In this document: positions 1 through 64,000 of the stretch, piece after piece
Layout of the letters: each line of letters starts with the position of its first letter
Numbering within the stretch: position 1 is the first letter of the stretch
NCBI RefSeq assembly: GCF_004124235.1
Contig: NZ_CP032487.1
Span: 3,100,001-3,164,000, forward strand
Source: Yersinia hibernica
GTDB lineage: Bacteria > Pseudomonadota > Gammaproteobacteria > Enterobacterales > Enterobacteriaceae
Direction of reading: 5' to 3'
DNA length: 64,000 bases
Translations under genes and position numbers: made by a program
The notes under the pieces: generated by a model
Seen by the model: only the letters and a program-made list of their open reading frames with translations
Database searches by the model: none
Told to the model about the DNA's origin: nothing

Positions 1-525
1 CAGGTTGTCCAGCTGATAGTGAGCGGCAACTAACGCCGCTTCCCAGTTACTGCCCTCAGCCAGTTCACCGTCGCCGGTCAAAACAAATACCCGCCGCTTG
101 CTGTTAGCGCGTTTTGCCGCCAAGGCAATCCCCACCGCAACCGGTAAGCCGTGGCCCAAAGCCCCGGTATTTAATTCAATACCCGGCGTTTTATGTTTGA
201 CCGGGTGGCCCGGCAGATGGGAGTTAGCATGTTGATAAGTCGCCAACCATTCTTCTGGGAAATAGCCCGCTTCCGCCAGGCAGCAGTAATAGCCGCCCAC
301 CGCGTGACCTTTGGACTGCACATAAATATCGCGATCGGGATCAGTGAGCCGGTCTGGCGCGCAATTAAGGATACGGAAATAGAGTGCAGCCAGAATCTCT
401 ACTTGCGAAAGATCAGCGCCGGTATGCCCCCCTGCGGGGCTGTTCGCATTGAGCACGACTATCCGGCGACGGATAGCCCGCGCCTTTTTCACCAGCTCAT
501 CGACTGACAGTGAATACGGATTCAT
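1..525 (-). CDS. Transketolase, N-terminal (TPP-binding) subunit, partial
   Basis: This is the first 175 residues of a split transketolase. The thiamine-diphosphate domain is recognisable from the GHPVKHKTPGIELNTGALGHG stretch (about residues 110-130) and the GDGELAEGSNWE cofactor motif near residue 155. The ATG at 525 opens the frame; the 3' end is cut by the window edge, so the pyrimidine-binding partner subunit should lie further left. It follows the sugar ABC permease on the same strand after a 174-bp gap and is probably the enzyme arm of that operon. Split transketolases beside RbsABC-type transporters are known from D-apiose catabolism (apulose-4-phosphate transketolase), but the substrate cannot be decided here. 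The family call is firm and the pathway is a guess. Confidence 0.85.
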   Translation of the reverse strand, partial: MNPYSLSVDELVKKARAIRRRIVVLNANSPAGGHTGADLSQVEILAALYFRILNCAPDRLTDPDRDIYVQSKGHAVGGYYCCLAEAGYFPEEWLATYQHANSHLPGHPVKHKTPGIELNTGALGHGLPVAVGIALAAKRANSKRRVFVLTGDGELAEGSNWEAALVAAHYQLDNL

Positions 526-667
526 GACATTACCTCTCTTAATTTTCATCCGTCAGTGAATTTTTACTCACTTCGGAATATTTATTCCTGATGAGGCTAA
601 AAAATAGCTTTCATCAAGCCTGTCCGGAAATCTCCCTCCGGCGGAACATCTTTGCCATTCAGTGCCT

Positions 668-688
668 AACAGGCTACATCTGCCTGTT
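668..688 (-). terminator. Intercistronic hairpin between permease and transketolase genes
   Basis: A perfect 7-bp inverted repeat (AACAGGC / GCCTGTT, 7-nt loop) lies just after the permease stop, read on the minus strand. No long T-run follows, so it looks more like an mRNA-stabilising or attenuating hairpin than a full terminator. Confidence 0.4.
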
Positions 689-699
689 TAGACGGTTAT

Positions 700-1818
700 T
701 TATGCTTGCTCACTCTTCTCTATTTGTGGCACCGCCGTCACCTTTTGCGAAACAATCGCGGCCTTATGCTGCATCCGGTTTTGCATCTGGTCGATAATCA
801 CCGCCACAATAATCACGATCCCTTTGATAACCATTTGCCAGAATTCGCTGACCCCCATCATCACCAAACCATCAGCTAGAATGCCGATAACAAATGCCCC
901 AATCAGCGTACCAAGGATGGTACCGCGCCCCCCGGCCAGAGAAGTCCCCCCCAGCACCACGGCCGCAATCGCATTCATCTCAAAACCACTGCCATTGGCT
1001 GGATGGCTGGCCACTAATTGCGCAGAAACGATGATTCCGGCAATGGCGGCACAGAAACCCGAGATGGTGTAGACCCATACTTTGACCTGCCGAACCTTGA
1101 CACCAGACAGCTCGGCGGCACGTTCGTTATCCCCAATGGCGTAAACATGGCGGCCAAACGGTAGGCGGCGGGCAACATAAGCAATGACCAGCGCCAGAAT
1201 GAACATAATCCAAATGGCAATCGGTAAACCCAGTAACGTGCCAGACCCCAATACATCAAAGCCGGTATTGCCCAGTTGTGGATTGCCTTGTAAACCGGGG
1301 AAGGTTTCACCACCGGAAATCAGCATTGCCGCGCCGCGCACCACATACATGGTGCCGAGGGTGCAAATAAATGGGGCGACGTTATAGCGGGTAATTATCC
1401 AACCATTTACCGCGCCAATCAGTGCGCCGATAACCAACACCACCGGAACGACCACCCAAACACTGGGGAAGATGGCAATACCAAACATTGGTAAAACAAT
1501 ACCTTGGGTGATCATCCAGCCCGCAATCATGCCGCATAACCCCAAAGTCGCCCCGATAGAGAGGTCAATACCCGCGGTGATAATGACAAATGTGATGCCC
1601 AGAGCGAGAAAGGCATTGATAGCAATATGCTTCACCATAATGATCAAGCTGCCGGTCGCCAGAAACCCCGGCACCATCACCGAAAAGAAACCCAGGATCA
1701 GGAACAGGGCAATAAAGGTGCGCATCTTTAGTAGAAGCAGCAGCATATTCTCCCGTGACCACGACGATCCACCGGGCTGGTGACTCGCCAACGCAGTGCC
1801 AGTTGTTGCTTTCATCAT
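700..1818 (-). CDS. Sugar ABC transporter permease (RbsC type)
   Basis: This 372-aa inner-membrane permease of the ribose/xylose-type importer family (BPD_transp_2) shows about nine to ten hydrophobic segments. Family landmarks include ITAGIDLSIGATLG near residue 100 and VLGGTSLAGGRGTILGT near residue 290. It forms the channel for the ATPase and binding protein encoded upstream. The ATG at 1818 overlaps the ATPase stop by 4 nt (ATGA), which implies translational coupling; a second ATG at 1815 is an alternative start. A single permease gene suggests a homodimeric channel, unlike the two-permease system at 15012-17060. The sugar is not determined. Confidence 0.9.
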   Translation of the reverse strand: MMKATTGTALASHQPGGSSWSRENMLLLLLKMRTFIALFLILGFFSVMVPGFLATGSLIIMVKHIAINAFLALGITFVIITAGIDLSIGATLGLCGMIAGWMITQGIVLPMFGIAIFPSVWVVVPVVLVIGALIGAVNGWIITRYNVAPFICTLGTMYVVRGAAMLISGGETFPGLQGNPQLGNTGFDVLGSGTLLGLPIAIWIMFILALVIAYVARRLPFGRHVYAIGDNERAAELSGVKVRQVKVWVYTISGFCAAIAGIIVSAQLVASHPANGSGFEMNAIAAVVLGGTSLAGGRGTILGTLIGAFVIGILADGLVMMGVSEFWQMVIKGIVIIVAVIIDQMQNRMQHKAAIVSQKVTAVPQIEKSEQA

Positions 1819-3338
1819 TCAAACCCTTGTGCGCTTGCCGTAACCAATGCCGACTCACTGGCCGACTGACGAGCAACATTCGCCGTCAGTTTGCCGTTCG
1901 ACATCACCAGAATGCGGTCTGATACCGCCATGATTTCTTTCAGATCTGAGGTGGAAAACAGAATCCCAATTCCCTGCTCAGAGAGTTTCACCATCATTTC
2001 AAATACATCCGCTTTCGCGCCGACATCAATACCTCGAGTCGGCTCATCCAGCAGTAGAATGTTCGGGCTGGTCAGTAATGAGCGGCCAATGACGACTTTT
2101 TGCTGATTGCCCCCACTGAGCGCCTGAATTTCCACTTCCGGTGATGAAACTTTGATAGACAAATCGTCAATCACCGCTGCCACCACCTGTGACTCACTCT
2201 CTTGCCAAATGGCAAACCGGTGTTTCAGCCGCCGCCATAAGCTGGAAATGGTCAGGTTATTGGCAACAGATGACACCGGGAAAATGCCGGTTTTTTTGCG
2301 ATCTTCCGGCACTAAACTCATGCCCAGACGAATGCGCTCTGCAGTTGAGGTTTTGGCATTAATCGCGGTGCCATTGAGCCGAATAGCCCCGAGATAGCTC
2401 TGTTGAGTGCCTAATAGGCATTCAAACAATTCGGTGCGCCCGGCCCCCATCAACCCATAAATCCCGACAATTTCACCCGCACGAACCGCCAGCGAAACCT
2501 GATTCACCACGGTGTTACCGGATTCATTGATTAAAGTGATGTTATCCACTTCCATCATGGGCGCGCCGAAAGTCCGGCCCGGATGCAGGAAACTGGAAAC
2601 CGGATCACTGCCTAGCATTTCGCGAACAATCCACGGCACATCAATGTCTTTGACGGCAGCTTCGGCCTGGAAGCGGCCATCACGTAGAATGGTGATGTAG
2701 TCACCAATCGCCATCAACTCTTCCAGCCGGTGTGAAATGTAGATGATAGAAACACCCTGCCGGGTCAGTTCACGAATCACCCGGAACAGAATATCGACTT
2801 CCGTTTTACTCAGCGCGGAGGTCGGTTCATCCAGAATCAAAATGTCTGCCTGCTCCGCCAGTGCCTTGGCAATTTCAATCAATTGCTGCTGGCCGACTTT
2901 AAGGTTGGCTACCATTTCTTTCGCTGAAATCACTTGATCAAGACGCACCATTAATTGCTCCGCAATCAATTCCTGCGCCGCCTGATTAATCGGTTTCAAG
3001 CCTTGCTGAATCTCGCGTCCCAGAAAAATATTTTCCGCGACATTGAGATTTTCTGACAAATTCAATTCCTGATGCACCATACCGATACCGAGTGCTGCCG
3101 CCTCACGAGTATTGGCAATTGTCACTGGCTGCTCATTTAAGTAGATTTGTCCGGATGTGGGTTGCTGCACACCCGCCAGAATCTTCATCAATGTTGACTT
3201 CCCTGCGCCATTCTCGCCAATAATCACATTCACTTTGCCGCGATAAACATGGTAACTGACGGCATCTAGTGCCAATGTGCCAGGAAAACGCATCGAAATG
3301 TCCTCAGCACGCATGACGATGTCAGGTCGGTGGTCCAT
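1815..3338 (-). CDS. Sugar ABC transporter ATP-binding protein (RbsA type, two NBDs)
   Basis: This 507-aa protein has tandem nucleotide-binding domains. NBD1 has Walker A GENGAGKST (about 41-49), a degenerate signature (LKVGQQQLIEIAKAL) and Walker B ILILDEPTSAL. NBD2 has a loose P-loop (GLMGAGRTEL), the signature LSGGNQQKVVIG and Walker B LLLDEPTRGID. That pattern is typical of RbsA/XylG/MglA ATPases that energise pentose or hexose import. The start at 3338 shares one base with the preceding stop (TAATG), and the stop overlaps the permease start by 4 nt, so the genes are tightly coupled. Confidence 0.92.
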   Translation of the reverse strand: MDHRPDIVMRAEDISMRFPGTLALDAVSYHVYRGKVNVIIGENGAGKSTLMKILAGVQQPTSGQIYLNEQPVTIANTREAAALGIGMVHQELNLSENLNVAENIFLGREIQQGLKPINQAAQELIAEQLMVRLDQVISAKEMVANLKVGQQQLIEIAKALAEQADILILDEPTSALSKTEVDILFRVIRELTRQGVSIIYISHRLEELMAIGDYITILRDGRFQAEAAVKDIDVPWIVREMLGSDPVSSFLHPGRTFGAPMMEVDNITLINESGNTVVNQVSLAVRAGEIVGIYGLMGAGRTELFECLLGTQQSYLGAIRLNGTAINAKTSTAERIRLGMSLVPEDRKKTGIFPVSSVANNLTISSLWRRLKHRFAIWQESESQVVAAVIDDLSIKVSSPEVEIQALSGGNQQKVVIGRSLLTSPNILLLDEPTRGIDVGAKADVFEMMVKLSEQGIGILFSTSDLKEIMAVSDRILVMSNGKLTANVARQSASESALVTASAQGFE

Positions 3339-3955
3339 TAGTGGCTCTCCTTATTCAAACTGAGTGGCACGGCCTGACTTAGGCTGGTGGGGGTAAGTGT
3401 CAGCGCCGCCAAGACGTCCACTTGCTGCCCAACCCAACTGGCATCGGGTTTTGCCACATCCTGCAAAGCACGTTTACTTAATGCCTTGGCAAGCTGGGCG
3501 TACTGCACTTGATTCTTAAAATCTTCGAAGCGAATAAAGCTTGATGCATCACGAATAGCATTGCCTTTGACGATGGGCCCCAATTGCAGTATTTGTTCAT
3601 CACCGTCAACGGCGATAGTTATCGCCCCTTCCCGCCCTTCTGTTTCTACCGCCACCACTTTGCCGCTAAAACGCACAAAACGGCTTTGGCTATTTTTCCC
3701 TGTTGCTGGCTGACTTTGCTGCTGTTTCACCTGTTGCCAACTGGCTGCATTGCTGTTGGCAAACGGCATAACTTTACTCACCCAAATGGTGGCGGCGACT
3801 TTGTCCGGTGGTTGGTTGTAGTCACTGACGACTGCATTCGGGTCAACCGGCAGAATCGGCTTGCCGTTTTCATCTAAATCCACCACGGTGCAAGCCACCA
3901 GCACGGCGCTGATAACCAACAAACCGCCTGCTTTCGATAAGCCACTGAACCACAT
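3338..3955 (-). CDS. DUF2291-family lipoprotein of a sugar ABC operon
   Basis: This 205-aa protein has a lipoprotein signal peptide: a hydrophobic stretch at residues 8-21 ends in a VLVAC lipobox with the modified Cys at about 22. The rest is soluble and periplasmic (TVVDLDENGKPILPVD, then a beta-rich part with RFSGKVVAVETEGREG). I recognise it as DUF2291, a family usually encoded between the binding protein and ATPase of RbsABC-type systems. Its biochemical role is not established; an accessory role in substrate capture at the membrane is inferred only from position. It lies between the binding-protein and ATPase genes, touching the latter through a TAATG junction. Confidence 0.75.
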   Translation of the reverse strand: MWFSGLSKAGGLLVISAVLVACTVVDLDENGKPILPVDPNAVVSDYNQPPDKVAATIWVSKVMPFANSNAASWQQVKQQQSQPATGKNSQSRFVRFSGKVVAVETEGREGAITIAVDGDEQILQLGPIVKGNAIRDASSFIRFEDFKNQVQYAQLAKALSKRALQDVAKPDASWVGQQVDVLAALTLTPTSLSQAVPLSLNKESH

Positions 3956-3970
3956 ACTGCCTCCTGTCAG

Positions 3971-3990
3971 GAGGGGCAGATGCGCCCCTC
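3971..3990 (-). terminator. Intercistronic hairpin after the binding-protein gene
   Basis: A perfect 6-bp GC-rich inverted repeat (GAGGGG / CCCCTC) sits between the binding-protein stop and the DUF2291 gene. Hairpins here are common after binding-protein genes and usually protect the upstream mRNA or cause partial termination. No T-run is seen. Confidence 0.5.
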
Positions 3991-4020
3991 ATTGCCTTTT
4001 AAACACACGTCCTAAAGGCG

Positions 4021-5070
<1,050 letters not shown>

Positions 5071-5185
5071 TCACAAATTAGTCGATTGAGTGTCAGGAAG
5101 TGCTAACTGCATTCAGTAAGCGGAATTGAAGAGGTGTTGAAGGGGAAAGGCCCATCAGGTGATGGGCTTGAGGAAAAAATATCAC

Positions 5186-5806
5186 TCAGCGGTACAACTC
5201 AACTGCCGCCGGTGTCACTTGCAATTCATGCTGCCAATGAGTCAAGGTTAAGGTGGCCAGTTGGGCCAGCCCTTGATAAAACGGGTGCCCGGCATCAGAT
5301 TGCAGTAATGCCAGATAGCGGTAAGCCCAAGGCAGTAAATGTTGCGCCAGCAAATCAGGTAACTTTTCGGGTTGATTCTCCGCCAGCCAGGCGGCCATCA
5401 TCAGCATTAAACCGAATTGATCCTCCGGCTCCTCCTGCGCTAATGTCACATCCACTTGTTGCTCGGCCATCCATTGGCGCAGTTTTAGTGTGGAGTCACC
5501 AAACAGCACGTTTTCTTTATCCAGATAGACGGATCCCCATGGCGGTGCGGGCAAGGCATATGGGCCAATAAACAGCCGCTGCCAAGCTTCTTCCCGTGTT
5601 TCCTCACTGGCCGATTGCGCCAGTAAAGCGGCAATCGCCAACAATTGAGTTTCACTGCCATACGGCCATTGTGTCACCCAATCGCCACTGCTCAATTGCG
5701 CCACAATATCACGGCATGCCGGGCTGTCTGGTTCACAATAAAACAGCGCACCTAGCACTCGGCCAGTGAGCGCAATGTGTTGATAGGTAATATTGTTTTC
5801 AGCCAT
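5186..5806 (-). CDS. dmsD: TorD/DmsD-family twin-arginine chaperone
   Basis: This 206-aa all-helical cytoplasmic chaperone binds the Tat signal peptide of DmsA and holds export until the molybdenum cofactor is inserted. It resembles E. coli DmsD through its whole length: ARVLGALFY-like start, WQRLFIGPYALPAPPWGSVYLD, LFGDSTLKLRQWM, the conserved EPEDQFGLMLMMAAWLAE core and a C-terminal HPFYQGLAQLATLTL. It is the last gene of the dms cluster, 92 bp after dmsC on the same strand, which supports the assignment. The length matches the family (about 200 aa). Confidence 0.9.
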   Translation of the reverse strand: MAENNITYQHIALTGRVLGALFYCEPDSPACRDIVAQLSSGDWVTQWPYGSETQLLAIAALLAQSASEETREEAWQRLFIGPYALPAPPWGSVYLDKENVLFGDSTLKLRQWMAEQQVDVTLAQEEPEDQFGLMLMMAAWLAENQPEKLPDLLAQHLLPWAYRYLALLQSDAGHPFYQGLAQLATLTLTHWQHELQVTPAAVELYR

Positions 5807-5898
5807 TAAATATTGTCCTGAATGATATTGGGATCAGATTAAACCAGCGACTGCACCAACCCGGAATGGCAAAGCGCAGTCGCCGTTTTAGTGAACAA

Positions 5899-6759
5899 CT
5901 ACCCGCCGACGGCCATACCGACCGTCATATGCAGCCCATAAAACACGCCGCGGCCAATTAATTCACCGACAATAATCAATAGCATGGCAAAAATCATCCC
6001 GAGTGTCATTGGCATGCGGCCACGGATGAGCGGGCAAATCCAGCATCCCAACCCCAGCACCAACAGCACTAAGCGCCAGACCATTAACATGCCGTAGTTA
6101 GGGATGAGTTCGGATGCTTGCTGAACCGAGCTATAAATCATCGACAAACTCGCCGCCTGCATTATGACACTGGCGATACTGATAATCAGCGCCAATACAC
6201 TGATCATCGGCAGTTGCAGCATTGCTCGCCCATTAATATCAGCCAGTTGCAGGAGCAAGTAACCCAACATCGGCCCGCCGATAAACACCGTCAAGACAAA
6301 GCCCAACGGCGTGTAGAGATTATCCCAAGTCGGCACCGTATCAATGGAGTAAACCCGACACATGGCGTAGACAAATACCACACCCAGCACCATGGCGACC
6401 ACCAACCAGATTTTACCCAGCATGGCGGGCATCTTACCCAAAACCGCCAGCAGCCAGTAAAAACCGGCCACTGCAAAGAACAGTGAACCGGCCGCTATCT
6501 CATTGCTCAGTGCCGATTCCCCCACCCGGTTTAATGAGTTGAATGCCCGCAGCGGCGAGCCTAAATGCAGTGTTGAGGCGATAAAGGCCAGCGCCATCAA
6601 CACCCACAAGATAAACATGCTGCGGTGAACCCGCTGTTGCTGTCCGCGACTCAAATCACCCAATAGCAGTGCCAACCCCAGGACAATAAAGCCCCCGACC
6701 ACGCACTGCCCCAGCACCGTAAAGACCATTAATGGCCATTCATGCCATCCCATGCCCAT
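5899..6759 (-). CDS. dmsC: Dimethyl sulfoxide reductase membrane anchor subunit
   Basis: This 286-aa inner-membrane protein with eight predicted helices anchors DmsAB and oxidises menaquinol. It starts MGMGWHEWPLMVFTVLGQCV, closely like E. coli DmsC, and the HLGSPLRAFNSLNRVGESALS stretch near residue 65 is typical of the family. The frame extends further upstream, but the ATG at 6759 is preceded by GGAGGT inside the end of dmsB and gives the family's normal length. It lies one base beyond the dmsB stop, so translation is probably coupled. Confidence 0.95.
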   Translation of the reverse strand: MGMGWHEWPLMVFTVLGQCVVGGFIVLGLALLLGDLSRGQQQRVHRSMFILWVLMALAFIASTLHLGSPLRAFNSLNRVGESALSNEIAAGSLFFAVAGFYWLLAVLGKMPAMLGKIWLVVAMVLGVVFVYAMCRVYSIDTVPTWDNLYTPLGFVLTVFIGGPMLGYLLLQLADINGRAMLQLPMISVLALIISIASVIMQAASLSMIYSSVQQASELIPNYGMLMVWRLVLLVLGLGCWICPLIRGRMPMTLGMIFAMLLIIVGELIGRGVFYGLHMTVGMAVGG

Positions 6760-6760
6760 G

Positions 6761-7378
6761 TTATACCTCCTTCGGATTTGCCAGGTGACCGGTGGTATCT
6801 CTGACCGGGCGGCTGTTAGCATTTGGTTTCACGACGATATTCGGCAACGTGAAGTGAGCAGCGGGCAGTGGTGCAACTTCAGCCAATTCCCCGTATTTCT
6901 CGCGCAGTTCATCGATAGGGGCCATATCCAATGCCCGCAGTGGACAGGAATCGACACAAATCGGTTTTTTGCCCGCGGCCACTCTTTCGTAGCAGCCATC
7001 ACATTTGGTCATGTGCCCCTTGGCTTCGTCATATTGCGGCGCGCCGTACGGGCAAGCCATATGGCAATAGCGGCAACCAATACAAATATCCTCATTGACC
7101 ACCACAAAACCGTCATCGCGCTTATGCATCGCACCACTCGGACACACCTTAGTACAGGCGGGGTCACTACAGTGGTTACAGGCGATAGAGAGATAGTAAG
7201 CAAACACATTCTGGTGCCATGCACCATTGTCCTGCTGCCAATCCCCCCCGGCATATTCATAAATGCGCCGGAAGCTCACATCGGTTGATAAGTTTTTGAA
7301 ATCCTTGCAAGCCAGCTCGCAAGTTTTACACCCCGTGCACCGGCTGGAGTCGATGTAAAAACCATATTGCGTCATCAT
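6761..7378 (-). CDS. dmsB: Dimethyl sulfoxide reductase iron-sulfur subunit
   Basis: This 205-aa ferredoxin-like electron-transfer subunit carries electrons from DmsC to DmsA. Four cysteine clusters for [4Fe-4S] centres are visible: CTGCKTCELAC near residue 16, CNHCSDPACTKVC near 66, CIGCRYCHMAC near 97, and CDGC with a late CVDSCP near 124-145. No export signal is present, consistent with the family, in which DmsB is exported with DmsA. It lies 8 bp downstream of dmsA and just before dmsC. Confidence 0.95.
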   Translation of the reverse strand: MMTQYGFYIDSSRCTGCKTCELACKDFKNLSTDVSFRRIYEYAGGDWQQDNGAWHQNVFAYYLSIACNHCSDPACTKVCPSGAMHKRDDGFVVVNEDICIGCRYCHMACPYGAPQYDEAKGHMTKCDGCYERVAAGKKPICVDSCPLRALDMAPIDELREKYGELAEVAPLPAAHFTLPNIVVKPNANSRPVRDTTGHLANPKEV

Positions 7379-7386
7379 TTAGCTCC

Positions 7387-9831
7387 CTATGCCTTGGTTA
7401 CTTGAACGAGATTGGTATGGGATGGATTCCCTTTCGCCAATGGAGAGGGGCGCTGCGTGGTCAACACATTAATACTGCCCGCCCGGTCGATACGTTTCTC
7501 ATCTGGGCTGTACCAAGCCCCTTCCCCCAGCGCCACCACTCCGGGCATCATGCGCGGAGTCACTTTGGCATTAATCTGAACTTCACCACGGCCATTAAAT
7601 ATCCGCACCATATCGCCATTGCTGATATTGCGCGCGCTGGCATCTATCGGGTTAATCCACATCTCCTGACGACAAGATGCTTTGAGCACATCGACATTGC
7701 CATAAGTCGAGTGGGTTCTGGCTTTGTAATGGAAGCCGGTGAGTTGCAGCGGATATGTCTGGTTAAGCGGGTCATCAAAACTCTCGAAACCCGCGGCATA
7801 GACGGGCAAGGGGTCAATAACATCATCTGGCGGCAATTCCCACGTAGCGGCGATCTGCGCCAGTTCAGCAGAGTAAATCTCGATTTTGCCCGACGGCGTG
7901 CTAAGTGGATTGGCCTCGGGATCAGCGCGGAACGCTTTATAGGCAACATGGTGGCCTTCAGGATCGCGTTTTTTGAAGATACCTTGCTCGCGGAACTCCT
8001 CAAATGACGGCAGCTCTGGAATGGCTTGCTGTGATTGCTGGTACAGGTAGCGCAGCCACTCTTCCTGAGTGCGGCCTTCGGTGAACTGCTGCTCGACCCC
8101 CATGCGCTTTGCCAATTCGGTGGTCATTTCATAGATGTTTTTGCATTCAAAACGCGGCTTGATGACCTGATCGGCAAAAATCACATACGCCATGTTGCCA
8201 CTGGATGCATCCAGGCAGAAATCCATTTGCTCCGAGGCCGTACAGTCCGGCAGGATGATGTCGGCATACTTGGCTGATGAGGTCATATGGTTATCAATGA
8301 CCACAATCATTTCGCATTTCTTATCATCTTGCAGAATTTCATGAGTGCGATTGATTTCCGCATGCTGATTAATCAAGCAGTTACTGGCGTAGTTCCAGAT
8401 AAACTTGATGGGCACATCCAGCTTATCTTTGCCGCGAACACCATCGCGGGTGGCGGTCATTTCCGGGCCGCGCTCAATGGCATCAGTCCACAAGAACATC
8501 GAAATACTGGTTTTAACTGGGTTTTCCAAGGTTGGCATGCGGACAAACGGCAGGCCATAGGAACCTTCGCGAGCACCTGAGTTGCCGCCATTAATGCCAA
8601 CATTGCCAGTCAGGATTGCCAGCATCGCAATAGCACGGCTGGTATTCTCGCCGTTCGAATGGCGCTGTGGCCCCCAGCCTTGAGCAATGTAAGCCGGTTT
8701 AACCGAACCTATTTCGCGCCCCAGCTTGATGATTTTTGCCGCCGGAATACCAGTAATAGCAGCCGCCCACTGTGGCGTTTTGGCGGTTTTATCTGCCCCC
8801 TGGCCTAAAATATAGGCTTTGTAGTGACCATTTTTTGGCGCGCCTGCTGGCAGGGTTTTTTCGTCATAACCAATGCAATATTTATCGAGGAATGGCTTAT
8901 CCACCAGATTCTCGGTGATCATCACATAAGCCAATGCCGAGGCTAGCGCAGCATCAGTACCCGGGCGCAGCGGGATCCATTCATCCTCCCGGCCTGCGGC
9001 GGTGTCTGTATAGCGAGGGTCAATCACAATCATCTTAGCATTGGATTTCTCCCGCGCCTGCTCCAGATAATAAGTGACGCCACCGCCGCTCATCCGGGTT
9101 TCGCCGGGGTTATTGCCAAACAACACCACCAGTTTGCTGTTTTCAATATCTGACGGGCTATTGCCATCAGCCCAGCCGCCATAGGTGTAATTCAAGCCCG
9201 CGGCAATTTGTGCGGTGCTGTAATCACCATAATGATTGAGGTAACCACCACAGCAATTCATCAACCGCGCCAATAAGGTGGAACCCGGCGGCCAGGAGCG
9301 GGTCATGGTGCCGCCCAAAGTGCCTGTGCCGTAATTCAAATAGATGGCTTCGTTACCATATTCCTTGATGATGTGTTGCATGCTGGCGGCAATGGTATCA
9401 AAAGCCTCTTCCCATGAGATGCGCTTGAACTTGCCCTCACCACGAGCACCAACGCGTTTCATCGGGTATTTCAATCGGTCGGGGTTATACACCCGGCGGC
9501 GCATGGAGCGGCCGCGTAAACAAGCACGCACCTGATGCAAACCATCAAAATGGTCGTCACCGGTATTGTCAGTCTCGACATATTTAATTTCGCCATCAAC
9601 CACATGCATGCGTAATGGGCAGCGGCTACCGCAGTTAACGGTACAAGCACTCCAGATGACTTTGCCGTCGTTGGCGGGGTTTATAGCAGATTGAACCGCT
9701 CGCGCGGTACGGGAAAACGGCAGCGAGAGCGCCCCAGTTGCCACGGCCAGGCCGCCGATCAGTGTGGTTTGAACGAGTTTTCGGCGTGTGACTTCAGCCG
9801 TTAACAGTCGGGATTCGTTGGTCTCTTTCAT
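7387..9831 (-). CDS. dmsA: Dimethyl sulfoxide reductase catalytic subunit (Mo-bis-MGD, Tat-exported)
   Basis: This 814-aa molybdopterin oxidoreductase is the same length as E. coli DmsA and nearly collinear with it. The N-terminus holds a twin-arginine signal (TRRKLVQTTLIGG, residues 15-27) with processing near ARA-V. CTVNCGSRCPLRMH follows, the Fe-S/pterin-proximal motif. The molybdenum region GTMTRSWPPGSTL and the C-terminal pterin-binding stretch LTTQRPSPLAKGNPSHTN are intact. The enzyme reduces DMSO and related S- and N-oxides in anaerobic respiration. An upstream in-frame ATG exists at 9852, but the ATG at 9831 gives the family length. An FNR-like box lies about 200 bp upstream. Confidence 0.97.
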   Translation of the reverse strand: MKETNESRLLTAEVTRRKLVQTTLIGGLAVATGALSLPFSRTARAVQSAINPANDGKVIWSACTVNCGSRCPLRMHVVDGEIKYVETDNTGDDHFDGLHQVRACLRGRSMRRRVYNPDRLKYPMKRVGARGEGKFKRISWEEAFDTIAASMQHIIKEYGNEAIYLNYGTGTLGGTMTRSWPPGSTLLARLMNCCGGYLNHYGDYSTAQIAAGLNYTYGGWADGNSPSDIENSKLVVLFGNNPGETRMSGGGVTYYLEQAREKSNAKMIVIDPRYTDTAAGREDEWIPLRPGTDAALASALAYVMITENLVDKPFLDKYCIGYDEKTLPAGAPKNGHYKAYILGQGADKTAKTPQWAAAITGIPAAKIIKLGREIGSVKPAYIAQGWGPQRHSNGENTSRAIAMLAILTGNVGINGGNSGAREGSYGLPFVRMPTLENPVKTSISMFLWTDAIERGPEMTATRDGVRGKDKLDVPIKFIWNYASNCLINQHAEINRTHEILQDDKKCEMIVVIDNHMTSSAKYADIILPDCTASEQMDFCLDASSGNMAYVIFADQVIKPRFECKNIYEMTTELAKRMGVEQQFTEGRTQEEWLRYLYQQSQQAIPELPSFEEFREQGIFKKRDPEGHHVAYKAFRADPEANPLSTPSGKIEIYSAELAQIAATWELPPDDVIDPLPVYAAGFESFDDPLNQTYPLQLTGFHYKARTHSTYGNVDVLKASCRQEMWINPIDASARNISNGDMVRIFNGRGEVQINAKVTPRMMPGVVALGEGAWYSPDEKRIDRAGSINVLTTQRPSPLAKGNPSHTNLVQVTKA

Positions 9832-10029
9832 AAGATTCCCACTTGGTTGCATTCCAGAAAATGGAGAACATCACATTGGATGACATCCGATTAATTCAAA
9901 AAAATGAGTAATTCAGCGGGAAGGGGAAGTTGAGGTGGGCGCGAGGCCCAATAACAGCAGTTGTTATAGTTAGGATAATAAATATACCGTCCCGCCCAGT
10001 AACCCTACCTCTTTTGGTCAAAACGAGAG

Positions 10030-10043
10030 TTGTTTGGTATCAA
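10030..10043 (-). promoter_or_regulatory. FNR-like box upstream of dmsA
   Basis: Read on the minus strand the site is TTGATACCAAACAA, one substitution from the palindromic FNR consensus TTGAT-N4-ATCAA and nearly the same as the box I recall for E. coli dmsA. It lies in the 313-bp gap (9832-10144) between the 4-epimerase stop and dmsA. I could not pick a convincing -10 at the expected position. Confidence 0.6.
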
Positions 10044-10144
10044 TAAAGTCATAGGATTAAAATCGCCCCATGACTTTATGGTGGATTTGTGACAAGTAAC
10101 CACTTTGTTTAGCAGGCTATCCATCATCTGCGCATCAAGAAATG

Positions 10145-10849
10145 CTACTGCTGAGACTGGCCGTAATAAGCTTTAGCGCCATGTTTACGCAGATAATGTT
10201 TATCCAGCAGAGTCTGCTGCATGGCGGCCACCGCCGGTGCCAGCTGGTGAGTAAAGAGATTCATATAGGCTATTTCCTCCAGCACCACCGCATTATGCAC
10301 CGCATTGTCAGCATTGCTGCCCCAGGCAAATGGGCCATGGCCATTGACCAACACCGCCGGAATTTGTGCCGCACTCAAGGCAAGATTGGCAAAAGTTTCG
10401 ACAATGACATTGCCCGTTTCATATTCATAATCCCCGGTAATTTCCTTATCGGTCATCAGGCGGGTGCATGGAATAGGGCCATAGAAATAGTCGGCATGGG
10501 TTGTGCCTAATGCCGAGAGTGACTTACCGGCTTGTGCCCAGATGGTGGCATGACGTGAATGAGTGTGAACAATGCCGCCAAGCTCCGGGAATGCGCGGTA
10601 TAGCACCAGATGAGTGTCCGTATCAGAAGAGGGCTTTTTATTGCCCTCCACTACTTTACCTGTGGCCAAATCCACCACCACCATGTCATTAACACTCATC
10701 ACATCATATTCAACGCCGGAGGGTTTAATCACCACCAATCCGTGCTCGCGATCAATTCCACTGACATTTCCCCAAGTAAACGTCACGAGCTTATATTTTG
10801 GTAACGCTAAATTAGCGTCAAAAACCTGTTGTTTTAACTGTTCTAACAT
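10145..10849 (-). CDS. L-ribulose-5-phosphate 4-epimerase (AraD/UlaF/SgbE family)
   Basis: This 234-aa zinc-dependent class II aldolase/epimerase interconverts L-ribulose-5-P and D-xylulose-5-P, the entry to the pentose phosphate pathway. The zinc site is visible as [12 protein letters not shown] (two histidines near 95 and 97) and a later HQLAPAVAA histidine region. VTWGNVSG-like and [11 protein letters not shown] segments and NGHGPFAWG complete the family pattern. It is divergent from the DeoR-regulator/ABC/3-epimerase/kinase cluster starting at 11457. It provides the last step of that pathway (L-xylulose-5-P to L-ribulose-5-P to D-xylulose-5-P). Which paralogue (araD, ulaF or sgbE) it corresponds to cannot be settled, so no symbol is given. 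Confidence 0.9.
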
Positions 10850-11040
10850 GATGCCACCTCATGAAATAATATTCAGCACGGCAATTAACCATCAGAAAAG
10901 TTGATATCATGAGGATTAAATAACCGCACTTGAACACACAACTCGTTATAAAGAGTTGTCATTGGCAATTGAGCTTATGAATCAGAGAAGTTATTAATTA
11001 AAAAAATAATTAACTGAAACATTTCACTCAACGCCATTAT

Positions 11041-11083
11041 TTGCCGGGAGTTCATATATTCCAAATATAATACCCGGCGGCAA
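11041..11083. promoter_or_regulatory. Interrupted inverted repeat overlapping a TATAAT element
   Basis: In the 607-bp divergent region 10850-11456, TTGCCGGG at 11041 is repeated inversely by CCCGGCGGCAA ending at 11083 (3-nt bulge), with ATATATT / AATATAA nested inside and a TATAAT in the centre. It could be an operator for the DeoR-family regulator over a promoter. Direction and target are inferred. Confidence 0.35.
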
Positions 11084-11166
11084 ACTAACCTAACCTTATT
11101 GATGGCTAAATTAAAGCGGATGGCGGCTAGCTTATTAGCAAACAGAAGGATTCAATCATACTCAGG

Positions 11167-11207
11167 CAAGTTCGGGCATTTCCACAATGCCCGAACTTGT
11201 GTTTTTA
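11167..11207 (+). terminator. Strong intrinsic terminator with no assigned upstream gene
   Basis: A perfect 14-bp stem (CAAGTTCGGGCATT / AATGCCCGAACTTG, loop about 5 nt) is followed by GTTTTTATT on the plus strand. No rightward gene ends here: the gene to the left runs leftward and the regulator to the right starts at 11457. It may end a small RNA or an aborted leader. Confidence 0.7.
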
Positions 11208-11255
11208 TTACCAGTATTGACCATCAGCAAGACAAATAAGCCTTTTATGTTAGAT

Positions 11256-11270
11256 GTAAGTCACACTTAC
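11256..11270. promoter_or_regulatory. GTAAG-TCACA-CTTAC inverted repeat upstream of the DeoR-family gene
   Basis: A 5-bp perfect inverted repeat with a 5-nt spacer contains a TCACA and is followed by TGTGA, so it could be a regulator site or a poor CRP site. It lies about 190 bp before the regulator start. Evidence is weak. Confidence 0.25.
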
Positions 11271-11456
11271 TGTGAAACAACAAGCAAGGTAAAATAAATA
11301 AATGCGACATTATTCACATTAAGTCAGCGAGAAATCCCCCTTAAAGCAATACTTGAATTCAGTCACTGTATAAACAGCAGATAAATACCAATATAGCAGC
11401 ATGAATGTTATAGGTGCTTTTTAGCTTTAAGCACGAAGACAACTGCTGAGGTAAGC

Positions 11457-12266
11457 ATGTTACAAGCCGAACGTTATAAAATCATTTGTAACCATGTGCA
11501 GCAGCACGGCTCAGCGCTAGTGACGGAATTATCTGTCTTATGCCAAGTCTCGCAAGAAACTATTCGCCGCGACCTGACAGTGCTGGAAAAAAAGCAAAAA
11601 CTGATCCGCAGCTTTGGGGGCGCGGTGGCGCTGGATGGCCCTGACCTTTCCGTCATTGATGTCACCGAGACCCACTACAGCCTTAATGCTATTGACCGGG
11701 CCGAATCTTTCCGTAAACGTACGGAGGAACATCCTGATATTAAAATGAAAATTGCTAAAGCGGCACTACAATTTATTCATCCGGGTGACTGTATTTTACT
11801 GGATAACAGTAGCTCTTGCTGGTTTTTGGCGCGGCAAATACCGGACATTGAAATTACCGTCGTTACTAATTCAGTGAAGATTATTCAGGCCTTGGCCTGC
11901 CGTGATAAAGTTCGGATTATTGGCATCGGCGGTGAATACTCGGCACGCCATGATGATTTCCATGGCCCTGTAGCAGAAAATGCCATACGCAACTTCCAGA
12001 TAAATACTTTTTTCTTCTCTTGTCAGGGGATTAATCAGGAAAGTGGGGTGCGCGATGGAAACGACATTAACGCGAAATTAAAGCAAGTTATGTTGCAAGT
12101 CTCGGGGCAAAAAATATTACTGGCGGACTCCAGTAAATTTGACCAGTACGCATTTTGTAAAATATGCATGTTAGATGACGTCGATATTCTTATTACCAAC
12201 CGATTAAGCTCGCAAAATTATCGAAGCGACAATCCAAAATTAAATATCATTGAATCAGATAAGTAA
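11457..12266 (+). CDS. DeoR-family transcriptional regulator
   Basis: This 269-aa repressor-type regulator has an N-terminal winged helix-turn-helix (VTELSVLCQVSQETIRRDLTVLE, about 18-40) and a DeoRC sugar-phosphate sensor domain (DCILLDNSSSCWFLARQIP, VVTNSVKIIQAL, ILLADSSKFDQYAF). The ATG at 11457 has a GAGG Shine-Dalgarno. It is divergent from the 4-epimerase and 139 bp upstream of the ABC/kinase operon, so it most likely controls both, probably with a pentose phosphate as effector. The effector and the operators are inferred from context. Confidence 0.88.
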   Translation: MLQAERYKIICNHVQQHGSALVTELSVLCQVSQETIRRDLTVLEKKQKLIRSFGGAVALDGPDLSVIDVTETHYSLNAIDRAESFRKRTEEHPDIKMKIAKAALQFIHPGDCILLDNSSSCWFLARQIPDIEITVVTNSVKIIQALACRDKVRIIGIGGEYSARHDDFHGPVAENAIRNFQINTFFFSCQGINQESGVRDGNDINAKLKQVMLQVSGQKILLADSSKFDQYAFCKICMLDDVDILITNRLSSQNYRSDNPKLNIIESDK

Positions 12267-12335
12267 CAAAATTATTCATCGGAATAATAGCGTCAACACC
12301 AGAGAAATAGTCACACAATAAGAATAAGCCAAGTT

Positions 12336-12360
12336 GCCTTATATATATTCAATATAAGGC
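12336..12360. promoter_or_regulatory. Inverted repeat between regulator and ABC operon
   Basis: A perfect 9-bp inverted repeat (GCCTTATAT / ATATAAGGC, 7-nt loop ATATTCA) sits 45 bp before the binding-protein start. It could be an operator or a leader hairpin. No T-run follows, so it is not a standard terminator. Confidence 0.45.
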
Positions 12361-12405
12361 TGGATGTCTTGATGCTTACCAATGGTTCTTTCAGAGGATT
12401 TAATA

Positions 12406-13410
12406 ATGAAAAAGTTAATCTTACCTTGTTTAATAACCGCATTATTTGCTTCCCATTCAGCTTGGGCTGATGACAGTAAAGTGCCACAAAAAGCCAATAA
12501 GCCGTTCACGATGGGCGTTGTGGTCAAAGTGGGCGGGATCCCGTGGTTTAATGTGATGGAACAAGGCATTAAAGAAGAGGGTCAAGCTTTGGGTGTCAAT
12601 GCTTGGCAGGTCGGGCCAACCACCGCCGACCCAGCGGAGCAAGTCCGTGCAATTGAAGACTTAATTGCCAAAAAAGTCGATGTCATTGGTGTTGTTCCAA
12701 ATGATGCCAAAGTGCTGGAGCCGGTGCTGAAACGCGCTCAGGAAGCAGGCATTAAAGTCATTACTCATGAATCACCAGGCCAAATCAATGCTGACTGGGA
12801 TTTTGAATTGCTCGACACCCAAAGCATGGGCGCTAACCATATGAAAGATATGGCGCAATGCATGGGTGAAGAAGGCAAATATGCCATGTTTGTTGGCAGC
12901 CTGACCGTGCCATTAGTCAATGAGTGGGCGGATGCCGCTATTGCTTACCAAAAAGCACATTATCCGAAAATGGTGCTGGTTGAAGACCGTTTCGGTGTGG
13001 CTGAGTCAGTCGATGATTCCATGCGTACAGCCAATGACTTGCTATCTAAACATAAAGATCTGAAAGGGATTATGTCATTCGGCTCACAAGGCCCGATTGG
13101 CGCAGGCCGTGCCATTGATAAACGCAAGAAAAATGACACCACTTGCGTGTTCGGTACCTTCACTCCAGGCCAGGGTATCAAACTGTTAGAAAAAGGCGCT
13201 ATTGATGGTGGCTATATTTCCAACCCAATGGTGGCCGGTAAGGTCTTCGTGCAAGTCGCCACCGCCATGATGAACGGCGAACCAATTAAAGATGGTGTCA
13301 AGCTGGGTGATATGGGTGAAATCAAAACTAAGGGGAATACCATCCTCAGTGATAACCCGGAAAAACTGGACATTGAAAACACCAAACGTCTGGTCAAACT
13401 TGGTTTGTAA
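12406..13410 (+). CDS. Periplasmic sugar-binding protein of the L-xylulose-type cluster
   Basis: This 334-aa Peripla_BP_4 protein has a Sec signal (MKKLILPCLITALFASHSAWA). The mature region shows FTMGVVVKVGGIPWFNVMEQG, DVIGVVPNDAKVLEPVLKRAQ and a hinge/ligand region ITHESPGQ, similar in layout to LsrB/RbsB-type proteins. The ATG at 12406 has a GAGG Shine-Dalgarno; the longer frame from 12382 lacks one. It supplies substrate to the ATPase and two permeases downstream. With the following 3-epimerase and L-xylulose kinase, the ligand is probably L-xylulose or a compound giving it. Confidence 0.9.
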   Translation: MKKLILPCLITALFASHSAWADDSKVPQKANKPFTMGVVVKVGGIPWFNVMEQGIKEEGQALGVNAWQVGPTTADPAEQVRAIEDLIAKKVDVIGVVPNDAKVLEPVLKRAQEAGIKVITHESPGQINADWDFELLDTQSMGANHMKDMAQCMGEEGKYAMFVGSLTVPLVNEWADAAIAYQKAHYPKMVLVEDRFGVAESVDDSMRTANDLLSKHKDLKGIMSFGSQGPIGAGRAIDKRKKNDTTCVFGTFTPGQGIKLLEKGAIDGGYISNPMVAGKVFVQVATAMMNGEPIKDGVKLGDMGEIKTKGNTILSDNPEKLDIENTKRLVKLGL

Positions 13411-13434
13411 ACCAAGCCCTATCTAGCCAGTATC

Positions 13435-13489
13435 GCCGGGTACTGACCTGCCCGGCTCTTATTTCGGCCCGTGGTCTTAAGGCCGTTTT
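13435..13489 (+). terminator. Two intercistronic hairpins, second with a short T-run
   Basis: GCCGGG / CCCGGC (13435-13456) and CGGCC / GGCCG followed by TTTTC (13465-13489) fill the 94-bp gap between binding-protein and ATPase genes. This layout usually lowers ATPase and permease output relative to the binding protein by partial termination and mRNA protection. Confidence 0.55.
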
Positions 13490-13504
13490 CCGGGGAACTG
13501 CACG

Positions 13505-15019
13505 ATGACTTATATTTCTGATGCTGATAAAGAAGTGCCGCTTATTACGCTGAAACAGCTCTCAAAAAGCTTTGGCGGACATCAGGCACTTAAAAATATC
13601 ACTCTGACGTTGAATAAAGGCGAAGTGCACTGTTTGGCCGGAGCCAATGGCTGCGGCAAAAGTACGCTAATAAAGACCATCAGTGGCGTGTATGCCCCTG
13701 ATGACGGCAGTGAAATTATTATCGACGACAAATCACACTCGCGGTTAACCCCAGATCGCGCCCGCGATTTAGGCGTGCAGGTTATCTATCAAGACTTGTC
13801 GCTGTTCCCTAACTTGACGGTTGCGGAAAATATTGCCTTTGAATACAACCTGAAAGGTTATTTTGGTTGGTTCAGCAAGACCAAAATCAAGCAGAAAGCC
13901 GGTCAGATTTTACAAGAACTGGCATTTACCATCGACCCTGACGCGCTGGTACAAAACCTCCCTATTGCGCAACGCCAGCAAGTCGCCATCTGCCGCGCGC
14001 TGGTCGCCGATGCCCGCTTGGTGATTATGGATGAGCCAACCGCATCTTTGACACGAACAGAAGTAAATCAGTTGCTGCGCACAGTCAATTATCTGCGCGA
14101 CAAGAACATCACCGTGGTGTTTGTCAGCCATCGGCTGGATGAAGTGAAAGAGATTTCAGACCGCATTACCGTCATTCGTGATGGGGAGAAAGTCGGCACC
14201 TGGCCGGCGAGTGAACTTTCCGTGGGGCGAATTACCGAGCTAATGACCGGTTTAACCATCACCCACCAACAGAAATTACCGAATGCCGAACAGGGCAAAG
14301 TGGTCTTGCAGCTCGCTAACCTCAGCCGCAAAGGGCAGTTTGAGAATATTTCCTTTAGTCTGCATCGCGGCGAAGTTTTGGGGCTGTGTGGTTTGCTCGG
14401 CTCCGGGCGAACTGAACTGGCCTTGAGTCTGTTTGGCATCACCCATCCTGATAGTGGTGAAATTGCTATTGATGGCAACCGCGTTCACCTCAAAAATAAT
14501 ACCCGCGCCATTGAACTGGGTATCGGCTATGTCTCGGAAGACCGCCTGACTCTGGGCGCGGTGCTGCCACAATCGGTCGCCGACAATATGATGCTGTCGA
14601 TCTTGCAGCGTATCCGCACCCCGCTCTATCTCATTGATGAGGCTAAGAAAGAGGCTCTGGTGCAAGAGTGGGTAAAAGATTTAGACATTAAAGTCACCCA
14701 CCCGGATAACCCGCTGTCGACCTTATCTGGCGGGAATCAACAAAAAGTGGTGCTGGCGAAATGGATTCTGACCAAGCCGAAAGTCTTGATTCTTGACTCC
14801 CCGACGGTGGGGGTGGATATCGGCGCGAAAGACAGTATTTATAAACTGATTCACCGCCTGTCTGGGGTCGGTATCTCGGTGCTGCTTATCTCCGATGAAG
14901 TGCCGGAAGCCTATTATAACTGTGACCGTATCCTGCATATGAAACAGGGGCGCATCGTCAATGAATTGATCCCAAATCAAATAACTGAACAACAGCTTGC
15001 GGAGGCTATCAATGCCTAA
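13505..15019 (+). CDS. Sugar ABC transporter ATP-binding protein with altered second Walker B
   Basis: This 504-aa tandem ATPase has Walker A GANGCGKST (about 45-53) and Walker B LVIMDEPTASL in NBD1. NBD2 has a loose P-loop GLLGSGRTEL, signature LSGGNQQKVVLAKW and LILDSPTVGVDIG, where the usual catalytic Glu after the Walker B Asp is Ser. NBD1 keeps the Glu but its signature (LPIAQRQQVAICRAL) is degenerate, so the canonical signature and the catalytic Glu lie in different halves. The ATG at 13505 follows a GGGGAA-type Shine-Dalgarno. It powers the two-permease importer encoded next. Confidence 0.9.
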   Translation: MTYISDADKEVPLITLKQLSKSFGGHQALKNITLTLNKGEVHCLAGANGCGKSTLIKTISGVYAPDDGSEIIIDDKSHSRLTPDRARDLGVQVIYQDLSLFPNLTVAENIAFEYNLKGYFGWFSKTKIKQKAGQILQELAFTIDPDALVQNLPIAQRQQVAICRALVADARLVIMDEPTASLTRTEVNQLLRTVNYLRDKNITVVFVSHRLDEVKEISDRITVIRDGEKVGTWPASELSVGRITELMTGLTITHQQKLPNAEQGKVVLQLANLSRKGQFENISFSLHRGEVLGLCGLLGSGRTELALSLFGITHPDSGEIAIDGNRVHLKNNTRAIELGIGYVSEDRLTLGAVLPQSVADNMMLSILQRIRTPLYLIDEAKKEALVQEWVKDLDIKVTHPDNPLSTLSGGNQQKVVLAKWILTKPKVLILDSPTVGVDIGAKDSIYKLIHRLSGVGISVLLISDEVPEAYYNCDRILHMKQGRIVNELIPNQITEQQLAEAINA

Positions 15020-16001
15020 TATCAGCAGACTCAAACCGCAATCCGTTGAAGGGTGGCTGGCCTGGGTTATCGTCATTATGCTGGCCCTGTTCTCCCTGCT
15101 TAGCAGTGAGTTTCTCTCCATCCAAAACTTATTAGACCTGACTGAAAGTTATGCTGTTACCGGCGTTTTTGCCTTGGGGCTTTTTGTGGTGCTGGTCACC
15201 GGCGGTATTGATATCTCCTTTGCTGCCGTGGCCTCGGTGGTGCAATACGTGGTGGCATCCTTGCTACTCAATGATGTGATTGCCAGCCCAGTCTTGTGCC
15301 TGGTCATCGCCATCTCCATCGGCATATTGCTCGGGTTTGTTAATGCGGTACTGATTTACTACCTGAATATTGTTTCCATCATTATCACCATAAGTATGCA
15401 ATCGCTGCTGTTTGGCCTGCTGATGTGGATAACCAATGGCCACAGCATTTATGACTTACCGGACTGGTGGATAACCCAACGCGCCATTCTGCCCTTTACC
15501 TTTAACGGCGAGAGTTACCAGATTGGCTTGCCACTGGTCATTATGCTCACCATCGCCCTGCTCACCTGGCTACTGCTGAATAAAACCCATATTGGCCGTC
15601 AATTATATGCCGTCGGCGGTAGCCCGGAATCGGCGCGCCGCATCGGTATCCGCGTGTCACTGCTTTACCTGTTTGCTTATGGCTATTTAGGGGCAGCCGC
15701 TGCCATCGGCGGCATGTTACAAACTTACCGAATGAGTGAAGTGGTGCCAAGCGCGCTGGTGGGTGGCGAATTGGATGTTCTGGCCGCGGCGGTCTTAGGT
15801 GGGGCCAGTTTATCAGGGGGGCGTGGCTCGGTGATTGGCACACTGATGGGCGTCTTCCTGATTGGTATCCTGAAAAATGGCCTCAACCTGATCGGCGTTT
15901 CCAGTTACTTCGTCAACATTGTGATTGGCATGGTTATCATCGCCGCCATTTGCGTCACCCATTACAAAAAACGTAAAGAAACTGATGTTGGCTTTGTCTG
16001 A
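15012..16001 (+). CDS. Sugar ABC transporter permease 1
   Basis: This 329-aa BPD_transp_2 inner-membrane permease carries VLVTGGIDISFAAVASVVQ near residue 65 and AAVLGGASLSGGRGSVIGT near 260, the RbsC/LsrC landmarks. The ATG at 15012 overlaps the end of the ATPase gene by 8 nt and is preceded by GGAGG. With the adjacent second permease it probably forms a heterodimeric channel, as in LsrC/LsrD. Confidence 0.9.
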   Translation: MPNISRLKPQSVEGWLAWVIVIMLALFSLLSSEFLSIQNLLDLTESYAVTGVFALGLFVVLVTGGIDISFAAVASVVQYVVASLLLNDVIASPVLCLVIAISIGILLGFVNAVLIYYLNIVSIIITISMQSLLFGLLMWITNGHSIYDLPDWWITQRAILPFTFNGESYQIGLPLVIMLTIALLTWLLLNKTHIGRQLYAVGGSPESARRIGIRVSLLYLFAYGYLGAAAAIGGMLQTYRMSEVVPSALVGGELDVLAAAVLGGASLSGGRGSVIGTLMGVFLIGILKNGLNLIGVSSYFVNIVIGMVIIAAICVTHYKKRKETDVGFV

Positions 16002-16013
16002 CAGGGGCATGTT

Positions 16014-17060
16014 ATGAAAAAGAATACGTTTTTCCATATTGACGGCACCATCGCTGGCCTACTGAGCATTTGCGCACTGGCAACACTGGCATTCAGTTTG
16101 GCGATGCCCGGCCGCTTCTTTAGCGAAAATACTTTTTTAAGTATCGCATTCCAGCTGCCAGAGCTGGGGCTGCTGACCTTCGCGATGTTTGTGCCGATGC
16201 TCAGCGGCGGGCTAAATCTGTCCATCATCGGCACCGCTAACCTCACTGGGCTGTTTATGGCTTGGCTGCTTATCCAATATGTTCCGGCAGATGCCAGCAG
16301 CGCAACACAGCTGATGTGGCTGACCATCGCCCTGCTGGGGGCCGCAATGATTGCCGTCATTATCGGAACATTGACCGGACTGATGATTACCCGCATCGGC
16401 GCGCATCCGATTCTGGTGACATTAGGCAGCATGACCATCATCAGCGGTATTGGGGTTTATCTGACCAAAGGGGCCGCACTCAGCGGTATGCCGCCGATTG
16501 TCCGCAGCATGGGCTCCGAGGTGGTGATGGGCATTCCTATCCCAATGATTATTTTCATCATCGCCTCACTCGTCTTGGCACTGTTACTTGGCAAAACCCG
16601 GCTGGGTAAAACCATCTATATGTGCGGCAGCAACATCAACGCCACTTGGTTCAGCGGCATCCGCACTGACCGCGTGATGATTGCCATCTACTCCATCTCC
16701 AGCCTGTTATGTGTGCTGGCGGGCCTGATTATGATGTCGCGTTTTAACTCAGCGCGCATGGGGTATGGCGACTCTTATCTGTTACTGACCGTGTTGGCTA
16801 TTGTGCTCGGCGGCACCAACCCGTTCGGCGGTGTTGGCAAAGTCAGCCATGTGTTTTGTGCGCTGCTGGTGTTGCAGGTCATCGCCACCGGCCTGAGTCT
16901 ACTGGGCGTCAGTTTGCATTTTAATCTGGCGGTCTGGGGTATCACACTTATCTTCGCACTGGCCTTTAAATTCTTTAAAGAGAAATGGAAAGCGCAACGC
17001 GCCATGAAAAATAACAGATTGAAAAACTTCAGTAAGATTGCAATAGGGAAAACAGAATAA
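16014..17060 (+). CDS. Sugar ABC transporter permease 2
   Basis: This 348-aa permease is homologous to its neighbour but divergent: FVPMLSGGLNLSIIGTANL near residue 65 and AIVLGGTNPFGGVGKVSH near 265 replace the usual landmarks. It has about nine to ten membrane segments and ends with a basic cytoplasmic tail (KEKWKAQRAMKNNRLK). It starts 12 bp after permease 1 and its stop shares a base with the next start (TAATG), consistent with one polycistronic message. Confidence 0.9.
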   Translation: MKKNTFFHIDGTIAGLLSICALATLAFSLAMPGRFFSENTFLSIAFQLPELGLLTFAMFVPMLSGGLNLSIIGTANLTGLFMAWLLIQYVPADASSATQLMWLTIALLGAAMIAVIIGTLTGLMITRIGAHPILVTLGSMTIISGIGVYLTKGAALSGMPPIVRSMGSEVVMGIPIPMIIFIIASLVLALLLGKTRLGKTIYMCGSNINATWFSGIRTDRVMIAIYSISSLLCVLAGLIMMSRFNSARMGYGDSYLLLTVLAIVLGGTNPFGGVGKVSHVFCALLVLQVIATGLSLLGVSLHFNLAVWGITLIFALAFKFFKEKWKAQRAMKNNRLKNFSKIAIGKTE

Positions 17061-17941
17061 TGCGAATTCACCCATTAGGAATCTATGAAAAGGCGCTGCC
17101 TGCGGGCACCAGTTGGGTTGAAAAGCTGGCGCTAGCAAAATCCTGCGGTTTCGATTTTGTCGAGATGTCGGTTGATGAAAGTGACGAGCGGCTGGCGCGG
17201 CTAAATTGGAGTGGTGAGGAGCGCATGGCTATTATCACCGCCATCCAACAAACCGGGGTGAGGATCCCAACACTTTGTTTGTCGGCACATCGCCGCTATC
17301 CGTTTGGCAGCCGTGATGCCCAGACCCGTGAGCATGCGCGTCATATTATGTTGCAGGCTATTCGTTTGGCGCAAGACCTTGGTATCCGCACCATTCAACT
17401 GGCGGGTTATGATGTTTATTACGAGCCACAAGACAGCGAAACCATCAGCCGCTTTGAAGAGGGCATGGCGTGGGCAGCCCAACAAGCCGCGGCCGCCCAA
17501 GTGATGTGCGCGGTAGAAATCATGGATACCCAGTTTATGAACTCCATCAGCAAGTGGAAGGCGCTGGACAGTAAAATTGGCTCGCCATGGTTTACCGTGT
17601 ATCCCGACATTGGCAACCTCACTGCCTGGGGCAATGAGGTCGATACTGAACTGGCCAGTGGCATTGACCGAATTGCCGCCATCCATCTAAAAGATACTTT
17701 TGCTGTCACCGCAGATTGCCCGGGGCAATTTCGTGATGTACCTTTCGGCGAAGGCTGTGTCGACTTTGTTAATCTGTTTAAAACCTTGCGGCGTCTGAAT
17801 TATCGCGGCACCTTCTTGATTGAGATGTGGACGGAGAAATCCGCCGAGCCGTTGCTAGAAATTATCCACGCCCGCCACTGGATTGAAGACAAAATGCGCC
17901 TGGCGGGCTGGGGTCACGATGCTTTACCGGCGACGAGCTAA
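17060..17941 (+). CDS. L-xylulose-5-phosphate 3-epimerase (UlaE/SgbU family)
   Basis: This 293-aa TIM-barrel enzyme of the AP-endonuclease-2 superfamily opens MRIHPLGIYEKALPAGTSW, typical of UlaE/SgbU. The metal and catalytic acids are visible as AVEIMDT, YPDIGNLTAWG, IHLKDTF and FLIEMWTE. It converts L-xylulose-5-P to L-ribulose-5-P, which the divergent 4-epimerase (10145-10849) turns into D-xylulose-5-P. Start and preceding stop overlap by one base. Assignment between ulaE and sgbU is not possible from sequence alone. Confidence 0.92.
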   Translation: MRIHPLGIYEKALPAGTSWVEKLALAKSCGFDFVEMSVDESDERLARLNWSGEERMAIITAIQQTGVRIPTLCLSAHRRYPFGSRDAQTREHARHIMLQAIRLAQDLGIRTIQLAGYDVYYEPQDSETISRFEEGMAWAAQQAAAAQVMCAVEIMDTQFMNSISKWKALDSKIGSPWFTVYPDIGNLTAWGNEVDTELASGIDRIAAIHLKDTFAVTADCPGQFRDVPFGEGCVDFVNLFKTLRRLNYRGTFLIEMWTEKSAEPLLEIIHARHWIEDKMRLAGWGHDALPATS

Positions 17942-17950
17942 GGAGCCATC

Positions 17951-19441
17951 ATGAGCCACTATTTTCTCGGCATTGATCTTGGCGGCACAGTCACCAAAGC
18001 CGGGGTTTACACCGCCACGGGCGGCGAGATTGCGGTGACAGAACAGGCTCTACCGGTGCTTAGCCCACAAGCCGGGTTTTGTGAGCGCAATATGGCGGAG
18101 TTGTGGGTGGCGACTTGCCAGGTTATCCGCCAAACACTGCGCGATGCACAAACCGTGGCTGGCATCTCGGCTGAAAATATTCACGGCGTCAGTTTCTCCG
18201 CTCACGGCAAAGGGCTGTATTTGGTGGATAAACAAGGCCAGCCGGTGCGCCATGGCATTGTTTCCTCCGATTCGCGGGCGCAAGCTTTAGTGAGCCACTG
18301 GCAACAAGCGGGCAAAGCTAATCAGGCTTATCAGCTCAGCCTGCAACAACTGTGGCCATCACACCCAGCAGCGCTGCTGCATTGGCTCAAGGAAAACGAG
18401 CCAGAAAACTATCAGCGCAGCGGTTATGTGCTAATGGCGCATGATTATATCCGCTACCGCCTAACGGGTGAGTTCACCACCGAAGAAACTAATATCTCTG
18501 GCAGCAATCTTTATAATCAATACAGCGGCAATTTTGACTCGCAATTGATGAAAATCTTTGCCATTGAAGAAGTTGCTGAGAAAACTGCGCCGATTATCGG
18601 CTCGGCGGATTTGGCCGGATATGTCAGCCAACAGGCGGCGCAAGATTGCGGCTTAAAAAGCGGGACGCCGGTATTTGGCGGCATGTTTGATGTGGTCGGT
18701 GCGGCATTAACCTCTGGCTTACATGACAGCCACCAGCTCAGTGCCGTGGCCGGAACTTGGTCAATCGCCACCCGGGTCTTCGCCGGGGTTCAGCCCTCCG
18801 ACTACCCTTATGTATGGGGGAAATATTGCATCCCCAACAGCTATTTCGTCCACGAAGGCAGCCCCACTTCCGCCAGTAATCTGGCCTGGTTTGTGAAGCA
18901 ATTTTTGCCAAATGTGCCAAACAGCTATCAGACGCTGAATCAATGGGCCGAATTAGGTTATGAAAAGTCAGAGGATATTCTGTTTTTCCCGTGGCTGTAT
19001 GGCTCCAATCACAGTGCCAATCTCAGCGGTGGCCTGTTAGGACTCAGTGGGCACCACACGATTCAAGATATTGTTTACGCGATTTATCAGGGAATTGTCT
19101 TTTCACATCTGTTGCATCAGGACAAAATTCTGGCGCTGGGGGATAACACTGACTGCATTCGCTTTACCGGTGGCCCAACGCATTCCGCCATCTGGATGCA
19201 AATGTTTTGTGATGCCAGTAACTTACCATTGGAAATTGTTGATATTCAGCAATCTGGCTGCCGGGCTGCGGCCCTGTGTGCCGCGGTAGGCAGCCACTAT
19301 TACTCTGGTTTTGCACAAGCTATCGCCGCCAGCCCACCGCCCATCACTCGCCTACTGCCCAATGCTGAAAAACATCAGATACTCCGCGCGCGTTTCGCCA
19401 AATTTAAGCGCATTGCCGAGGCCTTAAGTTCGGTGCTGTAG
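17951..19441 (+). CDS. lyxK: L-xylulose kinase-like FGGY carbohydrate kinase
   Basis: This 496-aa kinase resembles E. coli LyxK along its length (LyxK is 498 aa): IDLGGTVTKAGVY phosphate-1 loop, SFSAHGKGLYLVDKQGQPV, HPAALLHWLKENEPENY, MAHDYIRYRLTGE, TNISGSNLYN, the GGMFDVVGAAL metal/catalytic region and FTGGPTHSAIWMQMF. It phosphorylates L-xylulose to L-xylulose-5-P, feeding the epimerase encoded immediately upstream. The ATG at 17951 follows AAGGAG. No isomerase or polyol dehydrogenase is in the cluster, so the ketose itself, or an aldose isomerised elsewhere, is the probable import. Confidence 0.88.
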   Translation: MSHYFLGIDLGGTVTKAGVYTATGGEIAVTEQALPVLSPQAGFCERNMAELWVATCQVIRQTLRDAQTVAGISAENIHGVSFSAHGKGLYLVDKQGQPVRHGIVSSDSRAQALVSHWQQAGKANQAYQLSLQQLWPSHPAALLHWLKENEPENYQRSGYVLMAHDYIRYRLTGEFTTEETNISGSNLYNQYSGNFDSQLMKIFAIEEVAEKTAPIIGSADLAGYVSQQAAQDCGLKSGTPVFGGMFDVVGAALTSGLHDSHQLSAVAGTWSIATRVFAGVQPSDYPYVWGKYCIPNSYFVHEGSPTSASNLAWFVKQFLPNVPNSYQTLNQWAELGYEKSEDILFFPWLYGSNHSANLSGGLLGLSGHHTIQDIVYAIYQGIVFSHLLHQDKILALGDNTDCIRFTGGPTHSAIWMQMFCDASNLPLEIVDIQQSGCRAAALCAAVGSHYYSGFAQAIAASPPPITRLLPNAEKHQILRARFAKFKRIAEALSSVL

Positions 19442-19561
19442 CCGCACAATATTCAGAATTTCGCGGTAAAACTCCCCTAGATAGCAGAGCTATCTGCTGG
19501 CGGTCGGCCAGTGTCCCATCATCATGCTGCCAGAGCCATCGATAAGTACGGAAAATGAGAT

Positions 19562-19583
19562 CCACCCTTTATAAAGAGGGTGG
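19562..19583. other. Hairpin in the lyxK-fumarase gap
   Basis: A perfect 7-bp stem (CCACCCT / AGGGTGG, 8-nt loop) lies in the 299-bp gap 19442-19740 without a clear T-run. A second small hairpin (CCCC / GGGG around a T-rich loop) follows at about 19636. These could be a weak end for the kinase operon; I see no clear fumarase operator or FNR box in this gap. Confidence 0.35.
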
Positions 19584-19740
19584 AGCCGTCGCTTAGCGCT
19601 GACAATTTATAGTAAGATCATGACCAAAGTCATAGACCCCGTTTTTTGGGGCATTGCTAAAAATAGACCGGCTTAGTTCTGCTAATGATTGTTTCTGTTA
19701 TCGAACGCTTTCGCTAACTGATGTTGAATGTGAGAAAAAT

Positions 19741-21384
19741 ATGTCAAACAAACCGTTCCACTATCAGGATCCCTTCCCGCTCAAGGAAGACGATACTGAG
19801 TATTACCTTGTCAGTAATAATCATGTCTCGGTTGCACAGTTTGAAGGCCACGACATGCTCAAAGTCGAGCCAGAAGCCCTGACTCTCCTCGCCCAACATG
19901 CTTTCCACGACGCCTCATTTTTGCTCCGCCCCGCTCACCAAAAACAAGTTGCCGCGATTTTGGATGACCCACAAGCGAGCGAAAATGACCAATATGTTGC
20001 TCTGCAATTCCTGCGCAATTCAGAGATCTCGGCCAAAGGGATTTTACCGACCTGCCAGGATACCGGCACCGCCATTATCGTCGGGAAAAAAGGCCAACGT
20101 GTCTGGACTGGCGGTAATGATGCCCAAGCGCTTTCCCGTGGCGTGTATAACACTTTTATTGAAGATAACCTGCGCTACTCGCAAAACGCGGCGTTGGACA
20201 TGTACAAAGAAGTGAATACCGGCACCAACCTGCCCGCACAAATCGACCTGTACAGCACTGAGGGCGAGGATTACAAATTCCTGTTTGTCACCAAAGGCGG
20301 CGGCTCCGCGAATAAAACCTATCTGTATCAGGAAACCAAAGCGCTGTTGTCTCCGGGCAAGTTGAAAGACTATCTGGTTGAGAAAATGCGCAGCTTAGGA
20401 ACAGCGGCCTGCCCGCCATACCATATCGCCTTTGTTATCGGCGGCACCTCGGCTGAAAGCACCCTGAAAACCGTCAAGCTGGCTTCAACCAAATATTACG
20501 ATGGTTTGCCAACACAGGGGAATGAGCACGGCCAAGCATTCCGCGACATTCAACTGGAGCAAGAATTGCTGGCAGCCGCGCAGGATTTAGGTCTGGGCGC
20601 GCAATTTGGCGGCAAATACTTTGCTCATGATGTGCGGGTGGTGCGGCTGCCGCGCCATGGCGCATCCTGCCCGGTCGGCATGGGGGTATCTTGCTCCGCC
20701 GACCGCAATATCAAAGGCAAAATTAACCGCCAAGGTATCTGGCTGGAAAAACTGGAGCAAAATCCAGGCAAATATATTCCTGAGCATTTGCGCCACAGCA
20801 CTGAGGGCAAAGTGGTTAAAATCGACCTTAACCGCCCAATGCCGGAGATTCTAGCAGAGCTGTCGCAGTATCCGGTTTCGACCCGCTTATCATTAACCGG
20901 CACGATTATTGTTGGCCGTGATATTGCCCATGCCAAATTAAAAGAGCGGCTGGACAATGGCGAGGGTTTGCCGCAATACATTAAAGACCACCCCATCTAC
21001 TATGCAGGGCCGGCCAAAACCCCAGAAGGTTATGCTTCGGGTTCACTTGGCCCAACCACTGCCGGGCGCATGGACTCGTATGTCGACCTGCTGCAATCCC
21101 ATGGCGGCAGCATGATAATGCTAGCAAAAGGTAACCGCAGCCAACAAGTGACAGATGCCTGTCACAAGCACGGCGGCTTCTATTTAGGCAGCATCGGCGG
21201 CCCAGCCGCAGTTTTGGCGCAAAACAGCATTAAGAGTCTGGAATGTGTGGAATATCCTGAATTAGGGATGGAAGCCATCTGGAAAATTGAAGTGGAAGAC
21301 TTCCCGGCCTTTATCTTGGTGGATGATAAAGGTAATGATTTCTTCCAACAGATTCAGGCCTCGAAATGTAACCGCTGCGGTTAA
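19741..21384 (+). CDS. Class I (iron-sulfur) fumarate hydratase
   Basis: This 547-aa class I fumarase interconverts fumarate and malate. It aligns by eye with E. coli FumA/FumB from MSNKPFHYQ through [60 protein letters not shown] and the C-terminal [16 protein letters not shown]. The three [4Fe-4S] cysteines of the family fall in the CQDTG, CPVG and [12 protein letters not shown] regions. The frame runs upstream to 19654, but the ATG at 19741 matches the family start. FumA and FumB are too similar to separate here. If it serves anaerobic fumarate supply it would fit the dms genes nearby, but no FNR box is evident. Confidence 0.95.
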
Positions 21385-21612
21385 CATCAAAAATCCAGCC
21401 TCGGTGGTGGCGCCGGGGTTGGATTCATGAAAGATAAAAAACTGACTAAAAAGCAGACAAGCATTGGAATAATTTTCAAGCACCCTACTGGTGCAATTTA
21501 TTAACCTGCACCGCCATACTTCGCCGGCTCCGCGACAACAATCCCCCAGCTTTATCATTACTCACCCGCAGTTAGCACTCACGGCCCTGGATGGGATTCA
21601 TGAGCCATTTTT

Positions 21613-21677
21613 GTGCAACACAAAGCCCTGATTTAGTGCAACAGTTTTCAATTTTACTATTTGATTTTTATTGAAAA
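21613..21677 (+). promoter_or_regulatory. Repeats upstream of the amide-operon promoter
   Basis: Two direct copies of GTGCAACA (21613-21620 and 21636-21643) are 23 bp apart, about two helical turns. A perfect 8-bp inverted repeat (TTTTCAAT 21645-21652 / ATTGAAAA 21670-21677) lies just before the -35. These look like transcription-factor sites for nitrogen or carbon control. No consensus sigma-54 promoter is seen. Confidence 0.35.
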
Positions 21678-21684
21678 TTCTTCG

Positions 21685-21714
21685 TTGACAACCACGCGAA
21701 ATGCTTTTTATAGT
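21685..21714 (+). promoter_or_regulatory. Sigma-70-type promoter of the amide operon
   Basis: A consensus -35 TTGACA (21685-21690) is 18 bp from TATAGT (21709-21714), predicting transcription from about 21721. That leaves a leader of roughly 140 nt before the binding-protein start at 21862, containing the terminator at 21771-21811. Confidence 0.6.
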
Positions 21715-21770
21715 GACCCTGACTTCTCCGCAAGAACGCCAACGTTGTCGGCTTGTGGTTATGGCAATAG

Positions 21771-21811
21771 AGCCCTCGCAATGTCATCTGACTTTGCCGG
21801 GCTTTTTTTTT
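21771..21811 (+). terminator. Leader terminator, probable target of AmiR-type antitermination
   Basis: A long hairpin (AGCCC closing against GGGCT, inner GCAATGTCA against TGACTTTGC with one mismatch) is followed by a nine-T run at 21803-21811, all inside the untranslated leader. An alternative small hairpin, GGC-AATAGA-GCC (21763-21774), uses part of the 5' terminator arm, so the two are mutually exclusive. ANTAR proteins such as AmiR act this way, and an ANTAR gene lies in the same cluster (28862-29500). The loop does not match the published A1/G4 hexaloop exactly. Confidence 0.65.
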
Positions 21812-21861
21812 GGCTTTTTTTCAGACCCACATTTTTTAACCAATGCCAGGGGTATTTACTT

Positions 21862-23124
21862 ATGTCTAGAATAAAATGGTCCAGAATAAAATGTCATCAC
21901 GCCGCACTCTCAATCGCGATGGCCGCAGCCTTTGCTGTGACCTACTCAGGAATGGCCACGGCGGCAGAAAAACCGGTAAAAATTGGTTTATTGGAAGATG
22001 CATCCGGTAACTTTGCCTTACCGGTTATCCCCAAAATTCATGCCACAGAACTGGCGGTAGAAGAAATTAATGCCAAAGGCGGCATACTCGGACGCCAAAT
22101 CGAATTGGTCAAATACGATACGCAATCCGATAACACCCGCTTTCAACAAATGGCGCGCCGCTTAATTAAAAATGACAAAGTGGATGTGATATTCGGGGCA
22201 TTCTCCAGTGCTTCGCGTGAAGCTATTCGCCCGATAATGGATCGCGAAAAACAGCTTTATTGGTATAACAATCAGTATGAAGGCGGAGTATGTGACTCCA
22301 ATGTTTTCGTCACCGGCGCAGTGCCAGAGCAGCAATTCTCAACTTTGATCCCGTGGATGATGGAGAAATACGGCAAAAAAGTTTACACCATTGCCGCTGA
22401 CTATAATTTTGGGCAAATCTCTGCCGAATGGGTGCGCAAAATTGTTGAAGAGAATGGCGGCACCATGGTCGGTGAAGAGTTTATCCCACTGAGTGTGTCG
22501 CAATTTGGCCAAACCATTCAAAACATTCAGAAAGCCAAACCTGACTTCGTGATGACCTTGCTGGTTGGGGCGAACCAATCCTCCTATTATGAGCAGCAAG
22601 CAGCGGCAAAACTGAATTTGCCGATGGGCAGTTCTGTTAATGTCGGCCAAGCTTATGAGCATAAACGTTTTAAAGCCCCAGCACTGAAAGACATGTATAT
22701 CACGGCTAACTACATTGAAGAGGTGGATAGCCCGGCCAGTAATGATTTCAAACAACGTTTCCACGCCAAATTCCCGGACGAGCCTTACATTAATCAGGAA
22801 GCCGCCAATGCCTACGACGCGGTTTACCTCTACAAAGCCGCAGTTGAGAAAGCGGGCAGCACTGAGATGGATGCCGTACGTAAGTCACTGGAAAGTGGCG
22901 ATATCTGTACTGACGGCCCATCAGGAAAAGTCTGTATCGATCCGAAAAGCCATCATTTAAGCCACACCATTTATCTGGCTCACGTCAAAGACGACCACTC
23001 CATTGAAATCCCTAAAGTCTGGGCGGACATCAAGCCGTATTGGTTAGGTGAAGCTGGCTGTAACTTGCCGGTGAAACCGGATAACAGCCAATACACCCCA
23101 TCATCTCCGCCGAAAAAAGCCTAA
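21862..23124 (+). CDS. Short-chain amide/urea ABC transporter substrate-binding protein (UrtA/FmdD-like)
   Basis: This 420-aa periplasmic protein of the Peripla_BP_5/6 type has a signal peptide (about residues 1-34, cleaved near ATAA). VKIGLLEDASGNFALPVIP, YDTQSDNTRFQQMARRLI, IFGAFSSASREAIRPIMDRE and YNNQYEGGVCDSN mark the urea/short-chain amide subfamily. The track frame is longer, but the ATG at 21862 with AGGGG upstream begins the signal sequence. No urease genes are in the window, and a formamidase and amide regulators are, so amides rather than urea are the likely ligand. It is homologous to the AmiC-like sensor at 27706. Confidence 0.88.
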   Translation: MSRIKWSRIKCHHAALSIAMAAAFAVTYSGMATAAEKPVKIGLLEDASGNFALPVIPKIHATELAVEEINAKGGILGRQIELVKYDTQSDNTRFQQMARRLIKNDKVDVIFGAFSSASREAIRPIMDREKQLYWYNNQYEGGVCDSNVFVTGAVPEQQFSTLIPWMMEKYGKKVYTIAADYNFGQISAEWVRKIVEENGGTMVGEEFIPLSVSQFGQTIQNIQKAKPDFVMTLLVGANQSSYYEQQAAAKLNLPMGSSVNVGQAYEHKRFKAPALKDMYITANYIEEVDSPASNDFKQRFHAKFPDEPYINQEAANAYDAVYLYKAAVEKAGSTEMDAVRKSLESGDICTDGPSGKVCIDPKSHHLSHTIYLAHVKDDHSIEIPKVWADIKPYWLGEAGCNLPVKPDNSQYTPSSPPKKA

Positions 23125-23139
23125 ATCTGGCTTCTTTGT

Positions 23140-23170
23140 AGGGAAGTGACCGTCAGTGGCGGGCTTCCCT
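23140..23170 (+). other. Intercistronic hairpin after the binding-protein gene
   Basis: A perfect 7-bp repeat (AGGGAAG / CTTCCCT, 17-nt loop) lies in the 97-bp gap before the first permease, without a T-run. It probably stabilises the 3' end of the highly expressed binding-protein message. Confidence 0.4.
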
Positions 23171-23221
23171 GTGTTCTCCATTTTCAATGGTGTCATTCAG
23201 GACACCGGGGATTGCCAAACG

Positions 23222-24091
23222 ATGTTAACGCTATCCTTTCTTTATTCGGTGATTTATCAGTTTGGCGATAACTTCGCCTATCTGGTGCTGGCAGCACTGG
23301 GGCTGGCGGTTATTTTTGGCATGATGGGCGTGATTAATCTGGCACATGGCGAATTCATTATGTGTGGGGCTTACGTCACCATTCTGATGAATAAAGCGGG
23401 CCTGCCGCTGCCCTTTGCCATGCTGGCCGGCACCTTGGCTGCGGCGTTCTTTGGCGGGGTAGTCGAGCGCCTGGTGGTGCGCCATCTCTATGGCCGATTG
23501 TATGACTCAGTGGTCGCAACCTGGGCTATCAGCCTGATTGTACAGCAAAGTATGCTGCTGATTGCCGGCCCCTCATTAGAGGGGTTGTCAACGCCGTTCG
23601 GCTCTTTCACCCTCGGTGAATACTCCTTTGCCACTTATCGCGCGTTGCTGCCCTTCTTCGCCATTGCCATCTTAATGGTGCTCTATTGGTTGTTTTTCCA
23701 CACCAATTACGGCGTCTGCGCCAGGGCCACCATCCAAAACGCCCGCATGGCCTCCTGCCTGGGGTTAGAAACGGGCCGTATTTATACACTGACATTCGCA
23801 CTGGGTGCGGGGCTGGCCGGGCTGGCGGGAGCAATTTATGCCCCAACACTGACCGCCGTTCCCACCATGGGCAGCAGCTTTATTGTGCAAGCCTTTGTTT
23901 CGGTTGTGGTTGGTGGCGCAAATGTGCTGGTTGGCACCATTCCTGCAGCGATTGCCTTAGGCGCGATACAGACCGGGCTGAATTCCTGGTATGGGCAACT
24001 GGCCGGGCAAATTGGTTTACTGGTCACCGCAGTGTTGGTTATCCGCTTATTACCCAACGGGGTTGGCAGCCTATTTACCCGTAACCGCTAG
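23222..24091 (+). CDS. Amide/urea ABC transporter permease (UrtB-like)
   Basis: This 289-aa branched-chain-amino-acid-type permease (LivH family) has about eight membrane helices. GMMGVINLAHGEFIMCGAYV near residue 35 and ALGAGLAGLAGAIYAPTL near 205 are family landmarks. The ATG at 23222 starts at the first hydrophobic segment; the longer frame from 23156 has no ribosome-binding site. It pairs with the next gene product to form the channel. Confidence 0.9.
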   Translation: MLTLSFLYSVIYQFGDNFAYLVLAALGLAVIFGMMGVINLAHGEFIMCGAYVTILMNKAGLPLPFAMLAGTLAAAFFGGVVERLVVRHLYGRLYDSVVATWAISLIVQQSMLLIAGPSLEGLSTPFGSFTLGEYSFATYRALLPFFAIAILMVLYWLFFHTNYGVCARATIQNARMASCLGLETGRIYTLTFALGAGLAGLAGAIYAPTLTAVPTMGSSFIVQAFVSVVVGGANVLVGTIPAAIALGAIQTGLNSWYGQLAGQIGLLVTAVLVIRLLPNGVGSLFTRNR

Positions 24092-24100
24092 GAGCTGAAT

Positions 24101-25159
24101 GTGACTACGAATTCTTTTCATTTATCGACGGCAAAGCACCGCTCGCCGTTCACTACTCGGCGGATGGCACTGCTTATTCTGGTGGGTGCACTGGCGCTGC
24201 CGTTAGTGGTTGATAGTGCCATGATAGGCGATTTCTCCTACTTCCTGCTGTGGACTTTCTGTGCCATCGGGCTGGCCGCAATGTGGGGGCATGGCGGTAT
24301 TTTATCTTTCGGCCAAACCGCGTTCTTTGGTCTTGCCGGTTATACCTACGGCGTGATGACGCTGAATTTTGGCGACGGTGTGCTCGCCACCTGGTCAGGC
24401 CTCGTCATGGCATTGTTGGTGGCCGCAGCCGTGGCCGCCGCTCTGGGCTATTTGATGTTTTACGGCGGGGTAACCGGCATTTTTATCGGCATTGTGACCC
24501 TGTCTTTCACTCTAGTCTTGGAAACCTTTATGTCACAAACTGCAGGCCCGCAGTGGGCTATCGGTAGCGCGCGACTGAATGGTTTTAATGGCATGTCAGG
24601 CATGCCGCCCCTCTCCCTGCCATGGTTTGACGGCGAGTTACTGACACTGGAGGGCAATGCATTCTATTACCTGATTATCTTGTTACTTGCCGGGGTCTAT
24701 TGGGGGGTGCGGCGGTTATTGCGCTCTAATTTTGGCCTGACGCTGGCCTCTATTCGTGAGAACCCGCGCCGGGCAGAAATGCTTGGGATTGATATTCGCC
24801 GCTACCAATTACTGGTGTTTGTGCTCGGTGGCGTGCTCTCCGGGCTATCCGGCGCGCTATATACCCTGTGGGGGTCTTACATTACGCCATCGTCCATGGG
24901 GCTGACTGCCGCAGCCATGCCGGTTATCTGGGTGGCAACCGCCGGGCGTAAGAATATTTTCGGCACGGTGGTCATCACCGCCCTGTTGGTGTGGTTATCC
25001 CAATGGTTGGCGATTTATGGCAGTGAATACGCCATGATTTTACTCGGTGCCATTCTGCTGTTTGTGGTGCTGGCCGCACCCAATGGCTTATTACCTTGGC
25101 TGGCCGAGAAAATCACCCGCTGGTCTGCCCCCCGCCTGAAAAAAGGGGAATCGCTATGA
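24101..25159 (+). CDS. Amide/urea ABC transporter permease (UrtC-like)
   Basis: This 352-aa LivM-family permease contains MWGHGGILSFGQTAFFGLAG near residue 65 and SIRENPRRAEMLGIDIRRYQ near 220, the EAA-type cytoplasmic loop. It begins with GTG at 24101, placed 6-7 nt after AGGAG; the ATG two bases earlier is out of frame and hits a stop at once. It overlaps the next ORF by 4 nt (ATGA). Confidence 0.9.
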   Translation: MTTNSFHLSTAKHRSPFTTRRMALLILVGALALPLVVDSAMIGDFSYFLLWTFCAIGLAAMWGHGGILSFGQTAFFGLAGYTYGVMTLNFGDGVLATWSGLVMALLVAAAVAAALGYLMFYGGVTGIFIGIVTLSFTLVLETFMSQTAGPQWAIGSARLNGFNGMSGMPPLSLPWFDGELLTLEGNAFYYLIILLLAGVYWGVRRLLRSNFGLTLASIRENPRRAEMLGIDIRRYQLLVFVLGGVLSGLSGALYTLWGSYITPSSMGLTAAAMPVIWVATAGRKNIFGTVVITALLVWLSQWLAIYGSEYAMILLGAILLFVVLAAPNGLLPWLAEKITRWSAPRLKKGESL

Positions 25160-25890
25160 ATCAGCTAGCACCAGAGTTGATCCTCGAAACCCGTGGCCTG
25201 AGTAAGCGCTTTGGTGGCATTCAGGTTATCAATCAAGTTGATTTACAAATACGTCGCGGTGAAGTGCGTTGTGTCATTGGCCCGAATGGCGCGGGGAAAA
25301 GCACTTTTTTCAAATTGCTGACCGGTGAACACATTCCCAGTGATGGGGATATTCGTTTCTTCAATCGCCGGCTGAATACCTTAGCCCCCTTCCAGCGCAT
25401 TCGAATGGGCATGAGCATTAAGTTCCAGATCCCCGGCATCTTCCCTGAACTGACGGTGGAACAACATTTGCAATTATCACTCAGCCATTTACGCCCTGAA
25501 GTTCGCGCGCAAGCAGTCAGTGTCGATGAGCTATTAGAGCGCTTTAAACTCACCACGGAATACCACCAGCTGGCCGGTAATTTGTCTCACGGTAAAAAAC
25601 AGTGGCTGGAAATTGCCATGGCGGTGTCACTCCAGCCAACTTTACTGATGCTCGATGAACCGGTGGCGGGCTTATCTATCGATGAAACCTATCTCACTGG
25701 CGAGTTGATTAAGCAGATGCAAAGTGACGGCCTGACACTGATGGTGGTGGAGCACGACATGACATTCGTGCGCCAGATTGCCTCGCAGGTCACCGTCCTC
25801 CATGGCGGGCAGGTTTTTGCTGACGGTAATGCAGCTGAAGTGCTGGCGCGCGAGGATGTGGCGGATATCTATTTGGGGAAAGCGGTATGA
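25156..25890 (+). CDS. Amide/urea ABC transporter ATP-binding protein (UrtD-like)
   Basis: This 244-aa ATPase of the LivG type has Walker A GPNGAGKST, the variant signature LSHGKKQWLEIAMAV and Walker B LLMLDEPVAGLS. The signature is a short-chain-amide/urea subfamily feature rather than the usual LSGGQ. The ATG at 25156 overlaps the upstream stop; the track frame starting at 25096 runs inside the permease gene and is not the true start. Confidence 0.9.
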   Translation: MNQLAPELILETRGLSKRFGGIQVINQVDLQIRRGEVRCVIGPNGAGKSTFFKLLTGEHIPSDGDIRFFNRRLNTLAPFQRIRMGMSIKFQIPGIFPELTVEQHLQLSLSHLRPEVRAQAVSVDELLERFKLTTEYHQLAGNLSHGKKQWLEIAMAVSLQPTLLMLDEPVAGLSIDETYLTGELIKQMQSDGLTLMVVEHDMTFVRQIASQVTVLHGGQVFADGNAAEVLAREDVADIYLGKAV

Positions 25891-26609
25891 ATAACGTGGT
25901 GTTACAAATAGAGGCGCTGACCGGCGGTTATGGCGGCGGACAAGTGCTCAATGGCGTCACCCTGCAACTGCATGCAGCCGAGGTCTTGGGCCTGATTGGC
26001 CGCAATGGGGTGGGGAAAACCACACTGATGCGCGCCTTAATGGGTGCCGTGCCCGCCAAACAGGGCCGCATTATTTTAGCTGATGACATTGATATCACCC
26101 AGGCCACACCGCAGCGCCGTGCTCGCCTGGGTATTGGCTATGTGCCGCAAGGGCGCGAAGTGTTCGCCGGTTTGACTGTAGCGGAGAATCTGCAAGTGGG
26201 AATGCAGTTTGTCCGTGAACACCGTGAGTTTGCTAAAGACCTGTTAGAGCGGGTGCTCGACTACTTCCCCATTTTGCGCCAAAGACTCAAACAAAAAGCC
26301 GGCACCATGAGTGGTGGCGAACAACAGCAATTGGCTATCGCCAGAGCATTGGTCGGCTCCCCCAAAGTCTTGCTGCTCGATGAGCCCTCCGAGGGGGTTC
26401 AGCCCTCTATCGTCAATATCATCGCCGACACATTAGTGCGAATTGCGCGCGAGCTACATGTGGCGGTGATTTTGGTCGAACAGGATATCGCGATGATCCA
26501 GCGGGCTGCACAACGTTGTGCGGTGATGGATAAAGGTCAAGTGGTAGAAACCCTGTCACAACAACAACTTTCTGATGATCTTTTAATGCGCCGTCATCTG
26601 GCTCTGTAA
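25887..26609 (+). CDS. Amide/urea ABC transporter ATP-binding protein (UrtE-like)
   Basis: This 240-aa LivF-type ATPase has Walker A GRNGVGKTT, signature MSGGEQQQLAIARAL and Walker B VLLLDEPSEGVQPSIV. The start overlaps the previous stop by 4 nt, so the transporter genes are coupled from permease C through both ATPases. The formamidase gene follows after 31 bp. Confidence 0.9.
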   Translation: MNNVVLQIEALTGGYGGGQVLNGVTLQLHAAEVLGLIGRNGVGKTTLMRALMGAVPAKQGRIILADDIDITQATPQRRARLGIGYVPQGREVFAGLTVAENLQVGMQFVREHREFAKDLLERVLDYFPILRQRLKQKAGTMSGGEQQQLAIARALVGSPKVLLLDEPSEGVQPSIVNIIADTLVRIARELHVAVILVEQDIAMIQRAAQRCAVMDKGQVVETLSQQQLSDDLLMRRHLAL

Positions 26610-26640
26610 CCAAATGCCCTTATTACGTGGAGAATTACTA

Positions 26641-27630
26641 ATGAAATGGCTAGAAGAATCAATCATGGTCAAACGCGGTGTCGGTGCGGGACGTAAACCG
26701 GTGACTCACCATTTGACGGAAGAAATGCAGAAAGAATTCCACTACACCATCGGCCCCTACTCGACGCCAGTGCTGACCATTGAGCCCGGTGACCGAGTCA
26801 TTGTGGATACGCGCGATGCCTTTGAAGGGGCGATTAACTCCGAGCAAGATATCCCAAGCCAACTGCTCAAAATGCCGTTTCTCAACCCACAAAATGGCCC
26901 AATCATGGTCAACGGAGCCGAGAAAGGGGATGTGATTGCGGTCTACATTGAATCCATGCTGCCACGTGGTGTTAATCCGCACGGTATCTGCGCCATGATC
27001 CCGCACTTTGGCGGGCTAACCGGCACAGATTTGACCGCCATGCTCAATGACCCGCTGCCAGAAAAAGTGCGCATGATTAAGCTCGACAGTGAAAAGGTCT
27101 ACTGGAGCGAGCGCCATACCCTGCCCTACAAGCCGCACATTGGCACCTTAAGTGTGTCACCGGAAATTGACTCCATCAATTCACTGACTCCGGATAATCA
27201 CGGCGGGAATATGGATGTGCCAGATATCGGGCCGGGCAGTATTACCTATCTGCCGGTGCGCGCCCCTGGTGGCCGTTTATTTATTGGCGACGCCCATGCT
27301 TGCCAAGGGGATGGAGAGATTTGCGGCACCGCGGTGGAGTTTGCCTCAATAACCACCATCAAAGTGGATTTGATTAAAAACTGGCAGCTCTCCTGGCCGC
27401 GCATGGAGAATGCCGAAACCATCATGAGTATCGGCAGCGCCCGCCCCTTAGAGGATGCCACCCGCATTGCTTATCGTGACCTAATTTACTGGTTAGTAGC
27501 CGATTTTGGCTTCGAGCAATGGGATGCTTACATGCTGCTCAGTCAATGCGGCAAAGTGCGGTTGGGTAACATGGTCGACCCTAAATACACCGTCGGCGCG
27601 ATGCTTAATAAAGCGCTATTGGCACCATAA
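26641..27630 (+). CDS. Acetamidase/formamidase family amidase
   Basis: This 329-aa cytoplasmic amidase of the FmdA/AmdA family hydrolyses formamide or acetamide to ammonia and the acid. Conserved stretches include HYTIGPYSTPVLTIEPGD, NPQNGPIMVNGAEKGD, DNHGGNMDVPDIGPGS and GDAHACQGDGEICGTAVE, the last holding the conserved acidic and Cys residues. The ATG at 26641 follows GTGGAG; a frame from 26614 exists but lacks a ribosome-binding site. It follows the transporter, giving uptake plus hydrolysis in one operon. A terminator stands directly downstream. Confidence 0.9.
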   Translation: MKWLEESIMVKRGVGAGRKPVTHHLTEEMQKEFHYTIGPYSTPVLTIEPGDRVIVDTRDAFEGAINSEQDIPSQLLKMPFLNPQNGPIMVNGAEKGDVIAVYIESMLPRGVNPHGICAMIPHFGGLTGTDLTAMLNDPLPEKVRMIKLDSEKVYWSERHTLPYKPHIGTLSVSPEIDSINSLTPDNHGGNMDVPDIGPGSITYLPVRAPGGRLFIGDAHACQGDGEICGTAVEFASITTIKVDLIKNWQLSWPRMENAETIMSIGSARPLEDATRIAYRDLIYWLVADFGFEQWDAYMLLSQCGKVRLGNMVDPKYTVGAMLNKALLAP

Positions 27631-27636
27631 TTCCTA

Positions 27637-27661
27637 CCCCGGTGTAAGCCGGGGCCTTTTT
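27637..27661 (+). terminator. Intrinsic terminator after the formamidase gene
   Basis: A perfect 6-bp GC stem (CCCCGG / CCGGGG, loop TGTAAG) is followed by CCTTTTTC. It should limit read-through into amiC-amiR, so the regulators get low read-through expression, are themselves antiterminated, or have a promoter of their own that I do not see. Confidence 0.75.
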
Positions 27662-27705
27662 CACGTTTGCTCAATCGCCATTTAAACTGACATAAGCAGG
27701 TGCAT

Positions 27706-28872
27706 ATGGGTTCAGAGACACCGGTCAATATTGGCTTGCTGTACTCCTTCAGTGGTGTCACAGCGGCCCAAGAACTATCGCAATGGCGCGGTGCGACACA
27801 GGCTATTGCCGAAATTAACCAACATGGCGGCATCAATGGCAGGCCACTAAAAGCAATTCATTTTGACCCACAATCTGACGATGCACAGTTCCGCGCCCTC
27901 GCCGAGCAATTAATCGTCGAGCACGAGGTGAATGTGATTTTTGGCGGCTATACCTCCAGCAGCCGCAAAGCAATGTCACCGGTGGTAGAAAAATATCGTC
28001 GGCTGCTGTTCTATTCGCAACTGTATGAAGGATTTGAGTTTTCCGAGAATATTTTCTATGGCGGCGCGGCTCCCAACCAGAACTGTGTGCAATTGGCCGA
28101 CTATCTGAGCGGGCAGTTTGGCGCGCGGGTCTATTTGATTGGCTCGCGCTATATTTACCCCTACGAATGTAATCGCAATATGCAGGAGTTAATTCTGCAA
28201 CGCCATGACGGCGCAGTGATTGGCGAGCGCTATCTGGATCTGAATGCGCCTTATGAGGCTTTTTTGCCCATCATCGAGGAGATAGCCAAAAAGCAGCCCG
28301 ATTTCATCTTCAGCACCGTGGTCGGGCAGACCGTTCCTTTCTTATATCAAGCTTACCAAGCTGCGGGATTAGACCCTAGCCGCATGCCTATTGGCAGCCT
28401 GAATACATCAGAAACTGAGATTGCCATTATGGGGGCCGAAGCCGCACAAGGCCATTTCAGCTCTGCCCCCTACTTCCAAAGCATTTGCACGAAAGCGAAT
28501 CAATCAGCGCTCAAGCAATTCCATCAACAATTCGGGCCAGAATTCACCACGGATATGAATTGGGAAGCCACTTACAGCCAAGTGCATCTCTTCGCTAAAG
28601 CCATGGCCGAGTGTGGCAGTGACCACATCTATCCGCTGTCTGCCGCACTGCGCGGGAGCCAATTTGATGCCCCACAAGGTCGCATTCGTATTGACCCGCT
28701 GAATCAACACACTGGCTTATATCCGCGCATTGGTGTGGCGAATGAAAATGGGCAATTTACCATCGTGCAAGAGTCGCGCCGTATTGTTGAACCCGACCCC
28801 TATATGACCAACCAGATTCAGGGCGATTGGGTGACGAAACTCACGACAGTGGGGTATCCGCATGCGACCTAG
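27706..28872 (+). CDS. amiC: AmiC-like cytoplasmic amide sensor
   Basis: This 388-aa protein has the fold and sequence of amide-binding proteins (VNIGLLYSFSGVTAAQELSQ, HFDPQSDDAQFRALAEQLI, IFGGYTSSSRKAM, LLFYSQLYEGFEFSENIF) but no signal peptide, so it should stay in the cytoplasm. In Pseudomonas, AmiC binds amides and releases the antiterminator AmiR. The next gene, overlapping by 11 nt, is AmiR-like. The ATG at 27706 has an AGGTG ribosome-binding site; a GTG at 27700 is an alternative start. It is a clear paralogue of the transporter's binding protein at 21862. Confidence 0.85.
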   Translation: MGSETPVNIGLLYSFSGVTAAQELSQWRGATQAIAEINQHGGINGRPLKAIHFDPQSDDAQFRALAEQLIVEHEVNVIFGGYTSSSRKAMSPVVEKYRRLLFYSQLYEGFEFSENIFYGGAAPNQNCVQLADYLSGQFGARVYLIGSRYIYPYECNRNMQELILQRHDGAVIGERYLDLNAPYEAFLPIIEEIAKKQPDFIFSTVVGQTVPFLYQAYQAAGLDPSRMPIGSLNTSETEIAIMGAEAAQGHFSSAPYFQSICTKANQSALKQFHQQFGPEFTTDMNWEATYSQVHLFAKAMAECGSDHIYPLSAALRGSQFDAPQGRIRIDPLNQHTGLYPRIGVANENGQFTIVQESRRIVEPDPYMTNQIQGDWVTKLTTVGYPHAT

Positions 28873-29500
28873 CGACAGCAGAATCAGTGCGACAGCCTTA
28901 TTACTCAGCCGCGGGATCCGCTGTGTGGTATTACACCCCGATGACGAAGACGGCGAGACACTCACGAATCATTTACGCCGCATGGGGTTTAAGGTGCAAG
29001 CCTTCTGGCCCATCCCTGAGCAGCTGCCCGCAGATACTGACCTGATTTTCTATGCATTACAGTCAGATAACCCCGAGCCGGACGTGTCATGGCTCGACCA
29101 CCATAAGCATGCCCTGATAGCGGTAATTGCTTATGAAAACCCAACATTTATTGATCAAGCCCTCAATATGGGGGCCGGAAGCACCATCACCACCCCGATT
29201 CGAGCCTCTGGTTTACTGTCAGCCATGGTGCTTGCTTTGCATCATGCCCAACAGCAGCGGCAGATGAGCGCCCAGATTGAACGGCTGGAAAAAAAAGTGC
29301 TGGGGATCCGCCAAGTCAGTGAAGCCAAAGCCATCCTGATGCGGATGCACAGTATTGGTGAAGAACAAGCTTATGAAATCCTGCGCCATCAGGCCATGGA
29401 TAAACGCATTACCGTCGAAGAGATCTCATGCTCATTAATTCAGGCCAATGATATTTTTTCCTGGACGACACCCGGCGCGGCCAACAGCCGAAAGAATTGA
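28862..29500 (+). CDS. amiR: AmiR-like ANTAR-domain transcription antiterminator
   Basis: This 212-aa protein has an N-terminal receiver-like domain without a normal phospho-acceptor Asp pattern, a coiled-coil linker (AQQQRQMSAQIERLEKKVLG) and a C-terminal ANTAR RNA-binding domain (EAKAILMRMHSIGEEQAYEI, then LRHQAMDKRITVEEIS). ANTAR proteins bind paired hairpins in leader RNA and prevent terminator formation. The likely target is the leader terminator at 21771-21811 before the amide transporter. The start lies within the end of amiC, consistent with coupled, stoichiometric synthesis of sensor and antiterminator. Confidence 0.88.
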   Translation: MRPSDSRISATALLLSRGIRCVVLHPDDEDGETLTNHLRRMGFKVQAFWPIPEQLPADTDLIFYALQSDNPEPDVSWLDHHKHALIAVIAYENPTFIDQALNMGAGSTITTPIRASGLLSAMVLALHHAQQQRQMSAQIERLEKKVLGIRQVSEAKAILMRMHSIGEEQAYEILRHQAMDKRITVEEISCSLIQANDIFSWTTPGAANSRKN

Positions 29501-29555
29501 GTTTAAATTGCCCGGTATTTTCTCAACATAGTATTCATTATTTATGAGGATAATC

Positions 29556-31289
29556 ATGTCAATAGCACCGTATCTTGCCGCTGCAATCCAGTTCGAACCC
29601 TTGATGTTTGCCAAAGAAGCCAATGTGCGCCAATTACTGGCATTAGTAGAACAAGCAGCACAAAAAGGTGCACGCCTGATTACCACGCCAGAAATGGCGA
29701 CCACCGGTTATTGTTGGTTTGACCGGCAAGAAATCGCGCCCATGGTGGAAACCGTACCGGGAGAAAGCACCGCCCGCTTTACTGAATTAGCACAGCGTTA
29801 TCAATGCTATATCGTGCTGGGGATGCCGGAAATTGACTCACAAACAGCCCTCTATTACAACAGTGCCGTCCTTATCGGGCCACAAGGTGTTGTTGGCTGC
29901 CATCGTAAAAGCCACCCCTATATTTCAGAACCCAAATGGGCAGCCGCAGGGGACGTCGGGCATCAAGTCTTTGATACCCCGCTGGGGCGTATTGGCATGC
30001 TGGTCTGTATGGATATTCATTTTCCCGAAACTGCGCGCTTGCTGGCACTGGACGGTGTTGACGTCATTTGCCACATCAGCAACTGGCTGGCAGAGCGCAC
30101 GCCCGCCCCTTACTGGATAAGCCGAGCCATGGAAAATGGCTGTTATCTGCTGGAAAGTAACCGCTGGGGATTAGAGCGCGGCGTCCAATTTAGCGGGGGC
30201 AGCTGTATTATTGCACCCGATGGCAACATTGCTGCCGTGGTGGACAATGGCGATGGGATTGCCTACGCCAAGATTGATATCAACCGCAGCCGTCAGCGCC
30301 AAGTGATGGGCGAGTTAGTATTCGAGCAGCGCCGCCCAGACCATTATCACACACTACTAAGTGACAGTTTTTTGTGGAACCCACAAGATTTCTTTGGCCT
30401 TTACGGGCAACAGCCCCTCCCCCCGGGCAAACAGAGCCGTATCACTGTGGCGCAGTTCTCCTCAACCGAACAAGTGGCGGACAACTTGGCGACCATTACC
30501 GCCATGACGGAGGAGGCGGTTGCACAACAAGGTAGCGAGCTAATTGTATTCCCAGAACTCGCCCTGACCGGTTATCACTCTGGTGCGGCTCATGCTCAAA
30601 CCCCGCAAAGCCCCGCAGTGCAAGCATTAGCCCGTTTATCTATGAAATTGCGAGTGTATCTGGTGGTGGGAATGGCCGAAAAACAACAGGATAAATGCTA
30701 TAACACCCAGCTGCTGTTTGGGCCAGAGGGCGTCATTGGCTGCTATCGGCAAATACATCTTTCTCAAGCATGCCGGCAGTGGGCCAGTGCAGGGGATCAC
30801 TGGCGCGTATTTGACACCGCCCTCGGCAGGATAGGATTACTGTTGGGCCATGACGCGCTGTTACCCGAATCGGCCCGTATTTTAGCCCTAATGGGATGCG
30901 ATATTATTGCCTGTTCCGCAGCACTCTCGGCCGGTTTCACCGCCGCCCATACGGGCAGTTCCGTCGTGCAAAATTACCCCATCCCCACTGGGGCCGACCC
31001 GCTACATTGGCACTTATTCCGAACCCGTGCGGGGGAAAATAATCTTTATTTGGCCTTTTCTAATACCATTGATGGCACCACTGGACAAGGAGGATATAGC
31101 GGAATATTCGGGCCAGAAACATTCACTTTCCCGCGCCTTGAACGGCTGCTTTGGCAAGAGTCACGCGCGGTCACGCAAATCATTGATACGCGGTCTATGG
31201 CCGGCAGTGCTTATCCAACCAATGTGGTGCGCCGAAAAGATTTGGTCGCCATGCGCCAGCCCCATCACTATAAGCCGCTGCTAAATTAA
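29556..31289 (+). CDS. Tandem nitrilase-superfamily protein with a degenerate second domain
   Basis: This 577-aa protein has two carbon-nitrogen hydrolase domains, about 5-270 and 295-570. Domain 1 keeps the triad Glu46 (TTPEMATTGY), Lys118 (GCHRKSHPY) and Cys151 (MLVCMDIHFPE). In domain 2 the Glu is present (Glu334, FPELALTGY) but the aligned Lys is Gln399 (GCYRQIHLS) and the aligned Cys is Gly431 (LLLGHDALLPE). Domain 2 should therefore be catalytically dead. The ATG at 29556 with GAGGA upstream is preferred to 29544. It sits 55 bp after amiR, so an amide or nitrile is the likely substrate, hydrolysed by domain 1; domain 2 may be structural or allosteric. Confidence 0.85.
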   Translation: MSIAPYLAAAIQFEPLMFAKEANVRQLLALVEQAAQKGARLITTPEMATTGYCWFDRQEIAPMVETVPGESTARFTELAQRYQCYIVLGMPEIDSQTALYYNSAVLIGPQGVVGCHRKSHPYISEPKWAAAGDVGHQVFDTPLGRIGMLVCMDIHFPETARLLALDGVDVICHISNWLAERTPAPYWISRAMENGCYLLESNRWGLERGVQFSGGSCIIAPDGNIAAVVDNGDGIAYAKIDINRSRQRQVMGELVFEQRRPDHYHTLLSDSFLWNPQDFFGLYGQQPLPPGKQSRITVAQFSSTEQVADNLATITAMTEEAVAQQGSELIVFPELALTGYHSGAAHAQTPQSPAVQALARLSMKLRVYLVVGMAEKQQDKCYNTQLLFGPEGVIGCYRQIHLSQACRQWASAGDHWRVFDTALGRIGLLLGHDALLPESARILALMGCDIIACSAALSAGFTAAHTGSSVVQNYPIPTGADPLHWHLFRTRAGENNLYLAFSNTIDGTTGQGGYSGIFGPETFTFPRLERLLWQESRAVTQIIDTRSMAGSAYPTNVVRRKDLVAMRQPHHYKPLLN

Positions 31290-31349
31290 GCGGCTGTCGC
31301 GAAAACTCCCGGTTAATGATGCCGGGAGTTGTAAGTTATAATCTCAATC

Positions 31350-31363
31350 TGCACATATGTGCA
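31350..31363. promoter_or_regulatory. SorC-type operator candidate O1
   Basis: TGCACATATGTGCA is a perfect 14-bp palindrome. The same TGCACA-N2-TGTGCA pattern recurs at 31487 and 31631 before sorC. It is the distal site, about 300 bp upstream of the start. Confidence 0.7.
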
Positions 31364-31388
31364 GAGCCCACCACATCACACAAAATAA

Positions 31389-31410
31389 AAATGTGATCAA
31401 AATCCAAAAT
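31389..31410 (+). promoter_or_regulatory. Possible CRP site upstream of sorC
   Basis: AAATGTGATC matches the left half of the CRP consensus exactly, and the right half is poor (ATCCAAAAT). CRP activation is expected for a sugar PTS operon, but one good half-site is weak evidence. Confidence 0.35.
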
Positions 31411-31485
31411 TTGTTCAGAATAAAGTGGGTGAACACAAAAACCACTTTCCTATTTATTTAATATAAATCAATCCATTAAATATAT

Positions 31486-31501
31486 TTGCACAGGTGTGCA
31501 A
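31486..31501. promoter_or_regulatory. SorC-type operator candidate O2
   Basis: TTGCACAGGTGTGCAA is a TGCACA-N2-TGTGCA palindrome with matching outer T/A. It lies between O1 and O3 in the AT-rich region before sorC. Confidence 0.7.
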
Positions 31502-31629
31502 TATCTGAAATTAATTCCAGTGCCGATATTAGTGAATTATTGTGCAACTTAGATAGAGGGCATTATTTTGTGCTTTTGACTTAAAAAATAGAAAGTGATT
31601 ATATCAAGTCATAGATAACTTAATGACAT

Positions 31630-31645
31630 TTGCACAAATGTGCAA
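31630..31645. promoter_or_regulatory. SorC-type operator candidate O3, overlapping the ribosome-binding region
   Basis: TTGCACAAATGTGCAA matches the same pattern and ends just before the AAGAGG Shine-Dalgarno of sorC. Its position suggests autoregulation of sorC and the operon. Confidence 0.7.
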
Positions 31646-31654
31646 GAGGCTGAA

Positions 31655-32614
31655 ATGGAAAAGAGCGACGATCTGCGCCTAATGGTGAAAATTGCACAAA
31701 TGTATTACGAGCAAAATTTCACACAAGCGGAGATAGCGCGGGCGCTGGGAATTTACCGCACCAGCATCAGCCGAATGCTTAAAAAAGTACGCGAACAAGG
31801 TATTGTGACTATTTCAATCAACTATAACTATAACGAGAATTTGTTGTTGGAACAGCAGTTAAAATCGCGCTTTAAATTGCGGGAGGCAATTGTCGTCTCT
31901 TCAGAGCAGGATGCATCACCGGAACATCAACTAATACTAATGGCCAAACAATGCAGCGCACTGCTGAATAGAATTATTGAAAATGGCGATATTCTGGGCT
32001 TCTCTTGGGGTAGTGCGATTGCCACATTGGTTGAGCAGATGGATACCTCCCCAGTGTCGCGCCAATTGACTTGCATCCCGATGGTCGGTGGCCCCTCCGG
32101 TAAATTGGAAAGCCGATTTCATGTGAATACACTGGTCTACAGCGCAGCCATGAAATTAAAAGGCGAATCATTACTGATCGACTTCCCGGCAATTCTGGAA
32201 GAAAGTGTTATCCGCGATGGTATTGTGCAATCTCAGCATTATCAGGCTATTGCGGATTATTGGCAGCGGCTGGATATCGCTATATTCGGCATTGGCTCAC
32301 CCAATATTTCTGGCAATTCTACCTGGCGCGCCTTTTACGGTAGCGATGTTATTGACCACTTTAATGACCGACAAGTGGCGGGTGATATCTGCTCACGCTT
32401 TTATGACTTACAAGGTCATCCGGTTGAAACTTATATTTCGGATAAAACCATTACTATTCAATTAGAAAAAATTAAGAGAGCCCGTTATTCGATTGGGATT
32501 GCCCACTCCCACGAAAAAATCAGCGGGATCATCGGTGCTATTAAAGGAAAGTACATTAACAGTTTGGTGACCACTAAAGAAACCGCCGAGGAGATATTAA
32601 AACTCACGGCTTAA
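31655..32614 (+). CDS. sorC: SorC-family sugar-binding transcriptional regulator
   Basis: This 319-aa regulator has an N-terminal helix-turn-helix (FTQAEIARALGIYRTSISRMLKKVREQG, about 22-50) and a C-terminal sugar-binding domain (GDILGFSWGSAIATLVEQM, CIPMVGGPSGKLESRFHVN, IFGIGSPNISGNS). It is the first gene of an operon with the same order as the Klebsiella sorCDFBAME L-sorbose operon, where SorC acts as both activator and repressor. The track frame starts at a GTG at 31640 inside operator O3; the ATG at 31655 has AAGAGG upstream and gives the family length. Confidence 0.92.
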   Translation: MEKSDDLRLMVKIAQMYYEQNFTQAEIARALGIYRTSISRMLKKVREQGIVTISINYNYNENLLLEQQLKSRFKLREAIVVSSEQDASPEHQLILMAKQCSALLNRIIENGDILGFSWGSAIATLVEQMDTSPVSRQLTCIPMVGGPSGKLESRFHVNTLVYSAAMKLKGESLLIDFPAILEESVIRDGIVQSQHYQAIADYWQRLDIAIFGIGSPNISGNSTWRAFYGSDVIDHFNDRQVAGDICSRFYDLQGHPVETYISDKTITIQLEKIKRARYSIGIAHSHEKISGIIGAIKGKYINSLVTTKETAEEILKLTA

Positions 32615-32732
32615 TATATTCAGTAATAATAAGACAGGGGGGATTCCCCTTAAAACTTAAAGACAGTTTAATAAATTATACTTTCGGTATGTGGCCGAGT
32701 ATTACCCAAAATTAGATAAGCAGGAAAATATC

Positions 32733-33539
32733 ATGAGTGATTGGCTAAATTTAAAAGATAAAGTCGTTATTGTCACCGGTGGTGCATCAGGGATTGGCTA
32801 CGCAATTGTCGCAGAATTATTGACAGCAGGTGCCAAGGTACAATTAGCTGATATTAATCCGCTCGAGGGTGAGATTAAAAACAATCCACAACTGAGTTTT
32901 ATTCAGCTCGATATTTCTGACCGTAATAGCGTACAAACAGCAATAGATAACATCCTGACTCAACATGGGCATATTGACGCACTGGTTAATAATGCAGGGA
33001 TTAATCTTCCGCGCCTGTTGGTCGATCCGAAACAAAGTCATAGCCAATATGAGCTGAAAGATAATGAGTTTGAAAAAATGGTCAATGTGAATCAGAAAGG
33101 GGTATATCTGATGTCGCAGGCTGTAGCGCGCAATATGGTGGAGAACAAAAACGGCGTCATTATTAACCTCTCCTCGGAAAGTGGATTAGAGGGCTCAGAA
33201 GGCCAAAGTTGTTATGCCGCCACTAAAGCTGCGCTATATAGTTTTACCCGTTCATGGGCTAAAGAACTGGGGAAATATGGTATTCGCGTAGTGGGAGTAG
33301 CACCCGGAATTCTTGAAAAGACCGGGTTGCGGACACTCGATTATGAAGAAGCTCTGGCCTATACCCGTAATATTACGGTAGAGCAATTGCGCGACGGTTA
33401 TACCAAGAATGCCATCCCAATTGGCCGGGCAGGGAAATTATCAGAAATTGCTGATTTCGTGACCTACCTATTATCCGAACGCGCCAGCTATATCACTGGA
33501 GTGACCTATAACATTGCTGGCGGCAAAACTCGCGGCTAA
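32733..33539 (+). CDS. sorD: Sorbitol-6-phosphate 2-dehydrogenase
   Basis: This 268-aa short-chain dehydrogenase has the nucleotide motif TGGASGIG, NNAG, and catalytic SSESG / YAATK. The run NINQKGV-like, MSQAVARNMVENKNGVI, SSESGLEGSEGQSCYAATKAA and GKYGIRVVGVAPGILEKTG is nearly that of Klebsiella SorD, and the length is the same. It oxidises D-glucitol-6-P to D-fructose-6-P, the second catabolic step of the L-sorbose pathway. The ATG at 32733 has AGGAAA; the frame from 32691 has no ribosome-binding site. Confidence 0.95.
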   Translation: MSDWLNLKDKVVIVTGGASGIGYAIVAELLTAGAKVQLADINPLEGEIKNNPQLSFIQLDISDRNSVQTAIDNILTQHGHIDALVNNAGINLPRLLVDPKQSHSQYELKDNEFEKMVNVNQKGVYLMSQAVARNMVENKNGVIINLSSESGLEGSEGQSCYAATKAALYSFTRSWAKELGKYGIRVVGVAPGILEKTGLRTLDYEEALAYTRNITVEQLRDGYTKNAIPIGRAGKLSEIADFVTYLLSERASYITGVTYNIAGGKTRG

Positions 33540-33550
33540 CAGGAGAAATA

Positions 33551-33973
33551 ATGGTTAACGTCATTTTTTGTGCTCACGGCGATTTAGCGGTTTCGATGCT
33601 CAACTCAGTCAATATGGTGTATGGCGAAACACAAAATATTACCCCGCTGCTGTTTAACCGTGGTGAAAACGCCGAAGACTTAGTGATAAAGATGCAGGAG
33701 GCTATGGCAAATAACCCAAATGATACCTGGCTGATTGCAGTAGATTTACAAGGTGGTAGCCCTTATAACGCGGCTGCACGCCTGGCATTCAGTAATAATC
33801 ATATCCATGTTGTGAGTGGATTATCTCTCCCCTTAGCACTGGAAATTGCGGATAACCAGCAAGTAATGGCGGCGGAAGAACTGACCGAATATTTACTCGA
33901 TATCGGTACACAGTGCGTGCAGTCATTCCGTCACCAACAAAGTAGCGCAGAAGAAGAGGCTGACTTTATATGA
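33551..33973 (+). CDS. sorF: L-sorbose PTS EIIA component (mannose family)
   Basis: This 140-aa EIIA-Man-type domain protein opens VNVIFCAHGDLAVSML, placing the phosphorylated His at residue 9. LIAVDLQGGSPYNAAARLA is the family core. It passes phosphate from HPr to SorB. The gene overlaps sorB by 4 nt (ATGA) and starts 11 bp after sorD. Confidence 0.94.
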   Translation: MVNVIFCAHGDLAVSMLNSVNMVYGETQNITPLLFNRGENAEDLVIKMQEAMANNPNDTWLIAVDLQGGSPYNAAARLAFSNNHIHVVSGLSLPLALEIADNQQVMAAEELTEYLLDIGTQCVQSFRHQQSSAEEEADFI

Positions 33974-34461
33974 AAATCAATCTGGCAAGAATTGACGACC
34001 GGCTAATTCATGGTCAGGTCACTACAGTTTGGGCTAAAGAAGCCAAAGCCGAGCGCATTATTATTTGTAGCGATGAGGTTTATAACGATGACATCCGAAA
34101 AACACTATTAAAACAGGCTGCTCCTCCGGGAATAAAAGTTAATGTCGTGAATATTGAGAAAGCAGTGGCTGTTTATCACAATCCAAATTATAGCAATGAC
34201 ACTGTTTTTTATTTATTTACCAATCCAACTGATGTTTTGCGACTGGTGGATAATGGCGTGAACATTGATGTAATTAATATTGGTGGCATGGCTTTTAAAC
34301 AAGGAAAAACACAATTAACCAAAGCGGTATCAGTTGATCAAAATGATATTAACGCTTTTTATGCATTAGCGGAGCGTGGTGTTCATTTGGATTTACGGGT
34401 GGTCACTTCCGACCCGGATGTGGATGTGATTAAAAAATTACGCGAGCTGGAGTCTAAATAA
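33970..34461 (+). CDS. sorB: L-sorbose PTS EIIB component (mannose family)
   Basis: This 163-aa EIIB protein carries ARIDDRLIHGQVTTVWAKE, with the phosphorylated His at about 15. NIGGMAFKQGKTQLTKAV and LRVVTSDPD are family segments. It phosphorylates L-sorbose at C1 during import through SorA and SorM. A 132-bp gap holding a large hairpin separates it from sorA, unusual in an otherwise tight operon. Confidence 0.94.
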   Translation: MKINLARIDDRLIHGQVTTVWAKEAKAERIIICSDEVYNDDIRKTLLKQAAPPGIKVNVVNIEKAVAVYHNPNYSNDTVFYLFTNPTDVLRLVDNGVNIDVINIGGMAFKQGKTQLTKAVSVDQNDINAFYALAERGVHLDLRVVTSDPDVDVIKKLRELESK

Positions 34462-34530
34462 CGCCATCTGACTTGAGAGAGCAATAATAATTCAGGTTTT
34501 ATTAAAAATTTAAATCCGATTACTTAATCT

Positions 34531-34581
34531 GGACAAAAAACCATTTTTATCTCGTTCAATCCGAGCGGTTTTATATTGTCC
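34531..34581 (+). promoter_or_regulatory. Large stem-loop between sorB and sorA, abutting the sorA ribosome-binding site
   Basis: GGACAA and AAAACC pair perfectly with GGTTTT and TTGTCC (3-nt bulge ATA), and CTCG / CGAG forms an inner stem. The structure ends one base before AAAGGGG, the sorA Shine-Dalgarno. It could be an mRNA processing or stability element or a translational control hairpin. Confidence 0.55.
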
Positions 34582-34593
34582 AAAGGGGACACC

Positions 34594-35391
34594 ATGGAAA
34601 TAAGTTTACTACAAATAATCTTAATCTTTATTTTCTCATGTATTGCCGGTATCGGCAGCGTGCTGGATGAATTCCAAACTCATCGGCCATTAATCGCCTG
34701 CACTATTACCGGCTTGATTCTTGGCGATATGACCACCGGCGTTATCCTCGGCGGTACTCTGGAATTAATTGCTCTCGGCTGGATGAATGTGGGGGCGGCG
34801 CAATCTCCTGACTCCGCGCTTGCCAGTATTATTTCAACTATTTTGGTTATTGTCGGCCACCAGAATATTGCCACCGGGATTGCCATTGCTCTGCCAGTGG
34901 CAGCAGCAGGTCAAGTCCTGACGGTTTTTGCCCGCACAATTACGGTGGCATTCCAACACGCGGCAGATAGAGCGGCGGAAAAAGCTAATTTTGCCATGAT
35001 TGATTTTATGCATGTGTCGGCATTGCTGGTTCAGGCCATGCGAGTCGCCATTCCAGTCTTGATAGTGTCTATCTTTGTCAGCGCCGATACCGTCAGCCAC
35101 ATGCTTAGCGCCATTCCCACCGTGGTGACCCATGGGTTGCAAATTGCTGGCGGCTTTATCGTCGTCGTCGGTTACGCCATGGTGCTTAATATGATGGGCG
35201 TGAAATACCTTATGCCTTTCTTCTTCCTCGGTTTTATTGTCGGAGGCTACCTCGGTTTCAGCCTCCTCGCATTCGGCGGTATCGGTCTAATTATTGCTTT
35301 GCTGTATATCCAGTTAAACCCGCTTTATCAGAAACCGGCGGCACCTGTCGTCCAAGCCAGCCAAGCCAAACTCGATGAATTAGAAGATTAG
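34594..35391 (+). CDS. sorA: L-sorbose PTS EIIC component (mannose family)
   Basis: This 265-aa integral membrane EIIC protein carries GDMTTGVILGGTLELIALGWMNVGAAQSPDSALAS near residue 45, the signature of mannose-type EIIC. It has about seven hydrophobic segments. With SorM it forms the sugar channel. The ATG at 34594 has AAAGGGG upstream and matches the family length; the track's earlier TTG start is not favoured. Confidence 0.95.
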   Translation: MEISLLQIILIFIFSCIAGIGSVLDEFQTHRPLIACTITGLILGDMTTGVILGGTLELIALGWMNVGAAQSPDSALASIISTILVIVGHQNIATGIAIALPVAAAGQVLTVFARTITVAFQHAADRAAEKANFAMIDFMHVSALLVQAMRVAIPVLIVSIFVSADTVSHMLSAIPTVVTHGLQIAGGFIVVVGYAMVLNMMGVKYLMPFFFLGFIVGGYLGFSLLAFGGIGLIIALLYIQLNPLYQKPAAPVVQASQAKLDELED

Positions 35392-35402
35392 GAGATGCCG
35401 AA

Positions 35403-36233
35403 ATGACCATATTAAACAAACGATTAACCCGTTCTGATCTGTTTAAAATGTTTTTACGCAGTAACTTGCAACAGGCCTCTTTTAACTATGAACGTATTCA
35501 CGGCCTGGGCTTTTGTTATGACATGGTGCCAGCAATCAAGCGTTTGTATCCATTGAAAGAAGATCAAATTGCCGCCCTGAAACGCCATTTAGTGTTCTTC
35601 AACACCACCCCGGCAGTTTGCGGCCCGGTCATTGGCGTAACTGCGGCGATGGAAGAGGCGCGTGCCAATGGTGCGGATATTGAAGAAGGGGCAATAAATA
35701 GTCTGAAAGTTGGGCTGATGGGGCCGTTGGCTGGGGTTGGTGACCCGCTAATTTGGGGAACCTTGCGCCCAATAACGGCTGCTTTGGGCGCTTCTTTGGC
35801 ACTAAACGGCAATGTACTGGGGCCAATTCTATTCTTCCTGTCCTTCAACTCGGTGCGCTTGGCATTGAAATGGTTCGGCCTGCAATACGGCTTCGTCAAG
35901 GGAATCAATATCGTCAAGGATCTTGGCGGAAATTTACTGCAAAAATTGACCGAGGGTGCCTCAATCCTGGGCTTGTTTATTATGGGGGTATTGGTCACCA
36001 AATGGACAAGCATCAATGTGCCGCTGGTGATATCGAAAACACCCGGCCACGACGGCACAACCGTGACCATGACCGTGCAAAACATTCTGGATCAGCTTTG
36101 CCCTGGTTTATTGGCGCTGGGATTGACTCTATTAATGATGCGCTTGCTCAAACGCAAAATTAACCCTATCTGGCTCATCTTCTCCCTGTTTGGCCTCGGA
36201 ATTGTAGGCTCATGGCTTGGCATTCTGTCCTGA
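35403..36233 (+). CDS. sorM: L-sorbose PTS EIID component (mannose family)
   Basis: This 276-aa EIID membrane protein contains SNLQQASFNYERIHGLGFCY near residue 20 and SLKVGLMGPLAGVGDPLIWGT near 105, strong family markers. The C-terminal part has several membrane helices. It partners SorA, starts 11 bp after it and is followed after 70 bp by sorE. Confidence 0.95.
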   Translation: MTILNKRLTRSDLFKMFLRSNLQQASFNYERIHGLGFCYDMVPAIKRLYPLKEDQIAALKRHLVFFNTTPAVCGPVIGVTAAMEEARANGADIEEGAINSLKVGLMGPLAGVGDPLIWGTLRPITAALGASLALNGNVLGPILFFLSFNSVRLALKWFGLQYGFVKGINIVKDLGGNLLQKLTEGASILGLFIMGVLVTKWTSINVPLVISKTPGHDGTTVTMTVQNILDQLCPGLLALGLTLLMMRLLKRKINPIWLIFSLFGLGIVGSWLGILS

Positions 36234-36303
36234 TTTAATGCCGGGGAGTTTTTTTATTCGATCGGCTGTTTTTATATTTAAAAAATAATTGAGGTGGTTC
36301 CAA

Positions 36304-37554
36304 ATGAAAACTAAAGCACTGCGTTTATATGGCAAAAATGATCTGCGCCTGGAAAGTTTTAATTTACCGGAAATGGGCGATGATGAAATTTTGGCCACAG
36401 TGGTGACTGACAGTATTTGTCTCTCTTCGTGGAAAGAAGCTAATTTGGGTGCTGACCATAAAAAAGTACCTAATAATGTAGCTGAGAATCCAATTATTAT
36501 TGGCCATGAGTTTTGCGGCGATATTCTTCAAGTCGGTAAGAAATGGCAACATAAATTCAAACCCGGCAGCCGTTATGTCATTCAAGCCAATCTACAATTG
36601 CCAGACCGCCCAGATTGCCCCGGATATTCTTTCCCTTATGTGGGCGGTGAAGCGACCCATGTGGTTATTCCCAACGAAGTCATGGAACAAGATTGTTTAC
36701 TGCCCTATGAAGGTGAAAGTTATTTTGAGGGTTCACTGGTAGAGCCACTTTCTTGCGTTATCGGCGCATTTAATGCCAATTACCATCTAATTCCTGGAAC
36801 TTATCAACATAAAATGGGGATCAAACCTGGCGGTAATGTGTTAATTCTTGGCGGCACGGGCCCGATGGGATTATTAGCCATTGATTATGCTTTGCACGGG
36901 CCGATTAATCCGCAATTATTGGTTATTACAGACCGCCATCAGCAAAAACTGGATTATGCCGCTCGGTTGTACCCGAGTGAGCCGCAGACTCAGGTACATT
37001 ATCTTAATACTAAACAAACTGCTGACCAGTTTGAACGTTTAATGGCCCTGACGGATGGCAAAGGCTATGACGATATTTTTGTTTTCGTGCCGTCAGCAGA
37101 ATTAGTCACATTGGCATCTAGCCTATTGGCACCGGATGGCTGTTTTAATTTCTTTGCTGGCCCGCAGGATAAGAATTTTATGGCGTCGGTTAATTTCTAC
37201 GATATCCATTACTCCTTTACTCATTATGTCGGCACTTCTGGGGGCAATACCGATGACATGCGGGAAGCGGTGAAGTTAATTGAAGCGAAGAAGGTCAATG
37301 CCGGGAAAGTGGTCTCTCATATTCTTGGACTAAATGATGCGGCGGACACCACATTGAATTTACCGCAAATTATGGGTGGTAAGAAGTTGGTTTATACCGG
37401 CAAAAATATGCCACTGACCTCATTAAGTGAACTGATGAGCACAGAGCAAGACTCGCCGTTATTACAAGAGCTACAAACTATTTTGCGGAAAACCGACGGG
37501 TTGTGGTCAAAAGAAGCTGAAGATTTTGTTTTGGCGCGCGCCCAAGAGATTTAG
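36304..37554 (+). CDS. sorE: L-sorbose-1-phosphate reductase
   Basis: This 416-aa zinc-type medium-chain dehydrogenase reduces L-sorbose-1-P to D-glucitol-6-P, the first step after PTS uptake. It has the alcohol-dehydrogenase layout: GHEFCGDILQVG near residue 65, EPLSCVIGAFN, the nucleotide-binding VLILGGTGPMGLLAIDYA near 185, and a C-terminal helical tail. The ATG at 36304 has GAGGTGG upstream. It ends the operon; an inverted repeat follows 12 bp later. Confidence 0.92.
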   Translation: MKTKALRLYGKNDLRLESFNLPEMGDDEILATVVTDSICLSSWKEANLGADHKKVPNNVAENPIIIGHEFCGDILQVGKKWQHKFKPGSRYVIQANLQLPDRPDCPGYSFPYVGGEATHVVIPNEVMEQDCLLPYEGESYFEGSLVEPLSCVIGAFNANYHLIPGTYQHKMGIKPGGNVLILGGTGPMGLLAIDYALHGPINPQLLVITDRHQQKLDYAARLYPSEPQTQVHYLNTKQTADQFERLMALTDGKGYDDIFVFVPSAELVTLASSLLAPDGCFNFFAGPQDKNFMASVNFYDIHYSFTHYVGTSGGNTDDMREAVKLIEAKKVNAGKVVSHILGLNDAADTTLNLPQIMGGKKLVYTGKNMPLTSLSELMSTEQDSPLLQELQTILRKTDGLWSKEAEDFVLARAQEI

Positions 37555-37565
37555 TTTTTTAAGCA

Positions 37566-37589
37566 AGGGCGGTCAGACACTACCGCCCT
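37566..37589. terminator. Hairpin between convergent sorE and arsR-like genes
   Basis: A perfect 8-bp stem (AGGGCGGT / ACCGCCCT, 8-nt loop) lies between the converging stop codons, preceded by TTTTTTAA on the plus strand. T-runs are not ideally placed for either direction, but it is the only terminator candidate for both genes. Confidence 0.5.
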
Positions 37590-37593
37590 CAAC

Positions 37594-37941
37594 TCACGGC
37601 TCTGGCAGATGTTTTGCCGTCGACTCATCGGTGTTGGCATCATTGGCCACCGCATTAAGCAGCACATCCAATAGGCCCGGGAAACGGGCATCAATATCGT
37701 CGCGCCGCAGTGATAACAAACTCTCACGCCCACAGGGCCGTTGCCAAATAACACCACTTTCCCGCAGCACGCGCCAATGGTGGGTTAACGTCGATTTAGA
37801 CAGCCCCTGAACCAGAGTGCCACAGGCATGTTCGCCCCCCGCAGCCAGCCTACTCACCACCGCCAGCCGCAGTGGGTTACCTAAAGCCGTCAGCACATCT
37901 TCCAAACGGATCTGCTCACGCTCAGGGTGATTTGCAATCAT
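37594..37941 (-). CDS. ArsR-family winged-helix regulator
   Basis: This 115-aa regulator has the ArsR wHTH: VLTALGNPLRLAVVSRLAAGG, CGTLVQGLSKSTLTHHWRVLRESGVI, then the wing RPCGRESLLSLRRDDI. A metal-binding CxC motif of classical ArsR proteins is absent, so the signal is not obviously a metal. The ATG at 37941 has AGGAA upstream; the frame from 38031 is a non-coding extension. It is divergent from the second EF-G gene, with a 36-bp inverted repeat in the 343-bp space between them, so it may regulate that gene. Confidence 0.85.
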   Translation of the reverse strand: MIANHPEREQIRLEDVLTALGNPLRLAVVSRLAAGGEHACGTLVQGLSKSTLTHHWRVLRESGVIWQRPCGRESLLSLRRDDIDARFPGLLDVLLNAVANDANTDESTAKHLPEP

Positions 37942-38134
37942 AGTGTTCCTATTGATAAGTGACAATTCGCGGGGAAACGCCCCTGCAAACTGCCGAATTG
38001 GGTCATATCGAACAACCTCAGGCGGCGGCAATATAGCCTATACTGCATTTTGACCCTACTAATAATTCTAGTGCAATGATGAGAGCCATCTCAATCATTA
38101 CCCACCGCTATTATTGCACACTTTCAGAACAAAT

Positions 38135-38170
38135 AATCCAATTGTACGTGTATATTCGTACGATTGGATT
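38135..38170. promoter_or_regulatory. 36-bp inverted repeat upstream of the extra EF-G gene
   Basis: AATCCAAT and GTACG pair exactly with CGTAC and ATTGGATT around an 8-nt centre, with one T/G mismatch (a wobble in RNA). A TATACT -10 candidate (38170-38175) touches its right end, so a protein bound here would block a promoter reading into the gene at 38285. It is the best operator candidate in the divergent gap 37942-38284. Confidence 0.55.
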
Positions 38171-38284
38171 ATACTGATGGCGATCACATGATCATCGGCA
38201 GTTATGCTGAACATAAACTCACAACTTCCCGGCAGAGCATCAAACCGCCCGCCCCGAAATTGCCATCATCTTTAAGGACTTAAT

Positions 38285-40393
38285 ATGGCACGTAAAACTC
38301 CTATCGAGCGCTATCGCAACATTGGTATCTCAGCCCACATCGACGCCGGTAAAACCACCACTACCGAGCGCATTTTGTTCTACACCGGTGTCAGTCATAA
38401 GCTGGGTGAGGTACATGATGGCGGCGCGACTACTGACTGGATGGCACAGGAGCAGGAACGTGGCATTACCATTACATCGGCTGCCGTGACCTGCTTTTGG
38501 AAAGGTATGGACAGAACCTTACCCGAGCACCGTATCAATATTATCGACACCCCTGGGCATGTGGATTTCACCATTGAGGTGGAACGTTCCATGCGGGTAC
38601 TCGACGGTGCCGTCATGGTGTATGACGCGGTTGGCGGTGTACAGCCACAATCCGAAACGGTTTGGCGTCAGGCCAATAAATACCGCGTTCCACGTTTGGC
38701 ATTCGTCAATAAAATGGATCGTCCCGGCGCTGATTTCTTCCGCGTGCGGCAGATGATGATTGACCGCCTGAAAGCTAACCCGGTGCCGATTGTGATTCCA
38801 ATCGGCAGTGAAGAGCACTTTCGCGGCGTGGTGGATTTGCGCTTGATGCGCGCCATTATTTGGGATGAAGCTTCCCAGGGCATGACATTTAGCTATGAGC
38901 CAATCCCAGAAAACTTACTCGCGACCGCCAATCAATGGCGCGAAAAAATGGTCGCCGAAGCCGCTGAAGCTTCAGAGGCGTTGATGACAGAATATCTGGA
39001 AACCGGCGACCTTACGGTAGATGAAATTACTCAGGGTCTGCGTATTCGCACCATTGCCGGTGAAATCCAGCCAATGATGTGCGGCAGTGCCTTTAAAAAC
39101 AAAGGCGTGCAGCGCATGTTGGATGCGGTGGTTGAACTCATGCCATCACCGGTGGATATTCCGCCAGTCAGGGGCACAGATGAAGACGGTAACGAAGTGA
39201 GCCGCAAAGCCGATGATAATGAAAAATTCTCGGCGCTGGCGTTCAAACTCATGACCGACCCGTATGTCGGTCAACTCACTTTCGTGCGCGTCTATTCTGG
39301 TGTTCTGAGCAAAGGCGACAGTGTTTATAACCCGATTCGCGGCAAAAAAGAGCGTATTGGTCGCATCGTTCAGATGCACGCCAATAACCGGATTGAAGTG
39401 GATGAAATCCGTGCCGGTGATATCGCCGCTTGTGTTGGTTTGAAAGATGTCACCACCGGGGAAACACTGTGTGACCCGGATGCGGTGATTACGCTGGTGC
39501 GCATGGAGTTTCCAGAGCCGGTGATCTCACAAGCGATTGAACCGAAGACGAAAGCTGATCAGGAGAAAATGGGGATCGCGCTGCAACGGTTGGCATCGGA
39601 AGACCCGTCGTTTCGTATCCGTACGGATGAAGAGTCCGGCCAGACCATTATCTCCGGCATGGGTGAATTGCATCTGGAAATCATTGTCGACCGCATGAAA
39701 CGTGAGTTCGGCGTGGAAGCCAATATCGGTAAGCCGCAGGTGACTTACCGCGAAACCGTGCGCAAGACCGTGACAGATGTCGAGGGGAAATTTGTTCGTC
39801 AATCCGGTGGTAAAGGGCAGTATGGCCATGTGGTCTTTACTCTCGAACCACAGGAACCCGGGAGCGGCGTGGCCTTTGTCGATGCGACCAAAGGCGGCGT
39901 GGTGCCTCGTGAGTTTATCGGAGCCGTCGAGAAGGGGGTGCTTGAAGCGACCAATACCGGGGTTTTGGCCGGTTATCCGGTGGTGGATGTGAAAGTCACC
40001 TTGACGTTCGGCTCCTACCACGAGGTGGATTCATCCGAGCTGGCGTTTAAAATGGCCGCCATCTTTGGTTTCAAAGAGGCCGCCAAACGCGCTTCTCCGG
40101 TTATTCTGGAGCCGGTCATGAGTGTCGAGGTGGAAACACCGGAAGAATATGCCGGTAATGTGATGGGCGACCTTTCCTCTCGCCGTGGCCTGGTTCAAGG
40201 GATGGAAGAGATGGTCGGTGGCGGGAAAATAATTCGGGCGGAAGTACCGTTATCTGAAATGTTTGGTTACTCCACGGTATTGCGCTCTATGTCACAGGGT
40301 CGTGCAACTTATACCATGGAATTCAAGCATTACGCCGAAGCACCGCGCAATGTTGCCGATGCCATTATTGCCGCGCGAGGCACGAAAGCTTAG
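38285..40393 (+). CDS. Second elongation factor G (stand-alone EF-G paralogue)
   Basis: This 702-aa EF-G has all GTPase motifs: [26 protein letters not shown] and GSAF. Domain IV keeps the [10 protein letters not shown] and [14 protein letters not shown] elements and domain V ends [13 protein letters not shown]. It is therefore probably a working translocase. It is not in a rpsL-rpsG-fusA-tuf cluster, so it is presumably an extra copy. From memory, several segments ([33 protein letters not shown]) look more like betaproteobacterial EF-G than the enterobacterial housekeeping protein, suggesting transfer. It starts at 38285 with AAGGA and ends at a strong terminator. Confidence 0.93.
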
Positions 40394-40425
40394 CTCAATC
40401 CGACCAGTTAAGTCATAAACCCAAG

Positions 40426-40458
40426 CGCCAGCGGATAATCATTCTGCTGGCGTTTTTT
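40426..40458 (+). terminator. Intrinsic terminator after the EF-G paralogue
   Basis: A perfect 7-bp stem (CGCCAGC / GCTGGCG) is followed by TTTTTT and TATT. It lies between the converging EF-G and kup genes. Confidence 0.85.
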
Positions 40459-40478
40459 ATTAACGACTTGTTTATCAA

Positions 40479-42371
40479 CTAAATGGCGACCCGCCGGCTT
40501 ATCTCTACCACCTGATTACTCGGTAAATGATAGTAGTTGGTCACATGAGTACAATTTCTGACCATAAAAGCAAAACTGCTCCGCTGCCATGCCGGTAACC
40601 CCCTGCCATCCTCACGCCCGACAATGGTTTCGTGGCCTAAATAGTAGGTCACATCATCTAGCTCAAATTGGCAATCCATACCGGTAATACTTTGTAATAA
40701 CAGCGGAATATGTGGCCGCTCCATGAAACCATATTGTGCCGTGCCACGCCAATAATCCGGCGCTTGCTCGGTCACCACCAGCCGCTCCGTCACATCCACC
40801 CGGGGGACATTCAAAATAGTGATAGTCAGTGATAATACCTTCTGCTGTAGGGCACGATTGCGGGCCACATGCCAGCGCATCACTGGAGGAATATCATTCT
40901 GAGTTCGAGTTAAAAACACGGCCGATCCCGGTACGCGAGGGATGTTTTTATCGCGAATGTGAGTAAAAAATTCGTCAATGCTCATCACTTTTTCGCTAAT
41001 AGCTTGCGAGGTTGCTTTGACCCCACGGTGCCACACCAGCATCACGGTGCAGACCACCGCCGCCAATAGCAGAGGAATGTAACCGCCTTCGAGCACTTTA
41101 ATCAGATTGGCAATAAGGAAGCAGGCATCGATAACTAAAAATCCCCCGGCCACTAAAGCACTTGCCCACAAATTCCACCGCCATATTTTGCGCATCGCCA
41201 CAAATAACAATCCGGAAGTCATCAACATAGTCAGCGATACGGCAATACCGTAAGCTGCCGCCAGATTTTCAGAGGATTTAAAAAACACCGCCAGAAAAAC
41301 AGTCACTATCATTAATAGCCAATTTATCGTGCCAATATAAATTTGCCCATAACTCTCTGCCGCCGTCTGTTTTATTCGCAAACGTGGTAACCAGCCCAGT
41401 TGAATAGCCTGACGGGTCATGGAAAATGCCCCAGTAATAATCGCCTGGCTGGCGATAATAGTGGCAAGAGTGGCCAAAATAACCAACGGAATTTGCATTA
41501 TCGGCGGGCACAAGCGGAAAAAGATATTATGTGAAATATCTGCACCCGCCAAAATTAGAGCGGACTGACCGGCATAATTCAGTAATAAACTGGGAAATAC
41601 CAGGCCAAACCACGCCATCCAAATCGGCTTTTTGCCAAAATGCCCCATATCGGCATACAAAGCCTCCGCCCCGGTGACACAGAGGAAAACACCACCCAAG
41701 ACAAGAAAACTGATAAAACCATTAGAGAACAAAAAGTTAATGCCATAGTAGGGGTTAATCGCCAGCAGAACAGCAGGATGTTGCACTATCCCCCATATCC
41801 CCAGCCCTGCAATAGCAAAAAACCACAGCGCCATGACCGGGCCAAAAATTTTGCCTATTTTCGCGGTACCAAAAGGTTGAATGGCGAATAATACCACCAG
41901 AATAATGACTGTCGCGGGTAAGATATAGGGTTGTGCATGTGGAATAACAATATTGAGCCCTTCAAGGGCGGAAAGTACCGATATCGCCGGGGTAATGGCA
42001 CCATCGCCGTAAATTAGCGCAGCACCAAGTAAGGCGGAAAAAATAACCCACCGCTGCCCTTTCCCCTTCCGCACTAATAAGGACATGAGAGCCATAATGC
42101 CCCCCTCACCATTATTATCAATGCGCATGGCGAAAATGGCATATTTTATTGATGTCACCAGAATTAACGTCCAAATAATTAGTGACAGCAATCCCAGAAT
42201 AACCATGGGAGTTGGATTATTGCCCGATAATAATAAAACGGTCTTTAAGGTATAAAGTGGGCTAGTCCCGATATCACCGAAAACCACACCGAGCGCGCCC
42301 CCTACCAGCATAATATTGCCAGAAGGTTTTTGAGGGATAACTTTATGGGTAATCAATGCCATTTTGTCCAT
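40479..42371 (-). CDS. kup: KUP-family potassium uptake protein
   Basis: This 630-aa inner-membrane K+/H+ symporter has about twelve helices. ALGVVFGDIGTSPLYTLKTV near residue 28, IDNNGEGGIMALMSL and GDGAITPAISVLSALEGL near 122 are KUP signatures. A hydrophilic C-terminal domain follows (ending RVAI). E. coli Kup is 622 aa. The ATG at 42371 has GGGATG upstream; a second ATG three codons on is possible. It stands alone, convergent with the EF-G gene. Confidence 0.95.
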   Translation of the reverse strand: MDKMALITHKVIPQKPSGNIMLVGGALGVVFGDIGTSPLYTLKTVLLLSGNNPTPMVILGLLSLIIWTLILVTSIKYAIFAMRIDNNGEGGIMALMSLLVRKGKGQRWVIFSALLGAALIYGDGAITPAISVLSALEGLNIVIPHAQPYILPATVIILVVLFAIQPFGTAKIGKIFGPVMALWFFAIAGLGIWGIVQHPAVLLAINPYYGINFLFSNGFISFLVLGGVFLCVTGAEALYADMGHFGKKPIWMAWFGLVFPSLLLNYAGQSALILAGADISHNIFFRLCPPIMQIPLVILATLATIIASQAIITGAFSMTRQAIQLGWLPRLRIKQTAAESYGQIYIGTINWLLMIVTVFLAVFFKSSENLAAAYGIAVSLTMLMTSGLLFVAMRKIWRWNLWASALVAGGFLVIDACFLIANLIKVLEGGYIPLLLAAVVCTVMLVWHRGVKATSQAISEKVMSIDEFFTHIRDKNIPRVPGSAVFLTRTQNDIPPVMRWHVARNRALQQKVLSLTITILNVPRVDVTERLVVTEQAPDYWRGTAQYGFMERPHIPLLLQSITGMDCQFELDDVTYYLGHETIVGREDGRGLPAWQRSSFAFMVRNCTHVTNYYHLPSNQVVEISRRVAI

Positions 42372-42515
42372 AACAACATCCCTTTAGCGGTTTTTTACGG
42401 TGATTTGTTTGAGTTCCTCTATGAATAATATAGACCCAAAGATGGTGCGCCACATGCTGCCGATGGCAAAAGAACTGGTCTGGACACCATATTGGCAATT
42501 TGCAAAATAACAGAA

Positions 42516-43106
42516 TTAGAAAGTGACCGGCGTATTTACCCACAGCACTTTGGCCACAGACTCGCCAATATTACGGTAACCATGGGGGACATGACTGGGG
42601 AAATAAAAAGAATCACCTACACCGAGGGTATAAATCTCTTCACCTAAATAGAGTGCAATTTCCCCCTCCAACACATATCCCATCTCCTCGCCATGATGCT
42701 CTATCTGCCCATCACTGGCGACACCCGGCTCAATAATATGAATATTCCCCTGCAATAACCCGCCTTTATGGTGATGCGTTAGATTTTCCAACGCAATTCC
42801 TCCTTTTTTATTCCGGTGAACAAAGCGCTTACGCACCCGCTGCTCCGGCTGCAAGACTGGTGAGTCAGCTACCCAACTTTCTGCCATCAAATCTGAGATA
42901 TTGGTTTCCAGTGCGCTCGCCAGCCGGTGCAACATCGCCAGTGAGGGGGACGCCACTTCATTTTCCAATTTGGACAATAAACTCTCTGAGCATCCCACTT
43001 TCAGTGCCAGCTGCTTTAGCGTGATGTCTTGTGCCAAACGGGCATGACGTAAACGCATTCCTAAATCAGATAAAACAAAACCGCCGCTATCACCGTTTTT
43101 TTTCAT
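42516..43106 (-). CDS. XRE-family regulator with C-terminal cupin domain
   Basis: This 196-aa protein has an N-terminal helix-turn-helix (LRHARLAQDITLKQLALKVG, CSESLLSKLENEVASPSLAM, about 14-65) and a C-terminal cupin_2 domain (HHGEEMGYVLEGEIALYLGEE, YFPSHVPHGYRNIGE, about 130-190). Such regulators (for example PuuR) sense small nitrogen compounds or amino acids. It lies 84 bp downstream of the M20-DUF1989 gene on the same strand and probably controls that operon, perhaps through the perfect palindrome at 48147-48163. The link is inference from position. Confidence 0.88.
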   Translation of the reverse strand: MKKNGDSGGFVLSDLGMRLRHARLAQDITLKQLALKVGCSESLLSKLENEVASPSLAMLHRLASALETNISDLMAESWVADSPVLQPEQRVRKRFVHRNKKGGIALENLTHHHKGGLLQGNIHIIEPGVASDGQIEHHGEEMGYVLEGEIALYLGEEIYTLGVGDSFYFPSHVPHGYRNIGESVAKVLWVNTPVTF

Positions 43107-43190
43107 AAGTTGCTATCTGCTCTGCTCAAAGAGACTCAAACGCCCGGCGTATCCGTGCCGGGCCACATGCTGAATATGCTGATTTGGTGC

Positions 43191-43889
43191 TTATTCAGTG
43201 ACACTAAAATGCACATCCTGCGGGTTACACCCATTGATTGGAACAATGTCTTGCGGGCAAGCTGACATCACGACGATGCAATCCAACTCGGCGCGGATCT
43301 CAACATAATCGCCCGCTTTACTCACCGTGGGTAACCAGGAAATGGTGTAATCCGGGTTGACGGGGGTATTCATCCACAAATTCAAAGGTTGTGGCACTTC
43401 TTTAGCCCTCAACCCGATAGCATTCAGCGCCAGGCGCATATTATCGGCACAACTGTCGTGGTAATCAGTGATCCCCATATTGCTATAGCGATAAAGGTCA
43501 CAAGCCGCAATCAGGGTATCGTGCACGCCCGGCGAGGTATCAGTCAGTAGTGTGCCAATGGCACGGCGCTGATTGGTCACTAGGGCATCTCCCGGTTGAG
43601 GAATGATTTTATCAATAAATGCGCGAGTATGTTCCATTGATGAAAACTCACTCAGATCAGCGCTATTGAATAACCAGGTATCACACACCTGACTGCCGTG
43701 GGTGTTCGTGATGCGGATAACCTGCCCTTTGCTCAAGCGCACCGCCCGGCCACAGCGGGCCGGTACTGTATAGGTTTCGCCGAGAACCGGCGTGCCGTCG
43801 GCGGAGATTGGTGCGGATAAGGTGGCATTAGTGCCCAGTGCGCTACCGTTGTCTTTTTCACAGCAAGCGGGGTAAGTGTGGGTGCTCAT
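43191..43889 (-). other. Possible internally initiated DUF1989 protein
   Basis: Inside the fusion gene, an ATG at 43889 (Met418, MSTHTYPACCEKDNGSALG) is preceded by AGGAG at 43895-43899, a 5-nt spacing as good as any in the window. It would give a free 232-aa DUF1989 protein. This is either the relic start of a once separate gene or a working second start that adds free DUF1989 protein to the fusion. Confidence 0.5.
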
Positions 43890-45140
43890 GGTAACTCCTA
43901 TGGGTTGATTTGCCAGTTCTGTCAGGCAGCAGGCGAGTGCCTTCGCGCCAAGGTACAGATACTGAGGGTCTGTATATTCAGCCGGGTTATGGCTGATGCC
44001 GTTATGGCTGGGGACAAAAAACATGCTGGTCGGACAATGGCTGGCCAGATGCATCGCATCGTGAAATGCACCGGAAATCAGGGTCGCGGCCTCTATCTGT
44101 AGCGCCTGAGCACAAGCATATTGTTGCGCCAGTAACTCAGAATTGAATGCCACCGGTGGGTGAGCGAAAATTTGCTCAACCACCACGTTACATGCAGAAA
44201 TTTGCTGCATCCAATCATCAAACTGCGCCAATATCAGCGGGTCGGCATGGCGAAAATCGAGGGTGAAAGTGGCACGTCCGGCAATGGTATTAATGGCATT
44301 GGGCTCAATCTCCCAGCGGCCAAAAGTCAGGCGCAGCTGTTCCGCTGGCAATGTGGCAGTCAGTTGCTCCAACTGAGAAACCGTCTGGCGTGCCAGTGAC
44401 ATAGCATCTTTGCGATCCGCCATCGGGGTGGTGCCGGCATGAGCGGACTGCCCCAGACAGGTCACTTGGTACCAGCGCACCCCTTGAATACCCTGCACCA
44501 CGGCCAAAGGTTGATTCGCCTGCTCCAGTATCGGCCCTTGCTCAATATGCAGCTCGACAAACGCCGCCATTGGCACCGTAGTGCGCCGCGGCAATTGCGC
44601 AAAACGTTGATGACAGTTTGCGAGTGCTTGCGCCAACGTCATCCCTTGCGCATCCTGATTATGCAGATAACCGGCCAGGCGTTGCGGCTGAACAAAAGCA
44701 CTGGAGCCCATGGCCCCGGGAGAGAAACGGCTGCCCTCCTCGTTCATCCATACCGCCACTTCAATGGGGCGCAAGGTGCTGATACCCGCTTCAGCCAAGG
44801 CACTCAAGCACTCCATACCGGCAATCACGCCATAGCATCCATCAAGATTACCGCCGCAAGGCTGAGTATCAATATGGCTGCCAGTAACCACCGGTGGTAA
44901 ATCTTCGCGCCCCGCGCGACGGATAAACAGGTTGGCGCTGTCATCGGTCATCACTTCGCAACCCAAGGTATAGGCCCAATCAATGAGCCAAGCTCTGGCA
45001 TCTAATTCCTCGGCAGATAAAGCCTGCCGATTCACTCCGCCATGCGCTAATGCCCCAAAGCGAGCCAATTGTGCCAATTTATCCATCAACCGCTGTTGGC
45101 TGACATAACCGGCTAAGCGCACACCAACAGAATTAAGCAT
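43191..45140 (-). CDS. M20 amidohydrolase fused to a DUF1989 (urea-carboxylase-associated) domain
   Basis: This 649-aa two-domain protein begins with an N-carbamoyl-amino-acid/allantoate amidohydrolase (M20, about 15-412). Metal residues are visible: TGSHIDTQPCGGNLDG (His89, Asp100), NEEGSRF (Glu134/135), ELHIEQGP (His198) and HNGISHNPAEY (His384). The C-terminal DUF1989 domain (about 455-645) has SQVCDTWLFN, GVHDTLIAACD, DYHDSCADNM and VMSACPQDIVPINGCNPQDV. The ATG at 45140 has GGAGG at ideal spacing and overlaps the ATPase gene by 8 nt. A strong internal start precedes the second domain (see 43191-43889). The substrate is probably an imported ureido, carbamoyl or guanidino compound. Confidence 0.85.
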   Translation of the reverse strand: MLNSVGVRLAGYVSQQRLMDKLAQLARFGALAHGGVNRQALSAEELDARAWLIDWAYTLGCEVMTDDSANLFIRRAGREDLPPVVTGSHIDTQPCGGNLDGCYGVIAGMECLSALAEAGISTLRPIEVAVWMNEEGSRFSPGAMGSSAFVQPQRLAGYLHNQDAQGMTLAQALANCHQRFAQLPRRTTVPMAAFVELHIEQGPILEQANQPLAVVQGIQGVRWYQVTCLGQSAHAGTTPMADRKDAMSLARQTVSQLEQLTATLPAEQLRLTFGRWEIEPNAINTIAGRATFTLDFRHADPLILAQFDDWMQQISACNVVVEQIFAHPPVAFNSELLAQQYACAQALQIEAATLISGAFHDAMHLASHCPTSMFFVPSHNGISHNPAEYTDPQYLYLGAKALACCLTELANQPIGVTMSTHTYPACCEKDNGSALGTNATLSAPISADGTPVLGETYTVPARCGRAVRLSKGQVIRITNTHGSQVCDTWLFNSADLSEFSSMEHTRAFIDKIIPQPGDALVTNQRRAIGTLLTDTSPGVHDTLIAACDLYRYSNMGITDYHDSCADNMRLALNAIGLRAKEVPQPLNLWMNTPVNPDYTISWLPTVSKAGDYVEIRAELDCIVVMSACPQDIVPINGCNPQDVHFSVTE

Positions 45141-45945
45141 GCCCGGCCTCCGCTTCATCCAGTTGCAGCGGGCGTTTAAACCACGGCGCTAGGAATGATT
45201 TCAATCGGTCGGTTTGTGGTTGGCGAAATAGGGTTGCTGGTGCGCCGGCTTCAATAATTGAACCGTCCGCCATAAACACCACGCGGGACGAAATTTTGGC
45301 AGCAAAGGACATTTCGTGCGTCACCATCACCATAGTCATCCCATTGTTTGCCAACACTTTAATCACATCGAGCACCTCTTCTACCCGCTCGGGATCAAGG
45401 GCGGAGGTCGGCTCATCCAGCAACAGCAACTCCGGCTCCAGCGCCAAAGCTCTGGCAATGCCCACCCGCTGCTGTTGTCCACCGGATAGCCGTGCTGGGC
45501 GAGCCTCGGCTTTGTCCGACATCCCCACCTGCGCCAGCGCCGCCGCCGCTTTTTTTCGCGCAACTTCACGCGGCAGTTTTGTACCCAAAATCAGCGGGGC
45601 ACAAACATTTTCCAGCACCGTCATATGCGGCCACAGATTAAATTGCTGGAAAACCATCGCCAGCGGGCGGCGCACTTCAGCAATTAATGCCGCACTGTCA
45701 CGGTGCTTCGGCTCACGCCCAGCACTGCTGTAACCCAGCAATTGCCCCTTAATCAGCACTTCGCCCTCGTCATAGGCTTCGAGAAAATTCATGCAACGTA
45801 ATGCGGTGGTTTTCCCCGATCCGGAAGGGCCAATTAAGGTGACAATTTCACCGGCCTTTACCGTCAGATTGATGCCGCTAAGCACCCGATTGCCCGCAAA
45901 GGATTTACCCAGATGACGTAATTCAATAATAGGTTCGGCATTCAT
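45133..45945 (-). CDS. Polar amino-acid-type ABC transporter ATP-binding protein
   Basis: This 270-aa HisP/GlnQ-type ATPase has Walker A GPSGSGKTT, Q-loop FQQFNLWPHMTVLENV, signature LSGGQQQRVGIARAL, Walker B LLLLDEPTSALDPE and H-loop VMVTHEM. The ATG at 45945 has GAGGG upstream and is 4 bp past the permease stop; the longer frame is not coding. A roughly 25-residue insertion (LLGYSSAGREPKHRDSAALI) lies between Walker A and the Q-loop. It energises the two permeases upstream. Confidence 0.93.
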   Translation of the reverse strand: MNAEPIIELRHLGKSFAGNRVLSGINLTVKAGEIVTLIGPSGSGKTTALRCMNFLEAYDEGEVLIKGQLLGYSSAGREPKHRDSAALIAEVRRPLAMVFQQFNLWPHMTVLENVCAPLILGTKLPREVARKKAAAALAQVGMSDKAEARPARLSGGQQQRVGIARALALEPELLLLDEPTSALDPERVEEVLDVIKVLANNGMTMVMVTHEMSFAAKISSRVVFMADGSIIEAGAPATLFRQPQTDRLKSFLAPWFKRPLQLDEAEAGHA

Positions 45946-45949
45946 GATG

Positions 45950-46588
45950 TTATCCCTCGATGGCCCGCTGGCTAAGTAGGCGAATTCCGACACTGACACC
46001 TTGCGCCAGCAGCCAATAACTGAGGATAAGCAAGGTATAAGGCACGATATAAGTGTATGTATTAGCGACGATTTGCCCGGTAGTCATGGTCAGCTCTGGC
46101 ACCGTGATAATCGATGCCACCGCACTCTCTTTAATGGTTAAAATGAACTGGTTCCCCAACAGCGGCAGACTAAAACGCAATGCTTGCGGGGTTTGGATAT
46201 ACCAAAAACTCTTCCATGCTGAAATATCATGCACTTGCGCGGCTTCTAGTTGCCCGAGCCCAATGCTTTTCCATGCTGTGCGAAAGATTTCACCAAAGTA
46301 GGCCGAGCTGTAAATGGCCAGTGACAACACGGTGGCTTCGATGGCACTGAGCGTGATGCCAATGGCGGGTAAACCAAAATAGAACACCGCCAGCTGTGCC
46401 AAATAGGGTGTGCCACGAATCAGCCACACATAAGTGCGCCACGGCCAGAACAGCCACCGGCGATGCCGACACACCGCGTGTAAAATGAACCCGGCGAAGG
46501 CCCCGATGAGCGCCGCACTCATGCTGATTGCCAGTGTGACCCCCAATGCACGGGCAAAGTCCGGCACATAAAGAAAGAAGTCGTTCAT
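45950..46588 (-). CDS. Polar amino-acid ABC transporter permease 1
   Basis: This 212-aa HisMQ-family permease has five hydrophobic segments. WLIRGTPYLAQLAVFYFGLP near residue 55 and the EAA loop SIGLGQLEAAQVHDISAWKSF near 110 are family features. It overlaps its neighbour permease by 4 nt and was presumably duplicated from it. Together they form the transmembrane heterodimer. Confidence 0.92.
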   Translation of the reverse strand: MNDFFLYVPDFARALGVTLAISMSAALIGAFAGFILHAVCRHRRWLFWPWRTYVWLIRGTPYLAQLAVFYFGLPAIGITLSAIEATVLSLAIYSSAYFGEIFRTAWKSIGLGQLEAAQVHDISAWKSFWYIQTPQALRFSLPLLGNQFILTIKESAVASIITVPELTMTTGQIVANTYTYIVPYTLLILSYWLLAQGVSVGIRLLSQRAIEG

Positions 46589-47247
46589 CGGCTCTCCTTA
46601 TGCCAGCACCGTTCCACATAGCCGCCTAGCAAGGCCAGCAGGCTGGTCAACACCAAATAAGACAACGCAATCGCCACATAGACCTCCAGCGGGCGGTAGG
46701 TGGCCGACGCCAATTGCTGCCCTACCCGCATCAAATCGGTAATGGCAATCACCGATACCACCGCAGAGGCTTTGATCACATCGATTAACTCTGAAATCAA
46801 TGACGGCATGGTGATGCGCAACACTTGGGGGATCTGGATGTGCCACAGCATCTGGCGCGGGCTGAGTCCACACATGGCGGCGGCCTCCAACTGCCCCGGC
46901 GGAATGGCATTGAAACCGCTGCGTAAAATTTGCGATTGATAGGCAGCGGTGTTGAGTGTTAAAGCCATCACCGCCGCCAAAAAGCCGGGCAGCGACAGCC
47001 CCAATTCTCCTGGCAGATAGAAGCACAATAAAACCTGCGCCAGCACCGGGGTGCCACGGAACAAACTGATATAGACACGGGCGAATCCTCGGCCCAATCG
47101 TGAGCGGCCACTTTCCATCAGGTAGACAACCACACCGATAAAAAAACCGGCAACAATGGCTACCATACACAGCGAGGCGGTGGTCAGCGCGCCGTCTATC
47201 AACATCGGCAACCAAGCCGTCAGCAATTGGAAAAATTCCCCCATCAT
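46585..47247 (-). CDS. Polar amino-acid ABC transporter permease 2
   Basis: This 220-aa HisMQ-family permease carries SLFRGTPVLAQVLLCFYLPG and the EAA loop AIPPGQLEAAAMCGLSPRQML. The ATG at 47247 has AGAGG upstream; the frame beyond it overlaps the binding-protein gene. It starts 8 bp after the binding-protein stop. Confidence 0.92.
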   Translation of the reverse strand: MMGEFFQLLTAWLPMLIDGALTTASLCMVAIVAGFFIGVVVYLMESGRSRLGRGFARVYISLFRGTPVLAQVLLCFYLPGELGLSLPGFLAAVMALTLNTAAYQSQILRSGFNAIPPGQLEAAAMCGLSPRQMLWHIQIPQVLRITMPSLISELIDVIKASAVVSVIAITDLMRVGQQLASATYRPLEVYVAIALSYLVLTSLLALLGGYVERCWHKESR

Positions 47248-47255
47248 CAATCCTC

Positions 47256-48113
47256 TTACAAGCTCGGTGCTGGCATCTGATCCGCTGGAACATCCATCAC
47301 GAAGCCGAACCATTTCTGCTGCAATGCTTTCATGGTGCCATCGCGGTTGGCTTCACTGATGCCGTCGCTGAACAGTTTGACCAAAGTGGCACTGTCATCC
47401 CCTTTACGTCCGACCCAGCCAAAATAGGTGATTGGCCCTAACATCGGTTTTAATGTGGTAAACACCCCCGGACGGGTTTTGATTAATGGGCCAAGATTCG
47501 CCAGTGACTGGGCGACGCCATCCAGCCGTTTGTTCGCCAAGTCAGCATAAGCTTCATCGAAAGAGACATATTGCTTGATCTCCTTGATACCCGGCTTACC
47601 GCTGGCTTTCAGTTTGTCATTAAATTCTTGCAGCACCTGAAGCTGGCCAGAGCCGGCTTGAGATCCCACCACTTTGCCACTCAAGTCATCTAAGGTGCTG
47701 ATAGAATTGTCATTATCACGTTTGAGCAATGCCACGGTGGACTCAGCAATTGGGACGGTAAACGCGAAATGGTCCACGCGCTGCTTATTCACTGTCACCG
47801 CGGTGACAACAAAATCGAACTTCTTGGCATCAAGGCCGGGCAATATGCCCTGGAAAGGCAGATCAAGTTGCTTAACCTCAACACCCGGCAGTTTTTTCTG
47901 CAAAATATGATTCATTAAATCAACGTCATATCCCACAATCTTGCCATTCTCTACTGACTCAAAAGGCGCATAACGCGCTTCGGTGGCGATGGTTATCACC
48001 TTGTCAGCTTTAATTTTGTCCAGCAAATCTGCGCTGTGAGCAGTGGCAGAAAATACGCTGGCAGCACACAGCATTGCCCAGCACAAAGGTATTGCCTGTT
48101 TACGTCGTGTCAT
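47256..48113 (-). CDS. Periplasmic polar amino-acid-type binding protein
   Basis: This 285-aa SBP_bac_3 protein has a Sec signal (MTRRKQAIPLCWAMLCAASVF, cleavage near SATAHSA). The mature part starts with the family strand ITIATEARYAPFESVENGKIVGYDVDLMNHI, whose residues fit binding of an alpha-amino and carboxyl group, and has KVVGSQAGSGQLQVLQ. The ATG at 48113 has GAGGCGG upstream. It heads the operon that ends in the M20-DUF1989 fusion, so the ligand may be an N-carbamoyl or ureido amino acid. That specificity is inference. Confidence 0.9.
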   Translation of the reverse strand: MTRRKQAIPLCWAMLCAASVFSATAHSADLLDKIKADKVITIATEARYAPFESVENGKIVGYDVDLMNHILQKKLPGVEVKQLDLPFQGILPGLDAKKFDFVVTAVTVNKQRVDHFAFTVPIAESTVALLKRDNDNSISTLDDLSGKVVGSQAGSGQLQVLQEFNDKLKASGKPGIKEIKQYVSFDEAYADLANKRLDGVAQSLANLGPLIKTRPGVFTTLKPMLGPITYFGWVGRKGDDSATLVKLFSDGISEANRDGTMKALQQKWFGFVMDVPADQMPAPSL

Positions 48114-48146
48114 GATTGCCGCCTCATTTAAAGTGATGTGAAGTGT

Positions 48147-48163
48147 ATTCAAGTGACTTGAAT
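48147..48163. promoter_or_regulatory. Perfect 17-bp palindrome upstream of the amino-acid ABC operon
   Basis: ATTCAAGT-G-ACTTGAAT is an odd-centred perfect palindrome 33 bp before the binding-protein start. XRE-cupin regulators bind palindromes of this kind, and one is encoded at the far end of the same gene set (42516-43106). Confidence 0.6.
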
Positions 48164-48332
48164 GTAATGACATAAGCATGAACTATGCCAGCGGGCATAA
48201 AGTGAAAAGAGTAAATGGCGGAAAGTGATATAACTAACTGAAATTAAATTAGTCTTTTTGGGTTATTGCTTGATAACTAACACGGGCAGGACAGCAAGAA
48301 GAGAAAAAGTCATCGACCAATACACACTCAGC

Positions 48333-48368
48333 GCACAGAAAAAGTGCAAATTTGTGCTTTTTCTGTGC
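48333..48368 (-). terminator. Strong terminator after the four-gene AT-rich cluster
   Basis: A 36-bp inverted repeat (GCACAGAAAAAG / CTTTTTCTGTGC, inner CAAATTTG) lies 26 bp past the 48395 stop on the minus strand. The A/T tracts inside the stem would work in either direction. The remaining gap to 48113 holds the palindrome at 48147. Confidence 0.7.
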
Positions 48369-48394
48369 ATCACATGAAAATCCAATTTAGACAT

Positions 48395-48829
48395 TCAATC
48401 GTGGGCGGGAGGAATCGGCTTTTCTGCAGGGGGAATAGAGGGAATTAGGTTTGCATCATTAGACGTACTTTTTCTAACATCATCCTTGCCAAGCAGGTAA
48501 CCCGCGATCGCACCAAATAAACCAAGGATCGGTGCTAATTGGTTGTTATCATACCCAGTCACACATAAATAGGCAGAGAAGGAAATGATTAGAATGATGG
48601 TATACATCTTTAAAATATATCCGCCACGTAATTTGCATTTAATCAAAATATAAGTAATCAAAACAAGAATAAATGCAGTAAATACCAATATACTCGTAGA
48701 CAATGACATCACCAGCTCTGCACTCCAAATCGGCTTTGTATTGTTTGCCATATGGCTCACCGTGTCAGCATTAAAGGTTTTTGCCATCTCTTGCGAGGCT
48801 GAATTAAGAGTATCAATAGCATCAGTCAT
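48395..48829 (-). CDS. Unrecognised membrane protein with three predicted helices
   Basis: I do not recognise this 144-aa protein. It has a soluble helical N-terminus (TDAIDTLNSASQEMAKTFN), then hydrophobic segments at about 40-62, 72-95 and 101-118, and a proline-rich tail (SIPPAEKPIPPAHD). The ATG at 48829 has GGGGAA upstream and is 16 bp after the preceding gene, so it is the last gene of a four-gene operon. Small size and membrane helices recall holins, but no lysis or phage gene is nearby. Confidence 0.7.
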   Translation of the reverse strand: MTDAIDTLNSASQEMAKTFNADTVSHMANNTKPIWSAELVMSLSTSILVFTAFILVLITYILIKCKLRGGYILKMYTIILIISFSAYLCVTGYDNNQLAPILGLFGAIAGYLLGKDDVRKSTSNDANLIPSIPPAEKPIPPAHD

Positions 48830-48845
48830 GATTATTCCCCTACTA

Positions 48846-49232
48846 TCACTTTTGTTCCTTTGACTCAATCTTAGCTATCCTCTGATTGAGTTCATTAATA
48901 ACGCGAGTTTGAGCATCAACAGTTTTTTTCATGCTATCCAATCGTGCTGATATATTAGCCAGAGTTTTATTATCCTCTGGCGATTGAATAAGATGACTTA
49001 TTCCAGGAGCACTGAGCGGAACCGCGGGTACAGGTACCATCACCACATTACCGAGATTGGGGGCTTTAGGTGTTGTTATAGCCGCTGGCTCACAACCACG
49101 GCATTTGGTCGAATCAGAAACTACGCCAGAGATTTTCGTAGTGTCTTTATCATCAGTGTTATCTTGCCCATAAAGTAAGGAAGGAGAAATAAAAAACATG
49201 ACATTAAATAGTAAGAATAATAATCTACGCAT
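48846..49232 (-). CDS. Unrecognised secreted protein with C-terminal coiled coil
   Basis: This 128-aa protein has a signal peptide (MRRLLFLLFNVMFFISPSLLYG, cleaved near YG-Q). A CRGC pair near residue 45, a proline/valine-rich linker (VVMVPVPAVPLSAPG) and a C-terminal heptad region (NKTLANISARLDSMKKTVDA, then RVINELNQRIAKIESK) follow. It should be periplasmic and oligomeric. GGAGGG precedes the ATG. I find no known family. Confidence 0.7.
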   Translation of the reverse strand: MRRLLFLLFNVMFFISPSLLYGQDNTDDKDTTKISGVVSDSTKCRGCEPAAITTPKAPNLGNVVMVPVPAVPLSAPGISHLIQSPEDNKTLANISARLDSMKKTVDAQTRVINELNQRIAKIESKEQK

Positions 49233-49349
49233 ATTCCCTCCAGTAACTTAGACACAAAAAGAGCATGAACAGTAAGTTAACAACAGTCATACATTTAAAA
49301 ATAATGTTTACCGAACAAAATCACCGGACAGTTAGGCGGTTACGATAAA

Positions 49350-49691
49350 CTACTTAAACCATAATAGTATTTTTGCAGCGAGCTTTATCAATTTTGCCGC
49401 TTTGTCGATAACCACAGCGACATCATTAATATTGTTTATAGCTTCATTAACGGCATCGGTTATTTTTTGCGATGAATTTTTTATGTCGGATATAATAGCC
49501 ACATCCGCCGGGGATATTTTATCCAGCTGAGCGAGAGCCGTGCTTAGTTGATTATTTTTTGATACCAATGTCCAATATTCCTCAGGATCAATGACAACAT
49601 TTTTATCATCAACAGGCCATTTGGCAATCAGTAAACTATTCTTCCCCATAGCTGAAATCAGTGCATTTTCTAAATCATCATTTAGTGACAT
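49350..49691 (-). CDS. Unrecognised small helical protein
   Basis: This 113-aa protein has no signal peptide. After VIDPEEYWTLVSKNNQLSTA it is predicted mostly helical (SDIKNSSQKITDAVNEAINN) and ends in an amphipathic cationic helix (DKAAKLIKLAAKILLWFK) that could associate with a membrane. The ATG at 49691 has GAGGT upstream. It follows the lipoprotein gene by 42 bp. Function is unknown. Confidence 0.65.
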   Translation of the reverse strand: MSLNDDLENALISAMGKNSLLIAKWPVDDKNVVIDPEEYWTLVSKNNQLSTALAQLDKISPADVAIISDIKNSSQKITDAVNEAINNINDVAVVIDKAAKLIKLAAKILLWFK

Positions 49692-49733
49692 TTTTATTAC
49701 CTCGCTTTATTAAAAAATAATTATACTTAACAA

Positions 49734-50687
49734 TTAGTTGGCATTAACTGAACTGTTGAATTTTTTATACTGGTTAACATAAGCACTGATTTGCTCTATC
49801 AATATCAATAAATTAGCATCAGAGAGACTGTTATCATTGACTTGATCGGTTAATTTTTGGTGCGCATCTTTTATGTTATCTAGATTTTTTATTAATCCAA
49901 TTTTGAAATTACTCTCACTTGCCTTACTTAGTTCACCTTCTTTTTGATAAAAATAATTAAGCTCATCATAGCGGCTATTAAATTTTGTATATGTTTTTAT
50001 GTAATTATAATCTATAACTTCCTTTGCAAAAATGTCTCTTCTTGTGTAATACACCTTGCTAATAACATCACCATTGGCTAAATCATTAACCAGAATTTTA
50101 TGAATATTTCCTATTAGCACATTAGCTTCATTGACAACTTTCTTAATCTTTTGATTCCTATAGTAATCAATACTTGCTATCGCAGCAGTATCAATAGTTG
50201 ATGAGATAGCGGCAATTTGCTTTGCGGTAATCACCTCATCCTGTCTATTAAAGGTTGTTTTCAAACTGTTGTTTATCTGAGTCAGTGAATGATTAAAATT
50301 CGTCGATGCCTTATTGATATCCTCAACATTTCCCGCTGCAGCCAACTTAACCAATAATACCGAGTACAGAGCAAGTACGTCATTAACAGTAGTCAGTTGC
50401 TCTGACGTTTCAATAATTTTTTGCTGCTCCTCGCTCTTGCTATCAAGGGCTATATTTAGCTCAGGAATATAGGGGGTATCTTCGCTAAACTCGATATTTA
50501 AAGTAGTATTAGCCTTTGCAATTTCAGCTATTTTTCTTACTTTAAACGTGTTTTTATATTCAGTAATCAACTGTCGATTTATTTCTGCCGAAGAATTGGT
50601 CACTGTGGCAAAGTCTTTGATTGCTCCACTGGTTTGATCTGCACAAGCTGCTATTAATAGTGACAATATGATGATGAGTATTCTCAT
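49734..50687 (-). CDS. Unrecognised helical lipoprotein, first gene of the AT-rich cluster
   Basis: This 317-aa protein has a short lipoprotein signal (MRILIIILSLLIAACADQ, lipid-modified Cys at 16; Ala then Asp at positions +1 and +2 after Cys, so outer-membrane sorting is possible). The mature part is predicted helical throughout, with long stretches such as KSEEQQKIIETSEQLTTVND and SNFKIGLIKNLDNIKDAHQK. An AGAGGTG site precedes the ATG at 50687. Base composition and Lys/Asn/Ile-rich codons differ visibly from neighbours, suggesting transfer. No known family is recognised. Confidence 0.7.
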   Translation of the reverse strand: MRILIIILSLLIAACADQTSGAIKDFATVTNSSAEINRQLITEYKNTFKVRKIAEIAKANTTLNIEFSEDTPYIPELNIALDSKSEEQQKIIETSEQLTTVNDVLALYSVLLVKLAAAGNVEDINKASTNFNHSLTQINNSLKTTFNRQDEVITAKQIAAISSTIDTAAIASIDYYRNQKIKKVVNEANVLIGNIHKILVNDLANGDVISKVYYTRRDIFAKEVIDYNYIKTYTKFNSRYDELNYFYQKEGELSKASESNFKIGLIKNLDNIKDAHQKLTDQVNDNSLSDANLLILIEQISAYVNQYKKFNSSVNAN

Positions 50688-50844
50688 TTAACACCTCTGA
50701 CTTATAGATTATATAAATCAAATAAACCATCTCGCATATCAAACAAGATAGAACAGGAGTTACATTAAGACTCTTTATAGTTGGATTTAAGTATATGGCT
50801 AAAAAACAAACAATATAAACCTAAAAATAAAATAATATTTAGTG

Positions 50845-50873
50845 ACCTGCTTTTAGCACTAAAAGTAGGTTTT
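50845..50873 (+). terminator. Orphan plus-strand terminator-like hairpin
   Basis: A 12-bp stem (ACCTGCTTTTAG / CTAAAAGTAGGT, one wobble) is followed by TTTTAATTCTT. It lies in the 444-bp gap 50688-51131, where no rightward gene is seen. It may be coincidental in AT-rich DNA or end a small transcript. Confidence 0.35.
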
Positions 50874-51049
50874 AATTCTTACGAAAAAGAAAAGTAATGA
50901 ATTAACAGCGGGGGAGTTTCTATAATTCAGAACAAAATAACCATGTAAATAAAATGGCTATTGCGCGCTAGTAACTTGATGATCCTGCTCAATATAAAGT
51001 TATTTCATTAGCACTGCTGTTAATAGCGGACGGTGATTTACTCTTTTTT

Positions 51050-51068
51050 AAGTTCTACAGTAGAACTT
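51050..51068. promoter_or_regulatory. Perfect 19-bp palindrome downstream of dsdA
   Basis: AAGTTCTAC-A-GTAGAACTT is a perfect palindrome, preceded by CTCTTTTTTA on the plus strand. It is 64 bp past the dsdA stop. It could be a terminator stem for dsdA read leftward, although A's rather than T's follow in that direction, or a protein-binding site. Confidence 0.45.
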
Positions 51069-51131
51069 CAGTAGAAAATCTTGCGTTGCTGATAACAACA
51101 GTGCTTTTGCTATTTTTACCCCGTTATGGCA

Positions 51132-52463
51132 TCAAATCTTCGCCGTCGCGAGGTATTTCTCCATCTCTTCAGCAGGTACCATCCCGCCGCCAGTTGCCCA
51201 CACTAAATGAGTGGCATTCTGCATTTTCTCGGCACTAAAATGATTGTCTTGTAAATAACCGCTACTGGCGCTGACCCGCACCGGGCCTGGCATACCCGCC
51301 AGTGCTGAAGGCTCCAGTTGGATACCTTCATGCCGGTTAAGCAAACCCAGCAGGTCATACATTTCACCATCACTTAAGGTATAAAAACCATCCAGTAAAT
51401 GCGCCATAGCGCGGCCAACAAATCCGGATGCCCGCCCGACCGCTAGACCATCTGCTGCAGTAATATTATCGATACCGATGTCTTGCACAGAAATATCATC
51501 ATGCAAACCGGTGTAAACGCCCAATAACATGCAAGGTGAATGGGTCGGCTCAGCAAAAATACAATGAACATGATCACCGAATGCCAGTTTCAAACCGAAA
51601 GCCACGCCACCGGGGCCGCCCCCCACGCCACAGGGGAGATAGACAAATAACGGGTGATTTTCATCAACCACTATCTGCTGCTCGGCAAACTGTTTTTTCA
51701 GTCGACCGCCCGCCACCGAGTAGCCGAGGAATAAAGTGGATGAGTTTTCATCGTCGATAAAGAAACAATTTGGATCAGATTCTGCCTGTTTACGCCCTTG
51801 TGCCACTGCTACGCCATAATCTTGCGCATACTCCACCACATTGACACCATGTTCTCGCAGTTTGCGTTTTTTCCATTCACGGGCATCAGCTGACATATGC
51901 ACACTAACACTGAACCCCAATTTGGCACTCATGATGCCAATCGACATGCCCAGATTGCCAGTAGACCCCACGGCAATGCGGTACTGGCTGAAAAACTGGC
52001 GGAAATCATCAGAAAACAACTTGCTATAATCATCAGTTTCCGCCAGTAAACCAGCCTGTAATGCCAGTTTTTCCGCATGAGTTAAGACTTCATAAATGCC
52101 GCCACGCGCTTTAATAGAGCCGGAAATCGGCAAGTGGCTGTCTTTCTTTAACAGCAAACGGCCGGTAATTTCTACCCCATAGCGCTGTTGCAAAGCCTGT
52201 TGCATGGCTGGAATGGCCACAATCTCAGACTCGATAATGCCTTTTGTCTGCTGTGTTTCAGGGAATGCCTGGCACAGATAAGGGGCGAAACGCTGTAAAC
52301 GAGCCTCAGCATCCGCAACATCGCGTTGCGTTAGCCCGACGTAAGGCAGCCCTTTTTCAAGAGTGGTCGCCTGCGGGTTAAACCAGGTCACCTCCTCTAA
52401 ATTGATAAGATTTTTGACCACAGGATAATCGGTAACTAATTTATCAATTTCAGTGCTTTTCAT
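51132..52463 (-). CDS. dsdA: D-serine dehydratase (D-serine ammonia-lyase)
   Basis: This 443-aa fold-II PLP enzyme turns D-serine into pyruvate and ammonia. The PLP lysine is in [17 protein letters not shown] (about 115), and the glycine loop is [19 protein letters not shown]. The C-terminal [15 protein letters not shown] is typical of DsdA, and E. coli DsdA is 442 aa. The ATG at 52463 ([10 protein letters not shown]) has an AAGAGA site; the frame from 52484 overlaps the permease gene. It lies downstream of dsdX, 17 bp apart. Confidence 0.96.
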
Positions 52464-52480
52464 AGAATGTCTCTTTGCGA

Positions 52481-53818
52481 TCATATGATGTAAGAAAGTA
52501 GGAAAGTGGTGCCTAATGCAATTACCGACGCGATAAAGGTCGCGGTGGTATAATATTTAAATGTCTCGCTCAATGTTGCGCCGCAATATTGTTTTACCAG
52601 CCAGAATAGCGAGTCAGTGACAATGGTGAAACCAATAGCACCAGAGCCAATAGCCAGAGTAATAATTTCGGGACTGACATTGGGATACATTGGTAATATT
52701 GGAGAAACAATGGCTGTTGCCCCCATCATCGCCACTGTCGCCGAGCCCACCGCCGCATGCAGAATCAGCGCCACCAGCCATGCCAATAGAATTGGGTGCA
52801 TATCTAGGTTTGATAAAATCACTGCTAATGAATCTGCCAGCCCACTGGCTTTTAATATTCCGTTAAATGCCCCTCCGGCACCAATGATTAACAGAATATT
52901 GGCAATAGAAGAAAAACTCTCTTCAGTTTTTGCCAGCAATGTACTCATAGCCATATTTTGTCGGATGCCTAATGTGTAATAGGCAACAAACGCCGCAATG
53001 AACATGGCAGTAATCGGATTACCGATGAACTCTAATATTAAATATGTCGGCGTGCCCTTTTCCATATTCAGCTCTGCGGCAGTTTTCGCCAGCATCAGAA
53101 TAATCGGCAGTAAAATGGTAAATAAAGTGGCACCGAGTGACGGCAGTTCATCCTCATTACGCACTTTCACTTCAGAGAATGCTTGCGGCACGGTTTTAAA
53201 GGGCAGCCGCTTGCCGACAATACGTAGGAACAGTGGCCCGCCAATTAAAGATGCAGCCAGCCCGACCACCAGCCCATAAACAATCACGGTGCCAATATCA
53301 GCCCCTAAAGCATTGGTCACATACATGGCCGCCGGATGTGGTGGCACCACACAATGCACCGCCATCAATGCGGTACACAGCGGAATAGCCAATTTCAGCA
53401 GTGAGGTGTTGGTTTTTTTGGCAATGGAAAATGCTAATGGAATCAATAAGACAACACCCACTTCAACAAAGAGGGTGATACCGCAAATAAGCCCAACCAG
53501 CACCATGGTCACATCCGGTGATAGCCAGCGGCAGCGCTGTAAGGTGATGCCGATGCGCTCAGCTGCACCGGATATTTCCATCATTTTCCCTAGGATAGTC
53601 CCCAACCCAATCACTGCGGCCAGGAAACCCAAAGTGCCACCAATTCCGTTTTCAATGGCGCTCACCATCTTCAGCGGGTTCATGCCCATTAATAGCCCGA
53701 CATAAAAACTGGCTAATAGGAGCGCAAGAAAAGGATGTATTTTCAGTTTTACAATGGTGAAGATAATGATAATGATGCTCGTTAATAACGTCCCCACCAC
53801 CCATATTTGTGAGTCCAT
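52481..53818 (-). CDS. dsdX: D-serine permease of the gluconate-transporter family
   Basis: This 445-aa inner-membrane transporter of the GntP family has about twelve helices. [42 protein letters not shown] and [19 protein letters not shown] are family stretches. The pairing with dsdA and divergent dsdC identifies it as DsdX rather than a gluconate permease. The ATG at 53818 has AGAGG upstream; a TTG at 53824 is possible. Confidence 0.93.
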
Positions 53819-53900
53819 AGCCAACCTCTTCTAATAATAAGTTCTGTACTTATTGAATAAGAATTAGCCGATACTGACAAATGATAAAAAACAGCTTTCA

Positions 53901-53967
53901 GATGATCCAGATTGAATCAAATATGTAATATTGGTCAAAGTTTTGTGGATGATTCAGATTTGAATCA
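53901..53967. promoter_or_regulatory. Two DsdC operator-like repeats between dsdX and dsdC
   Basis: GATGATCCAGATTGAATCA (53901-53919) and GATGATTCAGATTTGAATCA (53948-53967) are direct repeats 47 bp apart, each also an inverted repeat (TGATTCA-GATT-TGAATCA perfect in the second). LysR-type activators bind T-N11-A-like dyads in this arrangement, so these are good DsdC sites in the 229-bp divergent region. Confidence 0.6.
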
Positions 53968-54047
53968 CACCAGCTAATCCTAAGCGCGTACTTTGCTGGC
54001 CATTGCGCTAAACTATTTAGACAAGTAAGAGTGTTTGAGAAGCCGCT

Positions 54048-54989
54048 ATGTACCGAGAAAAAAGCTATATCGCCCGCAATAAATTACTGAATGGCTATCA
54101 GTTATCTAAACTCTACACCTTTGAAATTGCCGCACGACATAGTTCGTTTGCGCTAGCGGCCGATGAGTTATCCATTAGCCCCAGTGCCGTTAGTCACCGG
54201 ATTAATAGCCTCGAAGACGAATTGGGGTTCAAACTGTTCCAGCGCTTTCATCGCAAAGTCGAACTTACCAGCGAAGGCGAGCGGGTATTTTGGGTGCTGA
54301 AATCATCATTGGAATACCTTAATCAGGAAATCCTGGAAATAAAAAATCAGGAACTGTCTGGCACACTTACGGTGTATTCTCGCCCCTCAATTGCCCAATG
54401 CTGGTTAGTCCCCAAACTGGCCGATTTCGCCCAGCACTATCCCGCCATCAGCCTGAATATTCTGACCGGTAATGAGAATGTCAATTTCCAAAGTGGCGGC
54501 ATTGATTTAGCTATTTATTTTGATGATAAAACCCCGGAAAAATTGTCCTACCAACACTTGATGGATGAATCTATGGTGCCGGTATGCAGCCCGGAATATG
54601 CAGAGCAACATCAGCTGTATGGCAATCTGAATAATTTGCGGCAATGTACCTTGCTGCATGACCGGCAAGCCTGGAGTTATGATTCCGACAGCTGCGAATG
54701 GAATACTTGGAGCCAACAAGTCGGTTTTGATCTCGACCCGCTGCAACGCAGTATGGGTTTTGACCGCTCCGATTTAGCGATTATTGCTGCTATTAATCAT
54801 GTGGGTATCGCCATGGGGCGCAAAAAACTGGTGACTAAACGGTTGGAAAACCAAGAGTTAATTATGCCGTTCCCCGGCATGGAAGTGAGGTATGAGCAGC
54901 GCTACTACATCTCGACTCTCTCTGACCGGCAGTGGCCTAAAATTAATGCTTTTATTCAGTGGCTAAAGAAGATGGCTGAAGAGTCTTGA
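54048..54989 (+). CDS. dsdC: LysR-family activator of the D-serine genes
   Basis: This 313-aa LysR-type regulator has an N-terminal HTH (YQLSKLYTFEIAARHSSFALA, DELSISPSAVSHRINSLEDELG, about 18-60) and an effector-binding domain (GTLTVYSRPSIAQCWLVPKL). Its length and opening match E. coli DsdC, which senses D-serine and activates dsdXA. It is divergent from dsdXA, as in E. coli. Confidence 0.93.
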   Translation: MYREKSYIARNKLLNGYQLSKLYTFEIAARHSSFALAADELSISPSAVSHRINSLEDELGFKLFQRFHRKVELTSEGERVFWVLKSSLEYLNQEILEIKNQELSGTLTVYSRPSIAQCWLVPKLADFAQHYPAISLNILTGNENVNFQSGGIDLAIYFDDKTPEKLSYQHLMDESMVPVCSPEYAEQHQLYGNLNNLRQCTLLHDRQAWSYDSDSCEWNTWSQQVGFDLDPLQRSMGFDRSDLAIIAAINHVGIAMGRKKLVTKRLENQELIMPFPGMEVRYEQRYYISTLSDRQWPKINAFIQWLKKMAEES

Positions 54990-54995
54990 AAATTA

Positions 54996-55017
54996 GGCGC
55001 TCCCTAGCAGAAGCGCC
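54996..55017. terminator. Hairpin between convergent dsdC and the peptide ABC operon
   Basis: A perfect 6-bp stem (GGCGCT / AGCGCC, 10-nt loop) lies between the two stop codons. On the minus strand TAATTTTC follows, so it may terminate the leftward ABC operon. Confidence 0.5.
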
Positions 55018-55025
55018 CAACAACA

Positions 55026-55817
55026 TTATGACATTTGGGCCGCTTTCTGTGCCAAGTCACGGCTGTACTGACGACTGGCATCGACCAGCATATGGGTATA
55101 GGCGGTTTTTTCGCAGTCGGTGGTTAAATCGGTAGTATTCAGGGTTTCTAATATTCGGCCGTGTTGCATCACTGCAACGCGGTGACACAGATGCGCAATA
55201 ACACCCAAATCATGAGTGACCATCAAATAAGTTAGCTTCTCCCGCTGCTGTAATTCCGCCAGCAGATTCAGAATCTCAGCCTGTACTGACACATCCAGTG
55301 CCGAGGTGGGTTCATCCAGCAGCAAAACCCGCGGTTCGAGGATTAATGCCCGCGCGATAGCCACCCGCTGGCGCTGCCCCCCCGATAGTTGGTGCGGATA
55401 ACGTTGGCGAAACAAGCGGTTAAGGCCCACTTTCTCTAAAATACTGTCAATCCGTTGGTCGCGATCACCAATGCCATGGATAACCAGCGGCTCGGAAAGA
55501 ATGTATTCGATAGTATGGCGCGGATGCAGCGAACCATAGGGGTCTTGAAACACCATCTGGACATGACGACACCGGTCACGTTCAATTCGATGCGCCAGAG
55601 GAATTTGGTTCAGTGTGAGCTGCCCAGTCCAGTGGTTAAATAGCCCTGCCAAGCATTTCAGGACGGTGGTTTTACCCGAGCCAGATTCCCCCACCAAACC
55701 AAAAATTTCGCCGTCGTTCACCGCCAAATTCACATCAAACAGCACCTGATTTTGCAGGCTACCCTCGCCAAAGATAAGGTTAAGGTTATTGATTTCAATC
55801 ATCGGATTTGCAGACAT
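55026..55817 (-). CDS. Opp/Dpp-type ABC transporter ATP-binding protein (F)
   Basis: This 263-aa ATPase has Walker A GESGSGKTT, Q-loop FQDPYGSLHPRHTI, signature LSGGQRQRVAIARAL and Walker B LLLDEPTSALDVS. It lacks the usual full oligopeptide C-terminal extension. The ATG at 55817 follows AAGGAG; the ATG at 55835 overlaps the previous gene's stop and has no site. It is the last gene of the five-gene transporter operon. Confidence 0.92.
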   Translation of the reverse strand: MSANPMIEINNLNLIFGEGSLQNQVLFDVNLAVNDGEIFGLVGESGSGKTTVLKCLAGLFNHWTGQLTLNQIPLAHRIERDRCRHVQMVFQDPYGSLHPRHTIEYILSEPLVIHGIGDRDQRIDSILEKVGLNRLFRQRYPHQLSGGQRQRVAIARALILEPRVLLLDEPTSALDVSVQAEILNLLAELQQREKLTYLMVTHDLGVIAHLCHRVAVMQHGRILETLNTTDLTTDCEKTAYTHMLVDASRQYSRDLAQKAAQMS

Positions 55818-55827
55818 AACGGGCTCC

Positions 55828-56694
55828 TTAACCATTCATCCAGGCCGGATCGCGCACCATCACCGGCAAACGGTCGCGGCGATTATTCAGATCCGGCAAA
55901 GCATTGAGCAGGCCACGGGTATAGGGGTGCTGCGCATTATCAAGGTCACAAGCAGCAATAGATTCCACCACCCGGCCGGCATACATCACCAGCACCCGGT
56001 CACAGAAACTACGTACCAGATTGATATCATGACTAATAAAAATCAGCCCCAGCCCGCGCTCTTGCACTAAATCATCCAGCATCGCCAAAACTTGTAACCG
56101 CACCGATACGTCCAGCGCCGAGGTGGGTTCATCGGCAATCACCATTTCTGGCCCGGTGATAAGCATCATAGCAATCATGATCCGTTGCCCTTGACCGCCA
56201 GAAACTTCGTGTGGATACAAGTTATATACTCGCTGGGGTTGACGAATACGCACCACTTCGAACATGGATAACACCCGCTCCTTGGCCTCTTGGCGCGACA
56301 CTTTATGGTGCGCCAGATAAGCCTCCGCCACTTGATCTCCGACACAAACCACCGGGTTCAGCGAGTATTTGGGGTCTTGCATAATCATCGACATCCGCTT
56401 GCCGCGCACTTCACGCATTTTAGCTTCACTGGCGTGCAGTAAATCCACTTCGGCAAAGCGCAATGTGTTGGCATGAATCTGTGCACTGGCCGGATGCAAT
56501 TTAAGTAGCGCCCGCCCGACGGTGGATTTCCCCGACCCGGACTCTCCCACAATCGCCAATTTCTCTTTGCCAAGCGCGAATGAGACTCCGCGCACCGCAT
56601 CAGTCACCTGTTTACCATTGACGAAGCTCACCCGCAGCTCGTCCACCTCTAACAAGGACGCTGACTTATTCTGTTCTGGGATCGAGAATGTCAC
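55828..56694 (-). CDS. Opp/Dpp-type ABC transporter ATP-binding protein (D)
   Basis: This 288-aa ATPase has Walker A GESGSGKST, signature VSGGQGQRIMIAMML, Walker B VIADEPTSALDVS and a C-terminal oligopeptide-transporter tail (LDNAQHPYTRGLLNALPDLN) of the type that holds an Fe-S/oligomerisation region in DppD-like proteins. The start is uncertain. An ATG at 56703 directly abuts AGGAG, too close to use, while GTG at 56694 is 9 nt away. It overlaps the upstream permease end. Confidence 0.88.
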   Translation of the reverse strand: MTFSIPEQNKSASLLEVDELRVSFVNGKQVTDAVRGVSFALGKEKLAIVGESGSGKSTVGRALLKLHPASAQIHANTLRFAEVDLLHASEAKMREVRGKRMSMIMQDPKYSLNPVVCVGDQVAEAYLAHHKVSRQEAKERVLSMFEVVRIRQPQRVYNLYPHEVSGGQGQRIMIAMMLITGPEMVIADEPTSALDVSVRLQVLAMLDDLVQERGLGLIFISHDINLVRSFCDRVLVMYAGRVVESIAACDLDNAQHPYTRGLLNALPDLNNRRDRLPVMVRDPAWMNG

Positions 56695-57574
56695 GTAGGC
56701 CATCTCCTAAGAAGTTAAATGCCAGGCTATTCAGCAAGATAGCTAAGCCAGGGATAGTCACCAGCCACCAGCACTCCATCATGTAGCGCCGGCCACTGGA
56801 GATCATCGCCCCCCACTCAGGATCCGGTGGCTGAGCCCCCAAACCGAGGAAGCCAAGCCCCGCTGCGGTCAAAATAATCCCGGCCATATTCATCGTGATA
56901 CGGATAATCACCGACGGCAGACACAGCGGCACGATGTGGCGCAGCAAAATACGCAGTGGCGAGGCCCCCTGCAATTTCACCGCCGAGACAAAATCTGCAT
57001 TGCGCAACGAGAGGGTTTCGGCGCGCGCCAAACGGGCAATGGGTGGCCAGGCGGTCAATGTTATCGCGATAACCACGTGTTCCAAGCCGGGGCCTAAAGC
57101 GGCGACGAATGCCAGCGCCAGCACCAAACTGGGGAAAGAGATGAAAATATCGGTAATGCGCATCAAGATGCTATCGACCTTGCCACCAAAGTAACCCGCC
57201 ACCACGCCGAGCAGCAAACCGATGGGTCCAACAGTCACTGATACCAATGCCACAATATATAATGTGGTACGCGCGCCATAAATCAGCCGGCTGTATTGAT
57301 CCCGACCAAACTCATCAGTGCCAAACCAATGTTGGCTGCCGGGGGCTTGCAATGCATTGCCGAGATCTTGTGCCAGCGGGTCATGAGTTGCTAGCCATGG
57401 AGCAAAAAAAGCCACCACTAATAACAAACCGATAATAGACACGCCAATGGCAGTCAGGGGATTTCGCATTAAAGTGTGGAAGAAATTAACAACCCGCCGT
57501 AGCCCGCGCTTCCAGCCCTGAGTTTTTATTTCAAGACGCGCTACGACATTATCGGGTTCAGAGGAAAGCATCAT
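56666..57574 (-). CDS. Opp/Dpp-type ABC transporter permease (C)
   Basis: This 302-aa DppC-like permease has about six helices. The N-terminal cytoplasmic segment is followed by LLVVAFFAPWLATHDPLAQD, and the EAA loop AETLSLRNADFVSAVKLQGASP lies near 190. DEFGRDQYSRLIYGARTTLY near 90 is a family motif. The ATG at 57574 overlaps the upstream stop by 4 nt. Confidence 0.92.
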   Translation of the reverse strand: MMLSSEPDNVVARLEIKTQGWKRGLRRVVNFFHTLMRNPLTAIGVSIIGLLLVVAFFAPWLATHDPLAQDLGNALQAPGSQHWFGTDEFGRDQYSRLIYGARTTLYIVALVSVTVGPIGLLLGVVAGYFGGKVDSILMRITDIFISFPSLVLALAFVAALGPGLEHVVIAITLTAWPPIARLARAETLSLRNADFVSAVKLQGASPLRILLRHIVPLCLPSVIIRITMNMAGIILTAAGLGFLGLGAQPPDPEWGAMISSGRRYMMECWWLVTIPGLAILLNSLAFNFLGDGLRDILDPRTE

Positions 57575-58611
57575 TGATTCGTCCTCGGGTCAAAGATCTG
57601 ATACAGCATGTCAGACAGTAAATTCAGCGAAACAAAGATAAGCCCAACCAGCAAGACACAGCCCATCACCGCATTCATGTCGCCGAGTAATAAACTGCCG
57701 GTCAGATAAGAACCAAAACCAGGCCAAGAGAAGACGGTCTCGATCAATACCGCGCCCTCCAGTAATGAGCCGTAAGCCAGCGCCACCACCGTCAGTAATT
57801 GCACCAAAATATTGCGAAATGCGTGGCCCCATAACACCTGAAACTCAGACAACCCTTTCACTTTGGCGGTAATAATGTATTCCTGTGATAACTGCGCCAG
57901 CATAAAGCTGCGAGTCATGCGGCTGATATAGGCCAATGAGTGGAATCCCAGAATAGTGGCGGGGAGCAAGAGGTGGTTGACGGCGCTGCGAAATACCTCC
58001 CATTCACCAGCCAGTGCCGAATCAATCAGTAATAATCCGCTACGTCTATCCACCAAACCGTCATAGGCCATATCAACCCGCCCGGCTCCACCGACCCAAT
58101 TAAGCCAAGCATAGAACACCAGCAGCCCCATCATCCCGACCCAAAAAATCGGGGTTGAATAGCCAGCCAGACTGATAAAACGCACCATATAATCAGCAAA
58201 TTTGCCGCGTCGTGCTGCTGCCATCACCCCTAATGGGATACCCAGGCCCGCGCCGACCAGAATCGCCATGGTGGCCAACTCAATCGTGGCTGGGAACACG
58301 CGGATAATGTCATCGGCTACCGGCCGGCCGGTAAGTAAAGCATTGCCGAGGTCACCGTGGATGAGTGAGTTAAAGTAGATAAAGAACTGTGTCCAAAGCG
58401 GCTTATCCAACCCCAGTTGCAGGTAAACCTGCTGATAGGTACTTTGGTCCGCGTCTTGGCCGACAATCGCCAAAACTGGGTCAATCGGCATCACCCGACC
58501 AATAATAAAAGTCAGAATCAATAAGCCAAATAAGGTCACGGCCACCTGCAAAAAGCGCTTGGATAAACGTCGCGCCATGCCATGCGGTGCAAACCAGTCT
58601 GAAACCTTCAT
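57571..58611 (-). CDS. Opp/Dpp-type ABC transporter permease (B)
   Basis: This 346-aa DppB-like permease starts with an N-terminal helix (LLILTFIIGRVMPIDPVLAI) and has GLDKPLWTQFFIYFNSLIHGDLG near 65. The C-terminal EAA loop EYIITAKVKGLSEFQVLWGHAF and VLIETVFSWPGFGSYL are typical. It lies 66 bp after the binding-protein gene. Confidence 0.92.
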   Translation of the reverse strand: MKVSDWFAPHGMARRLSKRFLQVAVTLFGLLILTFIIGRVMPIDPVLAIVGQDADQSTYQQVYLQLGLDKPLWTQFFIYFNSLIHGDLGNALLTGRPVADDIIRVFPATIELATMAILVGAGLGIPLGVMAAARRGKFADYMVRFISLAGYSTPIFWVGMMGLLVFYAWLNWVGGAGRVDMAYDGLVDRRSGLLLIDSALAGEWEVFRSAVNHLLLPATILGFHSLAYISRMTRSFMLAQLSQEYIITAKVKGLSEFQVLWGHAFRNILVQLLTVVALAYGSLLEGAVLIETVFSWPGFGSYLTGSLLLGDMNAVMGCVLLVGLIFVSLNLLSDMLYQIFDPRTNQ

Positions 58612-58677
58612 GCTATCCTCCCAAAACGGGCAAAGCCTACTGACCCCCTGCCCACGGTTTAGGTTACGTGCCGTGAA

Positions 58678-60288
58678 TTATCGCTGCTTATACACCTGTA
58701 GCAGGCGGGTAGTGGTTGATGGATGCGGCACGTAATCGACCACATCTTTGCGCACAACAACCGAATCAACCATTTGTGAAATCGGCAAAATGGCCGGGAA
58801 CAGTGCGTCGTAGCGCTCCTGTACTTCCACGTACATTTGCTTTTGCTTGGCCGGGTCTTTCTCGATTAATGCGTTATCAATCAAATCATTCAGTTGCTTA
58901 TCATAGAAAGAGGTGCGCCAGCCTTGGAAGTTAGTCAACTTAGCGGCATCACTGTTATCTGGGTTATAAGCAACCGAGCGCAGGCTGGAGTGCGGATGCG
59001 GATCAACGCCACCACCACCACGGCCGACCAACATGTCGAACTGGCGATCACGCATTGCACCGTAAACCTGATTACCAGTGCCGGTCAGAATTTTGGCCTG
59101 AATCCCCGCTTGGGCCAGAGTGGATTGCACCGAAGTGGCAACATTGATGAACGGCGGGTCAGACAACACCCGTAGGGTCGTGGTGAAACCGTCTGGATAA
59201 CCCGCTTGTGCTAGCAATTCCTTGGCTTTCGCCACATCAAGTTTATAGCCCGGGTCCGGCAGGGTGACATCCATTCCTTTCTGGATTGGGCGCTGATGGA
59301 AAATCCCATAGCCCGGCATTATGGTTTTATTAATTCCATCATAATCAATAAGATAACGTACTGCCTCGCGCACTTTCGGGTTAGCGAAATGCGGTTCTTT
59401 CAAGCTCATTGCGACATAATAAAGGGTGCCACGCTGTACTTCGTCTACTTGAATGTCAGGATTACTTTTCAGTGCGTTGATATCGGGTACCGACATACCG
59501 CTGGCAATATCAATATCCCCTTTTTCTATCATTAATCGCAGCGCTTGTGACTCCGTCATATGGCGGAATATCACGCGCTTCATTTTGGCATCACCCTGCC
59601 AATAATCGTTGACTCGGCTGATGCGCAACACATCTTTCGCCTGCCAAACATCCAACTTGAATGGGCCAGACCCGGCCTCATTGGTGGTTAGCCAACCATT
59701 GCCCCAGTCACCGTTTTTCTCATGTTGTATGACAGTCGCGCTATCCAGAATTGACCCACTGCCTAACGTCGCCAGTGAATAAATCACCAATTTCGGATCC
59801 GTCGGTTTCGGTAACTCAATCTCCACTGTGAGAGGGTCTTTGGCGCGAATCAATTGCTGCACATTATCAGCGGTGAAACCGTAGGATTTCCAGGTGGTGG
59901 CTTGCGCCAAGTTCAGGTGCATCAGGCGCTTCATTGACCAGGCAAAATCGGCAGCGGTCACCAGATTACCTGAGTGGAACTTCATGCCATCGCGCAAGGT
60001 AAACGTAATTAACTTGCCATCATCACTGATTTTCCATGCAGTCGCTGCGCCCGGCAAAATCTTGCTGGGAGTGTGTGGGTCTAATTCCACCAGCGAGTCA
60101 TACATATTAACAATGATTGAAACTGCATCATTGCCCGTCATCGCCGCAGGATCGAGTGACAGTAAGTTATTCATATTCATGCCAACAATCAGTTGATCAT
60201 CGGGTGTTTTGGCCACACTGACGCCAGTCGACGTCAGTGTGATCAGTAGGGTAAGGAGGAGTGTTCTTACTATTATTATCGCGTTCAT
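58678..60288 (-). CDS. Opp/Dpp-type periplasmic binding protein (SBP_bac_5)
   Basis: This 536-aa binding protein has a signal peptide (about 1-26, processing near SVAK). The mature region has the SBP_bac_5 pattern: LLSLDPAAMTGNDAVSIIVNMYDSL, then ITFTLRDGMKFHSGNLVTAADFAWSMKRL. Members bind peptides, opines, nickel, sugars or glycosides, so specificity cannot be read from the family. It heads the transporter set and follows the enolase-superfamily gene by 110 bp. Confidence 0.92.
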   Translation of the reverse strand: MNAIIIVRTLLLTLLITLTSTGVSVAKTPDDQLIVGMNMNNLLSLDPAAMTGNDAVSIIVNMYDSLVELDPHTPSKILPGAATAWKISDDGKLITFTLRDGMKFHSGNLVTAADFAWSMKRLMHLNLAQATTWKSYGFTADNVQQLIRAKDPLTVEIELPKPTDPKLVIYSLATLGSGSILDSATVIQHEKNGDWGNGWLTTNEAGSGPFKLDVWQAKDVLRISRVNDYWQGDAKMKRVIFRHMTESQALRLMIEKGDIDIASGMSVPDINALKSNPDIQVDEVQRGTLYYVAMSLKEPHFANPKVREAVRYLIDYDGINKTIMPGYGIFHQRPIQKGMDVTLPDPGYKLDVAKAKELLAQAGYPDGFTTTLRVLSDPPFINVATSVQSTLAQAGIQAKILTGTGNQVYGAMRDRQFDMLVGRGGGGVDPHPHSSLRSVAYNPDNSDAAKLTNFQGWRTSFYDKQLNDLIDNALIEKDPAKQKQMYVEVQERYDALFPAILPISQMVDSVVVRKDVVDYVPHPSTTTRLLQVYKQR

Positions 60289-60398
60289 GGACCATCTCCG
60301 GTAAGAAAAGGCTAGATCTGAATGCTTGTTTTTATAGGTCGATACCGCGTGTTATATGTCCCTTAAGTCCTGAGTGCTGCCGCTAATATCTGGCGGTT

Positions 60399-61550
60399 TC
60401 AAGAACGGAGGGTATGAGCGTCGATATAGTCGAAATTAATATCTTCACCGAGTCCCGGACGGGTCGGTAAAGAGACATAGCCATCGTGGTCCATCGGGTC
60501 AATAATGCTATTTAGATAAGCGGCAGGCTCTTCGTAATCAAGGAATGGATGCAGCAACCCGCGCTCATACCAACGGCAATTACGGATAGCCCCGACGACC
60601 GCCAAATTAGGCGCGCCGTTACCGTGGATTTCACAATCCATACCGAAAGATTCCGCCAAATGCGCCACTTTCAGGCAAGGAGTTATCCCCCCAACGCCCT
60701 GAACACCGGCGCGTAAAATGTCGCACGCCCCGGCTTTCACCCAGTCAGCACGGCTAAAGTATTTACCCGCCAGACTTTCCGGCCCAATGATGTCTATTTG
60801 TAGGTTTTCTCTCAGCCAGCAATAAGACGCCATACTCTGTTCTTCCATCGGCTCTTCAAACCAACTGAAATTCAACTTTTGCAATTCACGGCCGATGTAA
60901 AGTGCGTCGCTGCGGCTATACCAATGGTAACCATCCAGCATCAGCGCAATATTTGGCCCGACGGCTTCACGCACCGCAGCACATGCGCGAACATCCATTT
61001 GCGGACTTGGCGCAAAGGAGACCGGAGGCATCCAGGTATGCAGCTTAATGCCCTTATAACCACGAGCGACCAACTGCTCAGCAAAGCGCGCATATTCATC
61101 CGGCGTGGATAATCCCCCGGCGAGTTCATCACCACACATGGTGCTGCCGTAGGCCAATACTTTATCGCGATACCCACCCAGCAACTTATAAACCGGTTGG
61201 CCCAACTTGCGCCCCAACAAATCCCAGATGGCTTGTTCAGCAATCGCCAGCGCCCGGTCGGTTAACTGATTGGCACTGCCCCGCTGCCAATGCACCAAAT
61301 CATTCCACAGCCGCTCGCGATCAAATGGGTTCTGCCCTAGCAAAACCTTTTTAAAGAAACTGTTGATAATGTGTGGGCGAATCACTTCCGGTGGGGCAAA
61401 TGCATAACCACAATCCCCCTCGTCAGTGGTTAAGGTCAGCATGGCCATTTTTGCCAATGATTCCTCGCCGGGATGTGAATGCCCTGCGGTATCAGAAACA
61501 CGCCGGGTTGGATAAGAAAAAACGGTTACATCTACGGATATTATTTTCAC
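60399..61550 (-). CDS. Mandelate-racemase-type enolase-superfamily enzyme
   Basis: This 383-aa enzyme has a metal triad of Asp206 (LMLDGYHW), Glu232 (FEEPMEE) and Glu258 (IIGPESLAG). The base Lys169 lies in GYKGIKLHTW (K-x-H), and a His309-Asp277 dyad in CEIHGNGAPN and CDILRAGVQGVGG. That arrangement fits acid-sugar dehydratases and racemases, not dipeptide epimerases, which use Lys/Lys. It starts with GTG at 61550 after AGGTAGG. It precedes the ABC operon on the same strand, so the transporter may carry a sugar acid or its conjugate. Specific reaction unknown. Confidence 0.88.
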   Translation of the reverse strand: MKIISVDVTVFSYPTRRVSDTAGHSHPGEESLAKMAMLTLTTDEGDCGYAFAPPEVIRPHIINSFFKKVLLGQNPFDRERLWNDLVHWQRGSANQLTDRALAIAEQAIWDLLGRKLGQPVYKLLGGYRDKVLAYGSTMCGDELAGGLSTPDEYARFAEQLVARGYKGIKLHTWMPPVSFAPSPQMDVRACAAVREAVGPNIALMLDGYHWYSRSDALYIGRELQKLNFSWFEEPMEEQSMASYCWLRENLQIDIIGPESLAGKYFSRADWVKAGACDILRAGVQGVGGITPCLKVAHLAESFGMDCEIHGNGAPNLAVVGAIRNCRWYERGLLHPFLDYEEPAAYLNSIIDPMDHDGYVSLPTRPGLGEDINFDYIDAHTLRS

Positions 61551-61989
61551 CTAATTACCTACCTTTAGAGTTCATCTGGTTTCAGTCAGCTCAGGAGTGA
61601 CTTCACTGATTTTTCCTGACTAAAAGGTCGCCATCCCTGTGAGTTCAAAAAGCTAATCACTTATTTTTAATAATGTTTTAAACACCTAAATTATTAGAAC
61701 GTCAGATCTTTTAAAATGGAATGCAATTTCACTCAACCAGTATTGAAGATAAAGGTAAATTAGTCATTAGGAAATTGGCTGCAAAAAAAGCTAAAAAAGC
61801 AGGGTTTTTTGGGCAAGTGCATAAATTGTTGTGAGCAATATCACGATGAACTGGGGGAAGAGTGTCAGACATCACAAAAACCGACGCAATCGCGCCTGTC
61901 GTAGCTACTCGCTATTTTTATCTTGCGCCACTGTTTCATCATCAATAGACACAGGCTATATCAACGATAGGCAAAGCTGCCCTACTAGC
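61551..61989. other. AT-rich intergenic region between the divergent enolase-type and peroxidase genes
   Basis: This is most of the 568-bp gap between 61550 and 62119. Beside the promoter elements annotated separately from 61990, I see only A-rich stretches and one short A6/T6 stem near 61793-61811. A 70-codon frame (61831-62043) crosses the FNR-type promoter, has no matching ribosome-binding context and is probably not a gene. Confidence 0.4.
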
Positions 61990-62003
61990 TTGATAAAGGT
62001 CAA
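61990..62003 (+). promoter_or_regulatory. FNR box of the cytochrome c peroxidase promoter
   Basis: TTGATAAAGGTCAA differs at one base from the FNR consensus TTGAT-N4-ATCAA. Its centre (61996.5) is 41.5 bp upstream of the start predicted by the -10 below, the exact class II activator position. Confidence 0.7.
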
Positions 62004-62025
62004 CCACTGCTCAGCACCGCCCAGC

Positions 62026-62031
62026 GATAAT
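62026..62031 (+). promoter_or_regulatory. -10 element of the FNR-dependent peroxidase promoter
   Basis: GATAAT differs from TATAAT at one base. With a start at about 62038 it sets the FNR box at -41.5. There is no good -35, as expected for a class II FNR promoter. Confidence 0.55.
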
Positions 62032-62118
62032 CCCATTTTATAAATATGGTTATTGACAGGATAAAACCATAAATGTGAAAGCGAATGACCGCTTTCCACC
62101 CGACAAAGGAGTGCTGCT

Positions 62119-63540
62119 GTGATAAGAAAATGGCTAATTGGCGGAGGAATACTGATAGTTGCAGGTTATCTTAGTGTCGCTGGGTATATTTACATAACAG
62201 ATAACGCACGCAGCCACGCATTAATCAGCGAGGAAAAAAAATTAACTCACGTTACCACCCCCTCGGTGAGCAATATAAAAATACCCCATCAACAGATAAG
62301 TGATCTGTTTTATCAAAAGGGCTGCGATTATTGTCACACTCGCAGTGCCTCATTGCCGTTTTATGCCGCCATTCCGGGTGTAAAACAACTCATGGATTAC
62401 GATATTCAACAGGGTAGCCAATATTTCTCACTGGAGCCTACCTTATTAGCAATTAAAGAAAATCGCACGGTACCTGAAGCGGATTTAGCTAAAATCGAAT
62501 CGGCTATTGTTCGCGAGCAAATGCCCCCACAACGCTTTGCTGCTTTGCACTGGTCTTCAGGTCTCAATGCTGAAGAAAGAAATCAAATTCTGGATTGGGT
62601 TAAATCGCAACGAGCAGAATATTACCCTGCCAATAGCAGCAGTGATATGCAACAGCTAATATTGCAACCGCTACCAGATGCCTTACCCGTCGACAGTCAA
62701 AAAGTCGCATTGGGTTCCCGTTTATTCCATGACCCACGTTTGTCCAGTGATAACACCGTTTCTTGCGCCAGCTGCCATTTACTCTCAAAAGGCGGGGTCG
62801 ATAATCTGGCAACCTCAACCGGTGTTAATGGTCAGAAAGGGGGAATTAATGCGCCGACAGTATTCAATGCCGTGTTCAATGTGCATCAATTCTGGGATGG
62901 TCGCGCCGCTGATTTACAGCAGCAGGCCGGAGGCCCCCCATTGAATCCGGTAGAAATGGCATCAACATCGTGGGATGACATCATTAATAAACTGCAACAG
63001 GATGCGCAGCTCACACAGGAATTCGTTCAAGTTTATCCGCAAGGCTATTCCGAGCACACCATCACTGATGCTATTGCCGAATTTGAGAAAACTCTGACCA
63101 CACCGAATAGTCCTTTTGACCGCTATTTGAAAGGTGATGCAAATGCCCTAACAGCCAGCCAAAAAAATGGCCTGGCATTATTCCAGCAAAATAAATGCGA
63201 TACCTGCCATGTCGGTAAAAATATTGGCGGGCAATCCTATGATCTGATGGGATTAAAAGGTCAGTATTTTGCTGATCGGCCAAAAGATCTGACCGCCGAT
63301 GACTATGGACGTTTTAATGTCACTAAAGATCCTCGCGATATGCACCGTTTTAAGACACCGGGTCTACGTAATGTGGCTCTGACGGCACCTTATTTTCACG
63401 ATGCTCAAGCCGAAGATTTAAATCAAGCGGTTGAAATGATGCTTAAATATCAGGTGGGCACCAGTCTGCCACCCCAAGATATTAAAGATATTGTTGCTTT
63501 CCTCGAAAGTTTGACTGGGGAATATATCCCACATCAATAA
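62119..63540 (+). CDS. Tri-haem cytochrome c peroxidase (YhjA-like)
   Basis: This 473-aa periplasmic peroxidase has an N-terminal membrane anchor (residues 4-26) and three haem c sites: CDYCH (69-73), CASCH (216-220) and CDTCH (360-364). It follows E. coli YhjA (465 aa) along its length, with KQLMDYDIQQG, HDPRLSSDNTVSCASCH, INAPTVFNAVFNVHQFWDGR, AGGPPLNPVEMAS and PGLRNVALTAPYFHDA. It reduces hydrogen peroxide with electrons from the quinol pool or cytochromes, and in E. coli is used anaerobically. The start is GTG at 62119 with AAAGGAG upstream. An FNR-type promoter lies 80-130 bp upstream. Confidence 0.94.
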   Translation: MIRKWLIGGGILIVAGYLSVAGYIYITDNARSHALISEEKKLTHVTTPSVSNIKIPHQQISDLFYQKGCDYCHTRSASLPFYAAIPGVKQLMDYDIQQGSQYFSLEPTLLAIKENRTVPEADLAKIESAIVREQMPPQRFAALHWSSGLNAEERNQILDWVKSQRAEYYPANSSSDMQQLILQPLPDALPVDSQKVALGSRLFHDPRLSSDNTVSCASCHLLSKGGVDNLATSTGVNGQKGGINAPTVFNAVFNVHQFWDGRAADLQQQAGGPPLNPVEMASTSWDDIINKLQQDAQLTQEFVQVYPQGYSEHTITDAIAEFEKTLTTPNSPFDRYLKGDANALTASQKNGLALFQQNKCDTCHVGKNIGGQSYDLMGLKGQYFADRPKDLTADDYGRFNVTKDPRDMHRFKTPGLRNVALTAPYFHDAQAEDLNQAVEMMLKYQVGTSLPPQDIKDIVAFLESLTGEYIPHQ

Positions 63541-63558
63541 CAAGAAGTCATAGTAATA

Positions 63559-63590
63559 AATATCCGTGGCGTCATTCAGCTGCGGATATT
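63559..63590 (+). terminator. Hairpin after the peroxidase gene
   Basis: AATATCCG pairs with CGGATATT (8 bp, 16-nt loop) 19 bp past the stop. No T-run follows, so it may be a weak terminator. The 261-bp gap to the next gene otherwise shows nothing recognisable. Confidence 0.35.
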
Positions 63591-63801
63591 CCTCTTGATA
63601 ACACCATATCCTCATTACGCCCATTCAACATTAACTGACGAAGTTAGTCCTAGCCAATTTATGATAGATAGGAATTTTCTTGTAACTAACTGGTAAAAAA
63701 TGAGTTTCCGATAAAAGACATTGCCAAAAAATAAGACCTCGAGCTATTCTCATCCTTACTTATAACAAAATGTAACAAAGATCACCCAAGGGAAATTAAG
63801 T

Positions 63802-64000
63802 ATGGATCGTCGTACACTTTTAAAGTCATCAGGTTTATTACTGGGAGGATTAACGTTAGGTAGCTTTATTCCTAGCGCTCAGGCAAAAAGCACTAAAATA
63901 GCCCCAAAAATACTGATCCCCAGTGAGCAGCACCCGCTATTACTTAATTTTAATGAAAACTCGTTGGGAATGTCGCCTAATGCACATCAGGCGATTATTG
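63802..64000 (+). CDS. Tat-exported class I/II aminotransferase (HisC-like), partial
   Basis: Only the first 66 codons are in the window. The N-terminus is a twin-arginine signal (MDRRTLLKSSGLLLGGLTLG, then SFIPSAQA with an AQA-type cleavage site). The mature part opens ILIPSEQHPLLLNFNENSLG and continues MSPNAHQAI, the NxNENPxG-type start of histidinol-phosphate-type aminotransferases. A Tat signal implies a periplasmic, cofactor-loaded PLP enzyme, rare for this family. It lies 261 bp downstream of the peroxidase gene on the same strand. The function of exported HisC-like proteins is not established. Confidence 0.8.
   Translation, partial: MDRRTLLKSSGLLLGGLTLGSFIPSAQAKSTKIAPKILIPSEQHPLLLNFNENSLGMSPNAHQAII

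Follow-up and report, generated by a model that had tools for sequence, protein, structure and literature searches.

Why does one reading frame of Yersinia hibernica carry two catabolic enzymes, with a Shine-Dalgarno sequence and a start codon standing between them? The question arises from a window of 64,000 nucleotides (contig NZ_CP032487.1, positions 3,100,001 to 3,164,000), where the original prediction saw an M20 amidohydrolase joined to a DUF1989 domain, and proposed either a recent fusion by loss of a stop codon or one gene making both a fusion and a free DUF1989 subunit. We propose, with a probability of roughly 0.55, that the fusion supplies the two enzymes of a conserved operon which imports and catabolizes a guanidino acid, and that the old DUF1989 start probably yields free DUF1989 as well. 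What the substrate is, which two reactions take place and in which order, and that there are two products, we infer from the comparisons given below.

The Fused Reading Frame

The open reading frame (43191..45158, minus strand) runs through 655 codons from 45158 without an internal stop, or through 649 codons from the likelier start at 45140. The latter is preferred because GGAGG (45147..45151, minus strand, read from the sequence) sits 6 nt 5′ of this ATG and because P0001 and P0003, two relatives, begin at the equivalent methionine, in agreement with the start chosen earlier; the ATG overlaps the 3′ end of the ATPase gene (ATGCTTAA). Pfam places Peptidase_M20 at residues 92-412 (86.9 bits, cut-off 24.6), M20_dimer at residues 224-320 (above its cut-off), and DUF1989 (PF09347) at residues 464-628 (43275..43769, minus strand), which with 169.4 bits belongs to the family by its gathering cut-off of 27. 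The whole hydantoinase/carbamoylase-type M20 half spans residues 20-420 (43899..45101, minus strand) according to TIGR01879 and the Foldseek matches 5thw and 8c46. An AlphaFold model of the fusion, built from 35 sequences, has a mean pLDDT of 78.8; confidence is low in the link (residues 417-439), and the DUF1989 part is modelled less well.

At the junction, an internal Shine-Dalgarno sequence, AGGAG (43895..43899, minus strand), is followed by the 5-nt spacer TTACC and an in-frame ATG (43887..43889, minus strand; first base 43889, residue 424), exactly as described in the original prediction. Among the window ORFs of at least 200 codons, 49 in number, AGGAG or GGAGG lies 4-9 nt upstream of 2 of the 443 in-frame ATGs that are at least 30 codons from either end; the other case lies in the permease ORF 46588-47313.

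Origin and Age of the Fusion in Yersinia

A search of 25 Yersinia genomes found the M20 and DUF1989 pair in 14 species. The comparison with relatives called for earlier is informative: the two are separate genes in 11 of the 14 species, and are fused in the window, Y. alsatica and Y. vastinensis, uninterrupted in all three. In ten species, including Y. massiliensis, the M20 frame passes the DUF1989 ATG out of frame and the genes overlap by 32 nt, and in Y. rohdei a different one-base change makes M20 end with TAG just before the DUF1989 ATG. The outgroups Erwinia sp. JUb26 and Pantoea coffeiphila have a 4-nt ATGA overlap instead. The spacer between the Shine-Dalgarno sequence and the ATG shortens along this series, from 7 nt in the two outgroups through 6 nt in the 11 unfused Yersinia to 5 nt in the three fused species. 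A tree built on 16 rows groups the fused species together as a single clade (support 99/98), to which Y. rohdei is sister (98/99).

The inner AGGAG and ATG correspond to the signal and codon at which the separate DUF1989 gene starts in unfused species, and on this correspondence AGGAG is the old DUF1989 start signal, inherited by the fusion. By parsimony, one-base losses in the spacer would have shifted the two frames against each other until they coincided: in the ancestor shared by the three species, a one-base deletion there would have put two overlapping genes into one frame. The fusion thus did not take the stop-loss route suggested at first. Adjoining start and stop codons are described as a signature of translational coupling (PMC3711429), and before the fusion the overlapping genes were probably coupled in this way. 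The series of spacers represents a stepwise, single-base route from overlapping genes to a fusion with the start signal retained, and makes it directly testable whether fused genes retain two products.

Nor is the event very recent. Pairwise dS among the three fused species is 0.62-0.93 for the M20 part and 0.58-0.64 for DUF1989, and because of this divergence the fusion is old on the scale of these species. The omega values among them (0.051-0.077 for M20, 0.018-0.033 for DUF1989) compare with 0.046-0.111 and 0.011-0.062 in the ten pairs of five unfused Yersinia species, which indicates that both halves are under purifying selection and kept as well as in the unfused species. A sequencing error or a decaying pseudogene could be suspected, the difference being one base in a short run of C, but this explanation is refuted for practical purposes by a state common to three species of one clade in separate assemblies, 655 open codons and low omega in both halves. 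The refuting case named earlier, a frameshift or sequencing error with a stop before 43889 in all relatives, does not apply, since not all relatives carry such a stop: Y. alsatica and Y. vastinensis also read through the junction without interruption.

Outside Yersinia, Erwinia oleae (L049) has the 6-nt spacer and 32-nt overlap of unfused Yersinia, perhaps reached independently. A betaproteobacterial protein of 666 aa (P0012), 51% identical and with its domains in the same order, is apparently another independent M20-DUF1989 fusion; its junction ...SQKGITMSTPM..., known as protein sequence only, is compatible with a Shine-Dalgarno sequence before an ATG. Two further candidates, the DUF1989-cupin protein P0124 and the DUF1989-M20 protein P0126, were dropped, each having an inner stretch that looks frame-shifted by eye. 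No fused Yersinia protein appeared in two protein-database listings, from which entries near the window may have been left out. DUF1989 is also listed as joined to PF07045, PF03479, PF13669, PF00724 and PF02133 in further proteins (P0121-P0123, P0125, P0128-P0132, P0135, P0137, P0142), two of those with PF02133 being named cytosine permease or NCS1 symporter.

A Possible Second Product from the Inner Start

Does the inherited signal still work? Initiation at 43889 would give a free DUF1989 product of 232 aa (43191..43889, minus strand), a possibility to which synonymous conservation speaks. The three fused species use the same codon at 303 (54%) of the 560 degenerate positions where they share the residue. 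Codon identity persists longest over a stretch of 14 codons (residues 415-428 of 655), which covers the Shine-Dalgarno sequence and the inner ATG; on shuffling, such a run has P 0.002 at the inner start and 0.028 at any place, in a test of three sequences only. The next longest run, 13 codons in another part of the gene (385-397 in a numbering one higher than that of the residues), leaves the run over the inner start only slightly exceptional.

These figures modestly favor continued production of free DUF1989 from the inner start. Of the dual-product idea in the original prediction, this part has gained modest support from the conserved synonymous sites; as to the idea that the subunits assemble together, fused and free DUF1989 may do so. 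It could well be, on the other hand, that only the fusion protein is made and that the inner Shine-Dalgarno sequence and ATG are hardly used leftovers of a once separate gene. The overlapping state could have fed initiation from nearby termination, and elongating ribosomes would now pass through the site; the Shine-Dalgarno sequence is paired in a stem in the predicted RNA fold at the window's inner start; and the 13-codon run indicates that such runs can arise otherwise. Against this stands the fact that, at a dS of 0.58-0.93, all 13 degenerate codons over the Shine-Dalgarno sequence and start are unchanged. The RNA structure itself was no more stable than shuffles at the inner start in seven sequences, the window's having been cut in another register than those of the six loci. 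We retain the reading in which the old start probably still yields some free DUF1989, and fused and free forms may co-assemble.

The Two Enzyme Halves and Their Known Relatives

The M20 half is a member of the hydantoinase/carbamoylase amidase family by TIGR01879 (366.2 bits, cut-off 204), and shares fold and family with AllC, L-N-carbamoylase and N-carbamoyl-β-alanine amidohydrolase. Its highest target-normalised TM-score among 50 listed matches is 0.90, to the N-carbamoyl-β-alanine amidohydrolase 8c46, a likeness that does not settle the substrate. H95 and D106 match positions 83 and 94 of the AllC chain, which we take to be metal ligands. Unlike the solved members of the family, with which it shares 27-41% identity among those listed, it reaches no equivalog cut-off and is fused to DUF1989; the AllC equivalog TIGR03176 gives 254.7 bits against a cut-off of 597.75, and every matched PRK09290 model stays below its cut-off, the best one narrowly (387.2 against 399). 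A fusion of an M20 carbamoylase with another domain is also known as the PRK13799 domain/N-carbamoyl-L-amino acid hydrolase, but there M20 is C-terminal, judging by the matched model positions, and the score here is 175 bits against a cut-off of 1087.

The DUF1989 half is 48-49% identical to the structures 3siy and 3oru. It resembles the TMAO demethylase Tdm, a protein of DUF1989 and GCV_T, in keeping three Cys, a His and an Asp: C553, H567, C570, C634 and D637 align with Tdm C263, H276, C279, C343 and D346, so that all three metal-binding Cys positions are occupied, C634 and D637 lying just beyond the Pfam match. In Tdm these residues are described as zinc ligands and as proposed iron ligands (PMC12560246). 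The fusion differs from Tdm in having no GCV_T match and in scoring 102.9 bits against the NF053776 cut-off of 1100.

DUF1989 is also the family of the carboxyguanidine deiminase CgdAB (UAAP1/UAAP2) of the guanidine carboxylase pathway, for which a role in breaking down guanidine by deimination, along with an importer, is described (PMC12186494, PMC11271267). The window operon shares the family and the importer with this system, but the partner of DUF1989 here is M20. By the curated cut-offs the DUF1989 half is not a carboxyguanidine deiminase, the enzyme mentioned in the original prediction, scoring 71.4 against 205.95 for TIGR03425 and 102.4 against 284.7 for TIGR03424. A two-partner DUF1989 pair like UAAP1/UAAP2 is likewise absent, the window's genome holding one DUF1989 place at E ≤1e-3.

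A Conserved Operon with an Importer

Upstream of the fusion, on the same minus strand, lie genes for a periplasmic binding protein of the LAO/opine type (47256..48179), ABC importer permease 1 (46585..47313), permease 2 (45950..46588) and an importer ATPase of the polar amino acid type (45133..45999), and downstream a gene for an HTH-cupin regulator (42516..43106), which matched the PuuR model far below cut-off. A scan of named genomes gave 44 loci, from close relatives only, with M20 and DUF1989 side by side in 40. All 40 keep the order binding protein, permease, permease, ATPase, M20, DUF1989, cupin regulator. The operon is widespread, being present in Enterobacterales, Pseudomonas, Acinetobacter, Caballeronia, Paraburkholderia and plasmids, among them plasmids of Pantoea dispersa and Klebsiella oxytoca. 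The K. oxytoca plasmid (L130), which carries the whole operon, is typed as conjugative, and 18 further Klebsiella records are listed with an 82%-identical DUF1989. In L129 and L132 a methyl-accepting chemotaxis receptor gene adjoins the binding-protein gene; the receptor perhaps senses the same compound.

No guanidine riboswitch was matched by Rfam in 42000-49500, where the sole match is a sub-threshold RAGATH-7-associated one (24.7 bits against 88.5). A literature search on DUF1989, carboxyguanidine deiminase and related names returned no paper naming an M20-DUF1989 operon.

The Binding Protein and Its Likely Ligand

LAO residue numbers were placed on the binding proteins through an AncQR alignment and what we take to be the LAO sequence. 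The window protein keeps E67, Y70, F109 and R134, and has Ser225 where LAO has Asp161. We compared 50 binding proteins (those of the 40 named loci and of L105, L106, L112, L115, L116, L127 and L129-L132), most of them close kin and not independent. All 50 have the Arg77 equivalent, an acid at Asp11 and an aromatic residue at the places of both Tyr14 and Phe52, and 49 of the 50 have Ser at the Asp161 place, the exception, L115, being a different operon.

In LAO, Asp161 and Ser72 are described as holding the α-NH3+ of the ligand (PMC5740067), and in an LAO-based sensor the D161I change is given as raising the Kd for lysine from 97 μM to 2 mM (PMC4917951). Because Asp161 is replaced by Ser while the residues for the cation and the carboxylate are kept, the ligand should carry a cation-like end and a carboxylate without a free α-amino group. 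That said, the opine receptor NocT (Glu36, Tyr39, Trp77, Arg102, Ser207; PMC5740067) also has Ser at the Asp161 place, so that opine-type ligands, that is N-substituted arginines, are possible too.

Ureohydrolases in Sister Operons

In sister M20/DUF1989 operons of more distant relatives, a ureohydrolase was found in five cases, in line with the proposed guanidino-acid module. An agmatinase-family ureohydrolase follows the regulator in L105 (genome G284), in L127 (G514, with the same gene order as G284), in Caballeronia (L131) and in Paraburkholderia (L132), and L106 (G088) has DUF1989, M20 and ureohydrolase, the first two swapped but adjacent. The calls in L105, L106 and L127 are by NCBIfam and those in L131 and L132 as annotated. 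For the L105 ureohydrolase, the one compared with solved structures, the nearest are 3-guanidinopropionase (E 1.1e-110) and then guanidinobutyrase (5.8e-84), with arginase far down; it and the L106 enzyme score under the arginase cut-off.

Of 46 DUF1989 places in 40 genomes chosen for their best DUF1989 matches, the window's own place left out, 5 have a ureohydrolase within 10 kb against 0.32 expected from a simple Poisson count that ignores relatedness. In G366 and G419, two of these five, the genes are arranged loosely and do not form the same operon. Most of 20 fetched DUF1989 neighbourhoods have neither M20 nor ureohydrolase, and around the Variovorax plasmid DUF1989 (L133, 59% identical) neither is annotated within 9 kb. 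No ureohydrolase was found in the flanks (up to 8 kb) of the 40 enterobacterial, Pseudomonas and Acinetobacter pairs, and the guanidino link is for this reason carried over from the more distant relatives; in the window's own genome the ureohydrolase search came back empty, an answer that is uninformative in that search. A separate arrangement occurs in L112 (3024-8707), where two divergent agmatinase-family ureohydrolases, both below the agmatinase cut-off, surround a polar amino-acid importer and DUF1989, in a stretch with no M20 match.

Proposed Pathway and Alternatives

In the pathway that we favor, the ABC system would import a guanidino acid without a free α-amino group, the metal-dependent DUF1989 half would deiminate the guanidino to a ureido group with release of ammonia, and the M20 half would hydrolyse the resulting ureido (N-carbamoyl) acid to amine, CO2 and ammonia. 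Deimination followed by decarbamoylation accounts for the importer and both enzymes, and makes the ureohydrolase of the sister operons a one-step alternative. The two-step agmatine enzymes have other folds than DUF1989 and M20. The proposed logic is the same as in agmatine use, where an iminohydrolase and an N-carbamoylputrescine amidohydrolase (two steps) are described beside agmatinase (one step) (PMC7370999, PMC8125230). The ureido or guanidino substrate and the two sequential steps foreseen in the original prediction thus find support in the 40/40 operon conservation, the ureohydrolases and the residues of the binding protein. Some sister operons hold both the DUF1989-M20 pair and the ureohydrolase, which we count against this explanation. 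The proposal gives a substrate class and a reaction order to the operon, as well as to a DUF1989 clade that does not belong to the known deiminases. Its boldest form, an undescribed DUF1989-M20 deiminase-carbamoylase route for guanidino acids together with, in one Yersinia clade, an inner-start gene making fusion and free DUF1989 in one complex, is speculative.

Two other substrates deserve weighing. M20 enzymes act on amides and not only on ureides, and M20 might remove an N-acyl or N-carbamoyl group from an N-substituted, opine-like arginine before DUF1989, or in the relatives possibly the ureohydrolase, acts on the guanidino end. The pattern Glu-Tyr-Phe-Arg-Ser of the binding site does resemble that given for NocT (PMC5740067), but the L105 ureohydrolase, whose nearest solved structures are 3-guanidinopropionase and guanidinobutyrase and which, like its L106 counterpart, lies under the arginase cut-off, makes this rather unlikely. 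A ureide path, in which M20 would be an allantoate amidohydrolase and DUF1989 would release ammonia from the intermediate that follows, is suggested by several NCBIfam allantoate-amidohydrolase subfamily models among the top matches of the M20 half; it is improbable in view of the AllC and PRK09290 scores given above and of the nearest solved relatives of the L105 ureohydrolase, named for guanidino acids. The guanidino-acid pathway remains our preferred reading.

The window holds a second nitrogen-catabolic cluster on the plus strand (21661-31289). Its binding protein exceeds the urea-importer cut-off of TIGR03669 and is accompanied by permease- and ATPase-like ORFs. The cluster also encodes a weakly matching FmdA-like protein and, both below their cut-offs, another UrtA-like protein and a 581-aa tandem protein that is nitrilase/N-carbamoylputrescine-amidase-like.
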